From: a virus
DNA length: 64,000 nt
Virus record (IMG/VR): IMGVR_UViG_3300017917_002782
Location: 1-64,000 of that record
Direction: 5' to 3' (one strand)
Part shown: piece by piece, positions 1-64,000 of the stretch
Layout: each line of letters opens with the position of its first letter
Numbering within the stretch: position 1 is the stretch's first letter
Position numbers and translations under genes: made by a program
The notes under the pieces: model-generated
Told to the model about the DNA's origin: nothing
What the model saw: the letters and a program-made list of their open reading frames with translations, nothing else
The model's database searches: none

Positions 1-107
1 AGCTTTTGGATTTGGATTTACACCAGGACTTGGACTATATGGGTCTAAGTCTGGTTTGGTTACTGGTTTAGTAACGGGTTTGGTTACGGGTTTTGTTTCA
101 GTACTCA
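1..107 (-). CDS. N-terminal part of a Pro/Thr-rich protein, cut by the window edge
   Basis: Partial gene. The first 35 codons are visible and begin MSTETKPVTKPVTKPVTK, a tandem KPVT repeat followed by a Pro/Asn/Ser-rich stretch. A TATATTTG -7 box at 112-119 lies just upstream, so the mRNA leader would be only a few bases long. The low-complexity start looks like a flexible linker or surface region. Function cannot be assigned. Confidence 0.7.
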
Positions 108-123
108 TAAGACAAATATAATA

Positions 124-513
124 TTATTTTGTGTACTTATCATAAAACACTTCCATTCGTTCCATTACAACATCCAAACTCCAACCACTTGTGTCTTGGT
201 CGTTCCAATGAAAGTACCCCATTTGTATTTTCTCAATACTATTAGGGATTGACTTGTCGTGTACGAACTCGGGTAGTCCACCATTACCCATATCCTTGTG
301 GTAGTTACAACGATACTCAATTACAATATCTTTACCATTGAACTTTTTGGTGTAGGTTACTTTTTGACCTTTACCTTTTCGTACCCAACCATGTTCGGAC
401 ATAAATTCATCCATTTGGTTATTGACTTGGATTTTTGTTTGGGATAACACTAATTCCCTTTCTGATTCTTGTTTCTCTAAGAAATCATAATACTGTTTGA
501 TTGTACTATACAT
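124..513 (-). CDS. Hypothetical protein, 129 aa
   Basis: Start chosen at MYSTIKQYYDFLEKQ because its ATG follows the leader AACATT used by most neighbours and lies just downstream of the promoter at 538-567; the 18 extra codons in the longer reading frame overlap that promoter. Charged and soluble with no membrane segment. The C-terminal half is rich in aromatic residues (YRCNYHKD, GYFHWNDQD). Family not recognised. It ends one gene-unit that starts after the dyad at 641-695. Confidence 0.75.
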   Translation of the reverse strand: MYSTIKQYYDFLEKQESERELVLSQTKIQVNNQMDEFMSEHGWVRKGKGQKVTYTKKFNGKDIVIEYRCNYHKDMGNGGLPEFVHDKSIPNSIEKIQMGYFHWNDQDTSGWSLDVVMERMEVFYDKYTK

Positions 514-537
514 AATGTTTATTTGATTTATCGGATA

Positions 538-567
538 CAAAGATATAACAAAAAAAGAATTATACAA
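538..567 (-). promoter_or_regulatory. Bacteroidetes-type promoter
   Basis: -7 box TATCTTTG and -33 TTG (in TTGTATAATTC) with 19 bp between them. Drives the 124-513 gene. Confidence 0.85.
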
Positions 568-640
568 GAACTTTTTTATTTTTTTTTCACTTGAAAATTC
601 CCGATTGGATATATCCTATCCCAGTTTTGGTCTGGGCCGA

Positions 641-695
641 TTTAGTCTGGAGTGTCATACAATGTTCCAGACTAACCGAAGGTTCCAGACTAAAT
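641..695. repeat. Intergenic dyad element 1
   Basis: TTTAGTCTGGA at 641 faces TCCAGACTAAA at 684; a third copy (TCCAGACTAA) lies between them at 666. Sits between the terminator of the 794-1372 gene and the promoter of the next gene, the same place as all its relatives. Confidence 0.85.
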
Positions 696-743
696 GTTGA
701 TCCCGGATACGATCTGAGTTCTTCAGTATCAACATCCATAAAC

Positions 744-772
744 AAAAAACCCCCGACTTTCGCCGAGGGTTA
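744..772 (-). terminator. Rho-independent terminator of the 794-1372 gene
   Basis: On the minus strand CCCTCGGCGAAAGTCGGGGG is followed by six T. The same hairpin sequence recurs after several genes in the first 11 kb. Confidence 0.88.
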
Positions 773-793
773 ATTGTGTTAAACCTATAATCA

Positions 794-1372
794 CTATGAA
801 ACAGTTTCTTCTATATACGAACCGACAATACTTTCAGCTTCTGTCATACAATATTCCTCACCATAAAATCCCCAACAACTATCCACAAAGTTTTCGTGTT
901 CGTGTCCTTCACTACAAGTAGTTACTTCATAAATTTCATAACCATAAACATCACCTCTCAAATATTGGTCATAGGTTTGAACTTCACCTTCCAATACTTT
1001 GGTTACTTTCTCAATCACCTCTTTGGTAATTCTTTTCACACCATATTCTTTTCTTACCTGTTCTTTGGTAACATAAGTAAAACCAACACAACCACTATCC
1101 CAACGACAACTAAAACCACTTGTGTTCATTGTTATTCCGCTGTGGTCATAAAGGTACAAAGGTAATGATACACAAATTTCTTTACTCTTTAGAAATTCTC
1201 GAGCTTCTTCCCTTGAAAAATCGTGTTTGTCACCCAAGTTATAACGAGAATGAAAACATACCATTGTTCCCAAGTTATCGTCTTCACGAGGACTAAACGG
1301 ATTTTCATCCTGAATGATTTTAATTCTGTACTTTTTGTTGTCCTTAACAACATCTTTTGTTTCTATTGTCAT
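794..1372 (-). CDS. Hypothetical protein, 192 aa
   Basis: Soluble protein starting MTIETKDVVKDNKKYRIKI. Contains a Cys pair (GFSCRWDSGCVGF, about residues 87-97) and a Glu-rich C-terminal half. Family not recognised; resembles small phage proteins of the 'early' accessory type. It ends in TAG immediately followed by in-frame TGA, so amber readthrough would add only one residue. Own promoter at 1395-1424 and own terminator at 744-772. Confidence 0.8.
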   Translation of the reverse strand: MTIETKDVVKDNKKYRIKIIQDENPFSPREDDNLGTMVCFHSRYNLGDKHDFSREEAREFLKSKEICVSLPLYLYDHSGITMNTSGFSCRWDSGCVGFTYVTKEQVRKEYGVKRITKEVIEKVTKVLEGEVQTYDQYLRGDVYGYEIYEVTTCSEGHEHENFVDSCWGFYGEEYCMTEAESIVGSYIEETVS

Positions 1373-1394
1373 AATGTTTTTTATTTAACGAGTA

Positions 1395-1424
1395 CAAAGA
1401 TATAACACTTTTTTATTTATACAA
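1395..1424 (-). promoter_or_regulatory. Bacteroidetes-type promoter
   Basis: -7 TATCTTTG, 19-bp spacer, -33 TTG. Drives 794-1372; the -33 end abuts the stop codon of the 1428-1646 gene. Confidence 0.83.
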
Positions 1425-1427
1425 ACA

Positions 1428-1646
1428 TTATTTACAATTTTTTTGTAAGAATTTTAAAGTTGTGTTCAACTCTTCCTTATCACAACACACCGCCACTTGT
1501 CTATTCATTGGTATCCAAAAAAATCTGTGGTTTCTCACAATTACATACCCCAAACAAAGTTTACCCTCATACCAATAAACTTGTTTATAGTATGTGTAGT
1601 TTAATTCTTCAAACCCACGTTTAATAAAATCAATAAATTTTTTCAT
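1428..1646 (-). CDS. Hypothetical protein, 72 aa
   Basis: Small basic protein beginning MKKFIDFIKRGFEELNY, with aromatic/basic core and two cysteines (VAVCCDKEEL). No family recognised. ATG preceded by the common AACATT leader and promoter 1669-1698; transcription can run on into 794-1372, since no terminator lies between. Confidence 0.75.
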   Translation of the reverse strand: MKKFIDFIKRGFEELNYTYYKQVYWYEGKLCLGYVIVRNHRFFWIPMNRQVAVCCDKEELNTTLKFLQKNCK

Positions 1647-1668
1647 AATGTTTTTTATTTAACGAGTA

Positions 1669-1698
1669 CAAAGATATAACAAAAATTCTATTATACAA
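1669..1698 (-). promoter_or_regulatory. Bacteroidetes-type promoter
   Basis: TATCTTTG -7 box, 19 bp, TTGTATAA -33. Drives 1428-1646. Confidence 0.83.
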
Positions 1699-1743
1699 GA
1701 AATATTTTATTTTTTTTTCACCGGTACTGTTCCACCTGTCGGA

Positions 1744-1950
1744 TTTTGTCTGGAATATTCCCCAGACTAAATCTTGATCTGTCAACCAGATCGATCTGGT
1801 GAAAAACCAGATCGATCTGGTGAAAAACCAGAATTCATCTGGTTATTGCTATTTTAATAATCTATTGATTTTTAAGTATCTAAGTTTTTCCAGACTAAAT
1901 CTTGATCTGTCAACCAGATCGATCTGGTGAAAAACCAGAATTCATCTGGT
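1744..1950. repeat. Dyad element 2 with CCAGATCGATCTGG palindromes and a direct duplication
   Basis: TTTTGTCTGGA (1744) faces CCAGACTAAAT (1762). A block from CCAGACTAAAT through palindromes CCAGATCGATCTGG and CCAGAATTCATCTGG, spaced by GAAAAA, occurs at 1762-1841 and again at about 1890-1950; the first copy carries one extra palindrome unit. Lies between the terminator at 1953-1984 and the promoter at 1669. Confidence 0.85.
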
Positions 1951-1952
1951 AT

Positions 1953-1984
1953 AAAAAAACCCCCACCATTTCTGATGAGGGTTT
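1953..1984 (-). terminator. Terminator of the DUF932-like gene
   Basis: Minus strand CCCTCATCAGAAATGGTGGGGG followed by a run of T. Confidence 0.8.
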
Positions 1985-2017
1985 AACCTGTCGCCAATCG
2001 GTTGTTACACCAATGTC

Positions 2018-2875
2018 TTACACCATTTCAACCATACGATTGAAGATTAAACGTTCACGATTACCATAGGTACTGAACATTTTATTTTCTTCATTCTTGG
2101 TTGAATCACCTCTATTCATTGAATGAGTTGTCCACTTGGTTACACCACTAAACAATCCCCAAAGGTTATCACCTTTACTTTGAAGTTCACCATTAAGGTC
2201 AATTTCAAAACGAGATAGTTTGTTACGAGTAACACTTGAAAGACTATCAACCTTATTAAGGTCAACATCTTTCTCTATGTCAAACAAGATACGTGAAACC
2301 CAATCTTGGTCTTTCTCACCAATACGAATGTCGGAAAGTTTTTGAATGTTTTGGAACAATTCTTTTTCCTCTTGTAGTACATACTCCAAACTTCTACAAA
2401 TATCATCAATTCTCATTGACATATTTTTGGTGTGTCTAACCTTTGTTTCTAAGTTACGGAACGCCGCGAAAAAGGTATTCATACAACTGATAGTAATGTT
2501 ACTAGGTCCAAATGCGAGTGAGGTTGAACCATCAAATGAGTTCACACCAGTAATGTACCCTTCAAGTTTGTCATTACCCAATCTAAAATCACTTGACTTT
2601 AATTGAATAAACACTTTCTCACCATCACCGAATGAACCACCACGATGAATAGGTAAACCAACTTGTTGTGAAACTTTATCCAAAAGTTCAATAAGCTGAT
2701 GATTTTGATAAGGTTGATACCCTTTACCATGAATTGATAACACTCTGTTGTTGTCATCTCTAACAAGGGCTTTCTTATCACTAATGATAATACCTGAAGC
2801 TGTTTGTACTTCTTCTTCTCTTACTGTCCAATTCAAACCCGTTTGATTTAGGACTTCATTAATTCTGTCTGTCAT
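2018..2875 (-). CDS. DUF932 / phage-plasmid-like protein (TIGR03299 type)
   Basis: 285 aa. The N-terminal pattern (AxxxWxVxxxxVQ, SDKKALVRDDNNRVLSIHGK, GYQPYQNHQLIELLD) and the later GGSFGDGEKVFIQLK and SxNxFDGSTSLAFG-like motifs match the DUF932 family found in phages and plasmids. Molecular activity of the family is not established; often near replication or recombination genes. Own promoter (-7 TATATTTG) and own terminator, monocistronic. Family assignment from memory of the motif pattern; quite sure. Confidence 0.85.
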   Translation of the reverse strand: MTDRINEVLNQTGLNWTVREEEVQTASGIIISDKKALVRDDNNRVLSIHGKGYQPYQNHQLIELLDKVSQQVGLPIHRGGSFGDGEKVFIQLKSSDFRLGNDKLEGYITGVNSFDGSTSLAFGPSNITISCMNTFFAAFRNLETKVRHTKNMSMRIDDICRSLEYVLQEEKELFQNIQKLSDIRIGEKDQDWVSRILFDIEKDVDLNKVDSLSSVTRNKLSRFEIDLNGELQSKGDNLWGLFSGVTKWTTHSMNRGDSTKNEENKMFSTYGNRERLIFNRMVEMV

Positions 2876-2892
2876 ATTGTTTAATTATGGTA

Positions 2893-2922
2893 CAAATATA
2901 AATCTATTTTGAATATAACCAA
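2893..2922 (-). promoter_or_regulatory. Bacteroidetes-type promoter
   Basis: -7 TATATTTG, 19 bp, -33 TTG. Drives the DUF932-like gene. Confidence 0.75.
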
Positions 2923-2977
2923 AATAAATTTATTTTTTTTTTCTTGAGGATGACGGTGTCGCACTCCGGGTGCTTCA

Positions 2978-3017
2978 TTTAGTCTGGAGTGTCATACAGA
3001 TATGTTCCAGACTAAAT
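2978..3017. repeat. Intergenic dyad element 3
   Basis: TTTAGTCTGGA at 2978 and TCCAGACTAAAT at 3006 with GTGTCATACAGATATGT between. Confidence 0.85.
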
Positions 3018-3052
3018 CACGAGCTGTCACCAATGCTGAGGATTTCTTTGAC

Positions 3053-3083
3053 AAAAAAAACCCCCGACTTTCGCCGAGGGTTA
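3053..3083 (-). terminator. Terminator after the 3116-3490 gene
   Basis: Same CCCTCGGCGAAAGTCGGGGG hairpin plus T run on the minus strand as at 744-772. Confidence 0.88.
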
Positions 3084-3115
3084 TTGGTTGGTAAAGCAGG
3101 AAACCAATCAATATC

Positions 3116-3490
3116 TTATGTTGTGAAGTATGGATGTATTACTTCATTATCAGCTTCGACCATTCTCTTAACGTGTTCAACAGCCGACTTATCTTCGGGG
3201 TCATAAATGAAGTCCACGTTACTTGAAGCGATTACAAACTGTCCATGTGTAATACCCCAAAAATAATAACGAACCGTATCATTAATATCTACGTTGTTTA
3301 AAGCTTTTTCACAAACCTCTTGAAGTTCGGGAAACAACTTTACATTACCGGTAATTGAAGACTTAATCGCCAACTTCATACTACCTTTTTCAAACTCATC
3401 AGCTACTTTGTTTTCACCGATGTTTCTCAACCCTTGAACAAAGATTGATTTGTAACTTCCCGAAGGAGCTTTTGGAAATGGATTATTCAT
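3116..3490 (-). CDS. Hypothetical protein, 124 aa
   Basis: Start chosen at MNNPFPKAPSGSYKSIF, preceded by AACATT; the longer frame overlaps the upstream gene. Soluble, acidic, with no motif I recognise. Lies directly downstream of 3495-3767 (4 bases apart), so the two form an operon served by the promoter at 3791-3820 and the terminator at 3053-3083. Confidence 0.75.
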   Translation of the reverse strand: MNNPFPKAPSGSYKSIFVQGLRNIGENKVADEFEKGSMKLAIKSSITGNVKLFPELQEVCEKALNNVDINDTVRYYFWGITHGQFVIASSNVDFIYDPEDKSAVEHVKRMVEADNEVIHPYFTT

Positions 3491-3494
3491 AATG

Positions 3495-3767
3495 TTAATT
3501 TTCAATGTTTCTAAAAAAATCTTTATCACCTTTTGTAATAACCAAAGACACCTTGTTATTTTTTGGGTTGACTTGGTACACGTTCAAAACCTCATAACCA
3601 TAAAACCTTTTTAAATCACTTTTAGAGTAATCTTTAGTGTGTTCTATGGTATCTGTTGGATTTTTCCTTAAATGGTCTATAATCTCATTTTTGATAGTGT
3701 TACGGTCAAACTTGTCAAAGGTCTTAACTAACATATCTTTGTTTTGACTGAATAAATGATGTGACAT
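3495..3767 (-). CDS. Hypothetical protein, 90 aa
   Basis: Basic soluble protein, MSHHLFSQNKDMLVKTFDKF, first gene of a two-gene operon. The C-terminal part (VYQVNPKNNKVSLVITKGDK) could form a small beta sheet. Family not recognised. Promoter at 3791-3820. Confidence 0.75.
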   Translation of the reverse strand: MSHHLFSQNKDMLVKTFDKFDRNTIKNEIIDHLRKNPTDTIEHTKDYSKSDLKRFYGYEVLNVYQVNPKNNKVSLVITKGDKDFFRNIEN

Positions 3768-3790
3768 AATGTTTTTGATTTAACGTGGTA

Positions 3791-3820
3791 CAAAGATATA
3801 ACAAAAAAAGAATTATACAA
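3791..3820 (-). promoter_or_regulatory. Bacteroidetes-type promoter
   Basis: TATCTTTG -7, 19 bp, TTGTATAATTC -33. Drives the 3767-3116 operon. Confidence 0.85.
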
Positions 3821-3825
3821 GAACT

Positions 3826-4011
3826 TTATTCAACAAAATTAAAATATTTTGTTAACAAGTGTTTCTCAACTCGTTTTTCCACATAATCTTTCGGGTATTC
3901 CCAACCGATATTGAACCTATCGTTAACACCTTGTTCCTCGAATGCGTGTACACTTTTTACACAACGATAAAAAGGTTTTTGTTTGTTTGATACAAATGTG
4001 TGTAAACTCAT
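3826..4011 (-). CDS. Hypothetical protein, 61 aa
   Basis: Small basic protein MSLHTFVSNKQKPFYRCVKSV. Starts 7 bases after the stop of 4019-4252, so it is the second gene of that operon. Family not recognised. Its stop lies just before the next promoter; no separate terminator is seen. Confidence 0.7.
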   Translation of the reverse strand: MSLHTFVSNKQKPFYRCVKSVHAFEEQGVNDRFNIGWEYPKDYVEKRVEKHLLTKYFNFVE

Positions 4012-4018
4012 AATGTTT

Positions 4019-4252
4019 TTATTTTGTTTCTACCCTAATAACAAATAATTCATCTGACATTTCGGATTTATCCACCATATCCCTCACTTTCATTGCGGTT
4101 TGAATATGGTTATTATTACCAAACACCTCAATAATATATTTTGCTTTACCTTGTTTTTTCCCGTTAGGTAAAAAATACTCCCTTGTTGGTTCGGTAGTGT
4201 TACGAACTTTGTTGTCGTTGGTTGACACGTAAAAATTTTCTGTTGTTGCCAT
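4019..4252 (-). CDS. Hypothetical protein, 77 aa
   Basis: MATTENFYVSTNDNKVRN start with AACATT leader. Contains a predicted beta-alpha-beta pattern (KAKYIIEVFGNNNHIQTAMKV). Family not recognised. First gene of the operon with 3826-4011; promoter at 4276-4305. Confidence 0.75.
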   Translation of the reverse strand: MATTENFYVSTNDNKVRNTTEPTREYFLPNGKKQGKAKYIIEVFGNNNHIQTAMKVRDMVDKSEMSDELFVIRVETK

Positions 4253-4275
4253 AATGTTTTTGAATTAACGTGGTA

Positions 4276-4305
4276 CAAAGATAAAACAATTTTTCTTTTA
4301 TACAA
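4276..4305 (-). promoter_or_regulatory. Bacteroidetes-type promoter
   Basis: TATCTTTG -7, 19 bp, TTGTATAA -33. Confidence 0.84.
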
Positions 4306-4360
4306 GGATTATTTTTATTTTTTTTTCACCTGAAGATCGCACCAGAATTCCCATCTCACT

Positions 4361-4388
4361 TTTTGTCTGGAACATTCCAGACTAAATT
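4361..4388. repeat. Intergenic dyad element 4 (shortest)
   Basis: TTTTGTCTGGAA immediately faces TTCCAGACTAAAT with only a few bases between: the minimal form of the element. Confidence 0.82.
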
Positions 4389-4433
4389 TCGATCATCCCC
4401 GATCTGAAGTACCGGTGGAAAACATCCTGAAAA

Positions 4434-4463
4434 CAAAAAACCCCCGACTTTCGTCAAGGGGTT
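4434..4463 (-). terminator. Terminator of the 4489-5172 gene
   Basis: Minus strand CCCCTTGACGAAAGTCGGGGG followed by T run; a variant of the common hairpin. Confidence 0.85.
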
Positions 4464-4488
4464 AGTTGTCGTTAAACATTATGACAAA

Positions 4489-5172
4489 TTATAAAACAGA
4501 TAGAAAAGCCGGACTTGGGTATCTTACATTCTCTTTTTCTTGTTCCCTCATTGATATACCCTCAATATCTCGGTAAAACTCATCGGGATATATTTCGTAA
4601 TCTCTACAAAACAATTGAAGTAACTCATAGTATGGTTTGTAGTACACCAACTCTTTAAAACCCATTGATGCCCATTTGTTGGCAATATTTTCACTTACAC
4701 CTCTTGATTGTAGGTAATGTGTTTTATCTCTAAAGTCTTTCAATCCATATAACCCTACCGAACATACCGCATGGTAACCCTCTTCCTCCATTATCTCTGT
4801 AAGCTTTTCTTTACTGATAATCTTGTATTCATCGGGGTATAGTCTAATAAGCTGACCATCAATATAGGTCTGTACCACATCACCCACATAATTCTCATTC
4901 CAACTCTTACTGTCAGCTTCGATTTTCTCAATCTCTCTATTGATGTATTCCTCTTTATCTTCTTTTCTGAAAAAACCAATTGGTTTACTTTCATTAAAAA
5001 CCAAATCCATTTCTTCCTTGGCGGTTTCGGTTAACTCTTTACGGATAACTGGTTGTTCCGAATAAGCCCACACAATTGTGAATTTCTGTATCGGGTTTCT
5101 TAACTCCACGAAGCTGAAAGGTCGCATAATCATTATGAACCCCTCTCTAAATTTATTTTTCGCGTTTATCAT
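4489..5172 (-). CDS. Hypothetical protein, 227 aa
   Basis: Soluble, acidic protein with many Lys/Glu pairs; N-terminus MINAKNKFREGFIMIMRPFS. The middle carries SRGVSENIANKWASMGFKE, which looks like a helix-hairpin. No family recognised. Monocistronic: promoter 5196-5225 and terminator 4434-4463. Confidence 0.78.
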   Translation of the reverse strand: MINAKNKFREGFIMIMRPFSFVELRNPIQKFTIVWAYSEQPVIRKELTETAKEEMDLVFNESKPIGFFRKEDKEEYINREIEKIEADSKSWNENYVGDVVQTYIDGQLIRLYPDEYKIISKEKLTEIMEEEGYHAVCSVGLYGLKDFRDKTHYLQSRGVSENIANKWASMGFKELVYYKPYYELLQLFCRDYEIYPDEFYRDIEGISMREQEKENVRYPSPAFLSVL

Positions 5173-5195
5173 GTGTTTATTGTTTTAACGTAGTA

Positions 5196-5225
5196 CAAAG
5201 GTAAAACAAAAATTCATTTATACAA
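5196..5225 (-). promoter_or_regulatory. Bacteroidetes-type promoter
   Basis: -7 TACCTTTG (one base off the common TATCTTTG), 19 bp, TTGTATAA -33. Confidence 0.8.
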
Positions 5226-5235
5226 GGATTATTTT

Positions 5236-5270
5236 CAAAAAAAGAAAGGGGATACAACTTTCGTCATACC
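5236..5270 (-). terminator. Terminator of the 5295-5843 gene
   Basis: Minus strand GGGGTATGACGAAAGTTGTA then TCCCC forms a stem-loop, followed by TTTCTTTTTTT. Sequence differs from the common hairpin, and no TCTGGA dyad lies here. Confidence 0.75.
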
Positions 5271-5294
5271 CCCTACTCTTTCGTTAAATCAAAT

Positions 5295-5843
5295 TTATAC
5301 AGACAAGTACAAACGAGAATGGTTGTAATACGCTACGGGATTACCTTCAGCAAGTTCCCCATAGGTATCTTTTATAATGTTATACATCACTTCTTGTGGT
5401 TCACCGATACATTCCGATAACATTTCAACAAACCCATAGTTACTTTCATCAACTATGTCTTGTGTCGTCCCAGGTAAACCACAATAGTAAGCCTCACCTA
5501 CTTCGGATATGAACATCCCACTAAAAAATCCTTTTAGTTTGTAACGATTAACAAATTCATCAGCGTTACACCAAATGAATACTGTGTTATTCTTTTTATC
5601 TAATTCCTCAACCATTGTTTCGTCAATGATATAACCACCATTTGCTTGGAATTGTCCGACACTAAATAATCCAGAAGGACTACCATGTCCCATGAACATA
5701 CATCTGTCGTGTTGTGAAATGAGTTCTTTAATTTCTTGTTTGGTTTTACCACCAGTTACCAATGTAACATTTTCCATATTCTTATAGATAATATCTAAGA
5801 ATTGGGTGGACTTGTCTTTTGGATGAATAATTAATGTTTTCAT
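5295..5843 (-). CDS. Possible caspase-like (clan CD) cysteine protease
   Basis: 182 aa. A beta strand followed by RCMFMGHGSPSGLFS (residues about 47-61) resembles the catalytic His-Gly-x-Gly of caspase/CHAT-type peptidases, and KNNTVFIWCNADEFVN (about 85-100) resembles the strand ending in the catalytic Cys. N-terminus MKTLIIHPKDKSTQFLDIIY fits a Rossmann-like start. No signal peptide, so it would act in the cytoplasm. Own promoter (5866-5896) and terminator. The call rests on the His/Cys motif order only; it could be an inactive or unrelated alpha/beta protein. Confidence 0.55.
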   Translation of the reverse strand: MKTLIIHPKDKSTQFLDIIYKNMENVTLVTGGKTKQEIKELISQHDRCMFMGHGSPSGLFSVGQFQANGGYIIDETMVEELDKKNNTVFIWCNADEFVNRYKLKGFFSGMFISEVGEAYYCGLPGTTQDIVDESNYGFVEMLSECIGEPQEVMYNIIKDTYGELAEGNPVAYYNHSRLYLSV

Positions 5844-5865
5844 GTTTGTATTGATTTAACGAGTA

Positions 5866-5896
5866 CAAAGATAACGCAAAAAAATTATAATACAAG
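5866..5896 (-). promoter_or_regulatory. Bacteroidetes-type promoter
   Basis: TATCTTTG -7 and TTGTATTA -33, spacer about 20 bp. Confidence 0.82.
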
Positions 5897-5937
5897 TTTT
5901 TTTTTATTTTTTTCCCGGGGGACCTGAGATGTTACTT

Positions 5938-5989
5938 TTAGTCTGGAGTGTAATACAACATTGGTCGGTTATAAATTCCAGACTAAATG
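5938..5989. repeat. Intergenic dyad element 5
   Basis: TTTAGTCTGGAGTGTAATAC ... TTCCAGACTAAATG. Right flank contains ACCGGGA then TCTGAG, shared with several other copies. Confidence 0.85.
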
Positions 5990-6036
5990 TTGGTACCGGG
6001 AACATCTCCGATACGTCTGAGTGGAAGGGTGTGGTC

Positions 6037-6068
6037 ATAAAAAAACCCCACCGATTTGGTGAGGTCTT
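6037..6068 (-). terminator. Terminator of the 6085-6390 gene
   Basis: Minus strand CCTCACCAAATCGGTGGGG followed by seven T. Confidence 0.83.
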
Positions 6069-6084
6069 TTGTTGTGTGTGGGTA

Positions 6085-6390
6085 TTACATAAACCTCACA
6101 CTCGGAATATCGTTCAACTCATGGTCGTCAAACTCACAATTATCGGGTTCGTTGAAGTAACGGAAGTGTACGTTCATTGTTCCGTTCTCAAACCACCAAA
6201 TTCTAACTTGGGTACGATGTTCTGACACCATAAACCCCTCAATCTTTCTTAACTCACCGATTAACTTGTTTACATCATCTTCGGTTACGTTGTCCAACAT
6301 TTCTTCGTTGTTCACAATAAAGTCATCAATAAATTCACAATCTCCGTCATAGTCGATTGAAAAGTCAATGTACATTGTTTCTTTACTCAT
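6085..6390 (-). CDS. Hypothetical acidic protein, 101 aa
   Basis: MSKETMYIDFSIDYDGDCEF; strongly acidic (DFIVNNEEMLDNVTEDDVN) and beta-rich toward the end. No family recognised; acidic small proteins of this kind are sometimes nucleic-acid mimics, but nothing here proves that. Promoter 6435-6464. Confidence 0.72.
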   Translation of the reverse strand: MSKETMYIDFSIDYDGDCEFIDDFIVNNEEMLDNVTEDDVNKLIGELRKIEGFMVSEHRTQVRIWWFENGTMNVHFRYFNEPDNCEFDDHELNDIPSVRFM

Positions 6391-6434
6391 AATTTTTGTT
6401 CTTTATTAGTTATTAATTAATTAATTTAACGATA

Positions 6435-6464
6435 CAAAGATATAACTTTTTTTCTTTAATACAA
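6435..6464 (-). promoter_or_regulatory. Bacteroidetes-type promoter with upstream TTATCCACA box
   Basis: TATCTTTG -7, 19 bp, TTGTATTAAAG -33; TGTGGATAA (6472-6480 on the plus strand as TTATCCACA) lies a few bases upstream of the -33. Confidence 0.85.
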
Positions 6465-6471
6465 GAGAAAG

Positions 6472-6497
6472 TTATCCACACTTTGAATGTGGATAAC
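6472..6497. repeat. Inverted pair of TTATCCACA boxes
   Basis: TTATCCACA at 6472-6480 and its reverse complement at 6489-6497. Lies between the 6511-6705 gene stop and the promoter at 6435; may also serve as a small hairpin/terminator. Confidence 0.8.
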
Positions 6498-6510
6498 CTC
6501 AATGTCGGTC

Positions 6511-6705
6511 TTAATGAAGATACTCATTAAGTATCTGTGTAAACTTCTCCCATTGGTCGAATGGTACTTGATTACCCTCTTCGTCCGTGATATTCACGAT
6601 TGACGATAGGTCGGTTGTGTCGGGAATGAAAATGTCAAAATACGTTCCGTCCGTTTCAACTCGGAAACATTTCATTGGTACTTGGGTTACTGTTACGTTT
6701 TTCAT
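6511..6705 (-). CDS. Hypothetical protein, 64 aa
   Basis: MKNVTVTQVPMKCFRVETDG; predicted beta-rich small protein with an FDIFIPDTTDLSSIVNIT segment. Family not recognised. Promoter 6732-6761; the TTATCCACA dyad follows the stop. Confidence 0.7.
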   Translation of the reverse strand: MKNVTVTQVPMKCFRVETDGTYFDIFIPDTTDLSSIVNITDEEGNQVPFDQWEKFTQILNEYLH

Positions 6706-6731
6706 ATTAGTATAAATTAAATTTAACGATA

Positions 6732-6761
6732 CAAAGATATAACTTTTTTTCTTTAATACAA
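6732..6761 (-). promoter_or_regulatory. Bacteroidetes-type promoter with upstream TTATCCACA dyad
   Basis: TATCTTTG -7, 19 bp, TTGTATTAAAG -33. Upstream TTATCCACA (6769-6777) faces TGTGGATAA (6784-6792). Confidence 0.85.
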
Positions 6762-6817
6762 GTGAAAGTTATCCACATTTTTTTGTGGATAACCCCGGAC
6801 GGGAAGGTTCAGGTGGA

Positions 6818-6877
6818 TTTAGTCTGGAATGTAATACCCACTACTGATGTAATACCTCGGCGGGTTCCAGACTAAAT
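6818..6877. repeat. Intergenic dyad element 6
   Basis: TTTAGTCTGGAATGTAATAC, then ACTGATGTAATACC, then TTCCAGACTAAATG: outer dyad plus two inner GTAATAC copies. Confidence 0.87.
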
Positions 6878-6920
6878 GTTGTTACCGGGACTGTTCTGAG
6901 GACTTCAGAAACTCTTGGAC

Positions 6921-6952
6921 AAAAAAAATCCCCACCATTTCTGATGAGGATA
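6921..6952 (-). terminator. Terminator of the 6959-7207 gene
   Basis: Minus strand ATCCTCATCAGAAATGGTGG then GGAT and a run of T. Confidence 0.82.
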
Positions 6953-6958
6953 TTTTTA

Positions 6959-7207
6959 CTACTCTTCCACTTCGATAGTGTCACATACGTGGTCAGTGAT
7001 GTTGTCTATGAATTGGTTTACCAAGTCTTGATTGATGTCAATCTTACTTGTTTTATCCCATAGACCACCAACAAATTCATCGGGTAACTCCTTTACCACT
7101 TCGTTGAGGAACTCCGTACCACTTAAATCGTAGTTAATCATGTGTACAATTTTTTGAGAAACCATGTCCTTGACAATTTCTCTAATCTTAATCTGTGTGT
7201 CTGTCAT
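6959..7207 (-). CDS. Hypothetical acidic helical protein, 82 aa
   Basis: MTDTQIKIREIVKDMVSQKI; mostly helical and acidic, ending DHVCDTIEVEE. Family not recognised. Promoter 7229-7258, terminator 6921-6952. Confidence 0.72.
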   Translation of the reverse strand: MTDTQIKIREIVKDMVSQKIVHMINYDLSGTEFLNEVVKELPDEFVGGLWDKTSKIDINQDLVNQFIDNITDHVCDTIEVEE

Positions 7208-7228
7208 AATAATTCAAATAACGAAGTA

Positions 7229-7258
7229 CAAAGATATAATGTTTTTTTATTTATACAA
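7229..7258 (-). promoter_or_regulatory. Bacteroidetes-type promoter
   Basis: TATCTTTG -7, 19 bp, TTGTATAA -33, TTATCCACA box at 7275-7283 upstream. Confidence 0.84.
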
Positions 7259-7323
7259 GTATTTTTTTATGAAGTTATCCACAAGTAGTGAACACCCTGA
7301 CGATCCAGGACTCACCTGTCGGA

Positions 7324-7382
7324 TTTTGTCTGGAATGTATTACCCACACCTGATGTAATACTACACATATTCCAGACTAAAT
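7324..7382. repeat. Intergenic dyad element 7
   Basis: TTTTGTCTGGAATGTATTAC ... CTGATGTAATAC ... TTCCAGACTAAATG. The inner GTATTAC/GTAATAC pair is itself inverted, and the flanks AGGACTCACC and GGATGGTCCT extend the outer dyad, giving arms of about 30 nt. Confidence 0.87.
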
Positions 7383-7420
7383 GTCGATTCCGGGATGGTC
7401 CTGAGGAATTCTTCGGAAAC

Positions 7421-7447
7421 AAAAAACCCCCGACTTTCGCCGAGGGT
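7421..7447 (-). terminator. Terminator of the 8039-7456 operon
   Basis: Common CCCTCGGCGAAAGTCGGGGG hairpin plus T run on the minus strand. Confidence 0.87.
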
Positions 7448-7455
7448 CAATTGTG

Positions 7456-7668
7456 TTAAACCAACTTATACTCTAATATCTCTGTATCATCATCTTCGTG
7501 TAGTACATAATCTTTGGTTAAACCTCGTACCGAAACGGAATTGGTAATTTCACCATGTGAGTTCACCCACACTTGAATATAAAAGGGTTCTTGATACCAA
7601 CCATTCTTTTTAGCGATTTCACCCCAACCCTTTCTGTGAAATTCAAATTTTTCTTTATTAATATCCAT
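7456..7668 (-). CDS. Hypothetical protein, 70 aa
   Basis: MDINKEKFEFHRKGWGEIAK; small soluble protein with a WVNSHGEITNSVSVRG beta region. Its start overlaps the stop of 7658-7855 by 11 bases: third gene of a three-gene operon. Family not recognised. Confidence 0.72.
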   Translation of the reverse strand: MDINKEKFEFHRKGWGEIAKKNGWYQEPFYIQVWVNSHGEITNSVSVRGLTKDYVLHEDDDTEILEYKLV

Positions 7669-7855
7669 TTCTTTTTTTCTCTTTTGTTAGTTCACGAATA
7701 TCGGTAACGAAATGATAAAATAAAACAAATACCATAAACAAACCAAAAAAGAAAACTCCGATTTGGTTATCTGTTGGAATATCCCATTTAAAGGATGTCC
7801 AACCACTAAACACTATTGACCCAATAATGAATAGGTAACGTAGGAATGTAAACAT
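7658..7855 (-). CDS. Small membrane protein with two transmembrane segments, 65 aa
   Basis: Start taken at MFTFLRYLFIIGSIVFSGWT, whose ATG lies next to the stop of the upstream gene; the longer frame overlaps that gene. Two hydrophobic segments (residues about 4-20 and 32-50) and a basic tail (KEKKRNGY). Middle gene of an operon with 7857-8039 and 7456-7668. Role unknown. Confidence 0.7.
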   Translation of the reverse strand: MFTFLRYLFIIGSIVFSGWTSFKWDIPTDNQIGVFFFGLFMVFVLFYHFVTDIRELTKEKKRNGY

Positions 7856-7856
7856 A

Positions 7857-8039
7857 TTAGTCAAGTATTTTATATTCATCTTCACCAACAATCAAACCAA
7901 GACTTCTACCATTATCCCACTTCACGTTAATAACACCACCACCAACGTGGTAAATAGTTCCTTCTGTACCCGTTTCAATAGGGTTCGGGTCATCATTCAT
8001 ACTGATTAATTTAACCCTTTTTCCAATTAGTTCGTTCAT
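7857..8039 (-). CDS. Hypothetical SH3-like beta-barrel protein, 60 aa
   Basis: MNELIGKRVKLISMNDDPNP, then a TGTEGTIYHVGGGVINVKWD pattern typical of small SH3-like barrels (xGTxGxVxxV...VxWDNG). Such domains bind nucleic acid or protein; no specific family can be named. First gene of the operon, promoter 8061-8090. Confidence 0.7.
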   Translation of the reverse strand: MNELIGKRVKLISMNDDPNPIETGTEGTIYHVGGGVINVKWDNGRSLGLIVGEDEYKILD

Positions 8040-8060
8040 AATGTTTTAAATTTAACAATA

Positions 8061-8090
8061 CAAAGATATAACAAAAAAACAATTATACAA
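8061..8090 (-). promoter_or_regulatory. Bacteroidetes-type promoter
   Basis: TATCTTTG -7, 19 bp, TTGTATAATTG -33; TTATCCACA at 8098-8106 directly upstream. Confidence 0.85.
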
Positions 8091-8106
8091 GTAAAAGTTA
8101 TCCACA

Positions 8107-8277
8107 TTATTCATCCCCTTTTAAACACTCCTCACAGGCGTTACAACTAAAACAATACGAACAACCACAACCCTTATCTTCTTCACGATTTCCACAATCA
8201 CAACAATTGTACATACTACCACAATCGTATTGTTTACCATTTCGGTCTGTACCTAAGTAACTTGATTTTTCACACAT
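8107..8277 (-). CDS. Cysteine-rich small protein, 56 aa (probable zinc binder)
   Basis: Reading the minus strand gives MCEKSSYLGTDRNGKQ followed by a C-terminal half with 12 further Cys in CxxC/CC patterns (YNCCDCGN, GCGCSYCFSCNACEECL). This density suggests one or two zinc sites. ATG lies downstream of the promoter at 8301-8330, as for the neighbours. Its stop overlaps the TTATCCACA box of the next promoter. Function unknown. Confidence 0.75.
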   Translation of the reverse strand: MCEKSSYLGTDRNGKQYDCGSMYNCCDCGNREEDKGCGCSYCFSCNACEECLKGDE

Positions 8278-8300
8278 AACTTTATTGATTTAACGTAGTA

Positions 8301-8330
8301 CAAAGATATAACAAATTTTTAATTATACAA
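8301..8330 (-). promoter_or_regulatory. Bacteroidetes-type promoter
   Basis: TATCTTTG -7, 19 bp, TTGTATAATT -33. Drives the Cys-rich gene. Confidence 0.85.
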
Positions 8331-8364
8331 ATTTTTTTTTCACCCGTGTTCACCGGATGCAACT

Positions 8365-8421
8365 ATTAGTCTGGAGTGTACTACAACACCTGATAGTGTA
8401 ATACAGATTTCCAGACTAAAT
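8365..8421. repeat. Intergenic dyad element 8
   Basis: TATTAGTCTGGAGTGTACTAC, then CTGATAGTGTAATAC, then TTCCAGACTAAAT. Confidence 0.86.
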
Positions 8422-8464
8422 TCGATCCCCGGTACTGTTCGAGTTCCCTGACGAAACGTATGGA

Positions 8465-8498
8465 CAAAAAAAATCCCCACCGATTTGGTGAGGACTTT
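8465..8498 (-). terminator. Terminator of the 8516-8920 gene
   Basis: Minus strand AGTCCTCACCAAATCGGTGG then GGATT and a run of T. Confidence 0.82.
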
Positions 8499-8515
8499 CA
8501 TTAGGTCAGTTGAGG

Positions 8516-8920
8516 TTAGTTAGGACACATACCCATTTGAATTAGTGTGTCGGTAACTGATTGGGGTTTGGTGTCAACATCAATCTCATATATCTCATCG
8601 TAACCCGTAACTTCACTTGAAAATCTTAAATGTAACTTACTCTCATCCTCATCAAAAATCATTTCACATCCACAAAGAATCTCACATTCTTCTTCAACTA
8701 TTAGGTGATTGGTAATAAATGAAACCGCGAGAATACCCTTGATTGGGTCATTGAGCGGTAAATCAAAAGGAGTAGTCATTCCACCCCTTTCCCCTCTTTG
8801 AACTAAAAAATGGATTTTTCTACCGATAGAGAATACATCAATAGTACCCTCACTAACCATTTGGTTGAACGAATTTTTTGTACCTTGTACGAAAATTTCA
8901 ATTTTTTCTTCTGTTGTCAT
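8516..8920 (-). CDS. Hypothetical protein, 134 aa
   Basis: Start at MTTEEKIEIFVQGTKNSF, with AACATT leader. Alpha/beta protein with a central Cys pair (CEILCGCEMIF). Family not recognised. Promoter 8941-8970, terminator 8465-8498. Confidence 0.75.
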   Translation of the reverse strand: MTTEEKIEIFVQGTKNSFNQMVSEGTIDVFSIGRKIHFLVQRGERGGMTTPFDLPLNDPIKGILAVSFITNHLIVEEECEILCGCEMIFDEDESKLHLRFSSEVTGYDEIYEIDVDTKPQSVTDTLIQMGMCPN

Positions 8921-8940
8921 AATGTTTAAATTTAACAATA

Positions 8941-8970
8941 CAAAGATATAACAAAAATAAATTAATACAA
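8941..8970 (-). promoter_or_regulatory. Bacteroidetes-type promoter
   Basis: TATCTTTG -7, 19 bp, TTGTATTAATT -33; TTATCAACA/TTATCCACA pair at 8978-8996 upstream. Confidence 0.85.
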
Positions 8971-9035
8971 GAGAAAGTTATCAACACTTATCCACACAGA
9001 CGAAGAACAAGAATGGACGGGAAGGTTCAGGGGGA

Positions 9036-9091
9036 TTTAGTCTGGAATGTAGTACAACAACTGATAATGTAATACGATGTTCCAGACAAAA
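9036..9091. repeat. Intergenic dyad element 9
   Basis: TTTAGTCTGGAATGTAGTAC, CTGATAATGTAATACG, TTCCAGACAAAAT. Confidence 0.86.
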
Positions 9092-9142
9092 TCGGCATCG
9101 ATCAGGGATGGTAGGGTTCGAGTGGTACCTGAGGAAGTAACA

Positions 9143-9177
9143 TAAAAAAACCCCCGATGGAAGTTCCACCGAGGGTC
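9143..9177 (-). terminator. Terminator of the 9225-9542 gene
   Basis: Minus strand CCCTCGGTGGAACTTCCATC then GGGGG and a T run. Confidence 0.85.
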
Positions 9178-9224
9178 GTGTAAGTCAAAATTAAACCATG
9201 AATATAATAAACAAAAAAAATCCT

Positions 9225-9542
9225 CTATTTTGAAAAAATCACATCAATATCTTCGGGTGATAGAATTGGTGTTTGGTCTAAATCCGTATCATCCCCAACA
9301 TGGACGTAAACGTCAAACGAACCCTCAAATTCGTTATCAACAACTGATACTACTACAACATCTTCATCCCAATTGTAAACCAACTCCTTTATCTCTTTGA
9401 ATAAGAAGTCGATTATCTTTTGACAATCTTCTTTGGTTTCAGTTCCTTTTTCTGATACGAAGTCTACAACTTCTAAGTTACGATTAACACTAATACTAAG
9501 GTCAGTACGTAAGTTTGTGTTTGTTCTAATGTGGTTTGTCAT
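9225..9542 (-). CDS. Hypothetical acidic protein, 105 aa
   Basis: MTNHIRTNTNLRTDLSISVN; alternating beta strands (DEDVVVVSVVDNEFEGSFDV) and acidic C-terminus. Family not recognised. Promoter 9571-9600. Confidence 0.75.
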   Translation of the reverse strand: MTNHIRTNTNLRTDLSISVNRNLEVVDFVSEKGTETKEDCQKIIDFLFKEIKELVYNWDEDVVVVSVVDNEFEGSFDVYVHVGDDTDLDQTPILSPEDIDVIFSK

Positions 9543-9570
9543 AATGTTTTTTTTATTGATTTAACGAGTA

Positions 9571-9600
9571 CAAAGATATAACCTTTTTAAATTAATACAA
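9571..9600 (-). promoter_or_regulatory. Bacteroidetes-type promoter
   Basis: TATCTTTG -7, 19 bp, TTGTATTAATT -33; TTATCCACA at 9617-9625 upstream. Confidence 0.85.
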
Positions 9601-9674
9601 ATTTTTTTTTATGAAGTTATCCACAAGTAATCAACACAGACGAAGAACAAGAAGGGACGGGAAGACACAGGAAA

Positions 9675-9732
9675 TTTTAGTCTGGTGCGTACTACAACAA
9701 CTGATAGTGTAATACGATGTTCCAGACAAAAT
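9675..9732. repeat. Intergenic dyad element 10
   Basis: TTTTAGTCTGGTGCGTACTAC, CTGATAGTGTAATACG, TTCCAGACAAAATG. Its right flank, read in reverse complement (ACTCACCTGTC), equals the left flank of element 7, as if the element can occur in either orientation. Confidence 0.86.
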
Positions 9733-9781
9733 GTTAATCCGGACGACAGGTGAGTTCTTCAAGGACGAGTGGTATGAAAAC

Positions 9782-9811
9782 AAAAAACCCCCGATATTTC
9801 TACCGAGGGTT
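9782..9811 (-). terminator. Terminator of the 9835-10161 gene
   Basis: Minus strand CCCTCGGTAGAAATATCGGG then GG and a T run. Confidence 0.86.
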
Positions 9812-9834
9812 AGATTATATGAAACAGAAAAAGA

Positions 9835-10161
9835 CTAATCCTTGTATGCTTTTATCCTTTCAACATTGTTGTCAATGATTTCAACAAGGTCATCAAAGTA
9901 AACCATGTCAAACGATTTAACCACGTTCCCATGTGTACTCATTAGGTGTACGTTGTAAGTGTCAGTCCAATCTAATGTAATAAGAACATAACCTTTGTGG
10001 TGGTGTCCGTTTACCTTAAACATTAACCCTTTACCAAACACGTTGGTTAGTTTATTAACCCCCCAACTCCAATAAACTGAACCACTACTTTTAAGAAGTA
10101 ATAAAGTTTCGTTTACGTTGAACTCCATTTTTAAAAGTTCCTCAATTTTTGAAATGTCCAT
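9835..10161 (-). CDS. Hypothetical protein, 108 aa
   Basis: MDISKIEELLKMEFNVNETL; helical N-terminus then a beta-rich centre with GHHHKGYVLITLDWTDTYN. Family not recognised. Promoter 10185-10214, terminator 9782-9811. Confidence 0.75.
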   Translation of the reverse strand: MDISKIEELLKMEFNVNETLLLLKSSGSVYWSWGVNKLTNVFGKGLMFKVNGHHHKGYVLITLDWTDTYNVHLMSTHGNVVKSFDMVYFDDLVEIIDNNVERIKAYKD

Positions 10162-10184
10162 AGTTTTTATTGATTTAACGAATA

Positions 10185-10214
10185 CAAAGATATAACAATT
10201 TTAAATTAATACAA
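10185..10214 (-). promoter_or_regulatory. Bacteroidetes-type promoter
   Basis: TATCTTTG -7, 19 bp, TTGTATTAATT -33; TTATCAACA and TTATCCACA at 10222-10240 upstream. Confidence 0.85.
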
Positions 10215-10281
10215 GTAAAAGTTATCAACACTTATCCACAACACAGACCACCCTGAAGATGATCCAGGACTCACCAGATCT

Positions 10282-10322
10282 ATTTTAGTCTGGAACCCAT
10301 CACACATATTCCAGACTAAAAT
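10282..10322. repeat. Intergenic dyad element 11
   Basis: TTTTAGTCTGGAAC ... ATTCCAGACTAAAA with short centre. Confidence 0.84.
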
Positions 10323-10364
10323 TTATCACCGGCAGATCACGGGTGAGTACCTGATGGAGTAACA

Positions 10365-10394
10365 TAAAAAAACCCCCGACTTCCGCCGAGGGTT
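10365..10394 (-). terminator. Terminator of the 10451-10765 gene
   Basis: Minus strand CCCTCGGCGGAAGTCGGGGG followed by seven T. Confidence 0.87.
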
Positions 10395-10450
10395 TATTAA
10401 ATCAAATAGTGTTCCTTTATCAATCAAGTCCCACCAAACCCCTTAACTTC

Positions 10451-10765
10451 TTATTGTGAAAGAAACCCCAATAGTTCATGTCTATTCACACCACACGAAT
10501 AAGTTAAACCACTATCCGTTTTTAAAACCAATCTAAGATAACCCAAGTGTCTAACATCACCACTATCAAAATGGTATGTAACACCTTTAGAGGTTGTGAA
10601 TTGTCCTTTAATACAATAATCACCACATTCAAACTTCAAGTCAACACATCCACCACTTTTGAATATGTTTCTTAACCTTGTACGTTCCTTTTCAAAGAAT
10701 CTTACTTTAAACTCTCTGAAATCTTCAAAGGTTAATTTTCTACCTATATTTTTACTTACTAACAT
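10451..10765 (-). CDS. Hypothetical protein, 104 aa
   Basis: MLVSKNIGRKLTFEDFREFK; basic, with three Cys (GGCVDLKFECGDYCIKG, residues about 39-55) that could bind metal. Family not recognised. Last gene of the minus-strand early block; a divergent plus-strand gene begins 357 bp away. Confidence 0.75.
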   Translation of the reverse strand: MLVSKNIGRKLTFEDFREFKVRFFEKERTRLRNIFKSGGCVDLKFECGDYCIKGQFTTSKGVTYHFDSGDVRHLGYLRLVLKTDSGLTYSCGVNRHELLGFLSQ

Positions 10766-10790
10766 ACCATTTGTTTTTTAAATGTGGATA

Positions 10791-10820
10791 CAAAGATATA
10801 ACAAAAATAAATTAATACAA
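10791..10820 (-). promoter_or_regulatory. Bacteroidetes-type promoter
   Basis: TATCTTTG -7, 19 bp, TTGTATTAATT -33; TTATCAACA at 10828-10836 upstream. Confidence 0.85.
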
Positions 10821-10874
10821 GTGAAAGTTATCAACAGATACGAAGAAGGGAAATTCACCGGAAGACGCCAGATA

Positions 10875-10988
10875 ATTTAGTCTGGAAATTTCTGTTTAAC
10901 CTTTTACACAAAAACTTAAACAAGGACTCCAGACAGATTTTTTTCAGGTCCACCGTACCAACGGGTTAGTATAAATTCCAGACTAAAT
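10875..10988. repeat. Intergenic dyad element 12 (double length)
   Basis: TTTAGTCTGGAA at 10877, a middle TCCAGACAGA at 10928 and TTCCAGACTAAAT at 10977: three half-sites over about 113 bp. It fills the gap between the divergent promoters at 10791 and 11065; nothing else is seen in this 356-bp intergenic stretch apart from the TTATC boxes. Confidence 0.82.
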
Positions 10989-11064
10989 ATAAATCCGGAC
11001 GGTCGGGTTCGGGTGGTCGGAGTTATTAACAAATTCAGTGTGGATAACTTAATAAAAAAAATAC

Positions 11065-11094
11065 TTGTATAATTCAAAATTCGTTATATCTTTG
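11065..11094 (+). promoter_or_regulatory. Bacteroidetes-type promoter, plus strand
   Basis: TTGTATAATTC -33, 19 bp, TATCTTTG -7; TGTGGATAA at 11039-11047 upstream. The mirror image of the minus-strand promoters. Confidence 0.87.
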
Positions 11095-11121
11095 TACTCG
11101 TTAAATCAATAAAACAAAGTT

Positions 11122-11655
11122 ATGACAACAGAAAAAAAATCAGTAAAAATCAACAAGGTTGAACTTTTACAATTATTAGTAGGTATTGAAAAATCAACTT
11201 TCATTAACCTTGTTACTGAAACAAAGGTACGAATGAACAAAACAAACAATCCGTACTTTGATAAGGTAATCAAAAGAAACAAGTGTACATACCTTGTTGG
11301 TAATGACTACGAAAAAAGAGTAAACAACAACGAAGTAAAAGAGGGTTTAGAAGGGGATTTTAAATCAGAAGAAATGAAAGGTAAAAAACACATTAGTAAG
11401 TGTGTTTGTGTAGATACCAAAACAGAGAGTGTTCACTACTTAATGGTTGAAAGATTTGATGAAGTTACACCACAGAAAACAGAATACATTTTTGAGGGTA
11501 ACGGAATTGATAAACAACTTTTTGAAAGTTATATGACAAAGGTTTACGAAAGTAAGAAACAAGAACAAGATAGAAAAGTTATGGTAATAACCCCTAAACT
11601 TGATAGTATCAAAGAAATGAGTTTAGAGGGTACTCATTACATAGTTGAGGAATAA
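11122..11655 (+). CDS. Hypothetical protein, 177 aa
   Basis: MTTEKKSVKINKVELLQLLV; soluble, Lys/Glu-rich, with repeated VxTxTxSVHYLMVERF-like strands. The pattern 'xxxKINKxELLxLLVGIExSTFINLVTET' reads like a conserved phage early protein but I cannot name it. Promoter 11065-11094 and terminator 11678-11705 make it monocistronic. Confidence 0.8.
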   Translation: MTTEKKSVKINKVELLQLLVGIEKSTFINLVTETKVRMNKTNNPYFDKVIKRNKCTYLVGNDYEKRVNNNEVKEGLEGDFKSEEMKGKKHISKCVCVDTKTESVHYLMVERFDEVTPQKTEYIFEGNGIDKQLFESYMTKVYESKKQEQDRKVMVITPKLDSIKEMSLEGTHYIVEE

Positions 11656-11677
11656 AAGTGTCTTAAAACGAAAGAAA

Positions 11678-11705
11678 AAGGGGTACATTAGTTACCCCTT
11701 TTTTT
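11678..11705 (+). terminator. Terminator of the 11122-11655 gene
   Basis: AAGGGGTACATTAGTTACCCC followed by TTTTTTT. Confidence 0.88.
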
Positions 11706-11969
11706 ATGTACCGAAGTTGAGGTGAAGGTTGAAGGGACATACCCCCGTCCCGATTTAGTCTGGAACCCCCTCCGTATATACCCCTCCCCCCTCCCGTATC
11801 CCCCCTTATATATAGGTTTTAGGGGTCTAAAATAGGGGGGTCAATACCCTAAATCAAATTTTTCCAGAAATTTTTTGGAAAAGTCAAAAATGGGGTCCTT
11901 TTAGAAAAAAAAATTTTCCAGAATTTTTCAAAAATTTGGACATTTTATTTTTTTTTATATTTTTGTATT
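11706..11969. other. Intergenic stretch with C-rich tract and AT-rich repeats
   Basis: Contains a solitary TTTAGTCTGGAA half-site at 11754-11765 without its partner, a C-rich tract at 11766-11806 (four or more G runs on the minus strand, potential G-quadruplex) and an imperfect TTTTTCCAGAAATTTTT repeat at 11860-11935. No coding region seen. Confidence 0.6.
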
Positions 11970-13268
11970 ATGAGTAATACACACACCGAAGAAAATTTAG
12001 ATAATGTAATTTCAAAATATGTGGGAATGGAATATGGTCCCTTTATTATTACTAAATTTGTGGGTAGATATGCACCAACGGGTGAAGTACACGAAAGAAA
12101 TTATTTCGAAAAGGAATGTAAGTTCTGTGGTAGGAAAACAACCATCAATACTTCCATAATAAAAAAACAATTAAAAGAGAACCCAGTTTGTCGATGTCGT
12201 GGTAAAATTAATATACATACCAACGAAAAGAAATGTACCTGTTGTAATAAATGGTTTCCTGCAACTTTAGAGTATTTCCATAAATTCGGTAACAGGAGTT
12301 TCAACTTATCATATTACTGTATAAAATGTGATAACGAAAAGCATAGTGTTCGTAGAAAAAGATATCGGGAAAAACAACCTAAGTCAATAAGAACGAGAAA
12401 TCATACGGGTACCAAAAAACCCATAGAAACAATCGATAATGATGTGATAAAATTAAATGAAGAGTTCTTAGGTAAAGAATTCGGATCATTTGTTGTTATA
12501 AGTTATGATGGGAGATATAAAAAGGGTAATTCAACACATGAGAGATATTACTTCAAGAAGGAATGTAAGTTCTGTGGTAAACAGACTATTCAACCCGTAT
12601 CCCAACTTAGAACGTCAATAAAGAATGAAATTAAGTGTAACTACTGTAGAGAAACGGTTAATGTCCACACCAACGAAAAAAAGTGTGCTGATTGTAATCT
12701 ATGGTTTCCCGCAACCTACGAACACTTTCCCCTATCAAAAAACAGATTTTTTGGTCTTCATTATTATTGTTTGGGGTGTCACAATAAAAAAGGTAGAAAA
12801 AGAAGAGAATCCAAAGAGGTCAGAAACAAAGAATATGAACAAAAGAAAGAAAGAACTAAAACCGATCCCTTATTCAAACTATCGTGTAGAATAAGGGTTC
12901 AAATTAAAAACTACATCAAGAGAGTTGATGTTAAAAACCCTAAACCTTGTAAAACCACCGATATATTAAGTTGTTCTTTTTTTGAGTTCAAAGAGTATTT
13001 AGAAAAACAATTCGATGATAAAATGTCGTGGGAAAATTATGGTAAATGGCATTTAGAACACATCATTCCAGTATCTTATGGCGAAACTGTTAATGAAATC
13101 GTTGAATTATGTCACTATACTAATTATAGGCCACTGTGGGGTAGTGAAAATATAAGTAAAAGTAATAAACTACATATCGATGAAATATCTGAAGAAAATA
13201 GAATCAAATATAAAAAATTTATAGATAGATATGTCAAAAACCCAAGATATGTTCGATATGATGAATAA
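11970..13268 (+). CDS. HNH homing-type endonuclease with tandem zinc-binding repeats
   Basis: 432 aa. Two similar N-terminal repeats (residues about 12-140 and 155-275), each with EYGPFIITKFVGRY-like start, KECKFCG, RCR/CNYC and NEKKCTCCNKWFPAT then CIKCDNEK, i.e. several CxxC pairs for zinc. The C-terminal HNH motif is WHLEHIIPVSYG (about 363-374) followed by NYRPLWGSENISKSNK. Free-standing HNH nucleases are common mobile genes in phages and act on DNA. No strong SD; the gene begins right after a long AT-rich leader. Confident in HNH, less in homing behaviour. Confidence 0.88.
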   Translation: MSNTHTEENLDNVISKYVGMEYGPFIITKFVGRYAPTGEVHERNYFEKECKFCGRKTTINTSIIKKQLKENPVCRCRGKINIHTNEKKCTCCNKWFPATLEYFHKFGNRSFNLSYYCIKCDNEKHSVRRKRYREKQPKSIRTRNHTGTKKPIETIDNDVIKLNEEFLGKEFGSFVVISYDGRYKKGNSTHERYYFKKECKFCGKQTIQPVSQLRTSIKNEIKCNYCRETVNVHTNEKKCADCNLWFPATYEHFPLSKNRFFGLHYYCLGCHNKKGRKRRESKEVRNKEYEQKKERTKTDPLFKLSCRIRVQIKNYIKRVDVKNPKPCKTTDILSCSFFEFKEYLEKQFDDKMSWENYGKWHLEHIIPVSYGETVNEIVELCHYTNYRPLWGSENISKSNKLHIDEISEENRIKYKKFIDRYVKNPRYVRYDE

Positions 13269-13328
13269 GACTTAGTGTAAAAAAACCTCTACATAACCGA
13301 AAAAAAATTTTTCAAAAATTTCTGCATC

Positions 13329-13337
13329 ATATTTATA
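13329..13337 (+). promoter_or_regulatory. Late-type motif ATATTTATA
   Basis: ATATTTATA lies 4 bases before the ATG at 13342. The same motif (ATATTTAT[AT]) precedes most genes from here to 43 kb and at 62.4 kb in sense orientation. Confidence 0.6.
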
Positions 13338-13341
13338 TAAT

Positions 13342-13458
13342 ATGAAAATATTAATCACAGAATCACAACTAAAAGAGATAATTAAAGTCAGATCCGAAAA
13401 AGAGGATAATAGTGATATTATCAAATCGTCAAATAACAGACTGATGATGTGTGATTAA
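13342..13458 (+). CDS. 38-aa peptide consisting mainly of a virion-targeting-type leader
   Basis: MKILITESQLKEIIKVRS then a short charged tail ending RLMMCD. The leader matches the MKxIIxExQLKxII type that starts many late proteins in this window. It may be a remnant of a larger gene or a genuine short peptide. ATATTTATA directly precedes the ATG, and the next gene starts 23 bp downstream. Confidence 0.6.
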   Translation: MKILITESQLKEIIKVRSEKEDNSDIIKSSNNRLMMCD

Positions 13459-13481
13459 TATTTATTCTTAAACTACTTATA

Positions 13482-15020
13482 ATGGCAAATAACAAAGCCT
13501 TTGCATATAATCCATCAAATATAAATGTTGACGGGACAATCAATGTTGGAGATCTTGCTATCGGTTTCAAAAAACAAAGTTATGCAAATAATTTTAGTGG
13601 ATTAACATGGTGGGGAGGTCCCGATGAAGATCAAGGATACGTCATTGCATACCCCCAACCATCAAATACACATCCAACCCCTTTGGGGTTGAATTGGAAC
13701 CCAAATAGACTTGGTAGTGGTAACACCTTATCAAATTCAAATAGGACAATAACAAATACGGGTTATAATACATCCGTTTTGGGAACAAATTTCATAACAG
13801 GTTCAACCCTAGTCATGTATAGTATAAGTGTGGAACAAACTGTAAATGGTGTCATAGGTTTTGGTAAAGATGATATGAATTTATCGTCTTATGTTGGTTC
13901 AGATGACTTTAAAAGTATTGGGTTCTCTTTTGATGGTTACCTTTATTATGGTGGTAACGTAATAGGTTCGTCACTACCAACTTGGGGTATCAATAGAGAC
14001 ATTGTTGATATTTGTGCTGATACCATAAATGACAAAATTTGGATTAGAGTTAATAATGGTAATTGGAACAATGATGGTAATCAAAACCCATCCAATAATG
14101 TATCAGATTATAGTTTACAGGGTTTATCGGACTTTTATCCTGCAATAACATCATATAGAGAAGATAATACCTCAGAGGTATTATTTTTAACACAACCAGA
14201 ATATTCGGTACCTGGCGAATTTACTTACCTGACAAGAATATTTGCATCGGTTGGTTTTTGGGGAACAAAAAATTATGTGGACCCATTTGATGACCAAACA
14301 TTTTTAAATTTGGCACAAAATGTAACCAATCAAACATTTACATCGGCGGTTAATGCCAGTAATTGGTTATGGGATAACGGGTATTGGAATTCATATTATA
14401 GCCCAATTATAGTTAAACTTGATGCTTCAAATACTTTATCATATTCTGGTTCGGGTTCCGTTTGGTATGATCTAACCGACAATTCAAATAACGGGACAAT
14501 TGTAAATGCAACATATAATTCAGTATCAGGTGGAACTTTTTATTTTGATGGTGATGATGATTATGTGTCAATTGGACAACCAATCTCTGGTGGTTCAAGT
14601 TATTCAATATGTGCATGGGTTAATGTTAGGGACGCAATTGAGTCACGTAATATTGTGTCGTCTGAAAACACCCCCTTTTGGGTTGCCAATTCAAATCTAT
14701 ATGCTGGTCTTGCTGGAAATTACACTTTGGTTGAATATAGTAATTTTCCATCAGATCAATGGATGTTTGTGTCGGTGACTTTTGATGACCCATCAAATAC
14801 CATGAAATTATATGTAAATGGTGTTCTTGAAGATACAAACACAAATGTCACATCATCATATAGTGCGGAAGATATGTACATTGGTTCACATTTTTATTCA
14901 GGTGTGAATGTGTCGTTTTGGTCAGGATATATTTCAAAAGTATATATCTTCTCAGCAGCACAAAGAGATGATGAAATCTTGGCGTTGTTTAATAGAACAA
15001 AATCACAATACGGGTTTTAA
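13482..15020 (+). CDS. Tail fibre / adhesin with LamG (concanavalin A-like) domain
   Basis: 512 aa, Asn/Ser/Gly-rich like phage fibres. The first 290 residues include a SPRY/lectin-like section (TWWGGPDEDQGYVIAYPQP; GFSFDGYLYYGG). Residues about 310-505 form a LamG-type domain: VKLDASNTLSYSGSGSVWYD, GTFYFDGDDDYVSIG, SICAWVNVRD, WMFVSVTFDDPSNTMKLYVN and YIGSHFYSGV. Predicted role: binding host-surface glycans. Preceded by AATATTTATT. No leader of the capsid-targeting type. Confidence 0.85.
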   Translation: MANNKAFAYNPSNINVDGTINVGDLAIGFKKQSYANNFSGLTWWGGPDEDQGYVIAYPQPSNTHPTPLGLNWNPNRLGSGNTLSNSNRTITNTGYNTSVLGTNFITGSTLVMYSISVEQTVNGVIGFGKDDMNLSSYVGSDDFKSIGFSFDGYLYYGGNVIGSSLPTWGINRDIVDICADTINDKIWIRVNNGNWNNDGNQNPSNNVSDYSLQGLSDFYPAITSYREDNTSEVLFLTQPEYSVPGEFTYLTRIFASVGFWGTKNYVDPFDDQTFLNLAQNVTNQTFTSAVNASNWLWDNGYWNSYYSPIIVKLDASNTLSYSGSGSVWYDLTDNSNNGTIVNATYNSVSGGTFYFDGDDDYVSIGQPISGGSSYSICAWVNVRDAIESRNIVSSENTPFWVANSNLYAGLAGNYTLVEYSNFPSDQWMFVSVTFDDPSNTMKLYVNGVLEDTNTNVTSSYSAEDMYIGSHFYSGVNVSFWSGYISKVYIFSAAQRDDEILALFNRTKSQYGF

Positions 15021-15329
15021 TTAACCCGGTATATTTGTGTCTGATGGTGTCTCAACATCTTTGTCCTTGGTGAATCTTCTTATTCCCAATAATGTTGCAC
15101 TGATTGTAAATAATGCCACCGACTGCATTGTGATTGTCGTTAGAATAATATTTGTTTGGTCAGTGGTTACTTTTGTGAATACCGCTTCCAATGACGAAAC
15201 CCCAAAAACAATTATCGCAACAACACACCCGAAGAATCCAACAACTCTACCTGGTGATGTTCTACCCTTTGAATCGTTAAACAATTCTGTCCAACTAAAT
15301 TTATGTATATCTAACTTATTCATATTCAT
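15021..15329 (-). CDS. Holin-like membrane protein, 102 aa
   Basis: MNMNKLDIHKFSWTELFNDS then GRTSPGRVVGFFGCVVAIIV and a second hydrophobic stretch (residues 63-83): two transmembrane segments separated by about 20 residues, with a charged C-terminus. This topology and the 'SxxELFxDxKGRTSxGRxxG' start are typical of small phage holin-like proteins. Its stop codon abuts that of the convergent fibre gene. Could instead be a non-lytic membrane protein. Confidence 0.6.
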   Translation of the reverse strand: MNMNKLDIHKFSWTELFNDSKGRTSPGRVVGFFGCVVAIIVFGVSSLEAVFTKVTTDQTNIILTTITMQSVALFTISATLLGIRRFTKDKDVETPSDTNIPG

Positions 15330-15363
15330 AAATATTTGAATTTATGAAAATCGATCACCGGCC

Positions 15364-15387
15364 GACCCACCTTCGGTGGGTTTTTTG
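15364..15387 (+). terminator. Terminator, plus-strand orientation
   Basis: CGACCCACCTTCGGTGGG followed by TTTTTTG. It would end plus-strand transcription coming through the 13482-15020 gene, antisense to the holin-like gene. Confidence 0.82.
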
Positions 15388-15396
15388 TTTGTGTTA

Positions 15397-15405
15397 TATA
15401 TTTAT
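15397..15405 (+). promoter_or_regulatory. Late-type motif ATATTTATA
   Basis: Motif ATATTTATA about 20 bases before the ATG at 15423 and just after the terminator, as expected for a promoter. Confidence 0.6.
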
Positions 15406-15422
15406 ATGTAAACATTTTATAA

Positions 15423-15992
15423 ATGAAACTACTTAACATCTTCGAAAATATTGTGTCCGATAATAAAAAGACACTCCATGAACAAGACCTATCATCTTTT
15501 GAACAATATAAAACAAATAAAGAATATGGTTATGGTGAAGGTGTTTCACAAGATATGTCAGCAGCAAGAAAAATTGCCATGTCAAACGCCAAAATTGATT
15601 TTGCCAAGAAAAATAATTTGGACCAAGCAACAATCGGTTCACACGTTAGTGGTGATGAAAAAGCGTTTAAAGAACCAAATGGTCAAATTAAATTTATTGT
15701 TGGTCTTAAGTTTAAAACACTTGGTTCATCATCACAACAAGAACCAGAAAAAAACAAAGCATTACCAATACCAACATCAAATGAAACACCATCACAGGTT
15801 TATTCAAGATTGGTTAAGGACGGAGCATTAAAAGGTAGATTGAGTGGTCAAAGAATTGTTTATAAAGGTGCTGATTTATCAAACAACACCAAAAACAAAT
15901 TGATTGAACAACTAAAATCAATGGGTTATGAATTATCAAGAGCAAATTACGATTATAAACAAGGTGACAAATTAGTATTTATTAAAAAATGA
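15423..15992 (+). CDS. Late protein with leader and C-terminal 65-aa shared domain
   Basis: 189 aa. N-terminal leader MKLLNIFENIVSDNKKTLHE resembles the other late leaders loosely. Residues about 30-95 (GYGEGVSQDMSAARKIAMSN, KIDFAKKNN) resemble an LPP20-type 'A..A' helix repeat. Residues about 120-187 (QVYSRLVKDGALKGRLSGQR, IVYKGADLS, LKSMGYELSRANYDYKQGDK) are a domain also found at the C-terminus of the 40866-42932 protein. Function unknown; likely virion-associated. Confidence 0.72.
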   Translation: MKLLNIFENIVSDNKKTLHEQDLSSFEQYKTNKEYGYGEGVSQDMSAARKIAMSNAKIDFAKKNNLDQATIGSHVSGDEKAFKEPNGQIKFIVGLKFKTLGSSSQQEPEKNKALPIPTSNETPSQVYSRLVKDGALKGRLSGQRIVYKGADLSNNTKNKLIEQLKSMGYELSRANYDYKQGDKLVFIKK

Positions 15993-16261
15993 GAAAGAAA
16001 ACATTACTTGAGGAAATTTCAAGAACAAGAGAAATCATGGGTTTAAATGAAGCTCTTGATATGAACATATACGATAAAATCTTGGATATGTATAATGCAT
16101 ATGGTTTTAGAGGTTTATCGGATGAAGAAATAGAATATTTAAAATCTGGTGGTGAATCTGAAATCCCATCATCATTCAGACAAGAAACCCCGCAAAGAAT
16201 TTCTGCCGACAAGTTTTTTAATGAACCAAATGATGATGAAGACCAAGAAGCTATTTCTTAG
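15989..16261 (+). CDS. Late protein with MGLNE-type leader, 90 aa
   Basis: MRKKTLLEEISRTREIMGLN followed by EALDM: the second leader type (basic start, amphipathic helix, MGLNE). The rest is acidic with YKxxDKIL..GFRGLSDEEIEYLKSGG. ATG overlaps the stop of the previous gene by 4 bases. Ends in TAG and overlaps the Nudix gene tail-to-tail by 11 bases. Function unknown. Confidence 0.7.
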   Translation: MRKKTLLEEISRTREIMGLNEALDMNIYDKILDMYNAYGFRGLSDEEIEYLKSGGESEIPSSFRQETPQRISADKFFNEPNDDEDQEAIS

Positions 16262-16625
16262 TCATATAGTCATTAATAATTTTTATATTGTTCGGAATTA
16301 TTTCCTTTGAATTTATCAAATCATGATAAGTAAAGAATTTATATTCGGTGTGTTCCTCATTTAAATTAATTTCGTTTTCATCAAATTCAGGATTGTTTAA
16401 ATAATAAACGAATATGTTTGTTGGGTATTTACCCAAAAATTTAAAACCACCCACACTTACACCAATTTCTTCCATAACCTCTCTTTTAAGAGATTCTTCA
16501 GGTGTTTCACCTTTTTCAATTCCACCACCAACTAGTCCAAATAATCCACCGAAGTTACCGATTTCTTCGGCTCTTCTTAATAATAAAAATTTATTGTTCT
16601 TAACAATTAAAAGTAACGATACCAT
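16251..16625 (-). CDS. Nudix hydrolase
   Basis: 124 aa. Complete Nudix box GGIEKGETPEESLKREVMEE then IGV (residues about 35-57), metal-binding RExxEE present. N-terminal strand VSLLLIVKNNKFLLLRR and GLFGLVGGG are typical. Such enzymes hydrolyse nucleoside diphosphate-X compounds (damaged nucleotides, ADP-ribose, NADH). Min-size single-domain form, 124 aa. It lies opposite to its neighbours; substrate cannot be predicted. Confidence 0.92.
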   Translation of the reverse strand: MVSLLLIVKNNKFLLLRRAEEIGNFGGLFGLVGGGIEKGETPEESLKREVMEEIGVSVGGFKFLGKYPTNIFVYYLNNPEFDENEINLNEEHTEYKFFTYHDLINSKEIIPNNIKIINDYMTKK

Positions 16626-16652
16626 AGTATTTATTAAATATACGTTTTTTAA

Positions 16653-17285
16653 ATGAAAAAACTAAATCTTTTAATACTTGAACAACTAAATAAATTAAAC
16701 GAGAACCCGACATCGGGTAAACATTTCGTTGTTGTTGATGTGCAACCTGAGTATGAAAAATATATTTCATTCATTAATGAATTAGTTAATTATATAAACA
16801 CCAATTATGAGTCAATGTCCAAACTTACATTTCTTTATAATGGTCACGATACTTTGGGTATGGTGACTGAGTCTGAATATAAGTATTGGTGGTTGGAACA
16901 TGGTTTGGATGAAGATATTGTTGAAAGTGCCGAATTCTACGATAAGGGTTATGCTTTCTTCAGATATTGTATTGATAATAGTATAGACGAAGATAACATC
17001 GTTGATTTGGTTAGATTTATGTACCAAAGAGATGTTAATGACACCCGGGATATGACACCAGAATTTTGGGATGAGTTTATTGAATTGCACGGAGATGAGG
17101 AAATAAGAGAATTATTGGAATTTTCTGGTGATGCAATAAACCTACCATCACTAATTGATGAAATAAAAGACTATAGAGGTGTTGTGTTATGTGGTGGAGG
17201 AATTGACGAATGTCTAAAAGAAGTGGAGATTGCATTTAAATCTCTTGATAAACCATACAGCGTATTATCAAAATTTACTTATTAA
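16653..17285 (+). CDS. Isochorismatase-like cysteine hydrolase fold protein (probable)
   Basis: 210 aa. Leader MKKLNLLILEQLNKLNENPT. Then HFVVVDVQPEYEKYIS (residues 25-40, like the DxQ of isochorismatases) and late RGVVLCGGGIDECLKEVEIA (about 175-195, like the G...C..xTA motif with the candidate nucleophile Cys). The middle insertion is longer than usual. Preceded by TATTTATTAAA. If correct, a hydrolase carrying a virion leader; the substrate is unknown. Confidence 0.58.
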   Translation: MKKLNLLILEQLNKLNENPTSGKHFVVVDVQPEYEKYISFINELVNYINTNYESMSKLTFLYNGHDTLGMVTESEYKYWWLEHGLDEDIVESAEFYDKGYAFFRYCIDNSIDEDNIVDLVRFMYQRDVNDTRDMTPEFWDEFIELHGDEEIRELLEFSGDAINLPSLIDEIKDYRGVVLCGGGIDECLKEVEIAFKSLDKPYSVLSKFTY

Positions 17286-17286
17286 A

Positions 17287-18327
17287 ATGAATTTAAACGA
17301 AGAAATAAATAGAATGAGGGTAATCATGGGTCTGAATGAAAATCTTCAACAGGCCGAGAAATTATACTTCAAAACAGGTAAACTATCCGATGAGGTTAAA
17401 AATGCAATTTTAGATATAACTGGTGGTGATAACTTCACAAGATTAGTTTCAGATTTGTATTATCATTTTATCAAATTCCGTCAAAATGGTGAGGGTGTTG
17501 ACAATGGTACCATAAAACTATGTGAAATGTTTTATCAATATCTTAAAGGATATGATAAGAACCTATTCCCCGTTCCTGGAATATTGGAAGATTATGGTTT
17601 GGGTAAGGAAAGTGATAAATACCATGTATTAACCTTGTTTGGTACATTAAAAGAAAGAGAATATCTAATTAAACAATGGAACAAATTACCAACTCTTGTA
17701 AAAAGAAATTTGGTAAAACCGATAAAGGACGAATTGAAGATTCCTTTTAATTCACCAGATTCAAATTACTTAGAATATGAGTATAGAAAAATGGGTGAAC
17801 AAATGAAAAAAACGAATGATACCATTACAAGATTACCAAAATCGACAGGTGAAAGTATGTTAAAGAAAATATTCTCATCCGTTAAGTCTTTTGATGATAT
17901 TGTAAAAACAATAGATAATGTTTCAAAGGGTTTGAGTTTTATTGGTGATGACGATGCATTAGATAAAAACGAACTTTTAGATAATTTAGAAAACTATAAT
18001 GCCGATTTAATATTAGATAAAGATAATGTGATTGTTGTTAAAGCAAACGATGTTGAAGCGATTCAAAAATTGGGTTGTTTCAGTTCGTGGTGTTTTAGTC
18101 AGTTTGGCGGTGAGGGGTATTGGGATGAATATGCACCTGACGGATATGTTTATGTTATTATTGATTTTAACAAGGATGTGGAGGATGCTAGATTCTTAAT
18201 GACATATCTTCCTTCTACCGGTGATTTATATTTATCAAATAACATACCATATGAAGAGGCCTACCCCGATGGTGATCAAAACGAATACATAAATAGTATA
18301 GGAATACAACGCAAATATTTAATATGA
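17287..18327 (+). CDS. Late protein with MGLNEN leader and WC-motif domain, 346 aa
   Basis: Start chosen at MNLNEEINRMRVIMGLNENL, which carries the leader; the longer frame overlaps the previous gene. Residues about 60-260 are helical. The C-terminal part has CFSSWCFSQFGGEGYWDEYA, GYVYVIIDFNKD and LMTYLPSTGDLYLSNN, a pattern (WC, then Y..Y..dgxxYvIiD) also seen in the 25003-26592 protein. Function not recognised; probably a packaged internal protein. Confidence 0.7.
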   Translation: MNLNEEINRMRVIMGLNENLQQAEKLYFKTGKLSDEVKNAILDITGGDNFTRLVSDLYYHFIKFRQNGEGVDNGTIKLCEMFYQYLKGYDKNLFPVPGILEDYGLGKESDKYHVLTLFGTLKEREYLIKQWNKLPTLVKRNLVKPIKDELKIPFNSPDSNYLEYEYRKMGEQMKKTNDTITRLPKSTGESMLKKIFSSVKSFDDIVKTIDNVSKGLSFIGDDDALDKNELLDNLENYNADLILDKDNVIVVKANDVEAIQKLGCFSSWCFSQFGGEGYWDEYAPDGYVYVIIDFNKDVEDARFLMTYLPSTGDLYLSNNIPYEEAYPDGDQNEYINSIGIQRKYLI

Positions 18328-18863
18328 AACTAATAGAAATAGTAAATGAAATTCTAACCGAAAGTAGTTCACGTTATTTTGACGGATCAACTATGAACGT
18401 GAGTAAAAACTTTTGGAGACTAATAATGGAAGAAGAGGGAGACCCCAAAAAAAGAATTAATGGTATTAAACAACCTGTTCTTGTTGCATATAAGGATAGT
18501 GTGGGTGTTTTAACTATAGGTTATGGTCACACAGGACCAGACATTAGACCTGGTCTTAAGATAAATTCAAAAAAAGCAATGGACTTGTTGAAAAAAGATG
18601 TGAAAACCGCATCTGATTGTGTTAGACGAATGATGGGTGAATGGAAATCAAAAAAAATAAAATCGTACATGATTACTCAAGGTCAATTCGATGCTTTGGT
18701 TTCATTAGTTTTTAATGCTGGATGTGATGCGGTTAGAACATCTGAATTTGTACAAAAATTAAAACGTAGAAAATACGGAACCGCGGCTAAATTAATCAAA
18801 TCATTTAAATCGGCTGGGTTGGCAGACAGAAGACAAAGAGAAAGTAATTTGTTTATGTCTTGA
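18324..18863 (+). CDS. Phage lysozyme (GH24 muramidase)
   Basis: 179 aa. Leader MKLIEIVNEILTESSS. GH24 signature: IMEEEG (catalytic Glu about residue 34), LVAYKDSVGVLTIGYGHTGP (catalytic Asp/Thr region about 57-76) and QFDALVSLVFNAGCDAVRTS. Cleaves peptidoglycan glycan strands. The leader before the enzyme suggests that this copy may be packaged in the virion rather than serving as the main lysis enzyme. ATG overlaps the previous stop. Confidence 0.9.
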   Translation: MKLIEIVNEILTESSSRYFDGSTMNVSKNFWRLIMEEEGDPKKRINGIKQPVLVAYKDSVGVLTIGYGHTGPDIRPGLKINSKKAMDLLKKDVKTASDCVRRMMGEWKSKKIKSYMITQGQFDALVSLVFNAGCDAVRTSEFVQKLKRRKYGTAAKLIKSFKSAGLADRRQRESNLFMS

Positions 18864-18874
18864 TATTTATTAGT

Positions 18875-19378
18875 ATGTTCAAATACATATCAGAAATATT
18901 AAAGAGTTTTACACCCGCACAAAGACTAATGGCGTTGTTAATACTTGTGTGTTCAATTGTTATAATAACATTGGGACCATCGTTTATTGATTCAAACACC
19001 ACCAATTGTGATGAACTAAATATAAGGGTTAAGAGTCAAGAAACACAAATTATTGAACTTAACAAAAGAGTGAACGAGTTAAACACAAATCTGATAAATT
19101 CACAAAAAGAATGTACCGATAATCTTATCACAAAACAAAAAGAAATCATTGAAATTGTTAATGGTATGATTAAAGAAGTTGAAAATACAAACAAAATACA
19201 AAAATTATTTGGACAAACAAGAAGACCAGCAGGTGATGGTGGAAGTGATGGAGGTAATGGTCTTGCTAAAATGGAAATGTCCCCACCACCAACAATAATA
19301 GATGATAACAACTCGGATGATATGTTGAAAAAACTTAAATCAATGAAATCCAAAATACAAAAAAAACTTACAAATTAA
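18875..19378 (+). CDS. Inner-membrane spanin-like protein (Rz-like)
   Basis: Start at MFKYISEILKSFTPAQRLMA because GATATTTATT lies directly upstream. One transmembrane segment (residues about 15-38, ALLILVCSIVIITLGPSF), then a long coiled coil (RVKSQETQIIELNKRVNELN...) and a Gly-rich tail. Topology fits an i-spanin, and the gene follows lysozyme. No partner lipoprotein is obvious nearby. Could also be a scaffolding membrane protein. Confidence 0.6.
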   Translation: MFKYISEILKSFTPAQRLMALLILVCSIVIITLGPSFIDSNTTNCDELNIRVKSQETQIIELNKRVNELNTNLINSQKECTDNLITKQKEIIEIVNGMIKEVENTNKIQKLFGQTRRPAGDGGSDGGNGLAKMEMSPPPTIIDDNNSDDMLKKLKSMKSKIQKKLTN

Positions 19379-19381
19379 GAT

Positions 19382-19741
19382 ATGAAATACGTTATAACTG
19401 AAGATCAACTAAAGAAGATTGTTTTAAACGAACAAGAAACCAAAAAATCATTTAATGAATTTGCACTAAAAAGATTGGGTGGGGCACAAAAAATCGTTGA
19501 TAATGCAAAGAAAAAGGGTGGACCGGCAATGTTGACTTATCACCACTTTGTTGTTAAATTACCACACTATAAAAAAGCATCCGAAGGAAAATTTAATTTG
19601 GAGGAAACGAAAAAAGAATTCAAAGAAAAAATGGATAAACTTTGTAAACTTAACGAGGATGTGAATATTAATCAGGTTGAATTTCAAAAATTGGTTGGTC
19701 TTATCGAAGTTCTTGGTGAGTTGATAATAAAACATAAGTAA
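19382..19741 (+). CDS. Late protein with ITExQLKKI leader, 119 aa
   Basis: MKYVITEDQLKKIVLNEQET is the type A leader, with VLNE as the candidate cleavage site. The rest is basic and helical (FNEFALKRLGGAQKIVDNAK). Follows the spanin-like gene by 3 bases: same operon. Function unknown. Confidence 0.72.
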   Translation: MKYVITEDQLKKIVLNEQETKKSFNEFALKRLGGAQKIVDNAKKKGGPAMLTYHHFVVKLPHYKKASEGKFNLEETKKEFKEKMDKLCKLNEDVNINQVEFQKLVGLIEVLGELIIKHK

Positions 19742-19742
19742 T

Positions 19743-20174
19743 ATGAAGATAATAATAAGTGAGTCACAGTTAAAAAATATTATCATGAATGAATCTGTTT
19801 CCGATTTATTTTCAAAAAAGGAAAAAGGAATTATGTCGGAAAAGGAGTGGGAAGAAATAGATGAGGAAAATAGTTATGATAAGATTAAAAACAAAATCAA
19901 ACATGTTAGGGGACTTTCGGACGAATGTAGACAATATGCGATGGAGAACCATGGTGATTGGTTAAATTCTGTTGGTAGTGGTAAAGTTACGGGTTTAAAA
20001 TTACATCCAGAAATAAAAAAGAAAATCGAGGAGAAGAAATTACCTTCAGGTTTTTCAATGGGTGTTGATAAGGGCGGGTATTTTATTCATACACACAGGG
20101 CGAGAAGTAAATCTTATGAGGACCCTAAAAAGATAACCGTAAAAGAAATCAAGTTCATCGATTCAACAGGATAA
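19743..20174 (+). CDS. Late protein with ISESQLKNI leader, 143 aa
   Basis: MKIIISESQLKNIIMNESVS is a textbook type A leader (candidate cut after IMNE). Acidic linker, then RGLSDECRQYAMENHGDWLN and GYFIHTHRARSKSYEDPKK: a compact C-terminal domain with HxHRARS that I do not recognise. Overlaps the previous stop; terminator follows at 20227-20262. Confidence 0.72.
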   Translation: MKIIISESQLKNIIMNESVSDLFSKKEKGIMSEKEWEEIDEENSYDKIKNKIKHVRGLSDECRQYAMENHGDWLNSVGSGKVTGLKLHPEIKKKIEEKKLPSGFSMGVDKGGYFIHTHRARSKSYEDPKKITVKEIKFIDSTG

Positions 20175-20262
20175 AAATACTGGAGATTACTCTCCACATT
20201 AGGACCGGGACTAGTTCACGGGTTTTTGGGGGGAAGGTTCGCTACTCTTCCCCCTTTTTTTA
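20175..20262 (+). terminator. Terminator region with two upstream hairpins
   Basis: TGGAGATTACTCTCCA hairpin (20180-20195), a G/C-rich segment ending CGGGTTTTT, and the main terminator GGGGGGAAGGTTCGCTACTC then TTCCCCC and seven T. Confidence 0.82.
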
Positions 20263-20273
20263 TTTTAAAGCAA

Positions 20274-20282
20274 TATTTATAT
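20274..20282 (+). promoter_or_regulatory. Late-type motif ATATTTATA
   Basis: CAATATTTATATTAT directly precedes the ATG at 20286 and follows the terminator. Confidence 0.65.
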
Positions 20283-20285
20283 TAT

Positions 20286-21107
20286 ATGAAAAAGATTTTA
20301 TTAGAAAGCGAGTTAAATCGTATTAAACAAGTAATGGGTGTTATTAACGAAGATTCAATAACATCAGATGAAGATATTATGAGAACCCTAAAAAGACAGG
20401 TTTTGGGTATAAAAGGAACCGAAGGAAAAGAAATCGTTGTTGATTTGGTGGACAAAAGAGGTGGTAAAGAAGTTAAGAAAAACATTATAATGAAATATGA
20501 TAATGATGGTAACTTAATCACCACAAATATAACCGACAAAGAACTAGATGTTTCCGAAGATATTAAGGACAATCTGAAAGTGTTGGTTGCTTGTACTATT
20601 TTAGCAACAGGTGCCGTTTCGTGTAAAAAAGATACCACAGGTTTTGGTTATAATTTTGCAGCAAAAACAACAACATATTACACAGACAAAGGAACACCAA
20701 ATAAAGAGGTGAACATATCAACACCATGGGGTGAAACTAAGGTTAATGTTGATAGTACTATCTTCAAAAAACCATATTGGTCTGCGGGTCAAGGTTCTAA
20801 ATTTAACAGACCATTAACACCAACCGAAGCTGAGATTATGAAAGCGGGTATTTCTTTACAGAGAGAAAGAAATATGAATAACAAAAGGGGTACACCTGAA
20901 AATGAAGTTTATGATTACGATTATAAAGACGCTGAAGTTACAGGTAGCGGTACATATTATGAAGAAAATCCGGTTGCATTTGAAACATGTAGAGAACACC
21001 CATTGTGGGATTTAGGTTTAGAATATTTTAAAATTGAGGGTGTTGATGTACAATCAATGATCAATAAAGCAGACGAAGAGGTTAGAAACCAAGAATGGAT
21101 TAAGTAA
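20286..21107 (+). CDS. Late protein with VMGVINE leader and internal hydrophobic segment, 273 aa
   Basis: Leader MKKILLESELNRIKQVMGVI then NEDS. Residues about 35-80 are beta-rich and basic. A hydrophobic stretch DNLKVLVACTILATGAVSC (about 96-115) ends like a lipobox, then a Thr/Asn-rich region with KPYWSAGQGSKFNRPLTPTE. Possibly membrane-active after ejection. Family not recognised. Confidence 0.7.
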   Translation: MKKILLESELNRIKQVMGVINEDSITSDEDIMRTLKRQVLGIKGTEGKEIVVDLVDKRGGKEVKKNIIMKYDNDGNLITTNITDKELDVSEDIKDNLKVLVACTILATGAVSCKKDTTGFGYNFAAKTTTYYTDKGTPNKEVNISTPWGETKVNVDSTIFKKPYWSAGQGSKFNRPLTPTEAEIMKAGISLQRERNMNNKRGTPENEVYDYDYKDAEVTGSGTYYEENPVAFETCREHPLWDLGLEYFKIEGVDVQSMINKADEEVRNQEWIK

Positions 21108-21352
21108 TGAAATTAGAAACCATAGGTTCCGTAAAACTATTTGCATTTGAATTCGAGCCAACTTCATGGTTATTGTGTGATGGTGAATTGGTTAGTATTT
21201 CTAAATACAGAAGCTTGTTCCAAATTGTTGGAACAAAATATGGTGGTGATGGTGTTGAAAATTTTGCACTACCAAATTTAATTGGTATGGAACCAATATT
21301 TGGTATGAGATATTACATTTGTTGTGATGGTCAATTCCCGACTATCGGATAA
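21107..21352 (+). CDS. Tail collar domain protein (short), 81 aa
   Basis: KLFAFEFEPTSWLLCDGELV, then ISKYRSLFQIVGTKYGGDGV and FALPNLIG: the conserved core of the phage Tail Collar domain (PF07484), usually at fibre N-termini. Here only the single domain is present, with no fibre extension. The start overlaps the previous gene's stop by 1 base (TAATG). Confidence 0.85.
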   Translation: MKLETIGSVKLFAFEFEPTSWLLCDGELVSISKYRSLFQIVGTKYGGDGVENFALPNLIGMEPIFGMRYYICCDGQFPTIG

Positions 21353-21353
21353 A

Positions 21354-22538
21354 TTAACCCTCTTGATCGTTCTCTAAAGATTTTAACATAGACTTAGTTA
21401 ATGAATTATATATTTCTTCACCAAATCTTTGTCTTATTTCGTTTTCGTCTCTTAAATCAATAAATCTACCTCTTACCATGAAACCTAACACATCTTTAAG
21501 ATTTATTGTTCTCCAACATTTTTTAGCGGCGTCTTCTTTATTACCACCATTTTGTTTTAATGCTTTATTGTAAGCATTGATATCAACAACTCTTTTAATG
21601 TCGTTGTTTTTTTCTACATCAAGTTGTGCTTGAGTCTTTTCTTTCTCACTAGGTACATATGAACTAAGATATCTTTTAATTGTCATGTGTTTTACCGTAC
21701 CATCTTTTTTAACATACGCAACGCTTATCATAATGTTTTTATTAAGTGCATCGTGCAATTGTTCCATATCATCTCTATTTGTGAAATCTTCATAACCAAA
21801 ATCATCTTCATTTACACTATCTTCACTTTCAGATATTGTACCTCTAAATTGTTTTGTAACATTTGTTATATTAGTTACTTTACCCTCGGTTGCATTTTTT
21901 ACTAAGTTATAAATCTCGGCAACGTTTGATACACTCGTATCATAATCAAATTTAAAAATTACAGAGTATTTTTGTGAATTACCCGTACCTGTTTTTGTTT
22001 TTAACGCACCTATTGGAAGAATTGGTGATTTTGTTGCGGTATTATCGATTGCAATTTTTTGATCAAATTTAATCCCAGGTGTTGGTTTTACTGTGAATCT
22101 TACAAATTGTTCTGCATTTGCTTCTGGTGTATTTGCTTTAGTTGATTTACCAACAATACCAGACAAAATTGTATAATTACCCGTATCAACACCAGCATTT
22201 TTAAGTGCTGTTACGAAATTTGCTGCTCTTCTTTCTGCCAACGCTTGGTTATCATAACCCCTGTCACTTCCAACGGCAGATGCTCCACCCTGTATTTGAA
22301 CAGTAGCTCCCGGTACGGTTTTTAAAACTGATAATGCATTTTTAAATTCTGAACTTCCTGTATTGATTTTATCACTACCAATTTTAAATAGGTTACTACC
22401 CATTTGAACGGGTCTGTCCACGATTGATACTGTACTTCGTTCTGGTCCTGCATTTGTATCACCACCACCAAGTTGTTCACTAATGTTTGAATCTATTATC
22501 TTTTTAATTTGTGATTCAGATACTATAATTTTTTTCAT
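21354..22538 (-). CDS. OmpA-like domain protein with virion leader, 394 aa
   Basis: Leader MKKIIVSESQIKKIIDSNIS then EQLGGG. Residues about 45-150 form an OmpA-C-type peptidoglycan-binding domain: FKIGSDKINTGSSEFKNALS, GATVQIQGGASAVGSDRGYD, NQALAERRAANFVTALKNAG. The C-terminal half (about 235-394) has ISVAYVKKDGTVKHMTIKRY and a charged helical end and is not recognised. Motif CTATTTATATATAAAAAG upstream on the minus strand. Probably cell-wall-binding in the virion or ejected. Confidence 0.78.
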   Translation of the reverse strand: MKKIIVSESQIKKIIDSNISEQLGGGDTNAGPERSTVSIVDRPVQMGSNLFKIGSDKINTGSSEFKNALSVLKTVPGATVQIQGGASAVGSDRGYDNQALAERRAANFVTALKNAGVDTGNYTILSGIVGKSTKANTPEANAEQFVRFTVKPTPGIKFDQKIAIDNTATKSPILPIGALKTKTGTGNSQKYSVIFKFDYDTSVSNVAEIYNLVKNATEGKVTNITNVTKQFRGTISESEDSVNEDDFGYEDFTNRDDMEQLHDALNKNIMISVAYVKKDGTVKHMTIKRYLSSYVPSEKEKTQAQLDVEKNNDIKRVVDINAYNKALKQNGGNKEDAAKKCWRTINLKDVLGFMVRGRFIDLRDENEIRQRFGEEIYNSLTKSMLKSLENDQEG

Positions 22539-22570
22539 AGAAACTTTTTATATATAAATAGTTCATAAAA

Positions 22571-22598
22571 CAAAAAAAGGGGAATTAACCCCTTTTTT
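22571..22598. terminator. Bidirectional terminator
   Basis: AAAAAAAGGGGAATTAACCCC followed by TTTTTT; works on both strands. Serves the minus-strand zinc-ribbon gene (stop at 22621). Confidence 0.8.
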
Positions 22599-22620
22599 AT
22601 GACCTTGTGATTAGTTTATT

Positions 22621-23466
22621 TTAGAATTTTGTTCCGCAATGAGGACAAAATTTATGGTTGTCTTTTTTTCTCTTTGAACCACATTCTGTACAATACACAA
22701 CCAAGTCTTCTTTAACAAGAGCTTTTGTACTTACGGGTTTGATTTTCCACCAATTGGTCCAACTTGGATAAGAATTAAATGTTGAGTTGTCATAAGTAAA
22801 CGATTGGTTAGAATCGGAACCCTTTTCAACTCTACCAGTCTCAACATGTCTAACTTCACTTGTTTTTGTTTTGTTGTAGTTAACATTTAAATCACTAGTC
22901 ACCGAATCGTTTGTATGACTATAGTTTGATGTTGTAAAAGTACCATCAAATGAACCACTAATATTTGAGGTGTTTGTAAAGTATGTGTTGTTAAGATTAT
23001 TGGTGGTAAAAGTCCTAACACCTGGTGGGTAATTTAATACACTACCCGTTGTACTCCACCATGGTTGTGATGTACCAACTGTTAATCTACCACCATAGTG
23101 ATTGAAAATAGTTTCATTGTAAAATTTAACCACCACATCACCATTGTTGGCAATGGCATCTTTAACTTCTTGATTATTTCCATTTACAACGTATGTCTCA
23201 AACAAAAACTTCTTTGCTTCATCCAAGTATCTTTCAAGGAATACTCTCTCACCAGGACGAAGCACAATACCTGTACCGATGGATTTACCATTCAATTCGA
23301 TTTGTGCTAAAATTTTATTTGATGTTGGGTTGTAAAGTTCAATTTCGAACTCATCACCGTTGTTAAGATAAACGGTGTCAATGTGTTGTTTTAATCTTTG
23401 TTTACTCTTGGTAACAAATGATTGCGGAGCAACACTACCGCTGTTGATTGAAATTCTTCTATTCAT
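22621..23466 (-). CDS. Structural-type protein with C-terminal zinc ribbon, 281 aa
   Basis: N-terminus MNRRISINSGSVAPQSFVTK; beta-rich middle (DTVYLNNGDEFEIELYNPTS, GIVLRPGERVFLERYLDEAK) and Asn/Thr-rich low-complexity section, ending in VYCTECGSKRKKDNHKFCPH then CGTKF, a CxxC-x11-CxxC zinc ribbon. Its AAGGAAAATG start region contains a Shine-Dalgarno-like AAGGA that can pair with TTCCTTATATTT at the start of the leader. Probable virion protein; family not recognised. Confidence 0.72.
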   Translation of the reverse strand: MNRRISINSGSVAPQSFVTKSKQRLKQHIDTVYLNNGDEFEIELYNPTSNKILAQIELNGKSIGTGIVLRPGERVFLERYLDEAKKFLFETYVVNGNNQEVKDAIANNGDVVVKFYNETIFNHYGGRLTVGTSQPWWSTTGSVLNYPPGVRTFTTNNLNNTYFTNTSNISGSFDGTFTTSNYSHTNDSVTSDLNVNYNKTKTSEVRHVETGRVEKGSDSNQSFTYDNSTFNSYPSWTNWWKIKPVSTKALVKEDLVVYCTECGSKRKKDNHKFCPHCGTKF

Positions 23467-23580
23467 TTTCCTTATATTTTTTTTGTATTTGAACCCGAAT
23501 TCGTTGGTATCAATTCCAACTCAAATGTCTCAAGGACACTTCCGATTCAACCACAAGGTCAATAATAAATATAAGGAAAT
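23467..23580 (-). promoter_or_regulatory. Structured 5' leader that can hide the ribosome binding site
   Basis: TTCCTTATATTT at the 5' end (23569-23580) is the exact reverse complement of AAATATAAGGAA at 23468-23479, which includes the AAGGA just before the ATG. Between them lie smaller hairpins (GTGTCCTTGAGACA; GTTGGAATTGATACCAAC). Looks like a closed multi-branch leader. Confidence 0.55.
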
Positions 23581-23604
23581 CTTACAAAATGTAAAGTAAA
23601 ACCC

Positions 23605-24087
23605 TTACAATGTGTAAACATCAATGTTCATACCTGAAACAACGATATTACCATTTTCATCGTTTACTAATGTAATCTCTAAGGTGTCACCTATTGTGAT
23701 GATGCCTTCATTTTTTGTGGAGTCCGTTTCTAATTTATCCCAATCTAAATTAATATCGACATACTCATAATCGGTTTCCCATTTTGTTTCTTCACTATTT
23801 TCACCATAGTAATTAACCCTAATGTTTAAAGTTTCGGGTCCTTTAATTCCGTAAAGTGATAAATCTTTAATACCCCAAGACTTAATATCCATATCTATTA
23901 GGAAAGTTAATTTAACACCTTCGTTTGATTCAATACCATCAATCTCAAAACCTTTAAATGAGAAATTATCATAGTTATATAAAAAATCAACCTTAACCTC
24001 TCTTTTGTATGTATCGTCTGTGGTTATATCTTCTTTTAAATTTTTTGTCAGTTTTTTTAATTGAGTTTCGTTTAATATTACTTTCAT
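23605..24087 (-). CDS. Late protein with LNETQLKKL leader, 160 aa
   Basis: Start at MKVILNETQLKKLTKNLKED, which carries the leader; the longer frame reads through the late motif. The rest is a beta-rich, acidic domain (VDFLYNYDNFSFKGFEIDGI, GVKLTFLIDMDIKSWGIKDL, IITIGDTLEITLVNDENGNI) ending in DVYTL. Reverse-strand motif GTATATTTATATG lies upstream. Function unknown. Confidence 0.72.
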   Translation of the reverse strand: MKVILNETQLKKLTKNLKEDITTDDTYKREVKVDFLYNYDNFSFKGFEIDGIESNEGVKLTFLIDMDIKSWGIKDLSLYGIKGPETLNIRVNYYGENSEETKWETDYEYVDINLDWDKLETDSTKNEGIITIGDTLEITLVNDENGNIVVSGMNIDVYTL

Positions 24088-24166
24088 AATAAATCTTTTA
24101 CATATAAATATACGGCATTTGTGATATTTATAATTAAGAATAAACAAACAAAACAAACTTACAATT

Positions 24167-24991
24167 ATGTTATTAAAAACTGGTTCAACGGGGGAAGACG
24201 TAAAAAAACTTCAAAGAAAATTAGGTGTTACCGATACAGGTAACTTTGGTCCATTAACTGAAGCTGCGGTTAAAGCTTGGCAATCGGGTAACGGATTAAC
24301 AGCCGATGGTGTTGTTGGTCCTGGAACATGGTCAAAAATGTTTGGTGAACAAAATGTAATTACAGAACCATCACCAGCACCAAATGTTGGTGGTTTAAAA
24401 TTAGAAAAGCTAAAGGGACATATACCAGACGCAGTAATTGCGATGATTCCCGACACCGCACAAAAATTCCAAATAAACACACCATTAAGATTAGCACACT
24501 TTTTAGCCCAATGTGGACACGAGTCTGGTGGGTTTAGAGTTACATCAGAAAACTTGAGTTATTCTGCAGACGGATTAAAAAAGATTTTTCCAAAGTATTT
24601 TCCGGGTAATTTATCAGAATCATATGCAAGACAACCACAAAAAATTGCATCAAAAGTTTATGGTGGTCGTATGGGTAATGGTCCTGAGTCAACAGGTGAT
24701 GGTTTCAAATTCCGTGGTAGGGGTTACATTCAATTAACTGGTAAAGACAACTATGTTGCTTTTGGTAAATCAATAAATGAGGATTTAACATCTAATCCTG
24801 ATTTAGTTTCCTCTAAATATGCACTATTATCGGCGGCTTGGTTTTTCAGTAAGAATGGACTTAATAGAATGGCGGATGAGGGTTCAACAGATGTTGTTGT
24901 CACTAAAATTACAAAAAGGGTGAATGGAGGAACAATAGGTTTGGTTGATAGAATAAAACATTTCAAAGAATATTATTCTTTATTATCATAA
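24167..24991 (+). CDS. Endolysin: peptidoglycan-binding domain plus GH19 chitinase-like catalytic domain
   Basis: 274 aa. Residues 1-62 are a PG_binding_1 repeat (LKTGSTGEDVKKLQRKLGVT, GNFGPLTEAAVKAWQ, DGVVGPGTW). Residues about 95-270 match GH19: LAHFLAQCGHESGGFRVTSE (catalytic Glu), STGDGFKFRGRGYIQLTGKD, LLSAAWFFSKNGLN and TKRVNGGTIGLVDRIKHF. No leader or signal peptide, so release through a holin is expected. This is the likely lysis enzyme, in contrast to the leader-bearing lysozyme at 18324. Confidence 0.92.
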   Translation: MLLKTGSTGEDVKKLQRKLGVTDTGNFGPLTEAAVKAWQSGNGLTADGVVGPGTWSKMFGEQNVITEPSPAPNVGGLKLEKLKGHIPDAVIAMIPDTAQKFQINTPLRLAHFLAQCGHESGGFRVTSENLSYSADGLKKIFPKYFPGNLSESYARQPQKIASKVYGGRMGNGPESTGDGFKFRGRGYIQLTGKDNYVAFGKSINEDLTSNPDLVSSKYALLSAAWFFSKNGLNRMADEGSTDVVVTKITKRVNGGTIGLVDRIKHFKEYYSLLS

Positions 24992-25021
24992 AAAAAGGGG
25001 ATTTAAATCCCCTTTTTTTCT
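24992..25021. terminator. Bidirectional terminator between convergent genes
   Basis: AAAAAAAGGGGATTTAAATC then CCCTTTTTTT, perfectly symmetric. Confidence 0.87.
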
Positions 25022-26592
25022 TTAATATCATCCTGTTTTTCAAGTTCAGGTTTTATATCGGTATTTTGGTCAGCTAAGTTATAATCCTCAATCATTTTTA
25101 AGTATGAATCATAACTCATAAAGTAACCCTTATCACTTTTCCCTCTTTCTACAGGGTAAATACTTACAAAACTATCACTAGATGGTTCTGATGATTTACT
25201 GAATACCTCAACAAAGAACTTCTCGGATTTATTTGCCTTGTTCATCAAAATTGTTGGTTTTGGTGGATTATAATCTGGTGAATATTTTTTTCCTCCTTTT
25301 TCGTACCAATCTAGTTTTGAACCATCATAAATACCATATTTAAATGGTGATCTGTATGTCTTTAGAATAAAGATTTTGTCATTGTTTATGTTATACCTGT
25401 GGATTAAAAATTGATTTTTTAATAATCTTAACCCTAAGGTAACGATACCACCATTAAAACCAATTTTTAATAGTCTACTTTCTAAACTTTTTAGCTCTTG
25501 TTTGTTTTCTTTAATTTCATCAAAAAGTTCAATACCAAATCTTTCGTAAACAATATCCTTTTCCGTTAAATCTAAATACCCTCTTTTTAATTCGGGTGTC
25601 ATACTTTTCCATGAAATCTTTTTTGTGATTGGTTTTTTTCTATCAATGATATATCGTCTTTTAAGTTCGGTTGAAATAGACGCGAAAAAATATTCACTTT
25701 CTGGGTTTGTTTCATTAACAAAATCAACAGGATCGGTTGTTTCACCCAATTCTTTAGCTGCATCATAATCCATAAATTCGATTTTATCCAAATGTTGTGC
25801 AAGTTTCGGATAAATTCTAACTAACTCTTCTTTTGTTGTAACAGGATCGGTACCATCGTTAAGTATTGATGTTATTCTTAGATTTGTTGGTGAATCTGTT
25901 GAGTATTGTACCGCACTAACATAGTATTGTGCAATCTTTGGGTTGGTTTCCACTTCAGGTGATTTACTTTCATCAATAACAAAGTAGAAAGATCTTCTCG
26001 GTCTATAACTAGTGTAAAGATTGTCATCCCCATATCTACCAATACACCACGGTATGGCAGATAACCCATTAAATACTGGATATGGTTTTAACGTTGCTTG
26101 ATAATAACCAAAAATTTTGGCAGTTGCTCTATCAGGTATTTTATACATACGAAAACCACCCTCATCAACAATTTTATATTGATCCCCAAACCAAAAACTT
26201 TTCGATGCACTTATTCTTTCTTCGTTTGGTTTTAAATTTTTACCTCTGAATATTGGGGGAATTGGATTTTCAACCTCTGGATTTTCATCCTCAATCCCAA
26301 AATAATCATTAACCAAAAATTTCATTTGATCAAACGAATATTTTTTAGGTTGTGTTAAATCAGTCTCCAAAAAACCCCTAAACCTATTTAAAAATGTAAC
26401 TATAATTGGTAAGTCTGGTTTTAATCTGTTTTGCCCCTTTAATTGGGTGTACTTTTCAAGTAAATCCTCAACTTTACGTTTCTGTTCATCAGTTGGGGTT
26501 TCACCAAACCATTTATTTAATAGGAACCTATATGTTCCAACATCTCTAACCTCTTCAAGTAAAATATCAAAAACCAAATCTGTTATTTTCAT
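25003..26592 (-). CDS. Late protein with leader and WC-motif domain, 529 aa
   Basis: Start at MKITDLVFDILLEEVRDVGT (leader with candidate LLEE site). Residues about 30-110 are helical with TQLKGQNRLKPDLPIIVTFL. Residues about 160-270 contain GLSAIPWCIGRYGDDNLYTS, RRSFYFVIDESKS and YYVSAVQYSTDSPTNLRITS, like the WC domain of 17287-18327. Charged C-terminal tail overlapping the terminator. Minus-strand motif ACTATTTATACTATATA upstream. Function unknown. Confidence 0.75.
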   Translation of the reverse strand: MKITDLVFDILLEEVRDVGTYRFLLNKWFGETPTDEQKRKVEDLLEKYTQLKGQNRLKPDLPIIVTFLNRFRGFLETDLTQPKKYSFDQMKFLVNDYFGIEDENPEVENPIPPIFRGKNLKPNEERISASKSFWFGDQYKIVDEGGFRMYKIPDRATAKIFGYYQATLKPYPVFNGLSAIPWCIGRYGDDNLYTSYRPRRSFYFVIDESKSPEVETNPKIAQYYVSAVQYSTDSPTNLRITSILNDGTDPVTTKEELVRIYPKLAQHLDKIEFMDYDAAKELGETTDPVDFVNETNPESEYFFASISTELKRRYIIDRKKPITKKISWKSMTPELKRGYLDLTEKDIVYERFGIELFDEIKENKQELKSLESRLLKIGFNGGIVTLGLRLLKNQFLIHRYNINNDKIFILKTYRSPFKYGIYDGSKLDWYEKGGKKYSPDYNPPKPTILMNKANKSEKFFVEVFSKSSEPSSDSFVSIYPVERGKSDKGYFMSYDSYLKMIEDYNLADQNTDIKPELEKQDDIKEKKGI

Positions 26593-26657
26593 AATAAAAC
26601 AAATATATATAGTATAAATAGTTTGAAAACAAAGAATTTTCAACAAACACATAAAAT

Positions 26658-27209
26658 ATGAAACTAATAACAAAAATGGGGTTTTACTCCATATACGAAG
26701 ATAAGGGAAGATACATTGCCGATAGCGGTAAAATAATTTACTCCAAGAGATTTAAAAAGTACTATCCAAACCCATATAGGGACGTAAAAGATTTTGGTAC
26801 AATTGAAAGTGCAAAAGAATATGTTTTTAAAAAACTATCAAAACACACTAAAGAAAAAGAGAAGAAAATCAAATCTCTACCGAAATCGTTGTATCTTATT
26901 TTAATGAAAGAAGAGAAGTCTGGGTTAAGTTTTGTTAAAGTCGGGATTACCTCAAAAAGATTCCTTATTAGAAGGTTTAGTAAAGACTATGGGTATGAGG
27001 GGTATGTTATTGAAACAATACTTAGAAGGATTGACACCGAGAAGGCCGAGGAACTTGAACAAAAAATAAAAGATGCGATAGCAAAGAAAAAAACAATTAA
27101 AAAATTCAGACCATTGTTGGAGAATTTTTCAGGATATTCAGAGTGTTTTTCTTACAACTCTTTGAATGATATTATTGGGGTTTTTGATAGACTTACAAAA
27201 AACGTTTAA
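26658..27209 (+). CDS. GIY-YIG-like protein (T5orf172 / MUG113 type), 183 aa
   Basis: SLYLILMKEEKSGLSFVKVG (residues about 75-94) followed by ITSKRFLIRRFSKDYGYEGY fits the GIY-YIG variant core (YxI...VKVGITxxxxxRR), with Glu at ETILRRIDTEKAEELEQ. N-terminal part is a charged arm. Such proteins are usually DNA nucleases. The variant core makes activity uncertain. Ends overlapping the convergent 27206-27568 gene. Confidence 0.6.
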   Translation: MKLITKMGFYSIYEDKGRYIADSGKIIYSKRFKKYYPNPYRDVKDFGTIESAKEYVFKKLSKHTKEKEKKIKSLPKSLYLILMKEEKSGLSFVKVGITSKRFLIRRFSKDYGYEGYVIETILRRIDTEKAEELEQKIKDAIAKKKTIKKFRPLLENFSGYSECFSYNSLNDIIGVFDRLTKNV

Positions 27210-27568
27210 GAGGTTCTTCTTCTGCCTCTAGCCGCTCTTGCAGGTTCTTCAGTCTTACTACTTTTAGTAGATTTAGTTGTTTTTTTAACCAATTCTTTAT
27301 TTTTATCTTCCAAGAATTCAACTTTAACCCTAAGTTCTGCAACTTGTTTGGTTAATTCCAATATCTTAGAACGTAAATCATCTTTTTCTTGTGATGATTT
27401 TTCTAATAAAACTTCTAGTTTTGTTATTCTTGTACGACACTCGTCTTTCATATAATCTTCAGATTTTTCTTTTCTCATGGCTCTTTTTTCATAAAATCTC
27501 CAGGCACTTGCCGAACCTAAAACTGTTAGTGCCGTTATTAGTACAGTATAAAACGAGTTTGCATCCAT
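27206..27568 (-). CDS. Membrane-anchored coiled-coil protein, 120 aa
   Basis: Start at MDANSFYTVLITALTVLGSA: one N-terminal transmembrane segment (about 7-24), then a long coiled coil (ITKLEVLLEKSSQEKDDLRS...) and a Lys/Arg/Ala-rich tail (EEPARAARGRRRTS). Topology resembles phage lysis-accessory or spanin-type proteins. A one-TM partner (18875) exists elsewhere. Role not proven. Confidence 0.65.
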   Translation of the reverse strand: MDANSFYTVLITALTVLGSASAWRFYEKRAMRKEKSEDYMKDECRTRITKLEVLLEKSSQEKDDLRSKILELTKQVAELRVKVEFLEDKNKELVKKTTKSTKSSKTEEPARAARGRRRTS

Positions 27569-27655
27569 AGTATTTTGTTTACAATAAATATAATAATTTT
27601 CAATTAATTCCACAATCTAGTTTGAAATGTGTCCAATAATTGTTATATTTTTAGT

Positions 27656-28210
27656 ATGAGTGTCATTATAAACTTGTTTGGTGGTCCCGGAATTGGTAAA
27701 TCAACACAGAGTGCGGAATTGTTTACCTTAATGAAAAAAAATCACATGGATGTTGAATTAACATTTGAATATCCAAAAATAGTTGCTTGGGAGGAAAATT
27801 ACTCAGCAATTAAAGATCAGTTCTACATTACCGCAAATCAACATAGGAACATAAGTAGATTATATGGTAAGGTTAAGTATATAATTGTAGATTCTCCCAT
27901 AATTTTGGGTATGGTTTATAAAGACATATATAATAATGAACCAGAATACCCATCATCGTATTATGATGAAAATTTTGATACCTTCATTGTTAATCTTTTT
28001 AAAAAATATAACAACCTTAATATTTTATTAAAAAGGGACGATTCAACATACGATGAGAATGGTCGTTTCCAAAATTTAGAACAATCAAAACAGATTGATA
28101 AAACAATAAAAGACAAGTTAGAAAAATTAAATTTACCATATGTTGAGTTTGGTGTGTGTGAAAATACTGCTTTGCAGATATTTAATTACATACAAACAAA
28201 CCAATTATGA
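27656..28210 (+). CDS. P-loop nucleoside/nucleotide kinase-like ATPase, 184 aa
   Basis: Start at MSVIINLFGGPGIGKSTQSA, giving a Walker A motif GGPGIGKST at residues 9-17. Later DSPIILGMVYKDI and DENGRFQNLEQSKQIDKTIK resemble the lid/base region of deoxynucleotide kinases (DE..GRF). The phage would use it for dNTP supply or for a modified nucleotide. Overlaps the next start by 4 bases. Confidence 0.75.
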   Translation: MSVIINLFGGPGIGKSTQSAELFTLMKKNHMDVELTFEYPKIVAWEENYSAIKDQFYITANQHRNISRLYGKVKYIIVDSPIILGMVYKDIYNNEPEYPSSYYDENFDTFIVNLFKKYNNLNILLKRDDSTYDENGRFQNLEQSKQIDKTIKDKLEKLNLPYVEFGVCENTALQIFNYIQTNQL

Positions 28211-28812
28211 AAAAAACAATAGTATTATCAAGTCTACTTATTGTGGTTATCTTTATAACCACGTCAATGCAAACCCTAAAAGATGTTGTTAATGTTAAAA
28301 ACAACGTATTTGAGGTTAGTTATTCACAAAAATTAAAAGAACCCCTTTGGTTGATATATAAATCAACAAACAGACCAACCAATGTTAATAGGGGTTCAAT
28401 GGATTTCTATGGTGAAAAAAACATTATTACTTCTGATGCTGCCGATTATAAAAACAATGTTTGGGATAAAGGTCACTTAGCACCAGCAGCAACGTTCTCA
28501 GATAATATGGAAAACCTAAAACAAACATTCTCATATCTGAATTGCGCATTACAACATCAAGATTTGAATAGAGGTGAATGGCGTTTATTGGAAGAACAAG
28601 AGAGAGTGTGGGACGATAAAGAAAATTTAACAATCAAAATCGACTTGATTTTTGATGAGAAATCAACTATATTATCTTCAGGTGCAACGGTACCCTCTTT
28701 TTTTGTGAAACACGTTTATTTTGAAAAAACAAAAGCATGGAAATGTTTTAAATTTGAGAATACAAAACCAACAAAAAAATGGGGTGAACATCAAATAAAA
28801 TGTACCCATTAA
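28207..28812 (+). CDS. Exported DNA/RNA non-specific endonuclease (NUC1 / beta-beta-alpha metal)
   Basis: 201 aa. Signal-like N-terminus KKTIVLSSLLIVVIFITTS. YSQKLKEPLWLIYKSTNRPT and then DKGHLAPAATFSDN (residues about 94-107), the DRGH catalytic motif with His as general base, followed by FSYLNCALQHQDLNRGEWR (N and metal site). Predicted to act in the periplasm, for example on extracellular or superinfecting DNA, or nutrient scavenging. Directly coupled to the kinase-like gene. Confidence 0.85.
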   Translation: MKKTIVLSSLLIVVIFITTSMQTLKDVVNVKNNVFEVSYSQKLKEPLWLIYKSTNRPTNVNRGSMDFYGEKNIITSDAADYKNNVWDKGHLAPAATFSDNMENLKQTFSYLNCALQHQDLNRGEWRLLEEQERVWDDKENLTIKIDLIFDEKSTILSSGATVPSFFVKHVYFEKTKAWKCFKFENTKPTKKWGEHQIKCTH

Positions 28813-28813
28813 T

Positions 28814-29014
28814 ATGTTTTGTAAAGAAATAATTACATTTAGAGATAAGTTATATCTTGTCCAAAGAAAATTTAAAGAGTCGAGTGTTAAATCCGATAAA
28901 ATAAATGAAATTAAAGAGTTATTAAACTCCTCAATTGTTTTAAAACAAAGAAATGGAGATACTGACTATTTATTTTTTTTAGATGAAATACCTGAACCAG
29001 AGATTGTTGAGTAA
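28814..29014 (+). CDS. Hypothetical protein, 66 aa
   Basis: MFCKEIITFRDKLYLVQRKF; small charged protein ending DEIPEPEIVE. Starts one base after the endonuclease stop, so same operon. Its end overlaps the convergent metallopeptidase-like gene by 49 bases. Family not recognised. Confidence 0.62.
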   Translation: MFCKEIITFRDKLYLVQRKFKESSVKSDKINEIKELLNSSIVLKQRNGDTDYLFFLDEIPEPEIVE

Positions 29015-29400
29015 TTTTTAATTTCTTTTATACACTTTTTAGTGTATTTATACTCATTTCTTTTCGCCTGTCTTTCATATGGATTATGTGAGTAGTAATA
29101 CAATTCCACGTAGTGTTTATATTTTGTTCTTGATTGTAAATAATGTGTATACTCATGTATTATTGTTGCAACAAGATCGTACATACTTTTACAATTATTT
29201 AGATAAATCAATATACGATTTTTATAAAAACAATATGTACCATAAAAAATAAATTTATCTTTTTTCCTTATTTTTTCACTGAATTTTAAATCTAATTTTG
29301 TTCTTTTTCTACTATTGATACCAAGATTTTTTTCGCACCATTTTAATGTTAATTTGGCATAAATCTCTTTTGTCTTGATATCAAGAGTTCTATTGCTCAT
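28966..29400 (-). CDS. Small HExxH zinc metallopeptidase-like protein, 144 aa
   Basis: VATIIHEYTHYLQSR (residues about 81-95) is an HExxH zinc motif; a third ligand may be in NPYERQAKRNEYKY. N-terminal half basic with FYGTYCFYKNRILIYLNNCK. Size and motif placement recall SprT-like/'minigluzincin' phage proteins. Overlaps the upstream gene start by 11 bases. Ends in TAG. Confidence 0.72.
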   Translation of the reverse strand: MSNRTLDIKTKEIYAKLTLKWCEKNLGINSRKRTKLDLKFSEKIRKKDKFIFYGTYCFYKNRILIYLNNCKSMYDLVATIIHEYTHYLQSRTKYKHYVELYYYSHNPYERQAKRNEYKYTKKCIKEIKNYSTISGSGISSKKNK

Positions 29401-29752
29401 CTGGTTTTTTCTCGGTCTTTACAACCTTTTTTTGTTTGGTTGATGGGTCAACCAAACTACTTAATAGGTCAAAATTGTTTATAACATCCTTTAATGTTGA
29501 CGCAAACTCATAGTTTTCTAAGTCTTCGTTTTTTTTCTGTAATACCTTTATAATGTCCAACAAATCGTTTTTACTTAAATTGGATTTTATACCGACATAT
29601 TTTTTTACCAACTTTAGTGTTAGGTACTGAATAGCGACCTTTTTATCTTTGTTTATGGTAAAGTACTTTTCAATGTTAACATTCGATAAGATTGTTTTAT
29701 TGAGATTCTCAATGTAAGAATTCAATGCAGGATTGTTTGTGTTAATTTTCAT
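29390..29752 (-). CDS. Hypothetical helical protein, 120 aa
   Basis: MKINTNNPALNSYIENLNKT; helical, Lys-rich, with a UvrB/C-type-like repeat KVLQKKNEDLENYEFASTLK (motif EnYExAaxlkD), which suggests a small protein-protein interaction helix pair. Overlaps 28966-29400 by 11 bases: same operon. Confidence 0.68.
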   Translation of the reverse strand: MKINTNNPALNSYIENLNKTILSNVNIEKYFTINKDKKVAIQYLTLKLVKKYVGIKSNLSKNDLLDIIKVLQKKNEDLENYEFASTLKDVINNFDLLSSLVDPSTKQKKVVKTEKKPDEQ

Positions 29753-29795
29753 ACTTTGCCCTTTCGTTTTTTAATAAATATTTTATAAAACAAAA

Positions 29796-29819
29796 ATGGG
29801 GGTCAACCCCCCACTTTTT
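29796..29819. terminator. Terminator hairpin
   Basis: AATGGGGGTCAACCCCCCACT followed by TTTT; separates the 29752-28966 and 30174-29818 minus-strand genes. Confidence 0.65.
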
Positions 29820-30174
29820 ATTTTCCCCATTTTCCACTTTTTACCAGTTGAGCGATTATCCCATAAACCGACAAATCTTTGTAGGTATCGTCTACCGCTT
29901 CACCGACATTGTCCTTTGTCCCCAATACAACTAGTTGTTTAATTCGTTGTATTTTATCATTCATTCTAAAGAATAACCCCATTTGTGATAGTTTTCTATC
30001 TTCCTCTTTGTCTAAATCCCTTCCTAATGAGATATTATCAGGTCCATAGTTAGATTGTTTTTTACAGAACAACTCGTATTGTTCTCTCATGATACGTTTA
30101 AATTCTTTGGTCATTTCAGGATACTGCTCTTCAACCTGTTTTATAACCGGATTGACTTCTTTTTTTTCTTCCAT
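29818..30174 (-). CDS. Nucleotide modification associated domain 1 (DUF1599-like), 118 aa
   Basis: Pattern YELFCKKQSNYGPDNISLGR, then MGLFFRMNDKIQRIKQLV and VDDTYKDLSVYGIIAQLVKS then GKWGK matches DUF1599 (G..N.S.G, R..DK..R, DT..DL..Y). The family was linked by comparative genomics to nucleotide/base modification in phages. Alone it proves nothing, but it lies near glycosyl- and carbamoyltransferases. Confidence 0.75.
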   Translation of the reverse strand: MEEKKEVNPVIKQVEEQYPEMTKEFKRIMREQYELFCKKQSNYGPDNISLGRDLDKEEDRKLSQMGLFFRMNDKIQRIKQLVVLGTKDNVGEAVDDTYKDLSVYGIIAQLVKSGKWGK

Positions 30175-30249
30175 GTTCTAAAATATTATAATAGAAAAAA
30201 TATATACAAATATTTTACAAAAACCAAATATTTATAATAAAAAGTAATC

Positions 30250-30483
30250 ATGCAGATAGAAGATTTTAACGAAGAACAAAAGAACGAAACAGTACCAAAA
30301 TCAAAACAATTGGTACAAATGTTATCTTTTAGGGTTGTTCCAGCATATTTCAGGGAGATTGAAAAGATTGCAAATAAGAAGAAAATGAGTGTTTCAAAGC
30401 TAGTTAGAACATACATAAAAGAAGGTATGAAAAGAGACAATGCAATTGATTCTAACGAAGATAAAGAATTTAGAGTTGAGTAA
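30250..30483 (+). CDS. Ribbon-helix-helix-type regulator, 77 aa
   Basis: QMLSFRVVPAYFREIEKIAN then KKKMSVSKLVRTYIKEGMKR (residues about 23-62) is a classic MetJ/Arc beta-alpha-alpha core. The AATATTTATAATAAAA motif lies upstream. A DNA-binding repressor/activator in a late-type setting; target unknown. Confidence 0.75.
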   Translation: MQIEDFNEEQKNETVPKSKQLVQMLSFRVVPAYFREIEKIANKKKMSVSKLVRTYIKEGMKRDNAIDSNEDKEFRVE

Positions 30484-30489
30484 TCAGGT

Positions 30490-30804
30490 ATGAAAATAGA
30501 GGAAGACAAAATTCTAAACGCAGTGAAAAGCGTACTTTTGGAAGAGGTTTCTAAAGTTAATAGGTATGATTTTAACAAAGTTCAGTTTAAAATTGATGAA
30601 CTTGAGAATCAATTAATGGAGACTGTTAAAGAGTTACGTAAATTAGACGATTCTATTCCCGATGGGTTAAAAAACATAACAAATGGTAGAGTTAAAACTA
30701 TTTCTACCAATTTATCAGGTGCTCACACCGCACTTAAACAATTAAAAAACAAAGTTAGAGAGTATAAGAAAAATTTATACCAACAACAAAACGATAAGAA
30801 ATAA
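30490..30804 (+). CDS. Hypothetical coiled-coil protein, 104 aa
   Basis: MKIEEDKILNAVKSVLLEEV; two helical segments, the second with KQLKNKVREYKKNLYQQQND. Starts with an LLEE-containing helix loosely like the late leaders. Second gene of the operon after the RHH protein. Function unknown. Confidence 0.65.
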   Translation: MKIEEDKILNAVKSVLLEEVSKVNRYDFNKVQFKIDELENQLMETVKELRKLDDSIPDGLKNITNGRVKTISTNLSGAHTALKQLKNKVREYKKNLYQQQNDKK

Positions 30805-30808
30805 GTTC

Positions 30809-31168
30809 TTACGATTTTTTTTCAATTATTTTTTTTGCTTCTGATTTACCCTCATTGGTTAAAAAAAAGAATTCTTCACCATTTTCGTCCGTAATACAAT
30901 CAATAAGACCTTTTTTTTGTAAAGATTCTAAATGAGAACCAACAACAATTTCGGTTAATATTCTTTCAAATTCTTCATCACTAAAAAACACTGGATCGTC
31001 ATCCAATTCACCAGCAATAAACTTTTCAGTTAAACTTTCACAAAATAAATTAAAAGCGTATGTTTTGTCTTTAATATCGTTTTCGGTAAAAAAATTATTT
31101 TCGTCTAATTCATCAATTATTAATTGTGATTTTTCAATAACTATGGGTTGATAAACCTGTTTTTCCAT
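30809..31168 (-). CDS. Hypothetical protein with winged-helix-like C-terminus, 119 aa
   Basis: GSHLESLQKKGLIDCITDEN then GEEFFFLTNEGKSEAKKI (residues about 80-117) has the helix-wing-strand pattern of a winged helix ('L..KGLI......F.LT..G...A'). N-terminal half acidic. Converges on 30804. Late motif TATTTATATTTAACAAAC upstream on the minus strand. Confidence 0.65.
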   Translation of the reverse strand: MEKQVYQPIVIEKSQLIIDELDENNFFTENDIKDKTYAFNLFCESLTEKFIAGELDDDPVFFSDEEFERILTEIVVGSHLESLQKKGLIDCITDENGEEFFFLTNEGKSEAKKIIEKKS

Positions 31169-31274
31169 TTTTTCTGTATTGTTTGTTAAATATAAATAAA
31201 AATTTCAATAAAAACAAACAACGGGTTGACTTTGACCATATTTTTTAGTACTTTTTTTACATAAATTAATTATT

Positions 31275-32531
31275 ATGATTGAAAACGAAAAGATATTTAT
31301 TCAGATTGCGTCATATCGTGATCCTCAATTAGTTCCAACATTAAAAGATTGTATTGAAAAGGCTAAAAATCCCGATAATTTGGTATTTTCAATTGCTTGG
31401 CAACATTCAATTGAAGACGAATGGGATAATTTAGATGAGTTTAGAAATGACCCAAGATTTAAAATTATAGACATTGATTATAAATTATCACAAGGGGCTT
31501 GTTGGGCGAGAAATTTACTCCAACAACAATACCACGGGGAAAAATATACATTACAATTAGACTCACACCATAGATTTATTGAAAATTGGGATGAAGAATG
31601 TATCAACATGATAAAACAACTACAAGAGAAAGGACATGAAAAACCTTTACTTACCGGATACATTTCATCTTTTGACCCTGAAAATGAACCAAATGGTAGA
31701 GTTCAAATACCATGGAAAATGAATTTTGATAGATTTATTCCAGAGGGTGCCGTTTTCTTTTTACCCGCATCAATAGACAATTACAAAGAACTAACAGAAC
31801 CAATACCTGCAAGATTTTATTCGGCACATTTTTGTTTTACTTTAGGTCAATTTGCTGTTGAGGTACCACATGATCCAAATTATTATTTTCATGGTGAGGA
31901 GATTTCAATTGCTGTTAGGGCGTATACTTGGGGGTATGATTTGTTTCATCCACATAAAGTTATTGCTTGGCATGAATACACAAGAAAGGGAAGAAAAAAA
32001 CAATGGGATGATGATAGAACTTGGGTAAATAGAAATAACTCATCACACAAAAGAAATAGAAAACTATTTGAGATGGATGGTGAAATTAAGGATATTGATT
32101 TCGGTATTTATGATTTTGGTTCTGTTAGAACACTACAAGATTATGAAAGATATTCTGGAATCTCTTTTAAAAAGAGAGGTGTTCAAAAATACACATCAGA
32201 TAATAATTTAGCACCAAACCCACCATTATATGGTGAAGAGTTTGAAAATTCATTTATGTCGGTATTTAAACATTGTATAGATGTTTATAAACACCAAGTA
32301 CCTTTAGATGATTATGATTTTTGGGTTGTATCTTTTGAGGATGAAAATGGAGAAACAATTCATAGGTCCGACGCCGATAAAAATGAAGTTAAAAGGATTA
32401 TGTCAGATTCTGGTGATGGTTACTATAAAGTTTGGAGAACATTTAATATCGATAAAAAACCTGCCAGATGGGTTATTTGGCCACACTCAGAATCAAAAGA
32501 TTGGTGTGAAAGATTAGTAGGAAATTTATAA
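31275..32531 (+). CDS. GlcNAc-type glycosyltransferase (GT-A fold, PF11397-like)
   Basis: 418 aa. IFIQIASYRDPQLVPTLKDC at the N-terminus, GACWARNLLQQQYHGEKYTL, then LQLDSHHRFIENWDEECINM (DxH metal-binding variant of DxD, about residues 94-113), HGEEISIAVRAYTWGYDLFH and HEYTRKGRK are hallmark motifs of this family. The C-terminal 120 residues hold an extra domain (SFEDENGETIHRSDADKNEV). First gene of a glycan/carbamoyl block; next start 1 base after its stop. Target may be virion/host glycans or hypermodified DNA. Confidence 0.85.
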   Translation: MIENEKIFIQIASYRDPQLVPTLKDCIEKAKNPDNLVFSIAWQHSIEDEWDNLDEFRNDPRFKIIDIDYKLSQGACWARNLLQQQYHGEKYTLQLDSHHRFIENWDEECINMIKQLQEKGHEKPLLTGYISSFDPENEPNGRVQIPWKMNFDRFIPEGAVFFLPASIDNYKELTEPIPARFYSAHFCFTLGQFAVEVPHDPNYYFHGEEISIAVRAYTWGYDLFHPHKVIAWHEYTRKGRKKQWDDDRTWVNRNNSSHKRNRKLFEMDGEIKDIDFGIYDFGSVRTLQDYERYSGISFKKRGVQKYTSDNNLAPNPPLYGEEFENSFMSVFKHCIDVYKHQVPLDDYDFWVVSFEDENGETIHRSDADKNEVKRIMSDSGDGYYKVWRTFNIDKKPARWVIWPHSESKDWCERLVGNL

Positions 32532-32532
32532 A

Positions 32533-34104
32533 ATGGCAAACATATCTTTTTATGGGTCACACAATTCGGCGGTTGTCGTTGAGAATGAAGGAAAAATAAT
32601 TTGTGTAATTGAAGTTGAGCGTTTTTTAAATGTTAAAAATGCTGGATATTCCCAATACCTTGTTTCAAAAACGAGACCATACTTGTTAAAAGAAATTATT
32701 AAGTGGATTGAGAAGGAGTATGGTATTAGTGAATATGACAACTGTTTTTATTTGAATACCGACACACACGAACATGATAGAAAGGTTTTTTACCACGAGT
32801 TGATTCCTGCAAAAAACTATATAAATTCCCTTCATCACCTATCACACGCAGCATGTGGATTTTATCAAACGAATTATAATGAGGCGTTAATCTTTTCTTT
32901 TGATGGCGGGGGTAATGATGGATTTTTTAACATTTATCATGCAATAGATAGAAAAACAATTACACAAATCGACAAATTAAAATACGATTTAGGTTTTCCT
33001 TACATGATATTCGGTGATTACTTATCTGACATAAAAAAAGAACCAGCATTAAATATTGGTAATTTAGTTTATTCAGGTAAAATAATGGGATTGTGTTCTT
33101 ACGGAAATTTAAGAGAAGAATGGTTAAATCCGATGAAAAAATTTTACTATTCAAAACCCGATGGATTGAATTATCATGAATTACTTAAAACATTAAGTGA
33201 AGAGATAGGAGTGACTTTTAATAGTGAAAGACTTACAAACGAAATTGCTTGGGATTTAGCCAAAACCTCTCAAATTGCGTTTGAAGAGGTTTTTTTAGAA
33301 TTGGTAAATCCATATTTAGAAAAAATTAAAGACATACCAGTCATTCTTGTTGGTGGATGTGCGTTGAATATTTTGTTAAACACAAGATTGAAACAGGAAT
33401 TGGGTCGAGAAATTTTTGTTCCACCAAATCCAAATGATTGTGGTATTGCTGCGGGGATGATGTTGAATTATTTAAAACCAGACCACGCTATTGATTTAAC
33501 ATACTCTGGATTACCAATTTTAGATAAGGATTTATTAATGTCTTATTGTGAAGAAGATTGGAAATCCGAACCATTAGATATTAATATACTTGTTAATGAT
33601 TTAATTAATGGTAAAATTATCGGTGTTGCTAGAGGGACATCAGAACATGGACCGAGGGCGTTAGGTAACAGAAGTATTATTTGTAATCCAACAAAACCAG
33701 ACATGAAAGATATTTTAAATGCAAAAGTTAAAAAAAGAGAGTGGTATAGACCTTTTGCCCCCGTGGTTAAGTTAGAAAACGTTTCAAAGTATTTTGAATT
33801 TGAGGGTGAAAGTAGATGGATGGGGTTTTGTCCAAAAGTAAGAGAGGAGTGGAGAGATAAACTAATCTCAATTACACATATTGATGGTACGGCGAGAGTT
33901 CAAACCGTTACGAAGGATCAAAACCCATTCTTATACGATTTGTTAACCGAATTTGAAAATAAAACAGGTGTGGGTGTTTTGTTAAACACATCATTCAATG
34001 TTGATGGTAAACCAATACTTTCAACCATCAAAGACGCCATGAATGTTTACAAAAACACACAAATGGATTGTTTATTAATTGAAGATTATTATTTTAAAAA
34101 ATGA
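32533..34104 (+). CDS. O-carbamoyltransferase of the NodU/TobZ family
   Basis: 523 aa, full length. N-terminal Kae1-like domain: SFYGSHNSAVVVENEGKIIC, LHHLSHAACGFYQTN (His ligands), ALIFSFDGGGNDGFF, ILVGGCALNILLNTRL, FVPPNPNDCGIAAGMML. C-terminal YrdC-like part: GVARGTSEHGPRALGNRSII, KKREWYRPFAPVV and LLNTSFNVDGKPI. Transfers a carbamoyl group from carbamoyl phosphate to a hydroxyl. Phage members have been linked to carbamoylated bases, others to sugars. Embedded between sugar transferases. Confidence 0.93.
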   Translation: MANISFYGSHNSAVVVENEGKIICVIEVERFLNVKNAGYSQYLVSKTRPYLLKEIIKWIEKEYGISEYDNCFYLNTDTHEHDRKVFYHELIPAKNYINSLHHLSHAACGFYQTNYNEALIFSFDGGGNDGFFNIYHAIDRKTITQIDKLKYDLGFPYMIFGDYLSDIKKEPALNIGNLVYSGKIMGLCSYGNLREEWLNPMKKFYYSKPDGLNYHELLKTLSEEIGVTFNSERLTNEIAWDLAKTSQIAFEEVFLELVNPYLEKIKDIPVILVGGCALNILLNTRLKQELGREIFVPPNPNDCGIAAGMMLNYLKPDHAIDLTYSGLPILDKDLLMSYCEEDWKSEPLDINILVNDLINGKIIGVARGTSEHGPRALGNRSIICNPTKPDMKDILNAKVKKREWYRPFAPVVKLENVSKYFEFEGESRWMGFCPKVREEWRDKLISITHIDGTARVQTVTKDQNPFLYDLLTEFENKTGVGVLLNTSFNVDGKPILSTIKDAMNVYKNTQMDCLLIEDYYFKK

Positions 34105-34988
34105 AAACAAAAATAGTTACCGCATTTTATACAGGTATATCTGATTACCCATATTATGGTCATAGTGGTGTGGCGAGACACGAAAGGTATTTACACTCAT
34201 TAAGAACATTGAATAATATGGATGTTGAAATAATTTGTTTTTGTAACGAAAACCAATATGAAATGTTAGTAAATTATTGTAACGATTTTAACTTAAAAAA
34301 TGTTGAAATAAAAATATCTAACTTATCGGACAATCCAGTTGCTCAAAAAATGATATCAATAAAAGAAAAAACAGAAGACTTTAAATTTTATCATGAAGTG
34401 GATTGGAACAAGATTTATTTACTTCAAAAAGAATATGATGAAAGTTATGATTATATATATTGGATTGATGTTGGTTTATCGCACAGGGGTTTGTTTTTAG
34501 AAAAATATAATCCATATGCCGAAAAGATAGATGGGTTATCTCGTACATACGAAAACTATTCATTTTTGGGGATATTCAATAGTTTATTTATTGAGAAAAT
34601 GAATAATTGGGTTGGTAATAGATTAATAAATCTTTCAAATAAACAATTATCACACAATATAAATTTTACAAATTCAGTAACCGAAACAAAAATTAATTAC
34701 GAAAACTTAAGTGTTGGCGGAATATTGGGTGGTAATATTAAAAACTTAAAGTGGTTCATTGATACATTTAACAATGAGGGTAATAAGATTTTAAACAAAA
34801 ACGTAATAATTAATCACGAAGCATTAATATCTTACATATTTGAACAAAATCAAGAAATGTTTAAAACGTTTATATTTGAAACTTGGTACCATGATGATTT
34901 TTGGAAGACAACACCAATATTTGACAACGAAACAATAAAAGGTAAAACACATTTTGTACATTTTTTTGAAAAAGAACTAGGAATTTAA
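34101..34988 (+). CDS. HtrL/YibB-like glycosyltransferase-fold protein, 295 aa
   Basis: MKTKIVTAFYTGISDYPYYG, RHERYLHSLRTLNNMDVEII CF at the N-terminus, later YDYIYWIDVGLSHRGLF (WxDxG motif, about 116-132), VGGILGGNIKNLKWFIDTFN and ENQEMFKTF. These resemble WlaTC/HtrL family glycosyltransferase-like proteins. Overlaps the CTase gene by 4 bases. The same fold recurs as the middle domain of the next gene. Confidence 0.72.
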   Translation: MKTKIVTAFYTGISDYPYYGHSGVARHERYLHSLRTLNNMDVEIICFCNENQYEMLVNYCNDFNLKNVEIKISNLSDNPVAQKMISIKEKTEDFKFYHEVDWNKIYLLQKEYDESYDYIYWIDVGLSHRGLFLEKYNPYAEKIDGLSRTYENYSFLGIFNSLFIEKMNNWVGNRLINLSNKQLSHNINFTNSVTETKINYENLSVGGILGGNIKNLKWFIDTFNNEGNKILNKNVIINHEALISYIFEQNQEMFKTFIFETWYHDDFWKTTPIFDNETIKGKTHFVHFFEKELGI

Positions 34989-35043
34989 CTACCAGTCAAT
35001 CTTTTTTATGATGACAAATTAATTTATAAATTAATAGAATAAT

Positions 35044-37398
35044 ATGAGTAATTTTTTTGATAGGGGCTTACACCATTTAGGTAAGACCGGACAACAAATT
35101 TTTGTAATGAACATCGGAGCAATGGATGGTGTGTTATTTGATGAAATGATAGGTTATACTAATATGTATAATTTTAAAGGATTATATGTTGAACCAATTC
35201 CATATCTTTTTGATAAACTGAAAAACAACATAGGTGACAAGGGTATTTTTGAAAACAGTGCAATATCTGATTACAACGGTGAAATAGAAATGTTAACTAT
35301 TGACAAAGATGTTATTGATAGTGGTGCGGTTCACAATTGTTTTTATGGCATGAGTGCTGTTTACCCACCAAGAAATGGGTTGGGTAGTGAGTTTGATAGA
35401 CCAACAGTTGAGAAGTATGGTAAATTGGTAAAAGTGTCTTGTATAACGTTTGAAACACTTTTAGAAAAACACAATATCACAAATTTTGATGTTGTTAAGA
35501 TAGATGCTGAGGGTCATGATTATCAAATTTTCAAACAAATAGATTTGGGTAAATATAGACCCAAAATAGTTAGAATTGAATGGGTAAATCTTAGTGATGA
35601 AGAAAAAAATGAAATAAAAAATATCTTTAACAAACACAACTACCAAATTGAGTTGGATGGTCAAGATATTATTGGATTACCAAGTGAGTTTCATGATGAA
35701 CTTTTCAAACCTAAAGAAAACACACAAACAAAAACAACTTTAGTAACAGGTCTTTGGGATATTGGTAGAAATGAATTATCAAGTGGTTGGTCAAGAACAT
35801 TTGATCATTATTTGGAGAAGTTTGAACAACTTCTAAGAGTTGAAAACAACATGATAATTTTTGGTGACAAGGAGCTTGAAAGTTTTGTTTTCAAATACAG
35901 AAATCATGATAACACACAATTTATTTTGAGAGATTTGTCTTGGTTTAAACAAAATGAATTTTTCAATCTAATACAAGAAATAAGAAACAAACCAGAGTGG
36001 TACAACTCTGCTGGTTGGTTAAAAGAATCTACCCAAGCAAGACTAGAATGGTATAACCCATTGGTTATGTCTAAAATGTTTTTATTACATGATGCAAAAA
36101 TATTTGATAAGTTTGATTCAAAATACATGTTTTGGATTGATGCTGGTTTAACAAACACAGTACATTCCGGATACTTTACTCACGACAAGGTATTAAATAA
36201 CCTACCAAAGTACATAAATAAATTTTCTTTTATTTGTTTTCCATATCAGGCAAGTAATGAAATACATGGATTTGATTTTAACTCAATTAACAGGATAACG
36301 GGTAATAAAGTGGAAATGGTTGCCAGAGGTGGTTTTTTTGGTGGACCTAAAGATTCTATAACAGATGTTAATAACATATATTATTCTTTAATGTCATCCA
36401 CACTCAAATCTGGTTACATGGGTACTGAAGAATCTTTATTCTCAATCATGTGTTATAAACATAGTGATTTGATAAATTATTTTGAAATAAATGAAAATGG
36501 TTTATTGGGTACTTTTTTTGAAAATTTAAAAAACAATCAGTTAGTTGTTAAAACAAAAAACCCAAACGGTAATGTTGTTTTAAAAAATAAAAACAACACT
36601 GCACTTTATATCATTACATTTAATAGTCCAAAACAAGTACAAACATTGATTGACTCAATGCTAACTTATGACGAGAATTTCATACATAAACCTGAATTAA
36701 TATTGTTAAATAACTCAACTGACGAATCAACAACCGAAGGTTATAATCAGATATGTGAAAAATACAATATTGAACATATAAAGAAGGACAATTTAGGTAT
36801 TTGTGGTGGTAGACAATTTATTGCGGAACATGCGGAAGAAGGGGGTTATGATTTCTATTTCTTTTTTGAGGATGATATGTTCTTCTATTGTAAGGAGGGT
36901 GAAGTTTGTAGAAATGGTTTTAACCGAGTGGTAAAAAATTTATATGATAAGTCATTAGATATTATCAATAAAAACGGGTACGATTTTTTGAAATTATCGT
37001 TTAGTGAGTTTTATGGTGATAATAGAGTTCAATGGGCGTGGTATAATGTACCACAAAGTTTTAGAGAACAGCATTGGCCAGATAAGAGGACACTACCAGT
37101 TCAAGGATTAGATCCAAATGCACCGAGAACCAATTTTACTAAAATAGAAAGTTATCAAGGGGTTCCGTACGCTGAAGGTGAGGTTTATTATTGTAACTGG
37201 CCACAAATAGTTTCAAGAGAAGGTAATAGAAAAATGTTTTTAACCGAAAAATGGGCAAGACCATACGAACAAACATGGATGTCATATATTTTCCAAGAAA
37301 CAATAAAAGGTAATATAAATCCATCATTATTACTTTTAACACCAACAGAACACAATCGTTTTGAACACTATGATGGAAAATTGAGAAAAGAATCTTAA
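35044..37398 (+). CDS. Three-domain protein: FkbM methyltransferase, HtrL-like domain, GT-A domain
   Basis: 784 aa. Residues about 15-205: FVMNIGAMDGVLFDEMIGYT, LYVEPIPYLFDKLKNNIG, FDVVKIDAEGHDYQIFK, an FkbM SAM methyltransferase. About 230-510: TTLVTGLWDIGRNEL, YMFWIDAGLTNTVHSGYFTH, GGFFGGPKDSI, an HtrL-like domain. About 545-784: ALYIITFNSPKQVQTLIDSM, GICGGRQFIAEHAEEGGYDF, YFFFEDDMFF (DxD variant), a GT-A glycosyltransferase. A fused glycan-assembly enzyme; linked to the preceding CTase/GT genes. Confidence 0.83.
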   Translation: MSNFFDRGLHHLGKTGQQIFVMNIGAMDGVLFDEMIGYTNMYNFKGLYVEPIPYLFDKLKNNIGDKGIFENSAISDYNGEIEMLTIDKDVIDSGAVHNCFYGMSAVYPPRNGLGSEFDRPTVEKYGKLVKVSCITFETLLEKHNITNFDVVKIDAEGHDYQIFKQIDLGKYRPKIVRIEWVNLSDEEKNEIKNIFNKHNYQIELDGQDIIGLPSEFHDELFKPKENTQTKTTLVTGLWDIGRNELSSGWSRTFDHYLEKFEQLLRVENNMIIFGDKELESFVFKYRNHDNTQFILRDLSWFKQNEFFNLIQEIRNKPEWYNSAGWLKESTQARLEWYNPLVMSKMFLLHDAKIFDKFDSKYMFWIDAGLTNTVHSGYFTHDKVLNNLPKYINKFSFICFPYQASNEIHGFDFNSINRITGNKVEMVARGGFFGGPKDSITDVNNIYYSLMSSTLKSGYMGTEESLFSIMCYKHSDLINYFEINENGLLGTFFENLKNNQLVVKTKNPNGNVVLKNKNNTALYIITFNSPKQVQTLIDSMLTYDENFIHKPELILLNNSTDESTTEGYNQICEKYNIEHIKKDNLGICGGRQFIAEHAEEGGYDFYFFFEDDMFFYCKEGEVCRNGFNRVVKNLYDKSLDIINKNGYDFLKLSFSEFYGDNRVQWAWYNVPQSFREQHWPDKRTLPVQGLDPNAPRTNFTKIESYQGVPYAEGEVYYCNWPQIVSREGNRKMFLTEKWARPYEQTWMSYIFQETIKGNINPSLLLLTPTEHNRFEHYDGKLRKES

Positions 37399-37476
37399 GA
37401 CATATTTATATTTAGGATTAGTTATTAAACTAATAGATACCATAACACACTTAATATTATTCCATGGACCCCGATA

Positions 37477-37704
37477 GTGAGACAAAGATTAAAAACCAAG
37501 GAAACTCGTTTAGTTTTATTCAGAGATACCTCGCTTATGTTGGCGATGTTCTTTCTCCCCTTTGGTTACGACGCATTATTCAAGTTAATGATGGAAGTAA
37601 CTGGTTCATATTGGGGAGCCGATATCGTTTTTTATTCAATTTCAGGTTGTTTTTGGTTGTGTTATATATACTTATCGAAATTAACAAATAAAAAAACCCG
37701 GTAG
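37477..37704 (+). CDS. Small membrane protein, 75 aa (GTG start)
   Basis: Starts at GTG (no ATG in this frame): VRQRLKTKETRLVLFRDTSL with positive N-terminus, then two hydrophobic segments (residues about 17-38 and 46-66). The overlapping frame from the ATG at 37464 is less hydrophobic; I prefer this one for its membrane topology. Motif ATATTTATATTT at 37403. Ends in TAG, next to a terminator. Function unknown. Confidence 0.5.
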   Translation: MRQRLKTKETRLVLFRDTSLMLAMFFLPFGYDALFKLMMEVTGSYWGADIVFYSISGCFWLCYIYLSKLTNKKTR

Positions 37705-37730
37705 TTATTTACCAGGTTTCTTCTGTTCAG
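37687..37730. terminator. Bidirectional terminator
   Basis: AAAAAAACCCGGTAGTTATT then TACCAGGTTTCTT; stem ACCCGGTA/TACCAGGT. Overlaps both gene ends. Confidence 0.72.
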
Positions 37731-37851
37731 TTTTTGGTTTCTGTAAACCTTTTTTGTCTTCTTCCTTTTTAAGATAATGTTCTTTAGTTGCTGTTTTGTG
37801 TTTCTCAAGGATTTTTTTTCTTTCCTCTTCACTCATTTCTAATATTCCCAT
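37705..37851 (-). CDS. Highly charged small protein, 48 aa
   Basis: MGILEMSEEERKKILEKHKT then a Lys/Glu-rich helix ending KPKTEQKKPGK. Typical of small disordered phage proteins. ATG-to-stop frame conserved down to the terminator. Function unknown. Confidence 0.55.
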   Translation of the reverse strand: MGILEMSEEERKKILEKHKTATKEHYLKKEEDKKGLQKPKTEQKKPGK

Positions 37852-37874
37852 AATTCGATTCTTTTATGTTAAGT

Positions 37875-38228
37875 TTATTGAATTTTATTGTTAAAGTAAA
37901 TGGTTGAATTATTTTCTATTTTCTTTTCTAATAATTTAAAACATTCATTGAACCCATCTATTTCAATCAGTTCTCTTGTTGATTTGAATTCTCCACAAGA
38001 TAAAAACACATTACCACCAACAATTGTGATAGTATATAACCAACTATCGTTAGTAAACCTCTCTACATTCAATAAAATACCTTGCGTTTCAAAAAAACGA
38101 TATAGACTCTTTAACTCGTAATATTTTAAAATTGAAATGCATGGAACCCCTATATTTGGAAACATAACATTGACAAACACATTTAGTGCGTTTGGGTATC
38201 TTATCTTTATGTTATTCCAATCTATCAT
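37875..38228 (-). CDS. Hypothetical protein, 117 aa
   Basis: MIDWNNIKIRYPNALNVFVN; alternating helix and strand (WLYTITIVGGNVFLSCGEFK), possibly a small alpha/beta domain. Divergent from 38284. Family not recognised. Confidence 0.62.
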   Translation of the reverse strand: MIDWNNIKIRYPNALNVFVNVMFPNIGVPCISILKYYELKSLYRFFETQGILLNVERFTNDSWLYTITIVGGNVFLSCGEFKSTRELIEIDGFNECFKLLEKKIENNSTIYFNNKIQ

Positions 38229-38283
38229 ACCAGTAATTATGTTATATATTCAAATAATTGTATATATTGAAATATTTATTAGT

Positions 38284-38652
38284 ATGGATTTTTTAGAAGA
38301 CAATAAAAAAGAAAAATTAACTGAATTTGTGAGATTTGTTAAAGATGAACTTGGTTTAAAAAAATGCCCAAGTATAGTTTTGCAAAATGGTAAAGGAAAA
38401 TTAAAAACCACTGCCAATTATGATTATAACAAAGAAAACAAAGTAATAAGGGTTAATTGTAAAAATAGGGCTTTGGTTGATGTGATGAGAAGTATTGCAC
38501 ACGAAATGGTCCACCACAAACAATATGAGGATGGTAGGTTAATGGTTAAACCACCAGATATTGGTGGTGAAATTGAAGATGAGGCAAACGCAAAGGCTGG
38601 ACAATACATCAAAATGTTTGCAAGAAAAACCCCTTCAATTTACGAAGAATAG
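38284..38652 (+). CDS. SprT-like / HExxH zinc metallopeptidase, 122 aa
   Basis: Start at MDFLEDNKKEKLTEFVRFVK directly after GAAATATTTATTAGT; the longer frame covers this motif. RSIAHEMVHHKQYEDGRLMV (HEMVH, residues about 78-82) and GGEIEDEANAKAGQYIKMF (Glu-rich third ligand) make a compact metallopeptidase, like those found in many large phages. N-terminal ELGLKKCPSIVLQNGKGK resembles the SprT/IrrE-like strand. No leader. Confidence 0.78.
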   Translation: MDFLEDNKKEKLTEFVRFVKDELGLKKCPSIVLQNGKGKLKTTANYDYNKENKVIRVNCKNRALVDVMRSIAHEMVHHKQYEDGRLMVKPPDIGGEIEDEANAKAGQYIKMFARKTPSIYEE

Positions 38653-39243
38653 TTACCTCATAAAAGTCAATATAATTTTGACTGTAACCGCCTTATCCCT
38701 TGATCCGTTTGAATAATAAAGGTCAGTTACAATTTCAGGACTTATTAGTTTCAATTTATTTGGTGGAGCAACACCCCGGTTGTTAGTTTCAAAACTATAA
38801 TCAGTTTTTAATCCAATGGTCTGATCTAAAACCGACATTCTAGTGTATTCCGTATACAAATAGTTAGGATATGATACCCAAAATGGTTCGTGTGATGGTG
38901 TGGTACCACCAGAACCATTAACCCATTCACAATACAAATGGTAACCATCAAATTCCCACTGAGTTTTGTTTTTAATAAACCTTCTTGAAATACTGGTTTG
39001 TTTATAGTTCTGAGACATTAAAACACCACCACTAACGAAGGTTTGGTTATTAAACGAATTTATACATATTGTATCATTTTTAATAATTTCAACAGGACTT
39101 GCCGAACTTATAACAATAATATCATAATCAACAAAAGTCCACTTACCTCCACCCATAAATAAAACGGGTTCGCTTGGTTGTTCATATTTTTCACAACCAA
39201 CCAATGTTGTCACAAGTAATAGTATTAAAATTATTTTTTTCAT
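38653..39243 (-). CDS. Lipoprotein, 196 aa
   Basis: MKKIILILLLVTTLVGCEKY: signal peptide with lipobox LVGC, Cys at residue 17, Glu at +2. Then a beta-rich extracytoplasmic domain (WTFVDYDIIVISSASPVEII, NNRGVAPPNKLKLISPEI). Possible outer-membrane-surface or superinfection-exclusion protein, or an o-spanin-type lipoprotein. Family not recognised. Confidence 0.72.
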   Translation of the reverse strand: MKKIILILLLVTTLVGCEKYEQPSEPVLFMGGGKWTFVDYDIIVISSASPVEIIKNDTICINSFNNQTFVSGGVLMSQNYKQTSISRRFIKNKTQWEFDGYHLYCEWVNGSGGTTPSHEPFWVSYPNYLYTEYTRMSVLDQTIGLKTDYSFETNNRGVAPPNKLKLISPEIVTDLYYSNGSRDKAVTVKIILTFMR

Positions 39244-39314
39244 GATATTGAAATTTGATGCTAAATTATGTGGTTTTATTATAATACCAAAATTAATTTT
39301 ATATATTTTTATGG

Positions 39315-39323
39315 ATATTTATA
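39315..39323 (+). promoter_or_regulatory. Late-type motif ATATTTATA
   Basis: GGATATTTATAGTAAAAT precedes the ATG at 39331; a second copy at about 39604 precedes 39618. Confidence 0.6.
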
Positions 39324-39330
39324 GTAAAAT

Positions 39331-39594
39331 ATGAAAATCATAATCTCCGAGAAACAACACGAACTAATTTTAGGGCACCTAAAAAAAACACAAGATGTTG
39401 GTGAACAAGTGGATACTGCTGCTGCTCAACCAAGTACAGGTACTGGTAGTTCTGGTAGTAAAGAGGGTTATCCTGAAGTTGGGAAATGGGAAACTGGTGT
39501 GACGAGGGGTCCTGCCAATCAAGTTGGGGTAACTAAGTGGTCGGACATTGTTGGTTCAAAACTGACAAGAGGTAAAGCTAATCAGTTAAAATAA
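39331..39594 (+). CDS. Late protein with ISEKQHELI leader, 87 aa
   Basis: MKIIISEKQHELILGHLKKT; leader followed by a Gly/Ser/Thr-rich low-complexity body (AAQPSTGTGSSGSKEG) with GKWETGVTRGPANQVGVTKW. No domain recognised. First of three adjacent leader-bearing genes (39331, 39618, 40866). Confidence 0.68.
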   Translation: MKIIISEKQHELILGHLKKTQDVGEQVDTAAAQPSTGTGSSGSKEGYPEVGKWETGVTRGPANQVGVTKWSDIVGSKLTRGKANQLK

Positions 39595-39617
39595 GAAAAC
39601 CCTAATATTTATATAGT

Positions 39618-40862
39618 ATGTATAAAAACGGAAAACTTTTAATAACAGAATCAGATAGAAATAGAATCATGGGTCTATATGATAGGCCTGTTTTATCTGA
39701 ATCTATTGTTATATCTGATTGGTTATCACCAGATGAAAAATATTGTATTTTTCTTGATGAGTTATATGATATTGAAAAGAAAGAAAAACTAGGTAATGTT
39801 TGGGAAAATTTTGAACATTTCAAATTCTTTTTGAAACATTCATTTGAAGTGGCACAAAATGTACCACAGGAGATAAAAGAGTCAGTATTAACATCATTAA
39901 ATTCTTTTGTAATAACCGAATCAAATCAAAACATGGTTGGATTAAAACCATACTTTAAAGATTATTTAATCAATGAAGGATTAGGTGATTGGATTTCAGG
40001 TGCGGGAGAATGGTTAAAGGATACCGCAAAATCTACAGCACAAGGTGTTGGAGATTTTTTAACAAAATCATATGAAGGTGCATCAAAAATTATTAGTGGT
40101 ATTAGTAAGGGTGAATGGTCTGAAGTTCTTAACTTACTAAAGAAAGGTTCATTATGGGTTGCGAGAAAAATTAGACAAGCATTATATAGTCCTGTTGGAT
40201 TAATCCTTGATGCGATTTTAGTTGCAACTGGTATCGGTAAAGCGGGCCCATTTATTTTATGGGGTATTGTTGTAGCATTAGATATATATGAACTAACAAC
40301 CAATAACTACGAAAACCAAGATGAAAGTTTTTTAACAAGACTATTTTTTACTGGTGTTGATATTATTGGTATGGTTACCGCAGGAGTGGCAGCAAAATCT
40401 GCAAGGGGATTGTTAGGGGGTATTTTTAAGAAATTTGGAACAACAACCGAAGGTTTAACTAAAGCGGCAAAATCAAATCCCGCTTTTAGGGGTACTTTGG
40501 AAAAGATGTTAACATCGGCACAGGGTGCATCAGGGGTAATGGGTAAAGTAAGTTCATTCTTATCTAAAAAATCACCCATGTTATTTAAATTTGTCTCATC
40601 AATTATTAGTGGGTTAACAAAATTTGTAAAAAAAATAATTCAAACTATAACTAAAATATTAGGAATACCAGGAAAAGCAATTGAGAAAACTTTAGGTGGT
40701 GGTAAACTGGGTAAAGGAACTAAAGCGGGTGTTGAAACCGGAGCAATTGTTGGTGGTTTGGGCACACGAGAAAAAGTAAAAAATATTGAAGGTCAAAATC
40801 AATTATATGACGCACTAAAAAATTCGGAAGTAGTTCCTGAATACGATATAAACCAAATATAA
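39618..40862 (+). CDS. Late membrane-active protein with leader, 414 aa
   Basis: Leader MYKNGKLLITESDRNRIMGL then YDRP. Residues about 115-330 alternate amphipathic and hydrophobic helices (GLGDWISGAGEWLKDTAKST, SPVGLILDAILVATGIGKAG, PFILWGIVVALDIYEL, FFTGVDIIGMVTAGVAAKS), several long enough to span a membrane. Gly-rich helices near the end. Suggests a pore or channel-forming ejected virion protein. Family not recognised. Motif AATATTTATATAGT upstream. Confidence 0.7.
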   Translation: MYKNGKLLITESDRNRIMGLYDRPVLSESIVISDWLSPDEKYCIFLDELYDIEKKEKLGNVWENFEHFKFFLKHSFEVAQNVPQEIKESVLTSLNSFVITESNQNMVGLKPYFKDYLINEGLGDWISGAGEWLKDTAKSTAQGVGDFLTKSYEGASKIISGISKGEWSEVLNLLKKGSLWVARKIRQALYSPVGLILDAILVATGIGKAGPFILWGIVVALDIYELTTNNYENQDESFLTRLFFTGVDIIGMVTAGVAAKSARGLLGGIFKKFGTTTEGLTKAAKSNPAFRGTLEKMLTSAQGASGVMGKVSSFLSKKSPMLFKFVSSIISGLTKFVKKIIQTITKILGIPGKAIEKTLGGGKLGKGTKAGVETGAIVGGLGTREKVKNIEGQNQLYDALKNSEVVPEYDINQI

Positions 40863-40865
40863 AAT

Positions 40866-42932
40866 ATGAAAAATAGAGATACACAAATGATAAGAAAGTA
40901 TTTGAATTTAATGGAGTCAGTAGATTCTAAAATAATTTTAGAAAATAAAACAAAAACCTCGGATAAAATTTTATCTGAAGCAAACCCTTTAGGTCAACTT
41001 ATTAGAGGTGAACTTAAAGGTGCAAAAATAGTGGCTGCCGATTTGGCTCCAATTTTTAATTCACTTAAAGCAGATGCCAAGATATCCTCGGAATTGTTGA
41101 AAGTAGGAGTAAAAGATGCAGATACCTTACTTGAGTTAATAAAGAACGATTTTAAACTTGTTGCCCCTAAACTTGGAAAGTTAAGCGATAAGTTGTCAAG
41201 TCAAGTTAGAGGTGCTGTTGAGTTAAACATACTTAAATCTAGTACAACAAAAAAAGAGTTGTTAGATATTTCTGCTGAAAACCTTGTTAAAAATAATATT
41301 TTCCGTGATAAATATAAGGCATATGGGAAATCAAGCGACTTAATTGATAAACTTAAACAAGAAGGATATTCAAAACAAGGTGCGGAAGCAATTGCAAAAA
41401 AATTGGATGACCTTAAACAAGGTAAACTTCAAATCAAACCAAAAACACAACCAACACCAGTCACAACAGCATCCCCTAAAATTACGGAAAGATTAAAACA
41501 ACTACCAAAAAACATAAAAGATGGATTAATGAATCTATTGAGAGCAAAAAAAGGATGGAGAGTGATTGCTAAATGGGGAATTTTGGCTGGAGTTCCATTA
41601 GGGGTTTTATGGTGGTTTATTCAGGATCAAATTGGTGGTGGGGAAATGCCACCTGAAGGTTATCCACAAAACGCTCCTCAAGATTTTCCACCATGTGTAC
41701 AAGACTTAATTAAAAATAAAAGCGGTGAAGTTATTACCGATACAAATGGTGGTGTTATTATTTTAGTTAAAAACAATGAATACCCTGATGGGTTACGATT
41801 CTATTCAAACAGTAGAGTTGTGGATGTTAAGACAGGTAAAAGAGGAACATATAAATGTAAAGGTGAAAAGGTTGCTTTACAAGAACAAGGTACAGAAATA
41901 GATCTTGATACCATGACAAATTATGTTGACACTGCGGTGGATGATTTAGATGGATATGTTAATGCGGGTAATTTAAATAGTTTAATGACTATCCTTAAAA
42001 ATCTAAAAGGTAAAACATTCCAAGGGAAAAATGCGTTAGGTGAATTTTTATCCTTATATAAGGATGAGGAAGGTACCGATTTCATGTCGGATGTTGATGG
42101 TGTAGGTGTTAGAACTATTGGAACAAAAGGAATACTTGCAAAAAGAGAGGTCCTATCATTGTTAAGTGGTGGGGGTGAAAACACCCCAACCACACAGACA
42201 ACTTCTGGTGATTTATCGGGTATCGATATCACTTGGGACACAAAAACACCGGGTGGTGGCACTAGTGGTGGTGGTTCATCAACTAAAACAAAATACACAC
42301 CTAAAAGTGATTTTCCATTCCCAAGAGGAACTAGTAATGAAAAAATAAGAGAGATTCAAAAATGTTTGAATTTTCCAGCAGAATTTCAAACTGGTAATTT
42401 TGGTCCAAAAACAGAAAAGGGATTAATAGAATTTATTGGTAATAGTGATAACGTAAAATATGGTTTAACTGGTGGTTTTAACATCTATATAGAAGAATTG
42501 AAAACAAAAGGTATAACAAAAGAACTTTACGATATTGTTATGAAGGCGTGTTCTAAAACACCAACAACAGGAACCCAAACAACAACTGGTGAAACCCAAA
42601 CAACAACAGGAACCCAAACAACAACTGGTGAAACCCAAACAACAACAGGAACCCCAACACCGGGTACAGAAACACCATCACCTGAAAAAACACCAGCAAC
42701 AACCAATGAAACACCAGCACAATTATTTAACAGATTTGTAAAAGAAGGGACGATAAAAGGTCGTTTTAATGGAAGAAGAATTGTTTATAAAGGTGGTGAT
42801 TTAACTGACGGTGATAGGGAAAAATTGGAATCACAATTAAGTTCGATGGGTTTTAGAGTTTCAAGAGAAAATCGTGACTACCGAGAAGGTGATAAAATTG
42901 TTTTCAAAAAGAGTGAAACCGAAGAAAAATAA
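40866..42932 (+). CDS. Large late protein with leader, TM segment, Thr-rich repeats and shared C-terminal domain, 688 aa
   Basis: Leader MKNRDTQMIRKYLNLMESVD. Residues about 30-215 helical with Lys/Leu-rich repeats; one transmembrane segment (about 236-254, IAKWGILAGVPLGVLWWFI). Later a PG_binding-like part (IREIQKCLNFPAEFQTGNFG), Thr/Gly repeats (TTGTQTTTGETQ) and the C-terminal domain QLFNRFVKEGTIKGRFNGRR, SMGFRVSRENRDYREGDKIV shared with 15423-15992. Starts 3 bases after the previous gene. Probably an ejected internal virion protein. Confidence 0.75.
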   Translation: MKNRDTQMIRKYLNLMESVDSKIILENKTKTSDKILSEANPLGQLIRGELKGAKIVAADLAPIFNSLKADAKISSELLKVGVKDADTLLELIKNDFKLVAPKLGKLSDKLSSQVRGAVELNILKSSTTKKELLDISAENLVKNNIFRDKYKAYGKSSDLIDKLKQEGYSKQGAEAIAKKLDDLKQGKLQIKPKTQPTPVTTASPKITERLKQLPKNIKDGLMNLLRAKKGWRVIAKWGILAGVPLGVLWWFIQDQIGGGEMPPEGYPQNAPQDFPPCVQDLIKNKSGEVITDTNGGVIILVKNNEYPDGLRFYSNSRVVDVKTGKRGTYKCKGEKVALQEQGTEIDLDTMTNYVDTAVDDLDGYVNAGNLNSLMTILKNLKGKTFQGKNALGEFLSLYKDEEGTDFMSDVDGVGVRTIGTKGILAKREVLSLLSGGGENTPTTQTTSGDLSGIDITWDTKTPGGGTSGGGSSTKTKYTPKSDFPFPRGTSNEKIREIQKCLNFPAEFQTGNFGPKTEKGLIEFIGNSDNVKYGLTGGFNIYIEELKTKGITKELYDIVMKACSKTPTTGTQTTTGETQTTTGTQTTTGETQTTTGTPTPGTETPSPEKTPATTNETPAQLFNRFVKEGTIKGRFNGRRIVYKGGDLTDGDREKLESQLSSMGFRVSRENRDYREGDKIVFKKSETEEK
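42561..42658 (+). repeat. In-frame tandem repeat encoding Thr/Gly/Gln units
   Basis: The unit encoding TTGTQTTTGETQ (36 bases) occurs about two and a half times inside the 40866-42932 gene. Confidence 0.85.
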
Positions 42933-42945
42933 AAGTAATCAGATA

Positions 42946-42953
42946 TTTATTAT
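42946..42953 (+). promoter_or_regulatory. Late-type motif upstream of a small RNA
   Basis: GATATTTATTATATG at 42942-42956; same as other late motifs, but no convincing reading frame follows. Confidence 0.55.
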
Positions 42954-42954
42954 A

Positions 42955-43103
42955 TGAGAGTTTGGTGGTTTGGTCGCCACTAGATGATAATAGAGCTAGA
43001 AACGAAAGGAGGGGTCCATTATCTCGGCAAGGGGGTCTTAATTGACTCCTTTGTTCGTTATAGGGACTCAATAAAAAAACCCACCGAATTGGTGGGTTTA
43101 TTT
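42955..43103 (+). ncRNA. Candidate late structured small RNA
   Basis: About 150 nt from the ATATTTATT motif to a terminator. AACGAAAGGAG (43000-43010) can pair with CTCCTTTGTTCGTT (43046-43059); the frame from ATG 42954 stops after nine codons. The longer frame starting at 42984 runs through the terminator and antisense tmRNA, so a coding role is unlikely. No known family recognised. Confidence 0.45.
43073..43103. terminator. Bidirectional terminator between the small RNA and tmRNA
   Basis: AAAAAAACCCACCGAATTGG then TGGGTTTATTTATT. Ends both the plus-strand late transcript and the minus-strand tmRNA. Confidence 0.85.
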
Positions 43104-43108
43104 ATTAA

Positions 43109-43528
43109 TGGTGGAGCCGGAGGGATTCGAACCCTCGTGTTGTTCGTTTTATTGTAGATGGACTACACGTTTATTCGATTATTCACAACCGACAAATAAA
43201 TGGTTCCTATTTTGACATCGTTACCAATAACTGTGTCGGGTTCACTTTTACCATTTTCATGGGTTTATAGGTAGTTCCCTGAACGAGACCTTTGTTTCTT
43301 TTCGGGTAGAAACCACACCATAGAGACTTCTGTTCCAAGGTACATGTCCGCCGACCCGTTAGTCACCACCGATTAGGCAGCAACTTTAGAAGTTGCAAGT
43401 AAACCTGCTACTTCCATGTTGTTGTAAACGTTGCCGTTTAAAATTCACCACCATGGATTAAAGTCTTAGATGACATCAGACTACGTGCCCATTTACACTA
43501 ACAACGCCAATCAATTCCATTCGACCCC
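43109..43528 (-). ncRNA. ssrA: tmRNA (transfer-messenger RNA)
   Basis: 420 nt. 5' end GGGGTCG pairs with CGGCTCC of the 3' acceptor, followed by A and encoded CCA. T-arm GAGGGTTCGAATCCCTC at the 3' end. The tag frame starts at GGC (43435) and gives GNVYNNMEVAGLLATSKVAA then TAA (43373); Gly as the first tag codon is typical of Bacteroidetes tmRNA. The tag is about twice the usual length and ends in VAA. A promoter (43548-43578) and GTTCTTTAAAATAT leader lie directly upstream. Rescues stalled ribosomes together with SmpB (49616-50050). Very confident. Confidence 0.95.
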
Positions 43529-43532
43529 ATAT

Positions 43533-43546
43533 TTTAAAGAACTGTT
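43533..43546 (-). promoter_or_regulatory. boxA-like element before tmRNA
   Basis: Minus strand AGTTCTTTAAAATAT, similar to rRNA boxA (Bacillus TGTTCTTTGAAAAC). Related copies before tRNA blocks and the GGCTAT array. Confidence 0.5.
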
Positions 43547-43547
43547 A

Positions 43548-43578
43548 CAAATATAAATACAAGTTTACATATCCACAA
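43548..43578 (-). promoter_or_regulatory. Promoter of the tmRNA gene
   Basis: -7 TATATTTG (43548-43555) and -33 TTG (43576-43578), spacer 20 bp. Overlaps the end of the phosphoesterase gene. Confidence 0.75.
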
Positions 43579-44305
43579 GCTCAATTGTTAATTTTTTATC
43601 TATTTCTTTCACATCCAATACAATTGGTTCATTAATTGGGTGATATCTTTCGGTACAAGTGGATGCATTAACAAATGCGGTATCATTTATTAACATTGAA
43701 CCATACGCTCCGTGAATGTGACCAAAAACATGTAATAAAAGATTCATATTATCCACACGTTGTCTCAAAAGTTCACAACCTACATTTTGATTACCAAACA
43801 TGGTAAAATCTCTTATTAAATGTGGTGGACCATGAGTAATAAGAATGTCGGTATCATCTGGGATTTGATCCCATTTTTCTTTTAGTTCGTTTCCATTTCT
43901 TGGTAGATTAAACGCCCAATTATAAAACTCTGGTTGCCACGGACTACCATATATTTTTAATGGTCTTGAAATGTCTGGGTGTTTGTATGTAAATTCACTA
44001 TCATGTAAATAAACAACATCTGATTGTGATAAATTTTCTTCGTTCAATATATGATGTAACCATGGTGCTTCATTATGATGTCTAATACCATTATAATTTT
44101 CAAAACCAAAATCATGATTACCGGCAATAAAAATTTTACAATCAAATCCTTTTATGTTTTGAAACCATTGAACAAATTCAATTATTTCTTTTTCTTTACC
44201 AACGTTTGTACAATCACCTGAATGTAATAACAAATCACCTTCAGGTAGTTTATGTAACATCCCCTTATGTAGTGAATGTGTGTCGGAAATACATACTATT
44301 CTCAT
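43565..44305 (-). CDS. Calcineurin-like metallophosphoesterase, 246 aa
   Basis: All metal motifs present: IVCISDTHS (DxH), LLLHSGDCTN (GDxx), IAGNHDFG (GNHD), ILITHGPPH (H) and HVFGHIHGAYG (GHxH). Short, single-domain type. Could dephosphorylate nucleotides, RNA 2',3'-cyclic phosphate ends or proteins. Lies next to tmRNA in the RNA region; RNA-end processing is plausible but unproven. Confidence 0.93.
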   Translation of the reverse strand: MRIVCISDTHSLHKGMLHKLPEGDLLLHSGDCTNVGKEKEIIEFVQWFQNIKGFDCKIFIAGNHDFGFENYNGIRHHNEAPWLHHILNEENLSQSDVVYLHDSEFTYKHPDISRPLKIYGSPWQPEFYNWAFNLPRNGNELKEKWDQIPDDTDILITHGPPHLIRDFTMFGNQNVGCELLRQRVDNMNLLLHVFGHIHGAYGSMLINDTAFVNASTCTERYHPINEPIVLDVKEIDKKLTIELVDM

Positions 44306-44331
44306 ATCAGTAATATAGTTAATCTAATTAA

Positions 44332-44362
44332 ATAAAAAAAGGAGAACCGGAGTTCTCCTTTA
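44332..44362 (-). terminator. Terminator of the 44416-44862 gene
   Basis: Minus strand AAAGGAGAACTCCGGTTCTC then CTTTTTTT. Confidence 0.87.
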
Positions 44363-44415
44363 GGGGCTTGACCGGAGTCTACCTTCCACCACTTGGTTTG
44401 GACAAACCAAGAAAA

Positions 44416-44862
44416 CTATTTCACATCCAAAAGTTTAGAAATTGCTTCTAACTCCATTTGTGCTTTTAACTCTGGTGAGATAAGAGCATTTAAACGAGCT
44501 TCGATTTCCGCAAGTTCTTTACGTTTTTCTTGGATAGAAATTTGGTTTACACGAGTTTGGAAATCTTCTTTCCACTCTTCAACCATAAAACCTAACCATG
44601 TGAATTTGTAATCCACACCAAGTTCATTAGCAGCAGCCTCTGATTTATCTTTTCTTTCCATTAAGAAAGCATACATCTCAACCAATTTACGAACATCAGT
44701 AATCGTTGCGATTGATGTTCTGTCATGTGCTGAGTTTGCGGAATAACCAAAGTTACCACTTGTTTTCCAACAAGGTCTTTCTGCTTTTTCAATTGCTAAT
44801 TTTTTGTTTTGTACTAAGTCAAATAACTCTTTAACTTTAGCATCTGTTGTTTTTGTTGCCAT
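44416..44862 (-). CDS. Hypothetical coiled-coil protein, 148 aa
   Basis: MATKTTDAKVKELFDLVQNK; helical with conserved-looking AERPCWKTSGNFGYSANSAH (about 27-47) and ANELGVDYKFTWLGFMVEEW, then a coiled coil (EKRKELAEIEARLNALISPE). The pattern resembles a conserved phage protein of unknown role. The nearest recognised upstream feature is the insertion-bearing tRNA; a terminator follows. Confidence 0.75.
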   Translation of the reverse strand: MATKTTDAKVKELFDLVQNKKLAIEKAERPCWKTSGNFGYSANSAHDRTSIATITDVRKLVEMYAFLMERKDKSEAAANELGVDYKFTWLGFMVEEWKEDFQTRVNQISIQEKRKELAEIEARLNALISPELKAQMELEAISKLLDVK

Positions 44863-44921
44863 AATAAATGTTGTTTTTTTTTGTTGTTAATTATGTTGTT
44901 TATTTTTTCCCAGATGGGAAA

Positions 44922-45047
44922 TGGCGGGGAGGGTGGGATTCGAACACCACGACCACGAGGTTAACAGCCTAAGAAGTAACTTAGCTTATAGCCGTATGTA
45001 CAGAAATTAAACCAGTAATACGTGCTCTACCACTGAGCTACCTACCC
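44922..45047 (-). tRNA. tRNA-Asn(GTT)-like RNA with ~50-nt insertion
   Basis: 5' GGGTAGGTAGCTCAGTGGTA then GAGCACGT is a normal acceptor/D arm; 3' part GCTGTTAACC holds a GTT anticodon loop, then T arm with TTCGAAT, acceptor CCTCCCC, G, and encoded CCA. Between D arm and anticodon arm lies a ~50-nt insert containing GGCTAT and TTACTTCTT. Acceptor has one T-C mismatch and the T-stem a bulge. A normal tRNA-Asn exists at 52248, so this copy may have another role. Confidence 0.65.
44971..44993 (-). repeat. GGCTAT-N7-STTACTTCTA element 7 (inside the Asn-like tRNA)
   Basis: 23 nt, GGCTAT then 7 variable bases then GTTACTTCTT. Confidence 0.8.
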
Positions 45048-45096
45048 GAGTATACTGGAAATTGAACGAGTGAGTTTTTGCTTTGTTTTTGTTTTT

Positions 45097-45149
45097 TAGA
45101 AGTAACTCTCATATGTTTCAATATACCATGAAACATACAACTCATAGCC
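45097..45149 (-). repeat. GGCTAT element 6 with inserted hairpin
   Basis: GGCTAT ... GTTACTTCTA separated by 37 nt that contain the perfect stem ATGTTTCA/TGAAACAT. Confidence 0.8.
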
Positions 45150-45235
45150 AGTAAAAGATTTTAAAGATGGTAATTATTTGTCTATAATAAAACCCCTTTT
45201 GAGGGTTCTATAGGATTCGAACCTATTAAACCAAT

Positions 45236-45258
45236 TAGAAGTAAGACAAAATGTAGCC
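45236..45258 (-). repeat. GGCTAC-N7 element 5, followed by a T-arm
   Basis: 23-nt element; 10-25 nt downstream on the minus strand is a T-arm-like ATAGGTTCGAATCCTAT (45210-45226) and AGAAC, which can pair with GTTCT upstream. Confidence 0.78.
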
Positions 45259-45329
45259 ATCAAATATTTTGATATTTAAAGAACTAAAGTAAATGGAAAT
45301 CGTGTCAGTGATGTTTCAGTAAAAGTGAA

Positions 45330-45352
45330 TAGAAGTAACTGAACACATAGCC
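45330..45352 (-). repeat. GGCTAT-N7 element 4
   Basis: 23 nt. Its variable part TGTTCAGT can pair with ACTGAAACA about 25 nt downstream. Confidence 0.8.
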
Positions 45353-45405
45353 ATTAGTATTTTTTAAAGTGGAGATTCCATAACTAATTCAATTTTCAGG
45401 TTTGA

Positions 45406-45428
45406 TAGAAGTAAGTGTATGGATAGCC
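45406..45428 (-). repeat. GGCTAT-N7 element 3
   Basis: 23 nt. CCATACAC can pair with GTTATGG downstream (one bulge). Confidence 0.8.
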
Positions 45429-45479
45429 ACTTAATAAGGTAGACGGAAAGGATATGAGTAATAAACATCCAATTGTTGA

Positions 45480-45502
45480 TAGAAGTAACTACATACATAG
45501 CC
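45480..45502 (-). repeat. GGCTAT-N7 element 2
   Basis: 23 nt. ATGTAGT can pair with ACTCAT downstream (one bulge). Confidence 0.8.
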
Positions 45503-45558
45503 GTCAATAAGTTTATGTGGAGATTGTGTGTCTAACGTTGTATCTGATAGTTGTATGT

Positions 45559-45671
45559 TAGAAGTAAGACTTTTGCACCAATACTTTTGTCAATTCTAAG
45601 ACCCAAAACAGAACCACTCCGTGGTTTGATGTGATGGGTGGTTGACTATCCTCTCAGTGACTCACATAGCC
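45559..45671 (-). repeat. GGCTAT element 1 with 97-nt insertion
   Basis: GGCTAT at 45671-45666 and CTTACTTCTA at 45568-45559, split by a long insertion that can itself fold. First unit of the array, 32 bases after the stop of 45703-47775 and after a GTTCTTTGAAATAT boxA-like leader (45680-45694). Confidence 0.75.
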
Positions 45672-45702
45672 ACATATAATATTTCAAAGAACTGATGGGT
45701 AA

Positions 45703-47775
45703 TTACACACCCATCAATTTTCCTGTCTCTTCATAAGAGTAACAGAAGTCCTCGTACTTGAAGAATGTATCAACATTCTCGTCAAGAGTAACTTGTTTAC
45801 CACGACCTTCTACGTGTAGAAGAACAAGGTCATAAACACTTACCTTTGGTAACTCAGCGTATTGTTGAATTACTTTAATAGTGTTTTTGAAGTCACTTCT
45901 TGCGGTTACGAAACCACTTGAATCAATGTCCAACATGATGTACTCTTTAGTTTCCAAATCAATAATTGCGATTAACGTATTGGTTGATTTAGATTCCAAT
46001 GATTGACAATTTGAAATTGTCTCAGGTAACCATGTCCTGTTTGATTCAGGGTGTTCTCTCTCCATGATACCGAAAGATGTTTCAAGTGTATCCAAACCAC
46101 GACCATTGAAGTTTCTCACGTCAATAACCGCATATTTGTAACCACTCTTCAACGCATCTTGGATATCGATGTCGATGTACTCAGCACAAGGTCCTCTTCT
46201 GTGTCTCACATCACCTGAGTGAACTGATTTACCTACTTTCAAGTTACTGAAAGAAAGTACATCACTTTTTTTCTCACCAACAAAGGTAACACTTAAATCC
46301 AAGTCTTCAGAACCTCTTTCGTCCATCCAATGAACAAATGGTCTAATAACTTTTGCATCAGGGTTATCGAGTGGAACTCTTTGACCTCTGATTGTTGGTT
46401 TAGTTGAGAAGTTCATACTTCTCATGTTGGTTGGTAAAGGAATCTTTTTCAACTCCTCATCAATCCAACAGTTACCCAAAGAATCCATTACTGAAAACTT
46501 ATCTCTAAGTGTTTCAAATAATTTAGAGTGGATTGTTTCCACAATCTCTTTAGGAATTGCTGGTAGATTAGGTAATTCAGTACGTTTTCTTGCCCCTTTA
46601 ATCATAATTGACCTATTTGTTTTAGGTTCAGTACGACCTTCGAAGTGTGAGTAAACTTCAAACAATACCTTGTTTGATGTACCTTTTACCGCCTCACCGA
46701 AGTATTTCATGATAAGTTCAATATCTTTTGGATATGTACGAACCAACCAATCCATTCTTCTTGAGAATTCACCTGGTTTTTGAGATAAAACCCTCAAACC
46801 ATTCTCCAAACCTTTTTTGAATGATTCGTTAAGTAACCCATACCAAGAAGTAACCTTCTCGTTACGAATCTTATTGAACGATTCATAAGATTTAGGGAAT
46901 AATTTCTTATATTCGCCTGGATGTAAAATTTCACCCAAACGAACCCATCTTTGGTCTCTTAAAACCATTTCGCGAGTATCGCAATTGGTTTGTTCAAGTA
47001 AACCTAAGATGTATTTTCTTTCTTTACGAGAGAATTTTTTAAATTTGAATTTCTCTCTTTCAGGGTTTGTACCTTTTGTAGATGACCATCTGTTTAATCT
47101 AATTTCCTTTTCAGGAACTTTAGGTAAAGAGATATCACCACCCGAAAGATGAACCGCAATTCTTAACACATCGGTTGTGGTTTTAACTGGTAACCCTTCA
47201 ATACCCATTGCTGCCAATGTACACAAATTTTCTTTGAATGGAATTGTTCCAGGAAAAACAAGTTTATCACCACTTGATACGAACCACTTAACAATCTCAA
47301 GATCTTGAGGTGTTAATGAAGTGTTGATTGACACCAAATCAGTGAAGATTTTTGAAAACCTCTCTGATGTGCCATACTTAATCAAATTGTATTTGATTTT
47401 TTCGAACTTAATATCCTTTTCGTATGTATGGGTTGATGGTTCCCATTGACCATTACTCCAATAGTGCATGATTGCGTTCATGTACAATTCGAAGTCTGAC
47501 ATCACCATAACTTCTTGTGGGAAGTTTTTATATAATGGTTGGTAATTGCGTTTTCCGCCCATTACATTTTTCAAATGATTCAGAACTTCATCATTGAAGT
47601 TTTGGATAAACGATAAATCTGCTTTGGATAATTCGAAGAAGGCATCTTCGTCTAACATGTATCCCCATTGCATTAAGTGGGATTGTACTGTTGCTACTGC
47701 AATTCTGTTGTCCATACCATCGTTTGGAGGACATACCAAACCTTTTTGAAAGGATACTAAATTTCTTGTTGTCAT
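45703..47775 (-). CDS. Protein with C-terminal TerD-like domain and helical N-terminal region, 690 aa
   Basis: Residues about 1-400 are helical, with KTTTDVLRIAVHLSGGDISL, KKFSRKERKYILGLLEQTN and DQRWVRLGEILHPGEYKKLF, a pattern I have seen in bacterial proteins of unknown role and that faintly resembles Ro60/TROVE repeats. Residues about 500-620 match TerD: GSEDLDLSVTFVGEKKSDVL, SVHSGDVRHRRGPCAEYIDI, ALKSGYKYAVIDVRNFNG. Promoter 47813-47842 with TTGACA-like -33. Directly followed by the GGCTAT RNA array. TerD part fairly sure, N-terminal call weak. Confidence 0.68.
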   Translation of the reverse strand: MTTRNLVSFQKGLVCPPNDGMDNRIAVATVQSHLMQWGYMLDEDAFFELSKADLSFIQNFNDEVLNHLKNVMGGKRNYQPLYKNFPQEVMVMSDFELYMNAIMHYWSNGQWEPSTHTYEKDIKFEKIKYNLIKYGTSERFSKIFTDLVSINTSLTPQDLEIVKWFVSSGDKLVFPGTIPFKENLCTLAAMGIEGLPVKTTTDVLRIAVHLSGGDISLPKVPEKEIRLNRWSSTKGTNPEREKFKFKKFSRKERKYILGLLEQTNCDTREMVLRDQRWVRLGEILHPGEYKKLFPKSYESFNKIRNEKVTSWYGLLNESFKKGLENGLRVLSQKPGEFSRRMDWLVRTYPKDIELIMKYFGEAVKGTSNKVLFEVYSHFEGRTEPKTNRSIMIKGARKRTELPNLPAIPKEIVETIHSKLFETLRDKFSVMDSLGNCWIDEELKKIPLPTNMRSMNFSTKPTIRGQRVPLDNPDAKVIRPFVHWMDERGSEDLDLSVTFVGEKKSDVLSFSNLKVGKSVHSGDVRHRRGPCAEYIDIDIQDALKSGYKYAVIDVRNFNGRGLDTLETSFGIMEREHPESNRTWLPETISNCQSLESKSTNTLIAIIDLETKEYIMLDIDSSGFVTARSDFKNTIKVIQQYAELPKVSVYDLVLLHVEGRGKQVTLDENVDTFFKYEDFCYSYEETGKLMGV

Positions 47776-47812
47776 AAATGTTGTATTAAAATGTTTTATT
47801 AATGTTGTGGTA

Positions 47813-47842
47813 CAAATATACTAAACTTTTTTTAAATGTCAA
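47813..47842 (-). promoter_or_regulatory. Bacteroidetes-type promoter
   Basis: -7 TATATTTG, 19 bp, -33 TTGACATTT. Drives the TerD-domain gene. Confidence 0.82.
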
Positions 47843-47861
47843 GTTTTTTTTTATTTTTTTT

Positions 47862-48388
47862 TAAAAAGGTTCTGAATCGTCCCCACGCCATTTTGGGAGA
47901 ACCTTTCAAGTTTTAGTAGTTTGGCGATATAGTATCCCTACCTATATTCCCAAGATTCGTTGGAACATAGTAACCATCCAAGGTAGGTCTCTTGTACTTT
48001 GGTCCGTCTGTCATCATACCCATCCACCTTACGGCTTCTACACAGGTACTCTTTTCACCATTTCCTCAGGACATCTTCACCCTACCCCCAAAGTTACGTG
48101 GTGAGTCTCACTCGGAAGCTGAGTGTGTATTGTAGAATTGTCCAGTATTTCTACAACTTGTGGATTCTATTACGACTAATTAAAGCCCCTTACCCCCTCA
48201 ATCCATAATGGGGAACTCTTTTTTAAAGTTTCCAACATACCTGACGGAACTTCCCCATCGTCAGTAAACCCCGTTTATTAGAGGTTATATGAATTTCACT
48301 TTTTGTGTATCCTCCCCCATAGCCTTGAAGACTTCAAGTCAGGTTCACACACCATAACGGACGAGTACCTCCGTTAATCGTGGGGTCT
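47862..48388 (-). ncRNA. Large structured RNA candidate (GOLLD/ROOL-like position)
   Basis: About 530 nt without a credible reading frame on the minus strand, unusually GC-richer than its surroundings, packed with hairpins: TAACGGAGGTACTCGTCCGT at the 5' end, CTTGAAGTCTTCAAG, CTGACG/CGTCAG, GAACTC/GAGTTC and a closing stem AAAGGTTCT (47898-47906) / AGAACCTTT (47864-47874 on the minus strand) followed by T residues. Lies directly after tRNAs. GOLLD and ROOL RNAs are large phage RNAs next to tRNAs; I cannot assign either family without a covariance search. Confidence 0.6.
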
Positions 48389-48389
48389 T

Positions 48390-48464
48390 TGGTGGCTCCG
48401 GCGGGAATCGAACCCGCGACTACCAGTTTTAGAGACCATAATGTTACCATTACACTACGGAGCC
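48390..48464 (-). tRNA. tRNA with anticodon CTA (amber suppressor type)
   Basis: 5' GGCTCCG, D arm GTGTAATGGTAACAT, anticodon region ATGGT CTCTAAA ACTGG, T arm CGGGTTCGATTCCCG, acceptor CGGAGCC, A, encoded CCA. With U33 fixed the anticodon is CTA, which reads UAG. The anticodon loop equals that of Trp tRNA (CTCCAAA) with one change. Anticodon stem is weak (two wobble pairs). Confidence 0.75.
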
Positions 48465-48470
48465 ATTCGA

Positions 48471-48540
48471 GGTCGGGGATGGATTCAAACCACCCTAAAA
48501 GAGCTTGCGACTCTTCACCTAATCGCTCGGTCACCCGACC
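48471..48540 (-). tRNA. tRNA-Cys(GCA)
   Basis: GGTCGGG/CCCGACC acceptor, discriminator T (Cys identity), anticodon stem AAGAG/CTCTT with loop TCGCAAG. Position 33 is C instead of the near-universal U. No encoded CCA. Confidence 0.75.
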
Positions 48541-48593
48541 ATTTGTGATTGATAACCTTAATCATCAATCACAGGTACAATATTAGAGATTAG

Positions 48594-48947
48594 TTACAAC
48601 ATCTCCAAATTATTTTGAAGATTTTTTTCATAATCTTCTTTTTTGGTTTTTTTCTTAGGTGTATAACCCCTCTTAACTCTTTCTTTTTGAACTCTTTTCT
48701 TTAGACTTCTGTCTTGAAAATAATTCCTCAATTCTTGAGAAGATTCTTCGTAGATCTTTTTAATTTCATCAAAAAGTTTTGCCTTATCTTCATCAGTTAA
48801 TTTGGTTTTTCTTTTTTCTCTAACACAATCCCACCATTCTCTTGAATAGCGTTTGTGTTCGATGCATTCACCTAATAGTTTATGAATCTTGTTCGAGAAA
48901 GATGATTTAATCATCATTGTTGGGTTGTGTTGTGTTGTCTTTTTCAT
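48594..48947 (-). CDS. Hypothetical basic protein, 117 aa
   Basis: MKKTTQHNPTMMIKSSFSNK, then CIEHKRYSREWWDCVREKRK and a very basic C-terminus (LKKRVQKERVKRGYTPKKKT). A nucleic-acid-binding role is suggested by charge only. Starts 2 bases after the stop of the amber-containing gene at 48950. Family not recognised. Confidence 0.7.
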   Translation of the reverse strand: MKKTTQHNPTMMIKSSFSNKIHKLLGECIEHKRYSREWWDCVREKRKTKLTDEDKAKLFDEIKKIYEESSQELRNYFQDRSLKKRVQKERVKRGYTPKKKTKKEDYEKNLQNNLEML

Positions 48948-48949
48948 TT

Positions 48950-49204
48950 TTAAAAAATTTTAGCTGTTATTATGTTATTATTTTCCTCAATCTCCAAATT
49001 TGCTTTGAATTTTATACTCCCTTTGGTATGAGGATTATCAGGAGTTTCTTTTGTTGAGAATCCCACACCCGGTGAGACATCAACGTGATGAACATAATAA
49101 GTGTCGCCCCGACATTTCACAACCCACATAGGAATTGTCGGATCTTCCAAGTGTTTTTTGTTAAAGTGAAAAACGATTTCACATTTTTTGTTAATCTACT
49201 TCAT
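48950..49204 (-). CDS. Hypothetical protein, 84 aa, with in-frame TAG at codon 3
   Basis: ATG at 49204 follows the PTH2 stop by 5 bases. Frame: M K (TAG) I N K K C E I V F H F N K K H then LEDPTIPMWVVKCRGDTYYV, HHVDVSPGVGFSTKETPDNP, ending NNNIITAKIF. The TAG is at 49198-49196. Without readthrough the only downstream start is TTG at 49150. The context TAG ATT AAC AAA is shared with the PTH2 gene. Function unknown. Confidence 0.65.
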
Positions 49205-49209
49205 GATTT

Positions 49210-49563
49210 TTAAAGATTAAATTGTTTATTATATTCCTTTAGAGATAAAGGCAATGATGATGTTAATTTTCTCGTTTCTTCAGTTTCGAGAAAACAAATA
49301 GAAGTTAATTGATTCCCAATATCGGGTTCAATAAAATAAGACACGGGTATTCCGAGTTCTTCTATTCTATAAAGTAATTTTTGTAATTTTTCTTTTGAAT
49401 CAATGGATAAAGAAATAAGAAAATTATTATTCCATTGTTTTGAAAGTTCGGGATGTTCTAAAATGAACTGAGATATTGCATGTCCCGATTGTGCAATTTG
49501 ATACCCGGGATTTAAGTCTTTTCGGGTTACGACTATTAGTTTGTTAATCTATAAATTTTTCAT
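49210..49563 (-). CDS. Peptidyl-tRNA hydrolase PTH2-like, with in-frame TAG at codon 5
   Basis: Frame: M K N L (TAG) then INKLIVVTRKDLNPGYQIAQ, SGHAISQFILEHPELSKQWN, IDSKEKLQKLLYRIEELGIP and VSYFIEPDIGNQLTSICFL. The pattern VxRxDL...AQxxHA...E.GIP.S.F.EPD matches the PTH2 family, which frees tRNA from peptidyl-tRNA. TAG lies at 49549-49551. The promoter (49583-49612) places the mRNA start just before this ATG, and no ATG follows the TAG, so full translation needs amber readthrough. About 117 codons. Confidence 0.8.
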
Positions 49564-49582
49564 AACTATAAATATTGTGTTA

Positions 49583-49612
49583 CAAAGATAAATATTTTTA
49601 TTTAAAAAACAA
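49583..49612 (-). promoter_or_regulatory. Bacteroidetes-type promoter of the PTH2 gene
   Basis: -7 TATCTTTG, exactly 19 bp, -33 TTG (49610-49612). Supports the ATG at 49563 as the true start. Confidence 0.83.
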
Positions 49613-49615
49613 TCT

Positions 49616-50050
49616 TTAAATAAAATTTTTTATTTCTCTTTCAATTTCCCTTTTTTTGATAGTCTCTCTTTTATCGAATTCTTTTTTACCCTTCACCAAT
49701 GCAACCTCAACTTTAATGAATCCCCTTTCACTTAAAAAAATACGATAAGGTATAATCGAGTATCCTTTAATTAAATCGTTTTTTAATTTCAAGAGTTCAC
49801 GTTTTTTAAGTAATAGTTTTCTATCTCTGTTGGGTTCGTGTGAGTATGGTGAACCATCACTATTAATATTAATTCCTTTAACAAATAATTCGGTACCATT
49901 AAAGAAACAAAAAGAATCGGTCATAGATGCATTTCCGTTTCTAATTGATTTAACCTCACTACCGGTTAATTTAATACCAGAAATTTCGGTTCGAATAAAT
50001 GAATACTCGAACCTAGATTTCCTGTTAACAATTTCAATTTTAGATTTCAT
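49616..50050 (-). CDS. smpB: SmpB, tmRNA-binding protein
   Basis: 144 aa, full length. KIEIVNRKSRFEYSFIRTEI, SGIKLTGSEVKSIRNGNASM, TDSFCFFNGTELFVKGININ, HEPNRDRKLLLKKRELLKLK, then IIPYRIFLSERGFIKVEVAL, VKGKKEFDKRETIKKREIER: the canonical SmpB sequence including the C-terminal KGKKxxDKRxxxKxRE motif that enters the mRNA channel. Binds tmRNA and delivers it to stalled ribosomes. Encoded next to an RNase H-like gene (TAATG overlap) in the same genome as its tmRNA. Confidence 0.95.
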   Translation of the reverse strand: MKSKIEIVNRKSRFEYSFIRTEISGIKLTGSEVKSIRNGNASMTDSFCFFNGTELFVKGININSDGSPYSHEPNRDRKLLLKKRELLKLKNDLIKGYSIIPYRIFLSERGFIKVEVALVKGKKEFDKRETIKKREIEREIKNFI

Positions 50051-50511
50051 TAGATTCTTACTAAGTGATTTGCTCCATAGGTTATCATTGCACCATTGTG
50101 TTTGTATCTAACCTTATAACCCATACCTTCAACCAAACCAACAGCTTGTCTAAGTGCTTTGTTTGATTTGTAACGAGGGTCTGGATTTAAGTCAATATCA
50201 ATCCACGTTGTTTTTGGTAAACCACTATTTTTTAATAGTTCGGCAACCTCAACCGCTTTCCAAACTTCGTTGATAAGTCTTGTTGAAAGGTCTCTCTCCA
50301 TTTGAGTCGATTCTTTAGTACAAAGTACGTGTGCACCTTTTCCTTTCGTGTAAAGTGCTATAACCACACCATAAACGGTTTTACTATTATTATAACATTG
50401 AGAATCAGATCCAATTAGAATCTCAACATCCTCTTTGTCCGTTAAGTAATTTTTGATGTATTCAACTACATCAGGTATGATTTTTCCATACAATGTTTTA
50501 AATGTTCTCAT
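50050..50511 (-). CDS. RNase H-like fold protein (DUF458/YkuK type), 153 aa
   Basis: DVEILIGSDSQCYNNSKTVY then GVVIALYTKGKGAHVLCTKE (residues about 27-66) is an RNase H-fold strand set with a GSDSQ acidic residue; TTWIDIDLNPDPRYKSNKAL and GLVEGMGYKVRYKHN carry further candidate acidic residues. Matches the DUF458 family, of unknown substrate. Could process RNA in the rescue cluster. First gene of the operon RNase H-like, SmpB. Confidence 0.8.
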   Translation of the reverse strand: MRTFKTLYGKIIPDVVEYIKNYLTDKEDVEILIGSDSQCYNNSKTVYGVVIALYTKGKGAHVLCTKESTQMERDLSTRLINEVWKAVEVAELLKNSGLPKTTWIDIDLNPDPRYKSNKALRQAVGLVEGMGYKVRYKHNGAMITYGANHLVRI

Positions 50512-50558
50512 AACAAGTTTCCTTTCTACATAACTATCTATTTTTTTTAATTTATGTT

Positions 50559-50647
50559 TGGCGGAGAGAGAGGGGCTCGAACCCTCGCGGCTGTAACACC
50601 CTATCAGTTTAGCAAACTGACCCCTTCACCAACTTGGGTATCTCTCC
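50559..50647 (-). tRNA. tRNA-Ser(GCT)
   Basis: GGAGAGA/TCTCTCC acceptor, anticodon loop TTTGCTA region with GCT, long variable arm, discriminator G, CCA encoded. Overlaps the end of the 50604-50837 reading frame. Confidence 0.92.
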
Positions 50648-50837
50648 ATTTAGTTTTTCTATTATGCTTCCAAGTTTTATAACTTCTTTTTTTGAAAGAC
50701 ATAAGAAACTTTTTTTTAGAATGAGAAATAATTCCATCATCCCAATAAATCGGATAATTAATTCCAATTTGTAAATAACGATATTCTTTATCGTTATGTG
50801 CTTTGTCCAGTTTTGCTCTGTTTCTGTTTTTTGACAT
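50604..50837 (-). CDS. Hypothetical basic protein, 77 aa, overlapping tRNA-Ser
   Basis: MSKNRNRAKLDKAHNDKEYR, then YLQIGINYPIYWDDGIISHS and a Lys/Arg-rich tail. The last 14 codons run into tRNA-Ser. A hairpin CTATTGAATAAACTCAATAG lies just before the ATG. Family not recognised; either a real short gene or an open frame beside tRNAs. Confidence 0.45.
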   Translation of the reverse strand: MSKNRNRAKLDKAHNDKEYRYLQIGINYPIYWDDGIISHSKKKFLMSFKKRSYKTWKHNRKTKWRDTQVGEGVSLLN

Positions 50838-50896
50838 AATCTATTGAGTTTATTCAATAGAAGTCGTTCATTTTTTTCATATTGGTAATTTTTGTT

Positions 50897-50969
50897 GTTC
50901 TCCCCCAAGGATTCGAACCTCGATTCTGTGGACCAAAACCACATGTCCTGCCCTTAGACGAGAGGAGAA
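50897..50969 (-). tRNA. tRNA-Gln(TTG)
   Basis: TTCTCCT/GGGAGAA acceptor, anticodon arm TGTGG TTTTGGT CCACA, T arm GAGGTTCGAATCCTT. No encoded CCA. Confidence 0.9.
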
Positions 50970-50971
50970 TT

Positions 50972-51079
50972 TTGGATAAGCAGTGACCTCTTATCCATGG
51001 TACTTAAGGTTTCGAGTTGTTTAACGACCTACTCTGAATGTCATCCGCCAGGGTGTACTTGTACCTTAAACCCGGAGCC
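50972..51079 (-). other. Structured spacer between tRNA-Gln and tRNA-Gly
   Basis: Contains the hairpin GGATAAGAGGTCACTGCTTA then TCC (50974-50996) and an imperfect inverted pair TTTAAGGTAC / GTACTTAAGG enclosing about 65 nt. No coding frame. Could be processing structures. Confidence 0.45.
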
Positions 51080-51084
51080 ACTTA

Positions 51085-51162
51085 TGGAGCGAGTAGTCGG
51101 ACTTGAACCGACCCTATTCCGCATTGGAAGTGCGGTGCCATAACCAACTAGGCGATACTCGC
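51085..51162 (-). tRNA. tRNA-Gly(TCC)
   Basis: GCGAGTA/TACTCGC acceptor, CGCAC TTCCAAT GCG anticodon arm, T discriminator, encoded CCA. Confidence 0.93.
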
Positions 51163-51213
51163 ATGGAGAGGGACAGGTTATTTATACCTTTAAGGGACTC
51201 CCTCAGACCCTTG

Positions 51214-51285
51214 AGCAGGTAATCAGAATCGAACTGACATCCTCGGCTTGGCAAGCCGATGCACTAACCGTTGTGCTATACCCGC
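51214..51285 (-). tRNA. tRNA-Gly(GCC)
   Basis: GCGGGTA/TACCTGC acceptor, anticodon stem CGGCT/AGCCG with loop TGCCA, T arm GTCAGTTCGATTCTGAT. Confidence 0.92.
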
Positions 51286-51342
51286 TTGGAGTGTAGTAGG
51301 ACTGCAGTTCCTTGAGGTTCCTACACAAATTATTCCTCTTTG

Positions 51343-51416
51343 TGGGCCTTATAGGATTCGAACCTATCACCTACTGATTATGAGTCAGTTGCTCTAACCT
51401 AATGAGCTAAAGGCCC
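51343..51416 (-). tRNA. tRNA-Met or tRNA-Ile2 (CAT)
   Basis: GGGCCTT/AAGGCCC acceptor, anticodon arm CTGACTCATAATCAG, D arm TAGCTCATTAGGTTAGAGCA. Elongator body; CAT could be lysidine-modified for Ile. Confidence 0.9.
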
Positions 51417-51421
51417 TAAAT

Positions 51422-51967
51422 TTATTCCGGTAAAACAAACTCAATAATGGTGTATCTTACCTCTTCATCATCATAGATTTTGATATTCTCAGGTTCAATG
51501 TTATATGAACACATATCACAATCCCATAACGCGAATCTCAAACCCTTTTTAAATTCATCCATGTTTTGGATATTCATCAAATCCATAACACACTTTAACG
51601 GATTTGGTAAATATTTTTTTTCCAACATTTTATTGTGTTGATGATATGATTCCCACTTTTCTTTATCTCCATTTTCATCTTTACCATTCCATTCTCCACC
51701 ATGTCTTGTTGTTATATACCACTCATTATTCAACCTTTCATTTTCCAATGTGTCTTCTTCAGATACTTCAATCACATTGTGTGTTTGTAGTGGATCTGTT
51801 GATAATGTTGGTAAATGATGATTAACAATATTCAACCCAACATAATATCCAAGTTGGTAATTAACAGTTAAGTTTTTCCTTTTTTCAATCCTCTCTTGTT
51901 TCCATTTTTCTTCCATTTCTGGAGTTATGGATTTAAGAAAGTCTTCAAATACTTTACTTCTAGCCAT
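51422..51967 (-). CDS. Hypothetical protein, 181 aa
   Basis: MARSKVFEDFLKSITPEMEE; soluble, acidic, with LTVNYQLGYYVGLNIVNHHL and a Cys pair (ALWDCDMCSYNIEPEN). Sits inside the tRNA array on the same strand, between tRNA-Tyr and tRNA-Met. Family not recognised. Confidence 0.75.
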   Translation of the reverse strand: MARSKVFEDFLKSITPEMEEKWKQERIEKRKNLTVNYQLGYYVGLNIVNHHLPTLSTDPLQTHNVIEVSEEDTLENERLNNEWYITTRHGGEWNGKDENGDKEKWESYHQHNKMLEKKYLPNPLKCVMDLMNIQNMDEFKKGLRFALWDCDMCSYNIEPENIKIYDDEEVRYTIIEFVLPE

Positions 51968-51981
51968 GACTTATTTTATTT

Positions 51982-52065
51982 GTGCCCGCAGATGGACTCG
52001 AACCACCGAACTCCGAAGAGGACAGATTTACAGTCTGTTGCAATTGCCGCTATGCGATACGGGCA
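51982..52065 (-). tRNA. tRNA-Tyr(GTA)
   Basis: TGCCCGT/GCGGGCA acceptor, CAGA CTGTAAA TCTG anticodon arm, long variable arm. Confidence 0.9.
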
Positions 52066-52076
52066 TTTATTTTTTG

Positions 52077-52156
52077 TACCTCGGGTCGGACTCGAACCGA
52101 CACGTCTCTCGACACGGTTTCTAAGACCGCTGTGTATACCATTCCACCACCAAGGC
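52077..52156 (-). tRNA. tRNA-Leu(TAG)
   Basis: GCCTTGG/CCGAGGT acceptor, CGGT CTTAGAA ACCG anticodon arm, long variable arm, T arm GTCGGTTCGAGTCCGAC. Confidence 0.9.
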
Positions 52157-52247
52157 AAATTGTGGGACATCGCTTAACCCACAGTGATTGTACTTCTCAC
52201 TTTTGACGTTACCATATTTTTATATGTTGGCATCTAACGATTTTTTG

Positions 52248-52319
52248 CTCCCCGGGGGAATTTCGAAATCCCGACCCCATGATTAACAGTCATGTGCTCT
52301 GCCTCTGAGCTACCGAGGA
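52248..52319 (-). tRNA. tRNA-Asn(GTT)
   Basis: TCCTCGG/CCGGGGA acceptor, ATGA CTGTTAA TCAT anticodon arm, T arm GGGATTTCGAAATTCCC. A normal counterpart of the insertion-bearing 44922 copy. Confidence 0.92.
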
Positions 52320-52359
52320 AGTTTGTGTGTCTTCCCACACCTCCAGATTGTTCCCCTCA

Positions 52360-52429
52360 CCACTCTAATTTCTTAGTGTAGGAATCGAACCTACATGGGC
52401 GACTTACCGTAACCTCAATCAACGAGTGG
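52360..52429 (-). tRNA. tRNA-like structure, anticodon unclear
   Basis: Closed by CCACTC/GAGTGG, with T-arm-like GTAGGTTCGATTCCTAC (52378-52394). Its 5' strand overlaps the T arm of the next tRNA-like unit (GTGGTTCGAGTCCAC, 52426-52440). D and anticodon arms cannot be drawn with confidence. Confidence 0.4.
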
Positions 52430-52445
52430 ACTCGAACCACATTCG

Positions 52446-52537
52446 TAGTTGGGAGAGGATTCGAACCCCTTCAGGGAGCTACCCGTCATCCATGACCTTC
52501 CATCGGACTCGAACCGACCTTCTACCATAGCCCAACT
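52446..52537 (-). tRNA. tRNA-like structure with two T-arm-like hairpins
   Basis: AGTTGGG/CCCAACT acceptor-like stem with A discriminator. Inside are GTCGGTTCGAGTCCGAT (where a D arm is expected) and GGGGTTCGAATCCTC near the 3' end, separated by GGTCATGGATGACC. 92 nt. Anticodon not assigned. Confidence 0.45.
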
Positions 52538-52667
52538 ATTTTCACTTTCCATTACAAAGTGTAAGTAGGTTTAGTTGCGAACTTTCCTTTCAGTGGGACT
52601 CTCATGGTTTTTCGTAGAGTCTGTTATCCCACAATTTTAACACATTGACTACATGTGTTGAGCATCG

Positions 52668-52764
52668 CAGTTAGAACAGGAATCGAACCTGCGTCTTAGT
52701 TACTTTGTTTTAACTGTAATTCTACAAAACATTTCACTACGTGGTGCCACTCCACTATCCAACT
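52668..52764 (-). tRNA. tRNA-like structure with enlarged anticodon-type loop
   Basis: AGTTGGA/TCTAACT acceptor, D arm GTGGAGTGGCACCAC, stem TGTTTT/AAAACA with a 14-nt loop, T arm GCAGGTTCGATTCCTGT. Anticodon not assigned. Confidence 0.5.
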
Positions 52765-53132
52765 ATTTCGGGACGAGAGTAAGCTGCTCTCATTTGTCCC
52801 TACTTTTTTCTATCGTTTGAGTTTCAATTTAAGGTCTGGAAACTCCTTCGGTAAGGAAAGAGACCACAGTTTTCTGGTAAACTTACAAAAACCCCAAATT
52901 GCTTACATTGTTACTTTAACGTCTCAACAATCAAACTCATTCGGAAGAACTCGAAAAAAGACGGCTTGCCGACTAAAAAGGGTTTGAACCTTAATCCTGC
53001 ATCCCCTTTCAGAACCGGCGAAAGCGTAATGCTTTTCGTATTCTTACTCCGTTCTGCTGTGCCACCTATTACACCATAGTCAATCGAGAGTTTCGAACCT
53101 CTCAGGTGCCGAGTTAATTACTCTCGGACTTT
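52765..53132 (-). other. Structured, non-coding stretch inside the tRNA array
   Basis: No credible frame. Contains T-arm-like AAGGTTCAAACCCTT (52977-52992) and GAGGTTCGAAACTCTC (53087-53104), a hairpin GGGAC...GTCCC (52772-52802), and CCGAGAGTAATTAACTCGG. Looks like one or two degenerate or expanded tRNA-like units; boundaries unclear. Confidence 0.4.
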
Positions 53133-53208
53133 GTAGAGTATGCGAGACTCGAACTCACACGATGTCTTCATCCCAAATGAAGCGGCTTACCAATTAGCCC
53201 AATACTCT
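53133..53208 (-). tRNA. tRNA-Pro(TGG)
   Basis: AGAGTAT/ATACTCT acceptor, CTTCA TTTGGGA TGAAG anticodon arm, T arm GTGAGTTCGAGTCTCGC. Confidence 0.9.
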
Positions 53209-53213
53209 ATGAA

Positions 53214-53349
53214 AAGATAGTGATGGGATACCCGTCTCGTCCCAATCTTAATTGCTTCCTGAGTTTTAATGAGGCCTCAGCAAAGGGTGCTGAATTCCGA
53301 TTCCACTCTGGATTGTCGACATCCAGTGAGTGGGGAAAACCACTATCTT
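53214..53349 (-). ncRNA. 136-nt tRNA-like RNA with giant variable region
   Basis: Closed by a perfect 9-bp stem AAGATAGTG/CACTATCTT. D-arm-like GTGGTTTTCCCCAC, then stem CTGGAT/ATCCAG with 7-nt loop GTCGACA, a ~65-nt region with hairpins TCAGCACCCTTTGCTGA and CTGAG...CTCAG, and a T-arm-like GGGA...TCCC without TTCG. Resembles a tRNA blown up in its variable arm. Confidence 0.5.
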
Positions 53350-53351
53350 AG

Positions 53352-53425
53352 TACCCCCAACAGGATTCGAACCTGTGGCCCACAGTTTAGAAAACTGTTG
53401 CTCTATCCAGCTGAGCTATGGAGGC
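53352..53425 (-). tRNA. tRNA-Arg(TCT)
   Basis: GCCTCCA/TGGGGGT acceptor, ACAGT TTTCTAA ACTGT anticodon arm, T arm ACAGGTTCGAATCCTGT. Confidence 0.93.
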
Positions 53426-53430
53426 ATTTG

Positions 53431-53515
53431 TGCTCGAGGCGGGAATCGAACCCGCACGGATGTTGAGTCCACAGAATTTTAAGTCCTGCGTGTCTACCAG
53501 TTCCACCACCCGAGC
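53431..53515 (-). tRNA. tRNA-Leu(TAA)
   Basis: GCTCGGG/CTCGAGC acceptor, anticodon loop CTTAAAA, long variable arm. First tRNA after the promoter at 53547. Confidence 0.93.
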
Positions 53516-53523
53516 AATTTTTT

Positions 53524-53543
53524 TACCAATATGTCAAAGAACA
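53524..53543 (-). promoter_or_regulatory. boxA-like leader of the tRNA block
   Basis: Minus strand TGTTCTTTGACATATTGGT between the -7 box and tRNA-Leu. The same GTTCTTTGACATATTGGT occurs at 56463-56480. Confidence 0.55.
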
Positions 53544-53546
53544 CAA

Positions 53547-53576
53547 CAAATATAAATCAAAAGGTTTAAAAAACAA
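53547..53576 (-). promoter_or_regulatory. Promoter of the tRNA block
   Basis: -7 TATATTTG, 19 bp, -33 TTG. Lies just after the terminator at 53576-53605. Confidence 0.8.
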
Positions 53577-53605
53577 AAAACCCGAACATTTTATTGTCCG
53601 GGTTT
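53576..53605 (-). terminator. Terminator before the tRNA promoter
   Basis: Minus strand AAACCCGGACAATAAAATGT then TCGGGTTTTTTG. Ends the transcript of the small gene at 53633-53737. Confidence 0.85.
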
Positions 53606-53632
53606 CTTTTATAAGTTTTTATAATTTTTGAC

Positions 53633-53737
53633 TTACACTTTTTCGAAATCCGAACATGGATGACATAAATATATACCTCTCCCATTGCCACTAAGTGGGT
53701 TGTTTGACGGTTGTTGTATGTTTACCAAATTTTTCAT
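53633..53737 (-). CDS. Small peptide gene, 34 aa
   Basis: MKNLVNIQQPSNNPLSGNGR then GIYLCHPCSDFEKV, with a CxxC pair. Has its own promoter (53759-53788) and a terminator right after it, which makes a real gene likely despite its size. Function unknown. Confidence 0.55.
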   Translation of the reverse strand: MKNLVNIQQPSNNPLSGNGRGIYLCHPCSDFEKV

Positions 53738-53758
53738 TCGTTTTTCAAATAAGTATCA

Positions 53759-53788
53759 CAAAGATACGAAAAGTTTTTAAAATATCAA
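53759..53788 (-). promoter_or_regulatory. Bacteroidetes-type promoter
   Basis: TATCTTTG -7, 19 bp, -33 TTG. Drives the 34-aa gene. Confidence 0.8.
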
Positions 53789-53817
53789 ACTTTTTTTTAA
53801 AATATTTTTATTTTTTG

Positions 53818-53889
53818 TAGCCCCTACGGGAATCGAACCCGTCTTTTCAGGATGAAAACCTGATGTCCTAACCGATAGACGAAAGGGCC
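53818..53889 (-). tRNA. tRNA-Glu(TTC)
   Basis: GGCCCTT/AGGGGCT acceptor, CAGG TTTTCAT CCTG anticodon arm, T arm GACGGGTTCGATTCCCGT. Confidence 0.92.
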
Positions 53890-53925
53890 ATTTAACAATT
53901 ATTGGTCTTTAACTTTATTTATGTC

Positions 53926-54231
53926 TTAGGAGTGTAAAACTTCCTTTTGACTATTTTTTATTTTGTTTTCCAATTTATCTAATCGAGAGTCTAATTGGGA
54001 AAAGACCTCTCTTTCTGTGTTATCAATCCTTCGATTTACATCATCATGGTTATGATTAATTAAATCATAGATTTCTTTTTTTATGTTATCCAATTCATTG
54101 GATAGATTATTTTGAAAAGATTCTAAGTTCTTTTCCACTTTTCCTACCTTGACGTATCCAACCACAGCCAGTATTGCAATTACAACACCAACCACAGAAG
54201 ACACCCCTAAAATAAATGATAATGTTTCCAT
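53926..54231 (-). CDS. Membrane-anchored coiled-coil protein, 101 aa
   Basis: Start at METLSFILGVSSVVGVVIAI; the longer frame reads through tRNA-Ser. One transmembrane segment (about 5-30) then a coiled coil (DNIKKEIYDLINHNHDDVNR, LDSRLDKLENKIK). Similar layout to 27206-27568. Role unknown. A TGTTCTTTGACAAA boxA-like motif precedes it. Confidence 0.7.
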   Translation of the reverse strand: METLSFILGVSSVVGVVIAILAVVGYVKVGKVEKNLESFQNNLSNELDNIKKEIYDLINHNHDDVNRRIDNTEREVFSQLDSRLDKLENKIKNSQKEVLHS

Positions 54232-54278
54232 AATTTTAAAGTTGTTTTTAAATTTGTCAAAGAACAATAATTGTTTTG

Positions 54279-54361
54279 CGGAGGATGAGGGAATCGAACC
54301 CCCAAGGCTTTTACACCCAGCTGATTTCAAGTCAGTGTCCTCGTCCATTCGGGCACCCTCC
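54279..54361 (-). tRNA. tRNA-Ser(TGA)
   Basis: GGAGGGT/ATCCTCC acceptor, CTGA CTTGAAA TCAG anticodon arm, long variable arm, G discriminator. Confidence 0.92.
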
Positions 54362-54373
54362 TTTATTTTTTTG

Positions 54374-54507
54374 TGGTTAGGACAGGAGTTGAACCTGTAT
54401 CACCGGATTAGTATACTTACGGCATTCGTCCTCAGTTATCTATTTTACAAGTCACCTCACAGGACTAAGCGTCTTCCCGAACAAATATGTTCTTCCGCCA
54501 CCTAACC
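54374..54507 (-). tRNA. tRNA-Leu-like RNA, 134 nt, with D-loop hairpin and 28-nt anticodon loop
   Basis: GGTTAGG/CCTAACC acceptor, T arm ACAGGTTCAACTCCTGT, D region TGGCGGAA...GGGAAGACGC as in Leu tRNAs but with inserted hairpin GAACATATTTGTTC; anticodon stem GTCCT/AGGAC closes a 28-nt loop; variable arm TGCCG...CGGTG. Anticodon cannot be read. Confidence 0.55.
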
Positions 54508-54734
54508 AAAATTTGCCCCACATTGAGATTCGTGTGAGGACTAGATTGCGTCGGTTTCTTTCACTGTTTCAAGAACCTGTTGCATCTCTGCGTTTAAACC
54601 CGTCAACCCAACGTTGGAGGAACTGGATATTGAACCTTTATCCCAACGACCCCCTCTTTAAGTTACGGAGGAGACAACTATATCATTTGATCACCAAAAC
54701 GATACCAAATGGTCTGAGTATCTCTTACTCATTG
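54508..54734 (-). other. Structured non-coding spacer, 227 nt
   Basis: Includes GTTGGGATAAAGGTTCAATA then TCC...CCAAC (54620-54655, tRNA-like closing stem) and CCTCACACGAATCTCAATGT then GGGG near the 3' end. No credible frame; nature unknown. Confidence 0.4.
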
Positions 54735-54807
54735 CAGTCCCAACGGGAGTTGAACCCGCTCCATACTCCGTGACAGGGAGATATCTTAACCGTTTGACCT
54801 TGGGACT
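54735..54807 (-). tRNA. tRNA-Asp(GTC)
   Basis: AGTCCCA/TGGGACT acceptor, CTCC CTGTCAC GGAG anticodon arm, G discriminator. A second Asp tRNA is at 56207. Confidence 0.92.
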
Positions 54808-54814
54808 GTATGTG

Positions 54815-54899
54815 AGCCTCCTGACGGATTCGAACCGCCGATGTTCTTTCGATTCCTGATTACAAATCAGGTGCTCTCGACCAACTAAGCGAAGGAGGC
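54815..54899 (-). tRNA. tRNA-Thr(TGT), long variable loop
   Basis: GCCTCCT/AGGAGGC acceptor, CTGAT TTGTAAT CAG anticodon arm, T arm GGCGGTTCGAATCCGTC. Variable region about 16 nt, unusual for Thr. Confidence 0.87.
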
Positions 54900-54906
54900 T
54901 TATTTG

Positions 54907-54979
<73 letters not shown>

Positions 54980-54989
54980 ATGTTATATC

Positions 54990-55019
54990 CAAATATAGAT
55001 AAAATATTTTAAAGAACAA
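54990..55019 (-). promoter_or_regulatory. Promoter inside the tRNA array
   Basis: -7 TATATTTG, 19 bp, -33 TTG upstream of the initiator-type tRNA. Confidence 0.7.
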
Positions 55020-55034
55020 AATGTTTTTTAAAAG

Positions 55035-55108
55035 TTGCGGGGGAGGGAATCGAACCCTCGTCATTCAGCTTATGAGACTGAGCTGGTACCTCTCCAGTCC
55101 ACCCCGCA
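55035..55108 (-). tRNA. tRNA-Met or tRNA-Ile2 (CAT)
   Basis: TGCGGGG/CCCCGCA acceptor, TCAGT CTCATAA GCTGA anticodon arm. Confidence 0.87.
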
Positions 55109-55113
55109 ATATT

Positions 55114-55190
55114 TGGTTGGAACAATAGGAATCGAACCTATAACCTTTCGCGTATCAGACGAATGCTCTAACCAATTGAGCTATATTCCA
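55114..55190 (-). tRNA. tRNA-Ile(GAT)
   Basis: TGGAATA/TGTTCCA acceptor, TTCGT CTGATAC GCGAA anticodon arm, encoded CCA. Confidence 0.93.
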
Positions 55191-55283
55191 ATAAGAGTCC
55201 CGTTTGCAATTTTTCAATTACTTCATAAGGGTTTAGTTTCATTCATCCATCACGGGACCACGAGGAGAACTAATTCCTTACTT
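55191..55283 (-). other. Spacer closed by a 7-bp stem
   Basis: GTCCCGT/ACGGGAC enclose about 48 nt including GTAATTGAAAAATTGC; a possible minimal tRNA-like or processing structure. Confidence 0.4.
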
Positions 55284-55359
55284 TGGGTGACCGAGGAGGT
55301 TCGAACTCCCGACCCTCTGAACCACAATCAGGTACTCTACCAACTGAGCTACAGCCACC
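55284..55359 (-). tRNA. tRNA-His(GTG)
   Basis: Extra 5' G paired with C73 (His identity), CTGAT TGTGGTT CAG anticodon arm, encoded CCA. Confidence 0.94.
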
Positions 55360-55415
55360 ATATTATAAGGTCTGAGACTTATAATTGTCAATTATAAGGT
55401 TATAACCTTATATTG

Positions 55416-55498
55416 AGCTCATGGACGGATTTGAACCGCCGTGGACCTAAGTCAATGGTTTTGCAGACCACTCCATTCAACCACTCTGGCACATGAGC
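55416..55498 (-). tRNA. tRNA-Cys(GCA) with long variable arm
   Basis: GCTCATG/CATGAGC acceptor, TGGT CTGCAAA ACCA anticodon arm, T discriminator (Cys identity), but a Ser-like D arm and long variable arm. Confidence 0.82.
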
Positions 55499-55503
55499 AT
55501 TTG

Positions 55504-55576
55504 TAGTTCCTAAAGGATTCGAACCCTTATCAAATCATCCGTAGTGATTTATTCTATCCAATTAAACTAAGGAACC
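55504..55576 (-). tRNA. tRNA-Arg(ACG)
   Basis: GGTTCCT/AGGAACT acceptor, AAATCA CTACGGA TGATTT anticodon arm. Confidence 0.9.
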
Positions 55577-55579
55577 ATC

Positions 55580-56011
55580 TTATTTTTGTATGTTATCCCA
55601 ATCTTCTTGTGTGCCCAACTTAATTGGTACAAACAATGCAAACCCATCATCATCTTCAAAGTGGTTACATTCATCTTCTCTCCAACCAAATTTGTATCTC
55701 ATGTATTCAAATTTGTTTTCTTTTTGATTCCATCGAGCAATGGTTGTTCTTCTATGTTCACCAATATAAATTTGACCATCAATCAAATCTTTTTTTGGTA
55801 TTGCACCAGCCTTAATAAGTTTTGGTACATAGAACTCTTTCCACTCTTTTTCATCCACCACCGGTAGTTGAGGAACATCTTCTGGATTATTGAATTTTGG
55901 TAATTCATTTTCCCAATATTCTTTAATCTTTTTCAATTTTTCTTCTTTCATCTTCATTTTCTCCGCCTCAAACTTCATTTTGGCGGCATCCAATCCTATT
56001 TGATTATTCAT
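55580..56011 (-). CDS. Hypothetical protein, 143 aa
   Basis: MNNQIGLDAAKMKFEAEKMK; basic helical start, then GAIPKKDLIDGQIYIGEHRR and TTIARWNQKENKFEYMRYKF, a beta-rich part typical of small conserved phage proteins. Family not recognised. Sits between tRNA-Trp and tRNA-Arg. Confidence 0.75.
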   Translation of the reverse strand: MNNQIGLDAAKMKFEAEKMKMKEEKLKKIKEYWENELPKFNNPEDVPQLPVVDEKEWKEFYVPKLIKAGAIPKKDLIDGQIYIGEHRRTTIARWNQKENKFEYMRYKFGWREDECNHFEDDDGFALFVPIKLGTQEDWDNIQK

Positions 56012-56027
56012 AATTTTGTTTTTTAGT

Positions 56028-56114
56028 TGGCACGGACGGTAGGATTCGAACCCACGATGAACTTTCGTTCCCGGTTTTGGAGACCGTTGCCTTTAACCAC
56101 TCGGCCACGTCCGT
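56028..56114 (-). tRNA. tRNA-Trp(CCA) with long variable arm
   Basis: ACGGACG/CGTCCGT acceptor, CGGT CTCCAAA ACCG anticodon arm, variable hairpin GAACGAAAGTTC, encoded CCA. The D arm TGGCCGAGTGGTTAAAGGCA is of class II type, unusual for Trp. Confidence 0.87.
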
Positions 56115-56123
56115 GTATTTTTG

Positions 56124-56199
56124 TAGTTCCTATTGGAGTCGAACCAATGATCTTCACTTTGTAAGAGTGACGCTTTAAAACCAACTAAGCGAAGGAACT
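56124..56199 (-). tRNA. tRNA-Val(TAC)
   Basis: AGTTCCT/AGGAACT acceptor, CACT CTTACAA AGTG anticodon arm. Confidence 0.92.
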
Positions 56200-56206
56200 A
56201 TCTTTG

Positions 56207-56280
56207 CACCGCCTGGGGGACTCGAACCCCGACCTTCTGAGTGACAGTCAGATATACCAAACCATTATACGACAGACGGT
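56207..56280 (-). tRNA. tRNA-Asp(GTC)
   Basis: ACCGTCT/AGGCGGT acceptor, CTGA CTGTCAC TCAG anticodon arm, G discriminator. Second Asp copy. Confidence 0.9.
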
Positions 56281-56288
56281 GTTTATTG

Positions 56289-56373
56289 TGACCCCGGTGG
56301 GACTCGAACCCACGACTCCCACATTAAAAGTGTGGTACTCTAAGCTTACGCAAACCAACTGAGTTACGGAGTC
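56289..56373 (-). tRNA. tRNA-Lys(TTT), enlarged D loop
   Basis: GACTCCG/CGGGGTC acceptor, CACAC TTTTAAT GTG anticodon arm, T arm GTGGGTTCGAGTCCCAC. D loop about 10 nt longer than normal. Confidence 0.9.
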
Positions 56374-56380
56374 ATAAAAA

Positions 56381-56456
56381 TGGTGGTGACGAGTGGAGTC
56401 GAACCACTATCATCGGATTTTCAGTCCGTTGCATAGACCACCTTTGCTACGTCACC
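56381..56456 (-). tRNA. tRNA-Phe(GAA)
   Basis: GGTGACG/CGTCACC acceptor, GGA CTGAAAA TCC anticodon arm, encoded CCA. Confidence 0.94.
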
Positions 56457-56462
56457 AAGTTA

Positions 56463-56480
56463 AACCAATATGTCAAAGAA
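56463..56480 (-). promoter_or_regulatory. boxA-like element
   Basis: Minus strand GTTCTTTGACATATTGGT, identical to the leader at 53524-53543. Confidence 0.55.
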
Positions 56481-56488
56481 CCTATTTG

Positions 56489-56559
56489 TGGAATATTTGG
56501 GATTCGAACCCATACCTCCCGCCGTCTAGCGGTTGCACATCCTTATGTGCTTTTATCCC
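56489..56559 (-). tRNA. tRNA-like gene, anticodon uncertain
   Basis: GGGATAA/ATATTCC imperfect acceptor, D-arm-like GCACATAAGGATGTGC, T arm TATGGGTTCGAATCCCA. Central CCGCTAGACGG is too short for a normal anticodon arm. Confidence 0.45.
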
Positions 56560-56564
56560 TTTTG

Positions 56565-56637
56565 TGGACCGTCCGGGACTTGAACCCGGGACTGAAGCTT
56601 GCAAAGCTACCGTGTTAGCCAACTATACCAACAGCCC
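56565..56637 (-). tRNA. tRNA-Ala(TGC)
   Basis: GGGCTGT/ACGGTCC acceptor, GTAGC TTTGCAA GCTTC anticodon arm. Starts only a few bases after the terminator at 56644. Confidence 0.92.
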
Positions 56638-56643
56638 ATAAAC

Positions 56644-56675
56644 AAAAAAACCTCGAGAGATTATCCCGAGGTTTT
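56644..56675 (-). terminator. Terminator directly before the tRNA array
   Basis: Minus strand CCTCGGGATAATCTCTCGAG then GTTTTTTT. No promoter is visible between it and tRNA-Ala. Confidence 0.83.
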
Positions 56676-56703
56676 AATATATTTTGTTTTCAATTATAAC
56701 AAA

Positions 56704-56799
56704 TTACACAATCCCTCGGGACATACGAATATCAGCCACCTCTGCCCATTTCGAACAGGTTGTAAATGACATTGTGATAATATGTGTAAATCGTTTCAT
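56704..56799 (-). CDS. Small peptide gene, 31 aa
   Basis: MKRFTHIITMSFTTCSKWAE then VADIRMSRGIV. Own promoter (56846-56876) and the terminator at 56644-56675. Same promoter-peptide-terminator arrangement ahead of tRNAs as the 34-aa gene at 53633. Function unknown. Confidence 0.45.
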   Translation of the reverse strand: MKRFTHIITMSFTTCSKWAEVADIRMSRGIV

Positions 56800-56845
56800 C
56801 GAATTTTTTATTTATTAGTTTTTACTTTATTTCTTAAATCGAATA

Positions 56846-56876
56846 CAAAGGTAATCATAAATACCAATATAAACAA
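56846..56876 (-). promoter_or_regulatory. Bacteroidetes-type promoter
   Basis: -7 TACCTTTG and -33 TTG, spacer 20 bp. Confidence 0.75.
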
Positions 56877-56986
56877 GAAAAAAACAATTTTTTTTAAAAA
56901 ATATTTTTTTTTAGTCAAAAAAAGAATCGTTTAAGTCCAATATTTATTGGTGATACAATTATAAACACAAAATTAAAAAAACAATT

Positions 56987-57556
56987 ATGGAAAACAAAAC
57001 AAACACAGGTTTTAGAGAACTTTTAAGTTCAATGATGAAAAGAAGATGGTATATCACCGCCATGGTTCTTGGAGGATTTATGTTAATTATGGGTGGTATA
57101 TTCGTTGCGATTTTCGACAAAAACGAAATAAGTGGTGAATGGAAAGAATTATTATTGTTATTGTTGGGTGCGTTTATCGGATCTTATGGTAAAATAATTG
57201 ATTACTGGTTCAGTGATACCGACAAAGACAAAATGTTGGTGCAAAAAATGGATGAAGAAGATGGTACTGCGTTATCTAACACAGCAGATTTACCAAACAA
57301 CCCACCGACACCACAAACACCGATGGTGTTAAGTACTGAATCAACAACAACCAGTTCTGAATCACCATGTGAGAAAAAAGGTGTTGAAGTTGATGAAGAT
57401 GGTGATGGTGTTATGGATGGTTTAGATTTTGATAATGATGGTGTTATTGATGAGTATTTCCCACATCGTCAGTGTGAACACGTTTGGGGCGACTCAAATA
57501 ATGATGGTGAATTGGAATGTTTAAAGTGTGGATTATTGAAAGAATTGCAGGATTAA
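56987..57556 (+). CDS. Membrane protein with Ca-binding-type repeats and C-terminal zinc finger, 189 aa
   Basis: MENKTNTGFRELLSSMMKRR; two hydrophobic segments (about 21-42 and 52-66), then a Thr/Pro/Ser linker, DEDGDGVMDGLDFDNDGVID (thrombospondin-3/dockerin-like calcium motif, about residues 134-153) and HRQCEHVWGDSNNDGELECL then KCG, a Cys/His zinc site. Likely phage membrane/holin-associated protein. AATATTTATTGG lies upstream. Confidence 0.72.
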   Translation: MENKTNTGFRELLSSMMKRRWYITAMVLGGFMLIMGGIFVAIFDKNEISGEWKELLLLLLGAFIGSYGKIIDYWFSDTDKDKMLVQKMDEEDGTALSNTADLPNNPPTPQTPMVLSTESTTTSSESPCEKKGVEVDEDGDGVMDGLDFDNDGVIDEYFPHRQCEHVWGDSNNDGELECLKCGLLKELQD

Positions 57557-57886
57557 TCAGTCATTAACCCCAATTTTTTGGTATAATGCATGAATTTCTC
57601 CACAAGTTTCATAATCTTCTATCGACTCAAAATATGGTAGAACTTCTTTATACAAAACAATAACATTCTCTCTTGAGAACTTTAAATCGGCTTCCCAATG
57701 AAGCCCGTTAATTTTAGCAGAAAGGACAAGGATTAGATTATTCTTGTCCTTTCTTTTTAAACTCTTAAATAAAGAAAAAATATTTTGATATATTAGTGTT
57801 TTATTTTCATTATAAAAACTATTATAATCTTTGTATTCTTCTCCTACTCTTAGTTTTTTTATGATGGTATCTTTTGGTTTTTTCAT
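57557..57886 (-). CDS. Hypothetical protein, 109 aa
   Basis: MKKPKDTIIKKLRVGEEYKD; helical, basic, with NLILVLSAKINGLHWEADLK. The stop lies next to the convergent 57556 stop. Starts where the 57886-58296 gene ends (overlap of 1 base), so part of the RNA-repair operon. Family not recognised. Confidence 0.68.
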   Translation of the reverse strand: MKKPKDTIIKKLRVGEEYKDYNSFYNENKTLIYQNIFSLFKSLKRKDKNNLILVLSAKINGLHWEADLKFSRENVIVLYKEVLPYFESIEDYETCGEIHALYQKIGVND

Positions 57887-58296
57887 TATACCGTATGTTC
57901 AATTTGGACCCTAACACAGTTTTGTGGTAAACGATTTATGTGTCTATAATTATTAATATAACCCATCATATTTGCACTACCAATTGCATTGGCAGAATGA
58001 ACCACAACATCAACCACGGGTTTGCCGTCCATCCATTGTTCCACCAACCATTTAGTACAATCCATACCTGTTTTTTCGGTAATGTTATCGTAATTCAATT
58101 CATAATTATGATATACGTTCTTATGCCATTCCGCCATTGCAGAATCACCTAAATCGTGGTCCAATGATATTAGAGATATGTTCTCTAAACCAATTTCATT
58201 AATTGTATTTACGAACTCATCGTAATTTCTAACTATAACCCATTGGTCTTTTTCAACAGGTGTTCTCACATCATCTAAATAAATTCTTGTTTTCAT
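57886..58296 (-). CDS. Cyclic-phosphate-processing receiver-like domain protein, 136 aa
   Basis: Start at MKTRIYLDDVRTPVEKDQWV. LDDVR (residues 7-11), NISLISLDHDLGD and DCTKWLVEQ...VVVHSANAIGSANMMGYI (with HS..N) are the pattern of the cyclic-phosphate-processing receiver family linked to RNA repair. Probably handles 2',3'-cyclic phosphate or ADP-ribose-type ends. Directly downstream of RNA ligase. Named from memory of the motif; fairly sure. Confidence 0.75.
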   Translation of the reverse strand: MKTRIYLDDVRTPVEKDQWVIVRNYDEFVNTINEIGLENISLISLDHDLGDSAMAEWHKNVYHNYELNYDNITEKTGMDCTKWLVEQWMDGKPVVDVVVHSANAIGSANMMGYINNYRHINRLPQNCVRVQIEHTV

Positions 58297-58312
58297 TGTA
58301 TAATTTTTTTTA

Positions 58313-59380
58313 CTAATTCTCTTCATTTCTTTTAAATGGTTTTGAGTATGGTGGATAAAGTAATTTCCAAATTTGTTCCGAATAATCTCTACCATCCAAC
58401 ATATTAAATAATAAATTAGGGTGCTTATATCTTTTCGCATATTCTGCAAAAACTCTTCTCTCTTTAATCCCCGGTGATCTGTTTATTATTTTGAATATCC
58501 ATTTGTATTCATTCTCAATAGTGTTGTATTGTACGATTAAATTTTCTTTTGTTTCTTTTACCCAGTCATAAAACTCGTCTGGGACCTTATCTAGAATTTC
58601 ATCCATAGGTTTACCATCTTTCAAATACTCCCAAATATCCCTATTAGATATGTTGGTTAATATTCGATGTAATCTAACATATTCATCACCCTTGATTTTC
58701 ATTCTAAAACCATTTTTAAAACGAATTACATAACCTTCTTTATCGTTTGATATTTCTTCTTTTAGTATATCAAACCCCTCACCCCATGTTTTGTATAAAG
58801 TAACGACTTTGAATCCTACGTTATTAATCATGTTGTTTAAACGAATATCTTCGTTGTAATCATTGTGAATGTTAACTTCATTACCGCTTTCCGTATGAAT
58901 CACACCTAATAAAATCAAATCCTCAAAATCATAAACGCACACAATTCTATTCTCAGGATAAATGATTTCAAACAGGTAAGTATAGTCAGTATGTAACCGG
59001 TTGTAATGATACTTCTCAAGTAATTGACGACCTTTGATTGATTGTTCGGAAGTGAATGAACCACGGGTTGCCATTACCCATTCACCATTGTAATTAAACA
59101 ATATACCTAACGAACCATCTAATTTTTCATAAACATCAAAATATTCGTTTGGAATTTCTTCTGGTTTATGTTCTTCATAATTAAAGAATTTTTTGAATGG
59201 TCTTGCGATAACCTTACCTTGACTATTGGTCACTAATCCACGACATTGCATGGTGATATCATCCCACAATCTTTCATATTGAACTTTTGGTGAATAATTC
59301 CAAATGGTTAAATCGAGAGTTAGATGAGTTTGTTTGTGTAACAAACCATCATTATGGTATTTTTCTAATACTTCTATCAT
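58313..59380 (-). CDS. RNA ligase, T4 Rnl1-like
   Basis: 355 aa. EYFDVYEKLDGSLGILFNYN (motif I KxDGS, lysine about residue 88), then GEWVMATRGSFT (motif Ia/III region), YTYLFEIIYPENRIVCVYDF (motif IIIa), KEGYVIRF (motif IV) and FRMKIKGDEYVRLHRI (motif V KxK). Seals RNA 3'-OH/5'-P ends, as in repair of anticodon-nuclease-cut tRNAs. Overlaps the kinase start region by 4 bases. Confidence 0.92.
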   Translation of the reverse strand: MIEVLEKYHNDGLLHKQTHLTLDLTIWNYSPKVQYERLWDDITMQCRGLVTNSQGKVIARPFKKFFNYEEHKPEEIPNEYFDVYEKLDGSLGILFNYNGEWVMATRGSFTSEQSIKGRQLLEKYHYNRLHTDYTYLFEIIYPENRIVCVYDFEDLILLGVIHTESGNEVNIHNDYNEDIRLNNMINNVGFKVVTLYKTWGEGFDILKEEISNDKEGYVIRFKNGFRMKIKGDEYVRLHRILTNISNRDIWEYLKDGKPMDEILDKVPDEFYDWVKETKENLIVQYNTIENEYKWIFKIINRSPGIKERRVFAEYAKRYKHPNLLFNMLDGRDYSEQIWKLLYPPYSKPFKRNEEN

Positions 59381-59775
59381 AGACTTACCTCGAAACGGGT
59401 TTTCATTTGTTCTAACTTATCTTCAGGTACACCATGTTCATTCACCCCACCATGTCTGTTTTCAACTATCAATGAATATACTCTATAACCATATTGTTTG
59501 GCTAACTCATAGTAAGCATCCATTTCCCATTCTTGAGTGAATGTGTTTGATACAACTACAGGCGAATGCTCATACTTCATAGCAAATTCAATTTCCTCAC
59601 GACACCAGTTATGAGCCTCTTTTAATTTAGTTGGGTTAAACTTGTAGTTACCATCGGAATCTACAAAGTACATATCAGCCTCTTTATGACAATAATCCTT
59701 ATCACCAACTAGCATTTTGGCTAATGTTGATTTACCCGAACCAGGTAATCCTCTTAATAATATTAATTCTTTCAT
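59377..59775 (-). CDS. P-loop polynucleotide kinase-like protein, 132 aa
   Basis: MKELILLRGLPGSGKSTLAK: Walker A GLPGSGKST at residues 9-17; ADMYFVDSDGNYKFN and VVVSNTFTQEWEMDAYYELA (kinase-type D...T loop), then RHGGVNEHGVPEDKLEQMKT (lid Arg). Matches the 5'-kinase part of T4 Pnk without the phosphatase domain. Coupled to RNA ligase: end-healing plus sealing. Short but complete. Confidence 0.87.
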   Translation of the reverse strand: MKELILLRGLPGSGKSTLAKMLVGDKDYCHKEADMYFVDSDGNYKFNPTKLKEAHNWCREEIEFAMKYEHSPVVVSNTFTQEWEMDAYYELAKQYGYRVYSLIVENRHGGVNEHGVPEDKLEQMKTRFEVSL

Positions 59776-59862
59776 TTTTCTTTTTAATTAAAAAATGTGA
59801 GCTGTGGTGTAACACAATACATTTAACTCACATTACCACCATAGGTAGTAAGCACTCACATT

Positions 59863-60042
59863 TTACATTGAAATAGTGTCGATCAACATCTCACTTGATT
59901 CAGTTTCAAGTGAATCGGTTAATGTTTCATCTTCAACAATAGTTGTTGAGTCGATTTGTTCGGTTTTTGTGGTTGACCCATTACCACAAGCACTCATTAC
60001 TACAATAGCAACAAGGGCAAAAATGAATGTATATCTTTTCAT
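59863..60042 (-). CDS. Small lipoprotein, 59 aa
   Basis: MKRYTFIFALVAIVVMSACG: signal peptide, lipobox MSAC. Then an acidic Thr/Ser-rich tail. Similar short acidic lipoproteins occur in phages infecting Bacteroidetes. The -7-like TATATTTG (60048-60055) is 5 bases before the ATG, so the mRNA would be almost leaderless. Confidence 0.72.
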   Translation of the reverse strand: MKRYTFIFALVAIVVMSACGNGSTTKTEQIDSTTIVEDETLTDSLETESSEMLIDTISM

Positions 60043-60069
60043 TATTACAAATATACAAAAAATTATTGT

Positions 60070-60103
60070 AAAAAAAAATCTCCTCAACTAGTTGTCGAGG
60101 AGA
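60070..60103 (-). terminator. Terminator of the Clp-like gene
   Basis: Minus strand AATCTCCTCGACAACTAGTT then GAGGAGATTTTTTTTT. Confidence 0.88.
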
Positions 60104-60210
60104 TTGTGGTCATTTTGTGGTTTCAACACCACGGACTAAAACGAAAGGATATCGGCAAAGATGTCCTATTTAGATATAAATATATATGTTTTTAATAAAA
60201 AACCAAGTAT

Positions 60211-62232
60211 TTACTTATTTTTTTTAAAAATTTTTATTTCACCATCTTTAAATTTCAAATTAGCATTCACATTTTCTTTAATGTTACCTTTCAAAATTTC
60301 CTCACTTAGAAAATCTTCACACATATTTTGTATAATTCTTTTGATTGGTCTTGCGCCATAATTTTCTTGTGTGTTTAATTCAGAAATTCTTTCGATGATT
60401 GTTTGGTCGAAACTTATTTTATAGTTTTTTTCTAACAAACGATTTTTTAATTTATCCAATTCAATTTCAATAATTTTGTTTATGTTTTCTTTTGATAATG
60501 GATTGAAAAGAATTATATCATCGATACGATTTAAAAACTCTGGAGTAAATTGTTGTTTTAGTGATTTTTGTATTATTGATTTTTTAACCTCTTCTTTTTG
60601 AAAAGATGATGTTGATGTGTTGAACCCGAGACCATTTCCAAAATCAGAAACTTTTTTAGCACCAATATTAGATGTCATGATTATTATTGTGTTGGTGAAA
60701 TTAACTTTCCTACCAAAAGAATCTGTTAGATGTCCCTCATCCAATATTTGTAATAAAATATTAAAAACATCTTTATGACCCTTTTCTATCTCATCAAATA
60801 AAACAACTGAAAATGGGTTGTTTTTAATTTTTTCAGTTAATTGACCACCTTCATCATAACCAACATATCCCGGAGGTGAACCAATTAATCTTGAAACATT
60901 GTGTTTTTCCATGTACTCACTCATATCAACACGAATGACTTTATTTGGGTCACCAAATAACATTTCAGCAATTGATTTTGCTAATAAGGTTTTACCAACA
61001 CCTGTTGAACCTAAAAACATAAAAGAACCAATGGGTTTATTTGTATCTTTAATTCCAACCCTGTTTCTTCTTATTGCTTTTGATATTATTGCCAAAGCAT
61101 CATCTTGACCGATAACTTTTGATTTCAAACCATTTTCAAGATTCAACAAGTTGGTCGATTCTTTATCATCAAGTTTACTGATTGGTATACCAGTCATCTG
61201 TGATACTATCTCATAAACATCATCAATGGTTACAGGTGTTTTATTATCTTTTTGTTTGTTAAACCACTTTTGTTTTTCTTCGTCAAGTTTAGTTAGTACT
61301 TTCTTTTCCTCATCCCTCAACTTTGCTGCTTGTTCGTAATTTTGACTTTTTACTACTTGAATCTTTCTATCTTTAATTTCATCACATTCTTTTTTCAATT
61401 TTTCAATTGACTCGGGAATCTTAGTATTAATTTTTTTATCTGAACCAAGTTCGTCTAAAACATCAATTGCCTTGTCAGGATATTGTCTATCGGTAATAAA
61501 TCTACCCGATAACTTAACAATCGTTTCGATAACATTTTCTTCGTAATTTACTTTATGATAAGACTCATATGAAGTTTTAAGATTACTTAGAATTTGAATT
61601 GTTTCATTTTCAGTCGGTTCCTTCAAGATTATTTTTTGAAATCTTCTTACAAGAGCACTATCTTTTTCAATGTGTTTTTTGTACTCATCAAATGTTGTTG
61701 CTCCGATACATTGAATTTCACCTCTAGCCAATGCTGGTTTTAAAATGTTTGCGGCATCCATTGAACCACTAGCATTTCCCGCTCCAACCATGGTGTGTAA
61801 CTCATCAATGAATACCACAACATTAGGTTCATTTTGTAACTCATTTAAAATTGCTTTAACCCTCTCTTCAAATTGACCACGATATTTTGTTCCTGCAACC
61901 AATGAGGTTAAATCTAAAGAAACAATTCGTTTATCTAAAAGAGATGGTGGACAATCACCCTTAACAATCATTAAAGCTAGCTTTTCAACCAATGCAGATT
62001 TACCAACACCAGCATCACCAACAACAACCACGTTATTTTTTTTCTTTCGTGATAAGATTTGTAAGACTCTTTTAACTTCTTTGTCTCTCCCAATAACAGG
62101 GTCAATTTTACCCTCTTCAACTAAACGATTTAAATCCCTTGAAAAATTATCAAGAATTGGTGTGGTTGAACCTTTTTTACTTTTCTTTGGGTTTGTAACT
62201 GAAGAACCCTCTTCAAAAAAATCTACTGACAT
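60211..62232 (-). CDS. ClpC/ClpA-like AAA+ unfoldase without N-domain, 673 aa
   Basis: Two AAA+ modules: Walker A GDAGVGKS (about 73-80) with Walker [11 protein letters not shown]; Walker A GSTGVGKT (about 407-414) with [30 protein letters not shown] and arginine-finger motifs present. Between them a short UVR-like segment ([20 protein letters not shown]), as in ClpC/E, not the long ClpB middle domain. The Clp_N domain is missing (starts at residue 20 with [18 protein letters not shown]). Could unfold tagged proteins for a host ClpP; no LGF/IGF loop was checked. Confidence 0.88.
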
Positions 62233-62382
62233 ATTATTTATAATTTTTCATAAAGATACTAAAATTTTACGTAAAAACCAAACATATCTATTTTTTAATT
62301 TTATGGTTTGGTTTGTTACGAAGATACATAAAATCAAATTATTTCACCAACCATATGTTTTTTTTTTTGATTTAAGTTATAT

Positions 62383-62392
62383 TTATATGATA
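62383..62392 (+). promoter_or_regulatory. Late-type motif ATATTTATA
   Basis: GTTATATTTATATGATAAAA before the ATG at 62405. Confidence 0.6.
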
Positions 62393-62404
62393 AAAAGAAA
62401 TTTT

Positions 62405-62851
62405 ATGAAAAAAAATATTAGACTAACAGAATCAGAATTAAAGAAAATTGTTAGAAAAGTAATTAATGAAGAAAAGAAAAAAAAGATTATAAAAGAAAGT
62501 AAAGTTCAAGTTGACATTAGTGAATTAATTGGAATCGCGGAAATGGCCGCGAGTATGAGACCCAACGCAAAATGGAATGATTATTTTAGTTCATTTGTTA
62601 AAATTTTTAGAAATATGGATTTAACCGAAGAACAAGGTGAATTAATTTTTGATTGGTTTACTGAAAATTTCCCATCGGCACCAAATGATAGACTTTCGGA
62701 TTATATACCATCTTTAGCTGGTAGGTCATCTGAATGGTATGCAGAAGGTGGTTTTCAACATAGTAAAAATTGGGACGATTCACCAGAAGATGCTAAATGG
62801 TATGGTGATGATAATTCGGATGATTTATATGATAATCCAGATAATTTTTAA
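62405..62851 (+). CDS. Late protein with LTESELKKI leader, 148 aa
   Basis: Start at MKKNIRLTESELKKIVRKVI then NEEKKKK: type A leader with candidate cut after VINE. Body has DISELIGIAEMAASMRPNAK and a C-terminal acidic tail (DDNSDDLYDNPDNF). The longer upstream frame is antisense to the Clp-like gene and unlikely. Function unknown. Confidence 0.7.
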   Translation: MKKNIRLTESELKKIVRKVINEEKKKKIIKESKVQVDISELIGIAEMAASMRPNAKWNDYFSSFVKIFRNMDLTEEQGELIFDWFTENFPSAPNDRLSDYIPSLAGRSSEWYAEGGFQHSKNWDDSPEDAKWYGDDNSDDLYDNPDNF

Positions 62852-62880
62852 TCAAAAGAAATTTTATGAAAAAATATTAT

Positions 62881-62907
62881 CCCCATCCCAAAAAGATGGG
62901 GTTTTTT
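62881..62907 (+). terminator. Terminator
   Basis: CCCCATCCCAAAAAGATGGGG followed by TTTTTT. Confidence 0.88.
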
Positions 62908-62949
62908 ATTTGATATTTATTGTTTATATTACCAAATAAAAAAAACACT

Positions 62950-63195
62950 ATGGGTATTATTTCAGAAAAAATTGAAGGTAAAATGATTGAGGTAACTATC
63001 TCATCATCAAATCTTAAATCAGCAAAGTTCAATACAGAAGATGAAACTCTATTGATGGAATTCAATAATGGCTCTATTTATGAGTATGAAAAAGTTCCGT
63101 GGGAGTTATTCACAAAATTTAGAATGGCGGAATCTCAAGGTTCTTTTTTCAGTAAAAACATTTCAAGAACATTTAAATACAAAAAGGTACAATGA
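62950..63195 (+). CDS. KTSC domain protein, 81 aa
   Basis: Start at MGIISEKIEGKMIEVTISSS. Residues about 14-78 match the KTSC fold: SSNLKSAKFNTEDETLLMEF, NNGSIYEYEKVPWELFTKFR and GSFFSKNISRTFKYKKV. KTSC proteins are small RNA/DNA-associated domains of unknown action, common in phages. Coupled to the next gene by 4-base overlap. Confidence 0.85.
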   Translation: MGIISEKIEGKMIEVTISSSNLKSAKFNTEDETLLMEFNNGSIYEYEKVPWELFTKFRMAESQGSFFSKNISRTFKYKKVQ

Positions 63196-63962
63196 GTTTA
63201 TTTGAGGAATTAATAGAAGATAAAGATATGGACAAAGAGATTATTAAATCTTTTAAGTCAAAAGATTCTTTGTCTGATACTATTTTTTCTAATGATAATG
63301 GAAATTATAAATTAAAAGACGATATAAGAGAAAAAATGTTAGAGGTATCTAACGATTTTTTAAACTTTATTGAAATTAATTTTTTTGTTTACGACATTAT
63401 TTTAACAGGCTCTTTAGCCAACTATAATTGGTCGAGTTATTCGGATGTTGATTTACATATTTTAATAGATTTTGAGGAATTTGGGACAGACAATAAAATA
63501 TATTCACAGATAGTTAAAGAGTTCTTTGACGATAAAAAAACGTTATGGAACAACAATACCGATGTAAAAATAAAGGGGTTTGATGTTGAAATGTATTTAC
63601 AAGATATCAATGAAAAACATGTTTCGTCTGGTGTTTATTCTGTTTTAAACAATCAATGGGTTGTTGAACCTGAGAAATCAAATCCAAATATCGATGATAA
63701 AAAGATTCTCGAAAAAGGGGAAGAATATGCAAAACAGATTGATGATCTGATTAAACTATCGGAAAAGGGTGAAGACGTTATCGACAAGTCAAAAGAATTA
63801 AAGGATAAGATTAAAAAATTTAGACAAAGTGGTTTGGAATCGGGTGGAGAATACTCATACGAAAACCTTACGTTTAAATTGTTAAGAAGAAACGGATACA
63901 TTGAGAAGTTACTAAACGTAAAAAACATTGTAAGAAACAAAAAATTATCACTCCCACAATAG
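63192..63962 (+). CDS. Nucleotidyltransferase-fold protein, 256 aa
   Basis: DIILTGSLANYNWSSYSDVD then LHILIDF (residues about 65-95) carries the GS...D.D motif of the DNA pol beta-like nucleotidyltransferase superfamily; a third Asp may be in KGFDVEMYLQD (about 127-137). C-terminal half helical. N-terminus MSLFEELIEDKDM resembles the late leaders weakly. Possibly adds nucleotides to RNA ends or modifies a protein. Ends in TAG. Confidence 0.8.
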   Translation: MSLFEELIEDKDMDKEIIKSFKSKDSLSDTIFSNDNGNYKLKDDIREKMLEVSNDFLNFIEINFFVYDIILTGSLANYNWSSYSDVDLHILIDFEEFGTDNKIYSQIVKEFFDDKKTLWNNNTDVKIKGFDVEMYLQDINEKHVSSGVYSVLNNQWVVEPEKSNPNIDDKKILEKGEEYAKQIDDLIKLSEKGEDVIDKSKELKDKIKKFRQSGLESGGEYSYENLTFKLLRRNGYIEKLLNVKNIVRNKKLSLPQ

Positions 63963-64000
63963 ATAACCCGAATTTTTTTCCTATATGTATGTATTTATAG

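Follow-up and report, generated by a model that had tools for sequence, protein, structure and literature searches.

Little is known, to our knowledge, about the way in which large phages silence early genes that number in the dozens and have separate promoters. Repeated units called PeSLs were reportedly noted in T4-like phages by Arbiol in 2010 and Comeau in 2014. PeSLs are intergenic units of a promoter and a stem-loop that recur in a plastic region of T4-like phages and are linked to module shuffling (PMC4503421). Cluster A mycobacteriophages carry stoperators and operators, many short sites per genome that are oriented with transcription and lie beyond promoters too (PMC6550527, PMC9283540), and conserved intergenic repeats occupy conserved genome positions across the virus genus of the halovirus HF2 (PMC8707807). 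At the phage locus analyzed here an early promoter is likewise combined with a terminator stem-loop; unlike in PeSLs, a separate sequence-specific dyad and a core sequence stand between terminator and promoter. The HF2 repeats contain the promoters themselves, whereas the promoter here is separate and lies downstream of the dyad. Neither this motif nor this arrangement was found among the literature matches listed.

The window, by which we mean the whole 64,000-nucleotide stretch analyzed, carries inverted copies of TTTWGTCTGGA in 12 intergenic regions at 641-10988, so the dyad family proposed from the sequence in an earlier note is real and consists of paired inverted half-sites. In the 65,021-base record of the window, the pattern TTTAGTCTGGA had 18 exact copies (8 forward, 10 reverse), all at 641-11764, and the same pattern read backwards, used as a control, had none. 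When up to two mismatches were allowed, 42 matches were found against 26.6 expected by chance, and all matches with zero or one mismatch fell at 641-11764. The features are as follows.

Dyad 1, 641-694: half-sites at 641-651, 666-676 (degenerate) and 684-694
Octamer of dyad 1, at 660, minus strand: GTATGACA
Dyad 2, 1744-1899: half-sites at 1744-1754 and 1761-1771; duplicated right arm and flank at 1889-1899
Dyad 3, 2978-3016: octamer GTATGACA at 2997, minus strand
Dyad 4, 4361-4386: short spacer, without octamer
Dyad 5, 5937-5987: octamer GTATTACA at 5956, minus strand
Dyad 6, 6818-6876: two octamers GTATTACA, at 6855 and 6837, minus strand
Dyad 7, 7324-7381: octamer GTATTACA at 7361, minus strand; a facing GTAATAC
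Dyad 8, 8365-8420: octamer GTATTACA at 8404, minus strand
Dyad 9, 9036-9091: octamer GTATTACA at 9075, minus strand
Dyad 10, 9676-9731: octamer GTATTACA at 9715, minus strand
Dyad 11, 10284-10320: without octamer
Dyad 12, 10876-10987: between divergent promoters; extra inner half-site near 10928-10939
Lone half-site, 11754-11764, plus strand: just 3' of the terminator that follows plus-strand gene 11122-11655
Intragenic octamer, 5324-5331, minus strand: GTATTACA in coding sequence 5295-5843 (minus)
Intragenic octamer, 3248-3255, minus strand: GTATTACA in coding sequence 3116-3490 (minus)
Intragenic octamer, 842-849, minus strand: GTATGACA in coding sequence 794-1372 (minus)
Arc/CopG-like (ribbon-helix-helix) protein of 77 aa, 30250-30483, plus strand: candidate binder

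The dyads had been said to lie always between a terminator and a promoter, and this held for 11 of the 12, the twelfth lying between two divergent promoters. The promoters downstream of these 11 are of the Bacteroidota type. The converse fails, as the gap at 5173-5294 runs from terminator to promoter without a dyad. A terminator followed by an inverted repeat occurred at 8 of 13 terminators in 1-12000 (1.4 in shuffles) and at 0 of 9 in 12001-64000. By the test for intrinsic terminators (a GC stem, then a T-run), the dyads themselves lacked a T-run, and a separate terminator preceded the dyad in 11 of the 12 cases. The inner GTANTAC repeats, the most informative part of the dyads and half of the system, were borne out, as were the recurring flanks; the arm length of about 30 nt given earlier applies loosely at best, since the extension in element 7 is interrupted (GTATTAC facing GTAATAC).

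Absence from relatives or random occurrence elsewhere would have spoken against the family; what we found is that related phages have dyad families of their own at the same position, with an arm that differs from phage to phage (TTTTGTCTGG, TTTTGTYTAG, TTGTTTGGC, TTCTGTGGC and TTGTTTCGC). The dyads of each phage are confined to one region of 9-35 kb, and in 10 genomes the early region holds nearly all arms and cores; we infer that it is early from its small genes with promoters of the host type. Most of the T4-type late motifs TATAAATA are found elsewhere (20 of 22 beyond 12 kb). In this family of large phages the two-part site precedes nearly all early gene blocks, and in five genomes the left arm mostly begins 30-50 nt after the T-run of the terminator, while the right arm mostly ends 55-98 nt before the -7 box. 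The exact dyad of the window was not found in the viral contigs searched, and megablast of 1-12000 against phages gave no match. With the general dyad pattern, repeated copies appeared among the matches listed from viral and genome contigs only in L093, L109 and L170, and further pieces of the L170 contig also had repeated copies; a Clostridiaceae contig (L238) gave a two-copy match, and single-copy matches were taken as chance.

All these phages share an eight-letter core, GTATKACA, that points downstream. In six genomes, 186 sense and 32 antisense cores were counted in 219 kb of early region versus 17 in 845 kb elsewhere, and among 101 clean dyads the spacer held a sense core in 55 and an antisense core in one, with 46 lacking the core. 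A split of the six-genome counts into coding and intergenic copies used a crude ORF caller and carries no weight here. When coding sequences were compared with synonymous-codon shuffles (with codons 1-30 of each ORF, ORFs shorter than 90 aa and, in early regions, antisense ORFs set aside), GTATTACA occurred 31 times in early genes versus 6.9 expected, about fivefold in excess, and 4 times in the rest of the genome versus 25.1 expected, a deficit of about sixfold; it ranked second of 39,978 octamers. Its neighbors altered at positions 1, 2, 3, 6 or 7 were nearly all near expectation. The avoidance outside early genes was alike on both strands, which disfavors an RNA-level signal such as mRNA cleavage. 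Three held-out genomes gave the same picture (observed/expected, early 18/4.3, P 6e-7; rest 19/42.3, P 5e-5), and the bias was absent in two dyad-less genomes (5/5.8 and 4/4.3). Loci with dyads had 3-26 sense cores and other relatives 0-4. Thus, the core is under opposite selection, for it in early genes and against it elsewhere.

The arms are sequence-specific inverted half-sites and are not conserved as a hairpin. In all 11 genomes, the left and right arms of the same dyad mismatched about as much as randomly re-paired arms (permutation P 0.12 to 1.0), and no pairing was found between the dyad flanks; on these two results an RNA-hairpin reading was dropped. The spacing of the half-sites was phased, the resultant peaking at 10.25-10.5 bp in the 101 clean dyads of 203 loosely called ones (Rayleigh P about 1e-5 on unique genome-distance pairs; 0.0026 after merging related distances), and G001 taken by itself lacked phasing, its distances forming one broad group of 16-25. 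Because the spacing is phased at about 10.5 bp, the half-sites lie on one helix face, as expected for a putative bridging DNA-binding protein.

These properties bear on what the dyads could be other than binding sites. A hairpin or cruciform element, in which the stem would be the functional feature of an attC-like folded site, an RNA processing hairpin or a backup terminator, would suit perfect or near-perfect arms of 10-17 bp that adjoin terminators. However, besides the missing pairing excess and the unpaired flanks, mismatches at arm position 4 recur without compensation in L043 and in the window, the loop ranges from 4 to about 100, and no T-run follows the dyad, so that this explanation is very improbable; an integron attC site combines a hairpin conserved over sequence with a tyrosine integrase, and neither was found here (11 genomes and 16 records, respectively). 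Still less credible is a non-autonomous mobile repeat of the MITE or REP type that settled between genes. Although each genome has many near-identical copies with inner parts identical at several places, the copies keep to one side of terminators and promoters within one region, the arms of each genome drift together, and selection also acts on the inner motif within genes. REP/RAYT systems have a Y1 transposase, whereas no Y1_Tnp match was above cut-off in 10 records, a weak match lying in an apparent GIY-YIG ORF; this suggestion of the earlier note found no positive evidence.

Recombination has more in its favor: the core would be a hot spot with a direction, either chi-like or a target of a phage nuclease, and the dyads cassette boundaries at which early cassettes shuffle. 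Gene adjacency was kept in 47 of 137 cases in the early region versus 310 of 358 in the rest when the close trio G004, G007 and G008 was left out (103 of 200 and 334 of 395 with all pairs; genome pairs with fewer than four orthologs were dropped), and orientation was kept in 147 of 153 cases despite the scrambled order. Core enrichment coincides with plastic gene order and core avoidance with collinear order, and within a genome the left, inner and right parts occur in different combinations from dyad to dyad. Moreover, L024 and the near-identical L025 differ by a promoter-gene-terminator cassette of roughly 930 bp whose ends lie exactly after GTATGACA in a dyad, with a direct repeat of about 81 bp on either side. 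This repeat alone, however, would suffice for ordinary homologous recombination. Broken adjacencies were not enriched at dyads (kept 8 of 18 with a dyad and 32 of 60 without, P 0.6) and did not track cores (coefficient 0.25, 95% interval -0.25 to 0.76, n 378), in contrast to the module shuffling with which PeSLs are linked. Helical phasing is not expected of recombination sites, and neither Phage_integrase (PF00589) in 16 records nor Resolvase (PF00239) in 10, partly fragments, was found. Thus, of the proposed hot spots and cassette swaps among relatives, the scrambled order and one cassette insertion at the inner motif of a dyad stood, and the link of breakpoints to dyads or octamer did not; we regard recombination as an unlikely function.

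Of the functions proposed earlier, regulator sites are the one that we favor, since the half-sites are sequence-specific without hairpin covariation, are phased, have a fixed place upstream of promoters and enclose a selected core. The dyads are probably composite protein-binding control sites, operator- or stoperator-like, of the early region in large phages of a T4-like group, each site combining a phage-specific pair of inverted half-sites with the shared directional core GTATKACA. A phage-encoded DNA-binding protein, or two, would bind core and arms and bridge half-sites that share a helix face, at some 55-98 bp before each early promoter. It would also occupy the additional cores within early genes, most likely repressing initiation and blocking elongation, so that, as with stoperators, the whole early region would be shut off together. 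We propose that cores were purged from the rest of the genome because binding there would harm later transcription. As the core is constant and the arms diverge, one protein may not explain both. More tentatively, constant core and phage-specific half-sites might form a two-layer address code for the early region of a lytic-type phage group, read by a phage protein that bridges, condenses and silences, or segregates, the whole region at once.

The best candidate for the putative core-binding factor is the Arc/CopG-like protein encoded at 30250-30483. It matched a PHROG CopG-like repressor (E 2.3e-6) and occurred in all 8 core-positive genomes and in 0 of 10 core-negative ones; the latter are distant, so that kinship alone may account for this pattern. 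Neither an AlphaFold2 monomer (pLDDT 68) nor a sequence search of the PDB recovered the ribbon-helix-helix fold, and Foldseek gave no match under E 3. A homing-endonuclease target was rejected: the endonuclease VII-like gene at 11970-13268 was matched in only one of nine relatives, at 19% coverage, and so is not the common factor. An early-gene switch seems visible in sequence as a short core under opposite selection within one genome. The drift of the arms as a set in each phage predicts a co-evolving binding protein, and the core/dyad pattern offers a rule by which early regions of uncultured phages could be marked from sequence.

NikR, a ribbon-helix-helix protein, has the operator GTATGA-N16-TCATAC; the letters GTATGA of its half-site are similar to the core, and the candidate protein looks like Arc/CopG, a resemblance that we take as a lead only. 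The cluster A stoperators are similar to the present sites in being many, short and oriented with transcription (here 186 cores run with transcription in the early regions and 32 against it). The consensus there is phage-specific; here this is so for the arms, while the core is constant. Unlike the temperate cluster A phages, the phages here had no integrase in 16 records and no resolvase in 10, partly fragments, and since the search for selected lysogeny genes found none of them, we consider an immunity repressor of the classical kind unlikely. An immunity repressor of cluster A reads one asymmetric 13-bp site, whereas here a conserved core is joined to phage-specific inverted arms, and, unlike cluster A stoperators, these sites are confined to the early region and avoided elsewhere.

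The earlier note had counted 12 or more long dyads between genes at 641-10988, and we confirmed twelve, each a pair of inverted arms flanking an inner spacer. In the 65,021-base record we found 18 exact copies of the arm TTTAGTCTGGA, none of them outside 641-11764; read backwards as a control, it had no copy in the record. The position claimed for every dyad, between a terminator and the next promoter, held for 11 of the 12, which separate minus-strand units; the twelfth is located between divergent promoters, and the terminator-promoter gap at 5173-5294 carries no dyad. An inverted repeat followed 8 of 13 terminators at 1-12000 (1.4 in shuffles) versus 0 of 9 in the remainder of the window. 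The downstream promoters, read in the sequence, have boxes of the form TAnnTTTG, which we take to be the Bacteroidota form. In five genomes, the distance from the terminator T-run to the start of the left arm was mostly 30-50 nt, and that from the right arm to the -7 box mostly 55-98 nt. In many window units TTATCMACA (TTATCCACA/TTATCAACA), presumably DnaA-box-like, was found between dyad and promoter; of its 18 copies in the window, 14 fall at 6472-11047, against an expected 3.3 for the window as a whole, and there it stands directly upstream of many early promoters. At 1769-1952, the right arm of dyad 2 and its flank are duplicated, with repeated CCAGATCGATCTGG palindromes. Elsewhere in the window, ARAGORN called a tRNA at 48390-48464 whose anticodon is CTA (label Pyl), a possible amber suppressor; the surrounding cluster has 28 tRNAs and, at 43109-43528, a tmRNA.

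The dyad pattern of the window had no match elsewhere in searches that may exclude records of its own genome. Relatives were obtained by protein searches using genes from the dyad array, and many of them had dyads at the same position with different arms. The arm sequences were alike within one genome and different between genomes, as listed below.

Dyad arms in related phage genomes (G) and a related locus (L)
G002: arm TTTTGTCTGG
G001: arm TTTTGTYTAG
G004-G008 and L012: arm TTGTTTGGC or TTGKTTGGC
G003: arm TTNTGTGGC-like
G010: arm TTGTTTCGC

The earlier note would have given up its claim if dyads were missing in close relatives of identical gene order, or occurred only at random outside the segment; many relatives carry them, and the arms were nearly restricted to one region in all ten records examined. 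In G001, dyads fitting the general pattern lie at 153.9-181.0 kb of 251 kb. Because the gene content, judged by signature genes and a sigma-region-2 match (E 1.7e-4), is T4-like and TATAAATA, which we take to be the T4 late promoter motif, lies beyond 12 kb at 20 of its 22 places in the window, we infer that the dyad-bearing region is the early region. The 55-kb contig L093 (IMGVR_UViG_3300014208_000051) carries six dyads within 5.8 kb, their arm being TTTTGTTTGGCTC, and five cores antisense as the strand is read. Another family of repeated palindromes, of the form GGAAAACTC-N3-GAGTTTTCC, occurs in L054 (IMGVR_UViG_3300033407_000001; about 13 copies in 20 kb) and L058/L059.

We considered whether the arms form a hairpin, using 203 loosely called dyads. 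In all 11 genomes, the match between a dyad's own left and right arms was not significantly above that of re-paired arms (P 0.12 to 1.0), and no pairing between dyad flanks was significant (lowest P 0.051, G003). At locus L043, most dyads were mismatched at one and the same arm position. Since own arms match no better than those of others and the flanks do not pair significantly, the arms are, as judged from sequence, inverted copies of a sequence-specific half-site and not a hairpin. In the 101 clean dyads kept, half-site distances clustered near 17-18, 27, and 38 bp, and a period scan peaked at 10.25-10.5 bp. The Rayleigh P value was about 1e-5 for unique genome-distance pairs; leaving out G001, in which the distances fall into a single broad group, it was 2e-6, and once neighbouring distances were merged it was 0.0026. 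A protein gripping both half-sites on one helix face would give such phasing. Early coding DNA showed a mild excess of the arm heptamers (31 vs 12.2 expected), and outside the early region they were not avoided (44 vs 44.5).

The spacer between the arms holds the core (GTATKACA) as GTATTACA or GTATGACA; its heptamer pointed downstream in 55 of the 101 clean dyads and upstream in one. Enrichment of the octamer extends over the whole early region: it was found 186 times sense and 32 times antisense in 219 kb of early regions (ten records), and, counting both strands, 17 times in 845 kb of other DNA (six of the ten). We estimated coding-DNA expectations from synonymous-codon shuffles of each gene.

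Octamers in coding DNA, observed/expected
GTATTACA: early genes 31/6.9; elsewhere 4/25.1
GTATGACA: early 18/4.8; outside 5/13.9
GTAATACA: early 8/3.1; outside 6/34.0

On the combined score, GTATTACA ranked second of 39,978 octamers, behind poly-A, and among the top 22 only GTATTACA, its overlapping or reverse-complement words, and GTATGACA showed enrichment and depletion together. Variants at positions 4 and 8 were also avoided, while nearly all of those at positions 1, 2, 3, 6, and 7 were near expectation (exception GTCTTACA, 3/9.8 outside), which places the motif close to GTANTAC or GTATKAC. Outside the early region the two strands showed similar avoidance, favouring a double-stranded DNA signal over an RNA one.

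With the motif fixed beforehand, three further genomes, new to the coding test, were used as a held-out set; their early regions were set mainly by early-gene orthologs, and one 20-kb locus per genome had been seen earlier. The core was enriched in early coding DNA (18 vs 4.3 expected, P 6e-7) and depleted in the rest (19 vs 42.3, P 5e-5), as was the antisense core (10/1.5 and 6/14.4). Six control octamers were mostly near 1, the furthest being GGATTACA (26/13.5 outside) and GTATTCCA (2/0.5 early). Two dyad-less genomes, five stretches sampled in each, gave 5/5.8 and 4/4.3. Among the loci examined from the protein searches, those of dyad phages had 3-26 sense cores each and the others 0-4; L009, at the bottom of the dyad range (3 sense, 2 antisense), overlaps with the non-dyad loci.

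Several further patterns were seen. GTATGACA often overlaps an early-gene start codon (GT-ATG-ACA) in G003, G007, G001, and G010; a crude ORF caller gave 12 such cases over ten records. Octamer clusters occur at gene-orientation flips in apparently non-coding DNA (G010, 8.4-8.8 kb; G003, 172-173.4 kb; G001, 184.0-184.3 kb; G007, 19.0-19.3 kb), in both orientations in the last three, and perhaps mark an origin or genome-end region. In coding DNA from the rest of the genome, the ten records were strongly depleted, relative to synonymous shuffles, in words of the TAAATA type (which fits avoidance of late promoters), in GGAGTTTT, and in several TCCAGA/GATCCA words.

A weak candidate for a core binder is a 77-aa protein (30250-30483) with PHROG matches to CopG-like (E 2.3e-6) and Arc-like (E 5.7e-4) repressors; the Pfam match of its G003 ortholog was below the cut-off, and neither structure prediction nor searches confirmed the fold. 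All 8 core-positive genomes tested had it and none of the 10 core-negative ones did, a distribution that other clade genes may share. Five members show almost no variation in its likely DNA-contacting strand, which we placed by the fold's general pattern; this would suit a constant core. A second small protein was present in 6 of 9 core-positive and 1 of 10 core-negative genomes.

The reading we rate second is that dyads or cores are recombination sites at which early gene cassettes shuffle, as the earlier note had proposed to check in related phages. The phages have early genes in common, but in scrambled order: leaving out the close trio G004, G007, and G008, adjacency was kept in 47 of 137 early cases versus 310 of 358 for other genes. 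Orientation was kept in 147 of 153. Furthermore, L024 has one promoter-gene-terminator cassette more than the near-identical L025, and the ends of this cassette lie at a dyad core, as would suit recombination there. However, it is flanked by a direct repeat (about 81 bp), which suffices for ordinary recombination, and adjacencies with a dyad, or a core, between the genes were broken no more often than others. Neither integrase nor resolvase was found in the records searched. Homing-endonuclease-like modular genes lie in or beside the early region, namely an ORF that we take by motif to be GIY-YIG-like (L396 568-2640, G005) and an endonuclease VII-like ORF at window 11970-13268.

Our preferred reading of the dyads is that they are composite control sites read by protein. 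Most likely they serve, like stoperators, to repress the early region and shut it off as a unit, where we infer the step from site to effect. Compared with the stoperators of cluster A mycobacteriophages and the PeSLs of T4-like phages, what is new here is the two-layer design, together with phased arms particular to each phage and a core that selection favours in the early part of the genome and disfavours in the remainder.

What the first reader, a model, noticed from the sequence alone, without database searches (positions are those of the whole stretch)
48950..49563. Two consecutive genes with an in-frame amber codon near the start, beside a CTA-anticodon tRNA
PTH2-like gene: ATG AAA AAT TTA TAG then an uninterrupted 112-codon PTH2 frame. 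Next gene: ATG AAG TAG then an uninterrupted frame. Both share the context TAG ATT AAC AAA. The PTH2 promoter places its ATG at the right distance, and no ATG follows either TAG, so normal translation would fail. A tRNA with anticodon CTA is encoded at 48390-48464. This fits programmed UAG readthrough that links expression to suppressor tRNA accumulation. Several other genes still end in TAG, so UAG is not simply reassigned genome-wide. A sequencing error in two adjacent genes is less likely but possible.
Basis: seen in the sequence. Interest (0 to 1): 0.92.

Follow-up and report, generated by a model that had tools for sequence, protein, structure and literature searches.

The report
Stop-codon gate read by phage tRNA
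Many large bacterial viruses carry a tRNA that can read a stop signal, and this work finds what it probably reads: a single stop codon kept for ages right at the start of one or two small genes beside it, so those genes should be made only when that tRNA is at work.

Summary
A PTH2-like gene (49210-49563, -) and an undescribed gene X (48950-49204, -) each have an in-frame TAG at codon 5 and codon 3, then an intact frame under strong purifying selection. It is not a sequencing error: the early TAG is kept in dozens of divergent phages (47 distinct X and 24 distinct PTH2 sites), including cultured Rhizobium phage RHph_I1_18, Tenacibaculum phage pT24 and Sinorhizobium phage Phosso. Every early stop seen in the fetched X and small-PTH2 families is TAG, although flanking codons vary, and in the counted sites a purine always follows. 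A CTA-anticodon tRNA lies within about 5 kb of X in 50 of 61 non-redundant loci. Where X lacks the TAG, a neighbouring PTH2 has it (12 of 13 groups). Elsewhere these genomes use TAG as an ordinary stop. Agrobacterium phage Atu_ph07, whose only detected suppressor tRNA reads UGA, has an early TGA in a PTH2 gene instead. Best reading: a suppressor-tRNA gate in which the phage's own stop-reading tRNA is needed to make PTH2 and/or X. Readthrough is strongly inferred, not shown. The regulatory purpose, X's function and the inserted amino acid are unknown. I found no prior description.

The parts
49210..49563 (-). PTH2-like gene with in-frame TAG at codon 5 (MKNL@INKLIVVTRKDL...), 112 codons after the TAG
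   Evidence: Pfam PTH2 E=2.3e-5, phrog_1866 E=2.8e-14; dN/dS after the TAG 0.044-0.10 / 0.30-0.49
49549..49551 (-). gating TAG codon of the PTH2-like gene
   Evidence: early TAG in 24 distinct PTH2-like sites, in five huge-phage records and pT24
48950..49204 (-). gene X with in-frame TAG at codon 3 (MK@INKKCEIVFHFNKKHLEDP...), undescribed small all-beta protein
   Evidence: no Pfam/PHROG family; AlphaFold2 pLDDT 90.6, pTM 0.77; dN/dS 0.005-0.010 / 0.25-0.37
49196..49198 (-). gating TAG codon of gene X
   Evidence: 47 distinct X sites with TAG, +4 base A 45, G 2, T 0, C 0
48390..48464 (-). tRNA with CUA anticodon (amber-reading), encoded CCA end, G1-C72, A73
   Evidence: ARAGORN, Rfam tRNA 59.4 bits, kept beside X/PTH2 in relatives
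49583..49590 (-). TATCTTTG, Bacteroidota-type -7 promoter box about 19 nt upstream of the PTH2 ATG
   Evidence: seen in sequence; same place in L002, L003, L004; consensus TAnnTTTG from own knowledge
48594..48947 (-). small basic ORF between X and the tRNAs, no early TAG; a similar downstream sequence follows X in close relatives
   Evidence: no family
49616..50050 (-). SmpB gene (ribosome rescue), directly upstream of PTH2
   Evidence: Pfam SmpB E=8.8e-43
43109..43528 (-). tmRNA (ribosome rescue partner of SmpB)
   Evidence: ARAGORN, Rfam RF00023 70.2 bits

Best explanation
The start-proximal TAG in PTH2 and X is decoded as a sense codon by the phage's own CUA-anticodon tRNA in competition with host release factor 1. 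Translation starts at the upstream ATG with a normal start region, and most ribosomes are expected to stop after a few codons until the phage tRNA is made and charged; only then is the protein completed. It is a one-codon gate on one or two genes in a phage that otherwise uses TAG as a stop. Strongly inferred from sequence: UAG is translated and the phage tRNA reads it. Inferred more weakly: the gate senses the level of stop-codon suppression and switches on PTH2/X when it rises, because suppression causes nonstop and drop-off problems that a peptidyl-tRNA hydrolase, with the neighbouring SmpB and tmRNA, would relieve (compare the UGA sensor in the RF2 gene). The confidence given is for the decoding step; the sensor purpose alone I put near 0.5.
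For: 1) Early TAG kept across 47 distinct X and 24 distinct PTH2 sites, five huge-phage records and pT24; on the PTH2 tree the TAG label needs 4 changes against a shuffled mean of 10. 2) Among fetched members of the X and small-PTH2 families every early stop is TAG; +4 base A 65, G 6, T 0, C 0 over 71 sites, against T 40, A 41, C 23, G 20 after TAG terminators. 3) Post-TAG frames under strong purifying selection. 4) tRNA-CTA within about 5 kb of X in 50 of 61 groups: 46 of 57 plus L064, L069, L071 and L075; median distance 721 bp; in 20 of 53 loci with tRNAs it is the only tRNA found. 5) X without TAG: 14 groups, one (L022) truncated; in 12 of the other 13 the neighbouring PTH2 has the early TAG (L021, 23, 24, 25, 26, 27, 28/29, 31, 33, 34, 41, 51), none seen in L081. 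6) In ten contigs (about 2 Mb) only PTH2 and X show a conserved in-frame TAG with clean coding downstream, apart from a few RNA-region matches. 7) Atu_ph07: the only suppressor tRNA in 450 of 490 kb has anticodon TCA, and its PTH2 has an early TGA; its relative Phosso has tRNA-CTA and an early TAG in that gene. 8) Phage LR756501 has a second in-frame TAG inside the PTH2 core.
Against: No protein or ribosome-profiling evidence. Some TAG-bearing contigs show no CTA tRNA: fragments G024, G027, G039, G044, G015; G030 (330 kb, 320 kb fetched, X at the contig end); LR745206 (635 kb), where only an irregular tRNA-like sequence with a TTCTAAC loop was found. G011 (353 kb) has only a TTA-anticodon tRNA. 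LR756504 and LR756502 were not scanned for tRNAs in full. Which synthetase charges the tRNA is unclear. The Atu_ph07 co-switch is a single case, and its N-terminal extension is poorly conserved between the TGA and the PTH2 core. The regulatory logic is untested.
Confidence: 0.87

Rival explanations
1. Translation starts at the AUU directly after the TAG (as in infC), and the ATG-TAG minicistron is a leader that stops or feeds ribosomes to it.
For: ATT follows TAG in 54 of 71 distinct sites; in some PTH2s the natural N-terminus would lie near there.
Against: The next codon is GTA, GTT, AAC, AAG, AGA, ACA or ACT in other members, none a usual start. A stop/restart leader would tolerate TAA or TGA, but only TAG is seen in these families, and Atu_ph07 has TGA together with an anti-UGA tRNA. 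Ribosome-site spacing fits the upstream ATG. LR756501 has a second TAG inside the core.
Confidence: 0.06
2. The CTA tRNA is a special initiator and the UAG is itself the start codon.
For: In X homologue L041 the ordinary ATG aligns with the TAG position of others; engineered amber initiator tRNAs work in E. coli (own knowledge).
Against: The tRNAs lack the usual initiator features (own reading); an in-frame ATG is kept just upstream of the TAG at each counted site, with ribosome-site spacing that fits the ATG, not the TAG.
Confidence: 0.02
3. UAG is being reassigned genome-wide (code 15) and PTH2/X are the first genes to use it.
For: A suppressor tRNA is present; TAG is rare as a terminator (3-16% of ORFs).
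Against: TAG still ends normal genes; no other recurrent conserved in-frame TAG gene in the ten-contig scan; the TAG sits at one start-proximal spot in very divergent phages, not scattered.
Confidence: 0.04
4. Readthrough is real but constitutive: the tRNA is always efficient and the UAG serves another purpose, such as making the genes useless to competitors or hosts lacking the tRNA.
For: The data do not show regulation; a purine after UAG favours suppression (own knowledge; purine bias).
Against: Does not explain why translation-related genes are chosen, but cannot be excluded; it shares the decoding step with the best explanation, so its probability overlaps with it.
Confidence: 0.3

Closest known systems
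Stop-codon recoded phages (code 15; Borges et al. 2022, cited in PMC10879173; PMC9523058)
   Same: Phage carries a CUA-anticodon suppressor tRNA used to read UAG in its own genes; control of late genes through the suppressor tRNA has been proposed.
   Different: There TAG is scattered through structural and lysis genes and the standard code gives broken genes. Here the code is standard except for one fixed UAG near the start of one or two genes beside the tRNA.
Autoregulatory recoding of the RF2 gene (prfB in-frame UGA; own knowledge)
   Same: A stop codon early in a translation-factor gene senses decoding capacity.
   Different: RF2 uses frameshifting at UGA controlled by its own product; here readthrough by a dedicated tRNA, and product feedback is not shown.
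Phages with suppressor tRNAs of unknown target (XacN1 PMC5852040; Summit PMC9022506; Zeta crAss-like phages PMC12386605)
   Same: Amber tRNA in a phage with otherwise standard UAG use.
   Different: Those papers looked for readthrough past gene ends or for recoded genes and found no target, or called the tRNAs apparently inactive. Here the TAG is at the gene start, where annotation loses the N-terminus or the whole gene. XacN1's own PTH gene has no early TAG.
Peptidyl-tRNA hydrolase PTH2 (PF01981)
   Same: Sequence family match just above the curated cut-off.
   Different: The TAG-type small PTH2s do not keep the Lys of the GK motif seen in 9 standard copies, so hydrolase activity is uncertain; the Phosso and Atu_ph07 copies do keep it.

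Membership tests
PTH2 (PF01981) | Profile match over the curated cut-off | tested here: met
   25 bits against 23, E=2.3e-5
PTH2 (PF01981) | Conserved Lys of the GK motif (catalytic, own knowledge) | tested here: not met
   GY, GA, GV and others in the TAG-type copies of the tally, GK in 9 standard copies
PTH2 (PF01981) | Peptidyl-tRNA hydrolase activity | not testable with these tools
   needs an enzyme assay
TAG-recoded (code 15) phage | Many in-frame TAG codons in structural/lysis genes | tested here: not met
TAG-recoded (code 15) phage | CUA-anticodon tRNA encoded | tested here: met
Suppressor-tRNA-gated gene (programmed readthrough) | In-frame stop conserved over deep divergence, same stop identity | tested here: met
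Suppressor-tRNA-gated gene (programmed readthrough) | Matching suppressor tRNA in the same genome | tested here: inconclusive
   50 of 61 X groups within about 5 kb; window, Phosso, pT24 and RHph_I1_18 match; Atu_ph07 matched swap; some fragments and LR745206 lack a clear one
Suppressor-tRNA-gated gene (programmed readthrough) | Full-length product made through the stop | not testable with these tools
   needs proteomics or a reporter
Pyrrolysine decoding | PylS synthetase encoded | tested here: not met
   no match over the cut-off in 12 phage records, one of 14 control genomes over the cut-off; a host PylS is not excluded
Ordinary host-code phage gene with ATG start | Open frame from start codon under table 11 | tested here: not met

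The most novel reading that the evidence does not exclude
A widespread, previously unrecognised regulatory device: phages encode a dedicated stop-reading tRNA together with one or two genes locked by the matching stop codon near their start, forming a self-contained sensor of stop-codon suppression. Stop identity and anticodon co-evolve (UAG/CUA, UGA/UCA), and the locked products (PTH2 and the new family X) manage translation when suppression is active, for example by rescuing drop-off peptidyl-tRNA or by tuning release factor 1.
Probability: 0.5. Interest if true: 0.95.

Novelty: new variant of a known kind. Interest (0 to 1): 0.92.

Why it matters
Suppressor tRNAs have been reported in phages that do not use an altered code, and authors have stated that they could not find what these tRNAs read (XacN1, PMC5852040; Summit, PMC9022506; called apparently inactive in PMC12386605). 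The target here was easy to miss because the stop codon is near the gene start, so annotation drops the gene or starts it too late (RHph_I1_18 X is unannotated; pT24, Phosso and Atu_ph07 PTH2 are annotated from internal starts). The result gives specific gene targets, cultured phages with listed hosts, and a simple reporter test. It also uncovers a conserved protein family (X) absent from Pfam and PHROGs, possibly because its frame opens with a stop.

Tried and rejected
Sequencing error: rejected by conservation in independent phages. AUU start after TAG: rejected as a general rule by members with non-start codons after TAG. UAG as initiator: not supported by ribosome-site spacing or tRNA features. 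Genome-wide reassignment: rejected by terminator usage and the conserved in-frame scan, with TAA and TGA controls; the first unfiltered scan was swamped by antisense and RNA-region noise. The shared 12-mer as an RNA signal: set aside because the ATTAAC part varies. Pyrrolysine: no synthetase over the cut-off. Phage release factor: none in 10 records. X function: no PDB fold match at E<=0.001, three viral-library matches without a functional lead, only a weak WW-domain-like sequence match (E=0.0075). tRNA identity by nearest neighbour: mixed, Trp-like commonest, not conclusive. Theta ribozymes and other regulatory Rfam elements near the tRNA: none convincing. XacN1 PTH gene: no early TAG. X bodies were called by a motif that missed four loci (L064, L069, L071, L075), added by hand.

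Full report
What is in the window. The window is 64 kb of a 65,021-base viral contig with a tmRNA and 28 tRNA genes by ARAGORN. On the minus strand lie SmpB (49616-50050), a PTH2-like gene, gene X, a small ORF, tRNA-Cys and a tRNA with a CUA anticodon (48390-48464). The PTH2-like frame reads ATG AAA AAT TTA TAG ATT AAC AAA and then on to 112 codons after the TAG and a TAA; X reads ATG AAG TAG ATT AAC AAA, with 81 codons after the TAG and a TAA. One detail is off: X does have an in-frame ATG after the TAG, at residue 23, but that lies inside the invariant core.

Not an error, and not local. Three close relatives (L002, L003, L004) keep the TAG at the same place in both genes, although the codons before it differ in PTH2 (MKNL@, MRKN@, MKRH@; MK@ in X), and each has the CUA tRNA nearby. 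A profile of X found 261 IMG/VR relatives, 80 fetched. In most, the gene opens M-x-TAG-I. Counting distinct DNA contexts, 47 X sites and 24 PTH2 sites carry the TAG. Five huge-phage records of 462-735 kb and the cultured Tenacibaculum phage pT24 carry it in PTH2. The cultured Rhizobium phage RHph_I1_18 carries it in an unannotated X next to its annotated tRNA-Pyl(cta). Codons after the TAG show dN/dS of 0.005-0.010/0.25-0.37 for X and 0.044-0.10/0.30-0.49 for PTH2 among three phages, so the frames behave as translated.

The stop codon behaves as a decoded codon. Every early stop I saw in the X family and in the small PTH2 family is TAG, while TAG ends only 3-16% of ORFs in these contigs. The base after it is A in 65 and G in 6 of 71 sites, never T or C, against T 40, A 41, C 23, G 20 after TAG terminators in ten contigs; the sites are related, so this is not a formal probability. 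The codon after it varies (ATT 54, ATA 5, GTA 4, ATC 2, GTT 2, and single AAG, AGA, ACA, ACT; AAC in RHph_I1_18), which argues against initiation there. In phages with Shine-Dalgarno sites the spacing fits the ATG (for example GAGGAAAGG-9 nt-ATG in RHph_I1_18), and in the window's group a TATCTTTG box, Bacteroidota type, lies about 19 nt upstream of the PTH2 ATG. The 735 kb phage LR756501 has a second TAG inside the PTH2 core (EFP@IYEQW) while its neighbours use the standard code.

Linkage to the tRNA. ARAGORN finds a CUA tRNA near most X loci. After collapsing near-identical X proteins, one search gives 57 groups, 46 with a CUA tRNA in the fetched DNA; L064, L069, L071 and L075 were missed by the motif and added by hand, all with TAG and with a CUA tRNA, giving 50 of 61. 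For L061, L075 and L039 the tRNA was found by my own arm-matching scan. Median distance is 721 bp, and in 20 of the 53 loci with any tRNA the CUA tRNA is the only one found. The 518 kb phage behind L063 has its CUA tRNA 9.7 kb from X. Exceptions: G011 has a TTA-anticodon tRNA instead; LR745206 shows only an irregular tRNA-like sequence with a TTCTAAC loop, with a similar one in LR756502; fragments G024, G027, G039, G015 and G044 and the 320 kb fetched of G030 show none. LR756504 and LR756502 were searched only with a loose pattern, not scanned in full.

When X has no TAG. Fourteen X groups lack the TAG. One, L022, is cut at the contig end. In 12 of the other 13 the neighbouring PTH2-like gene has the early TAG: L021, L023, L024, L025, L026, L027, L028/29, L031, L033, L034, L041 and L051. 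In L081 no PTH2 was found within the locus. So a phage of this kind usually keeps at least one locked gene.

Specificity. A scan for in-frame TAG with conserved, clean coding downstream across ten phage contigs (about 2 Mb) returned PTH2 and X repeatedly, plus three matches that look like RNA or tRNA-region noise; the same scan gave 2 pairs for TGA and 4 for TAA, none recurring as a gene family with an early stop. A per-genome scan without homology gives other early-stop frames for all three stops (TAA 32, TAG 23, TGA 19), so single cases there mean little; PTH2/X are the ones that recur.

A natural swap. Sinorhizobium phage Phosso and Agrobacterium phage Atu_ph07 share a PTH2 gene of the GK type. 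Phosso has a CUA tRNA about 4.4 kb upstream and opens this gene ATG AAG TAT TAG. Atu_ph07 was published with one suppressor tRNA, anticodon UCA (PMC6102473); in 450 of its 490 kb I found 29 tRNAs, of which the only stop-reading one is TCA at 430713-430787. Its PTH2 opens ATG ATT GGC GAA CAC TTT TGA ATT, with no ATG, GTG or TTG before the conserved first strand. The stop codon thus matches the tRNA in both phages. It is one swap, so I treat it as strong support but not proof. It also means that the rule 'always TAG' applies to the X and small-PTH2 families, not to this wider PTH2 branch.

What the products are. The small PTH2 clears the Pfam cut-off narrowly and aligns to a standard phage PTH2 at 31%, but TAG-type copies lack the GK Lys. 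On the PTH2 tree the TAG label clusters (4 changes, shuffled mean 10), though deep branches are weak. X is predicted as a compact all-beta protein (pLDDT 90.6, pTM 0.77) with no PDB match at E<=0.001 and three viral-library matches at that level without a functional lead. A bacterial homologue in Paenibacillus sits in a tRNA array without TAG and without a CUA tRNA in the locus. No phage release factor was found in 10 records, so host RF1 is the presumed competitor.

Mechanism and limits. Step 1, start at the ATG and a UAG after a few codons: seen in the sequence. Step 2, UAG read as sense by the CUA tRNA: inferred from conservation, purine context, linkage and the UGA/UCA swap. Step 3, output depends on charged tRNA against RF1: follows from step 2. 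Step 4, purpose: my preferred view is a sensor that makes PTH2/X when suppression is active, since readthrough of normal stops would create nonstop and peptidyl-tRNA problems, and SmpB and tmRNA are in the same region of this window; this is inference. A constitutive lock is also possible.

Literature. Full-text searches found no description of this arrangement. XacN1 and Summit authors state that no target of their amber tRNAs could be found, and a 2025 paper on crAss-like phages calls some such tRNAs apparently inactive. Theta ribozymes beside suppressor tRNAs were not detected in the window. The library lacks most subscription papers and bioRxiv preprints, so prior description cannot be fully excluded.

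Noticed in passing
window 44925-45047 and 45238-45645: A 123-nt Rfam tRNA match above threshold (insert-bearing or odd tRNA) and a conserved apparently non-coding stretch between 44862 and 45703, nearly identical in G002.
   Followed up: no
L247-L278 (LR745206) about 507337-507420; L291 (LR756502): tRNA-like sequence with what looks like a 4-bp anticodon stem and a TTCTAAC loop, missed by ARAGORN in LR745206; possible divergent amber tRNA.
   Followed up: partly
L021: Two PTH2-like genes with an early TAG and two CUA tRNAs in one locus.
   Followed up: no
L240 (LR756501): PTH2 with two in-frame TAG codons and two CUA tRNAs about 2.4 kb away.
   Followed up: partly
L037-L083 (most): X carries an extra C-terminal region of roughly 100 residues, often with a very acidic tail; in Phosso and Atu_ph07 the X core is at the C-terminus of a longer protein instead.
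   Followed up: partly
X family, residues 22-46: Weak WW-domain-like sequence match (best E=0.0075), not supported by the fold search.
   Followed up: partly
L136 Paenibacillus sp. FSL H7-0326: X homologue without TAG inside a bacterial tRNA array.
   Followed up: no
L098 and G011 (188241-188313): TTA-anticodon (ochre) tRNAs; L098 has two beside a PTH2 without an early stop.
   Followed up: no
G005 467446-468072: Possible further early-TAG gene (MA@LPVGYGKNQYKYYVNDK...), seen in one genome only.
   Followed up: no
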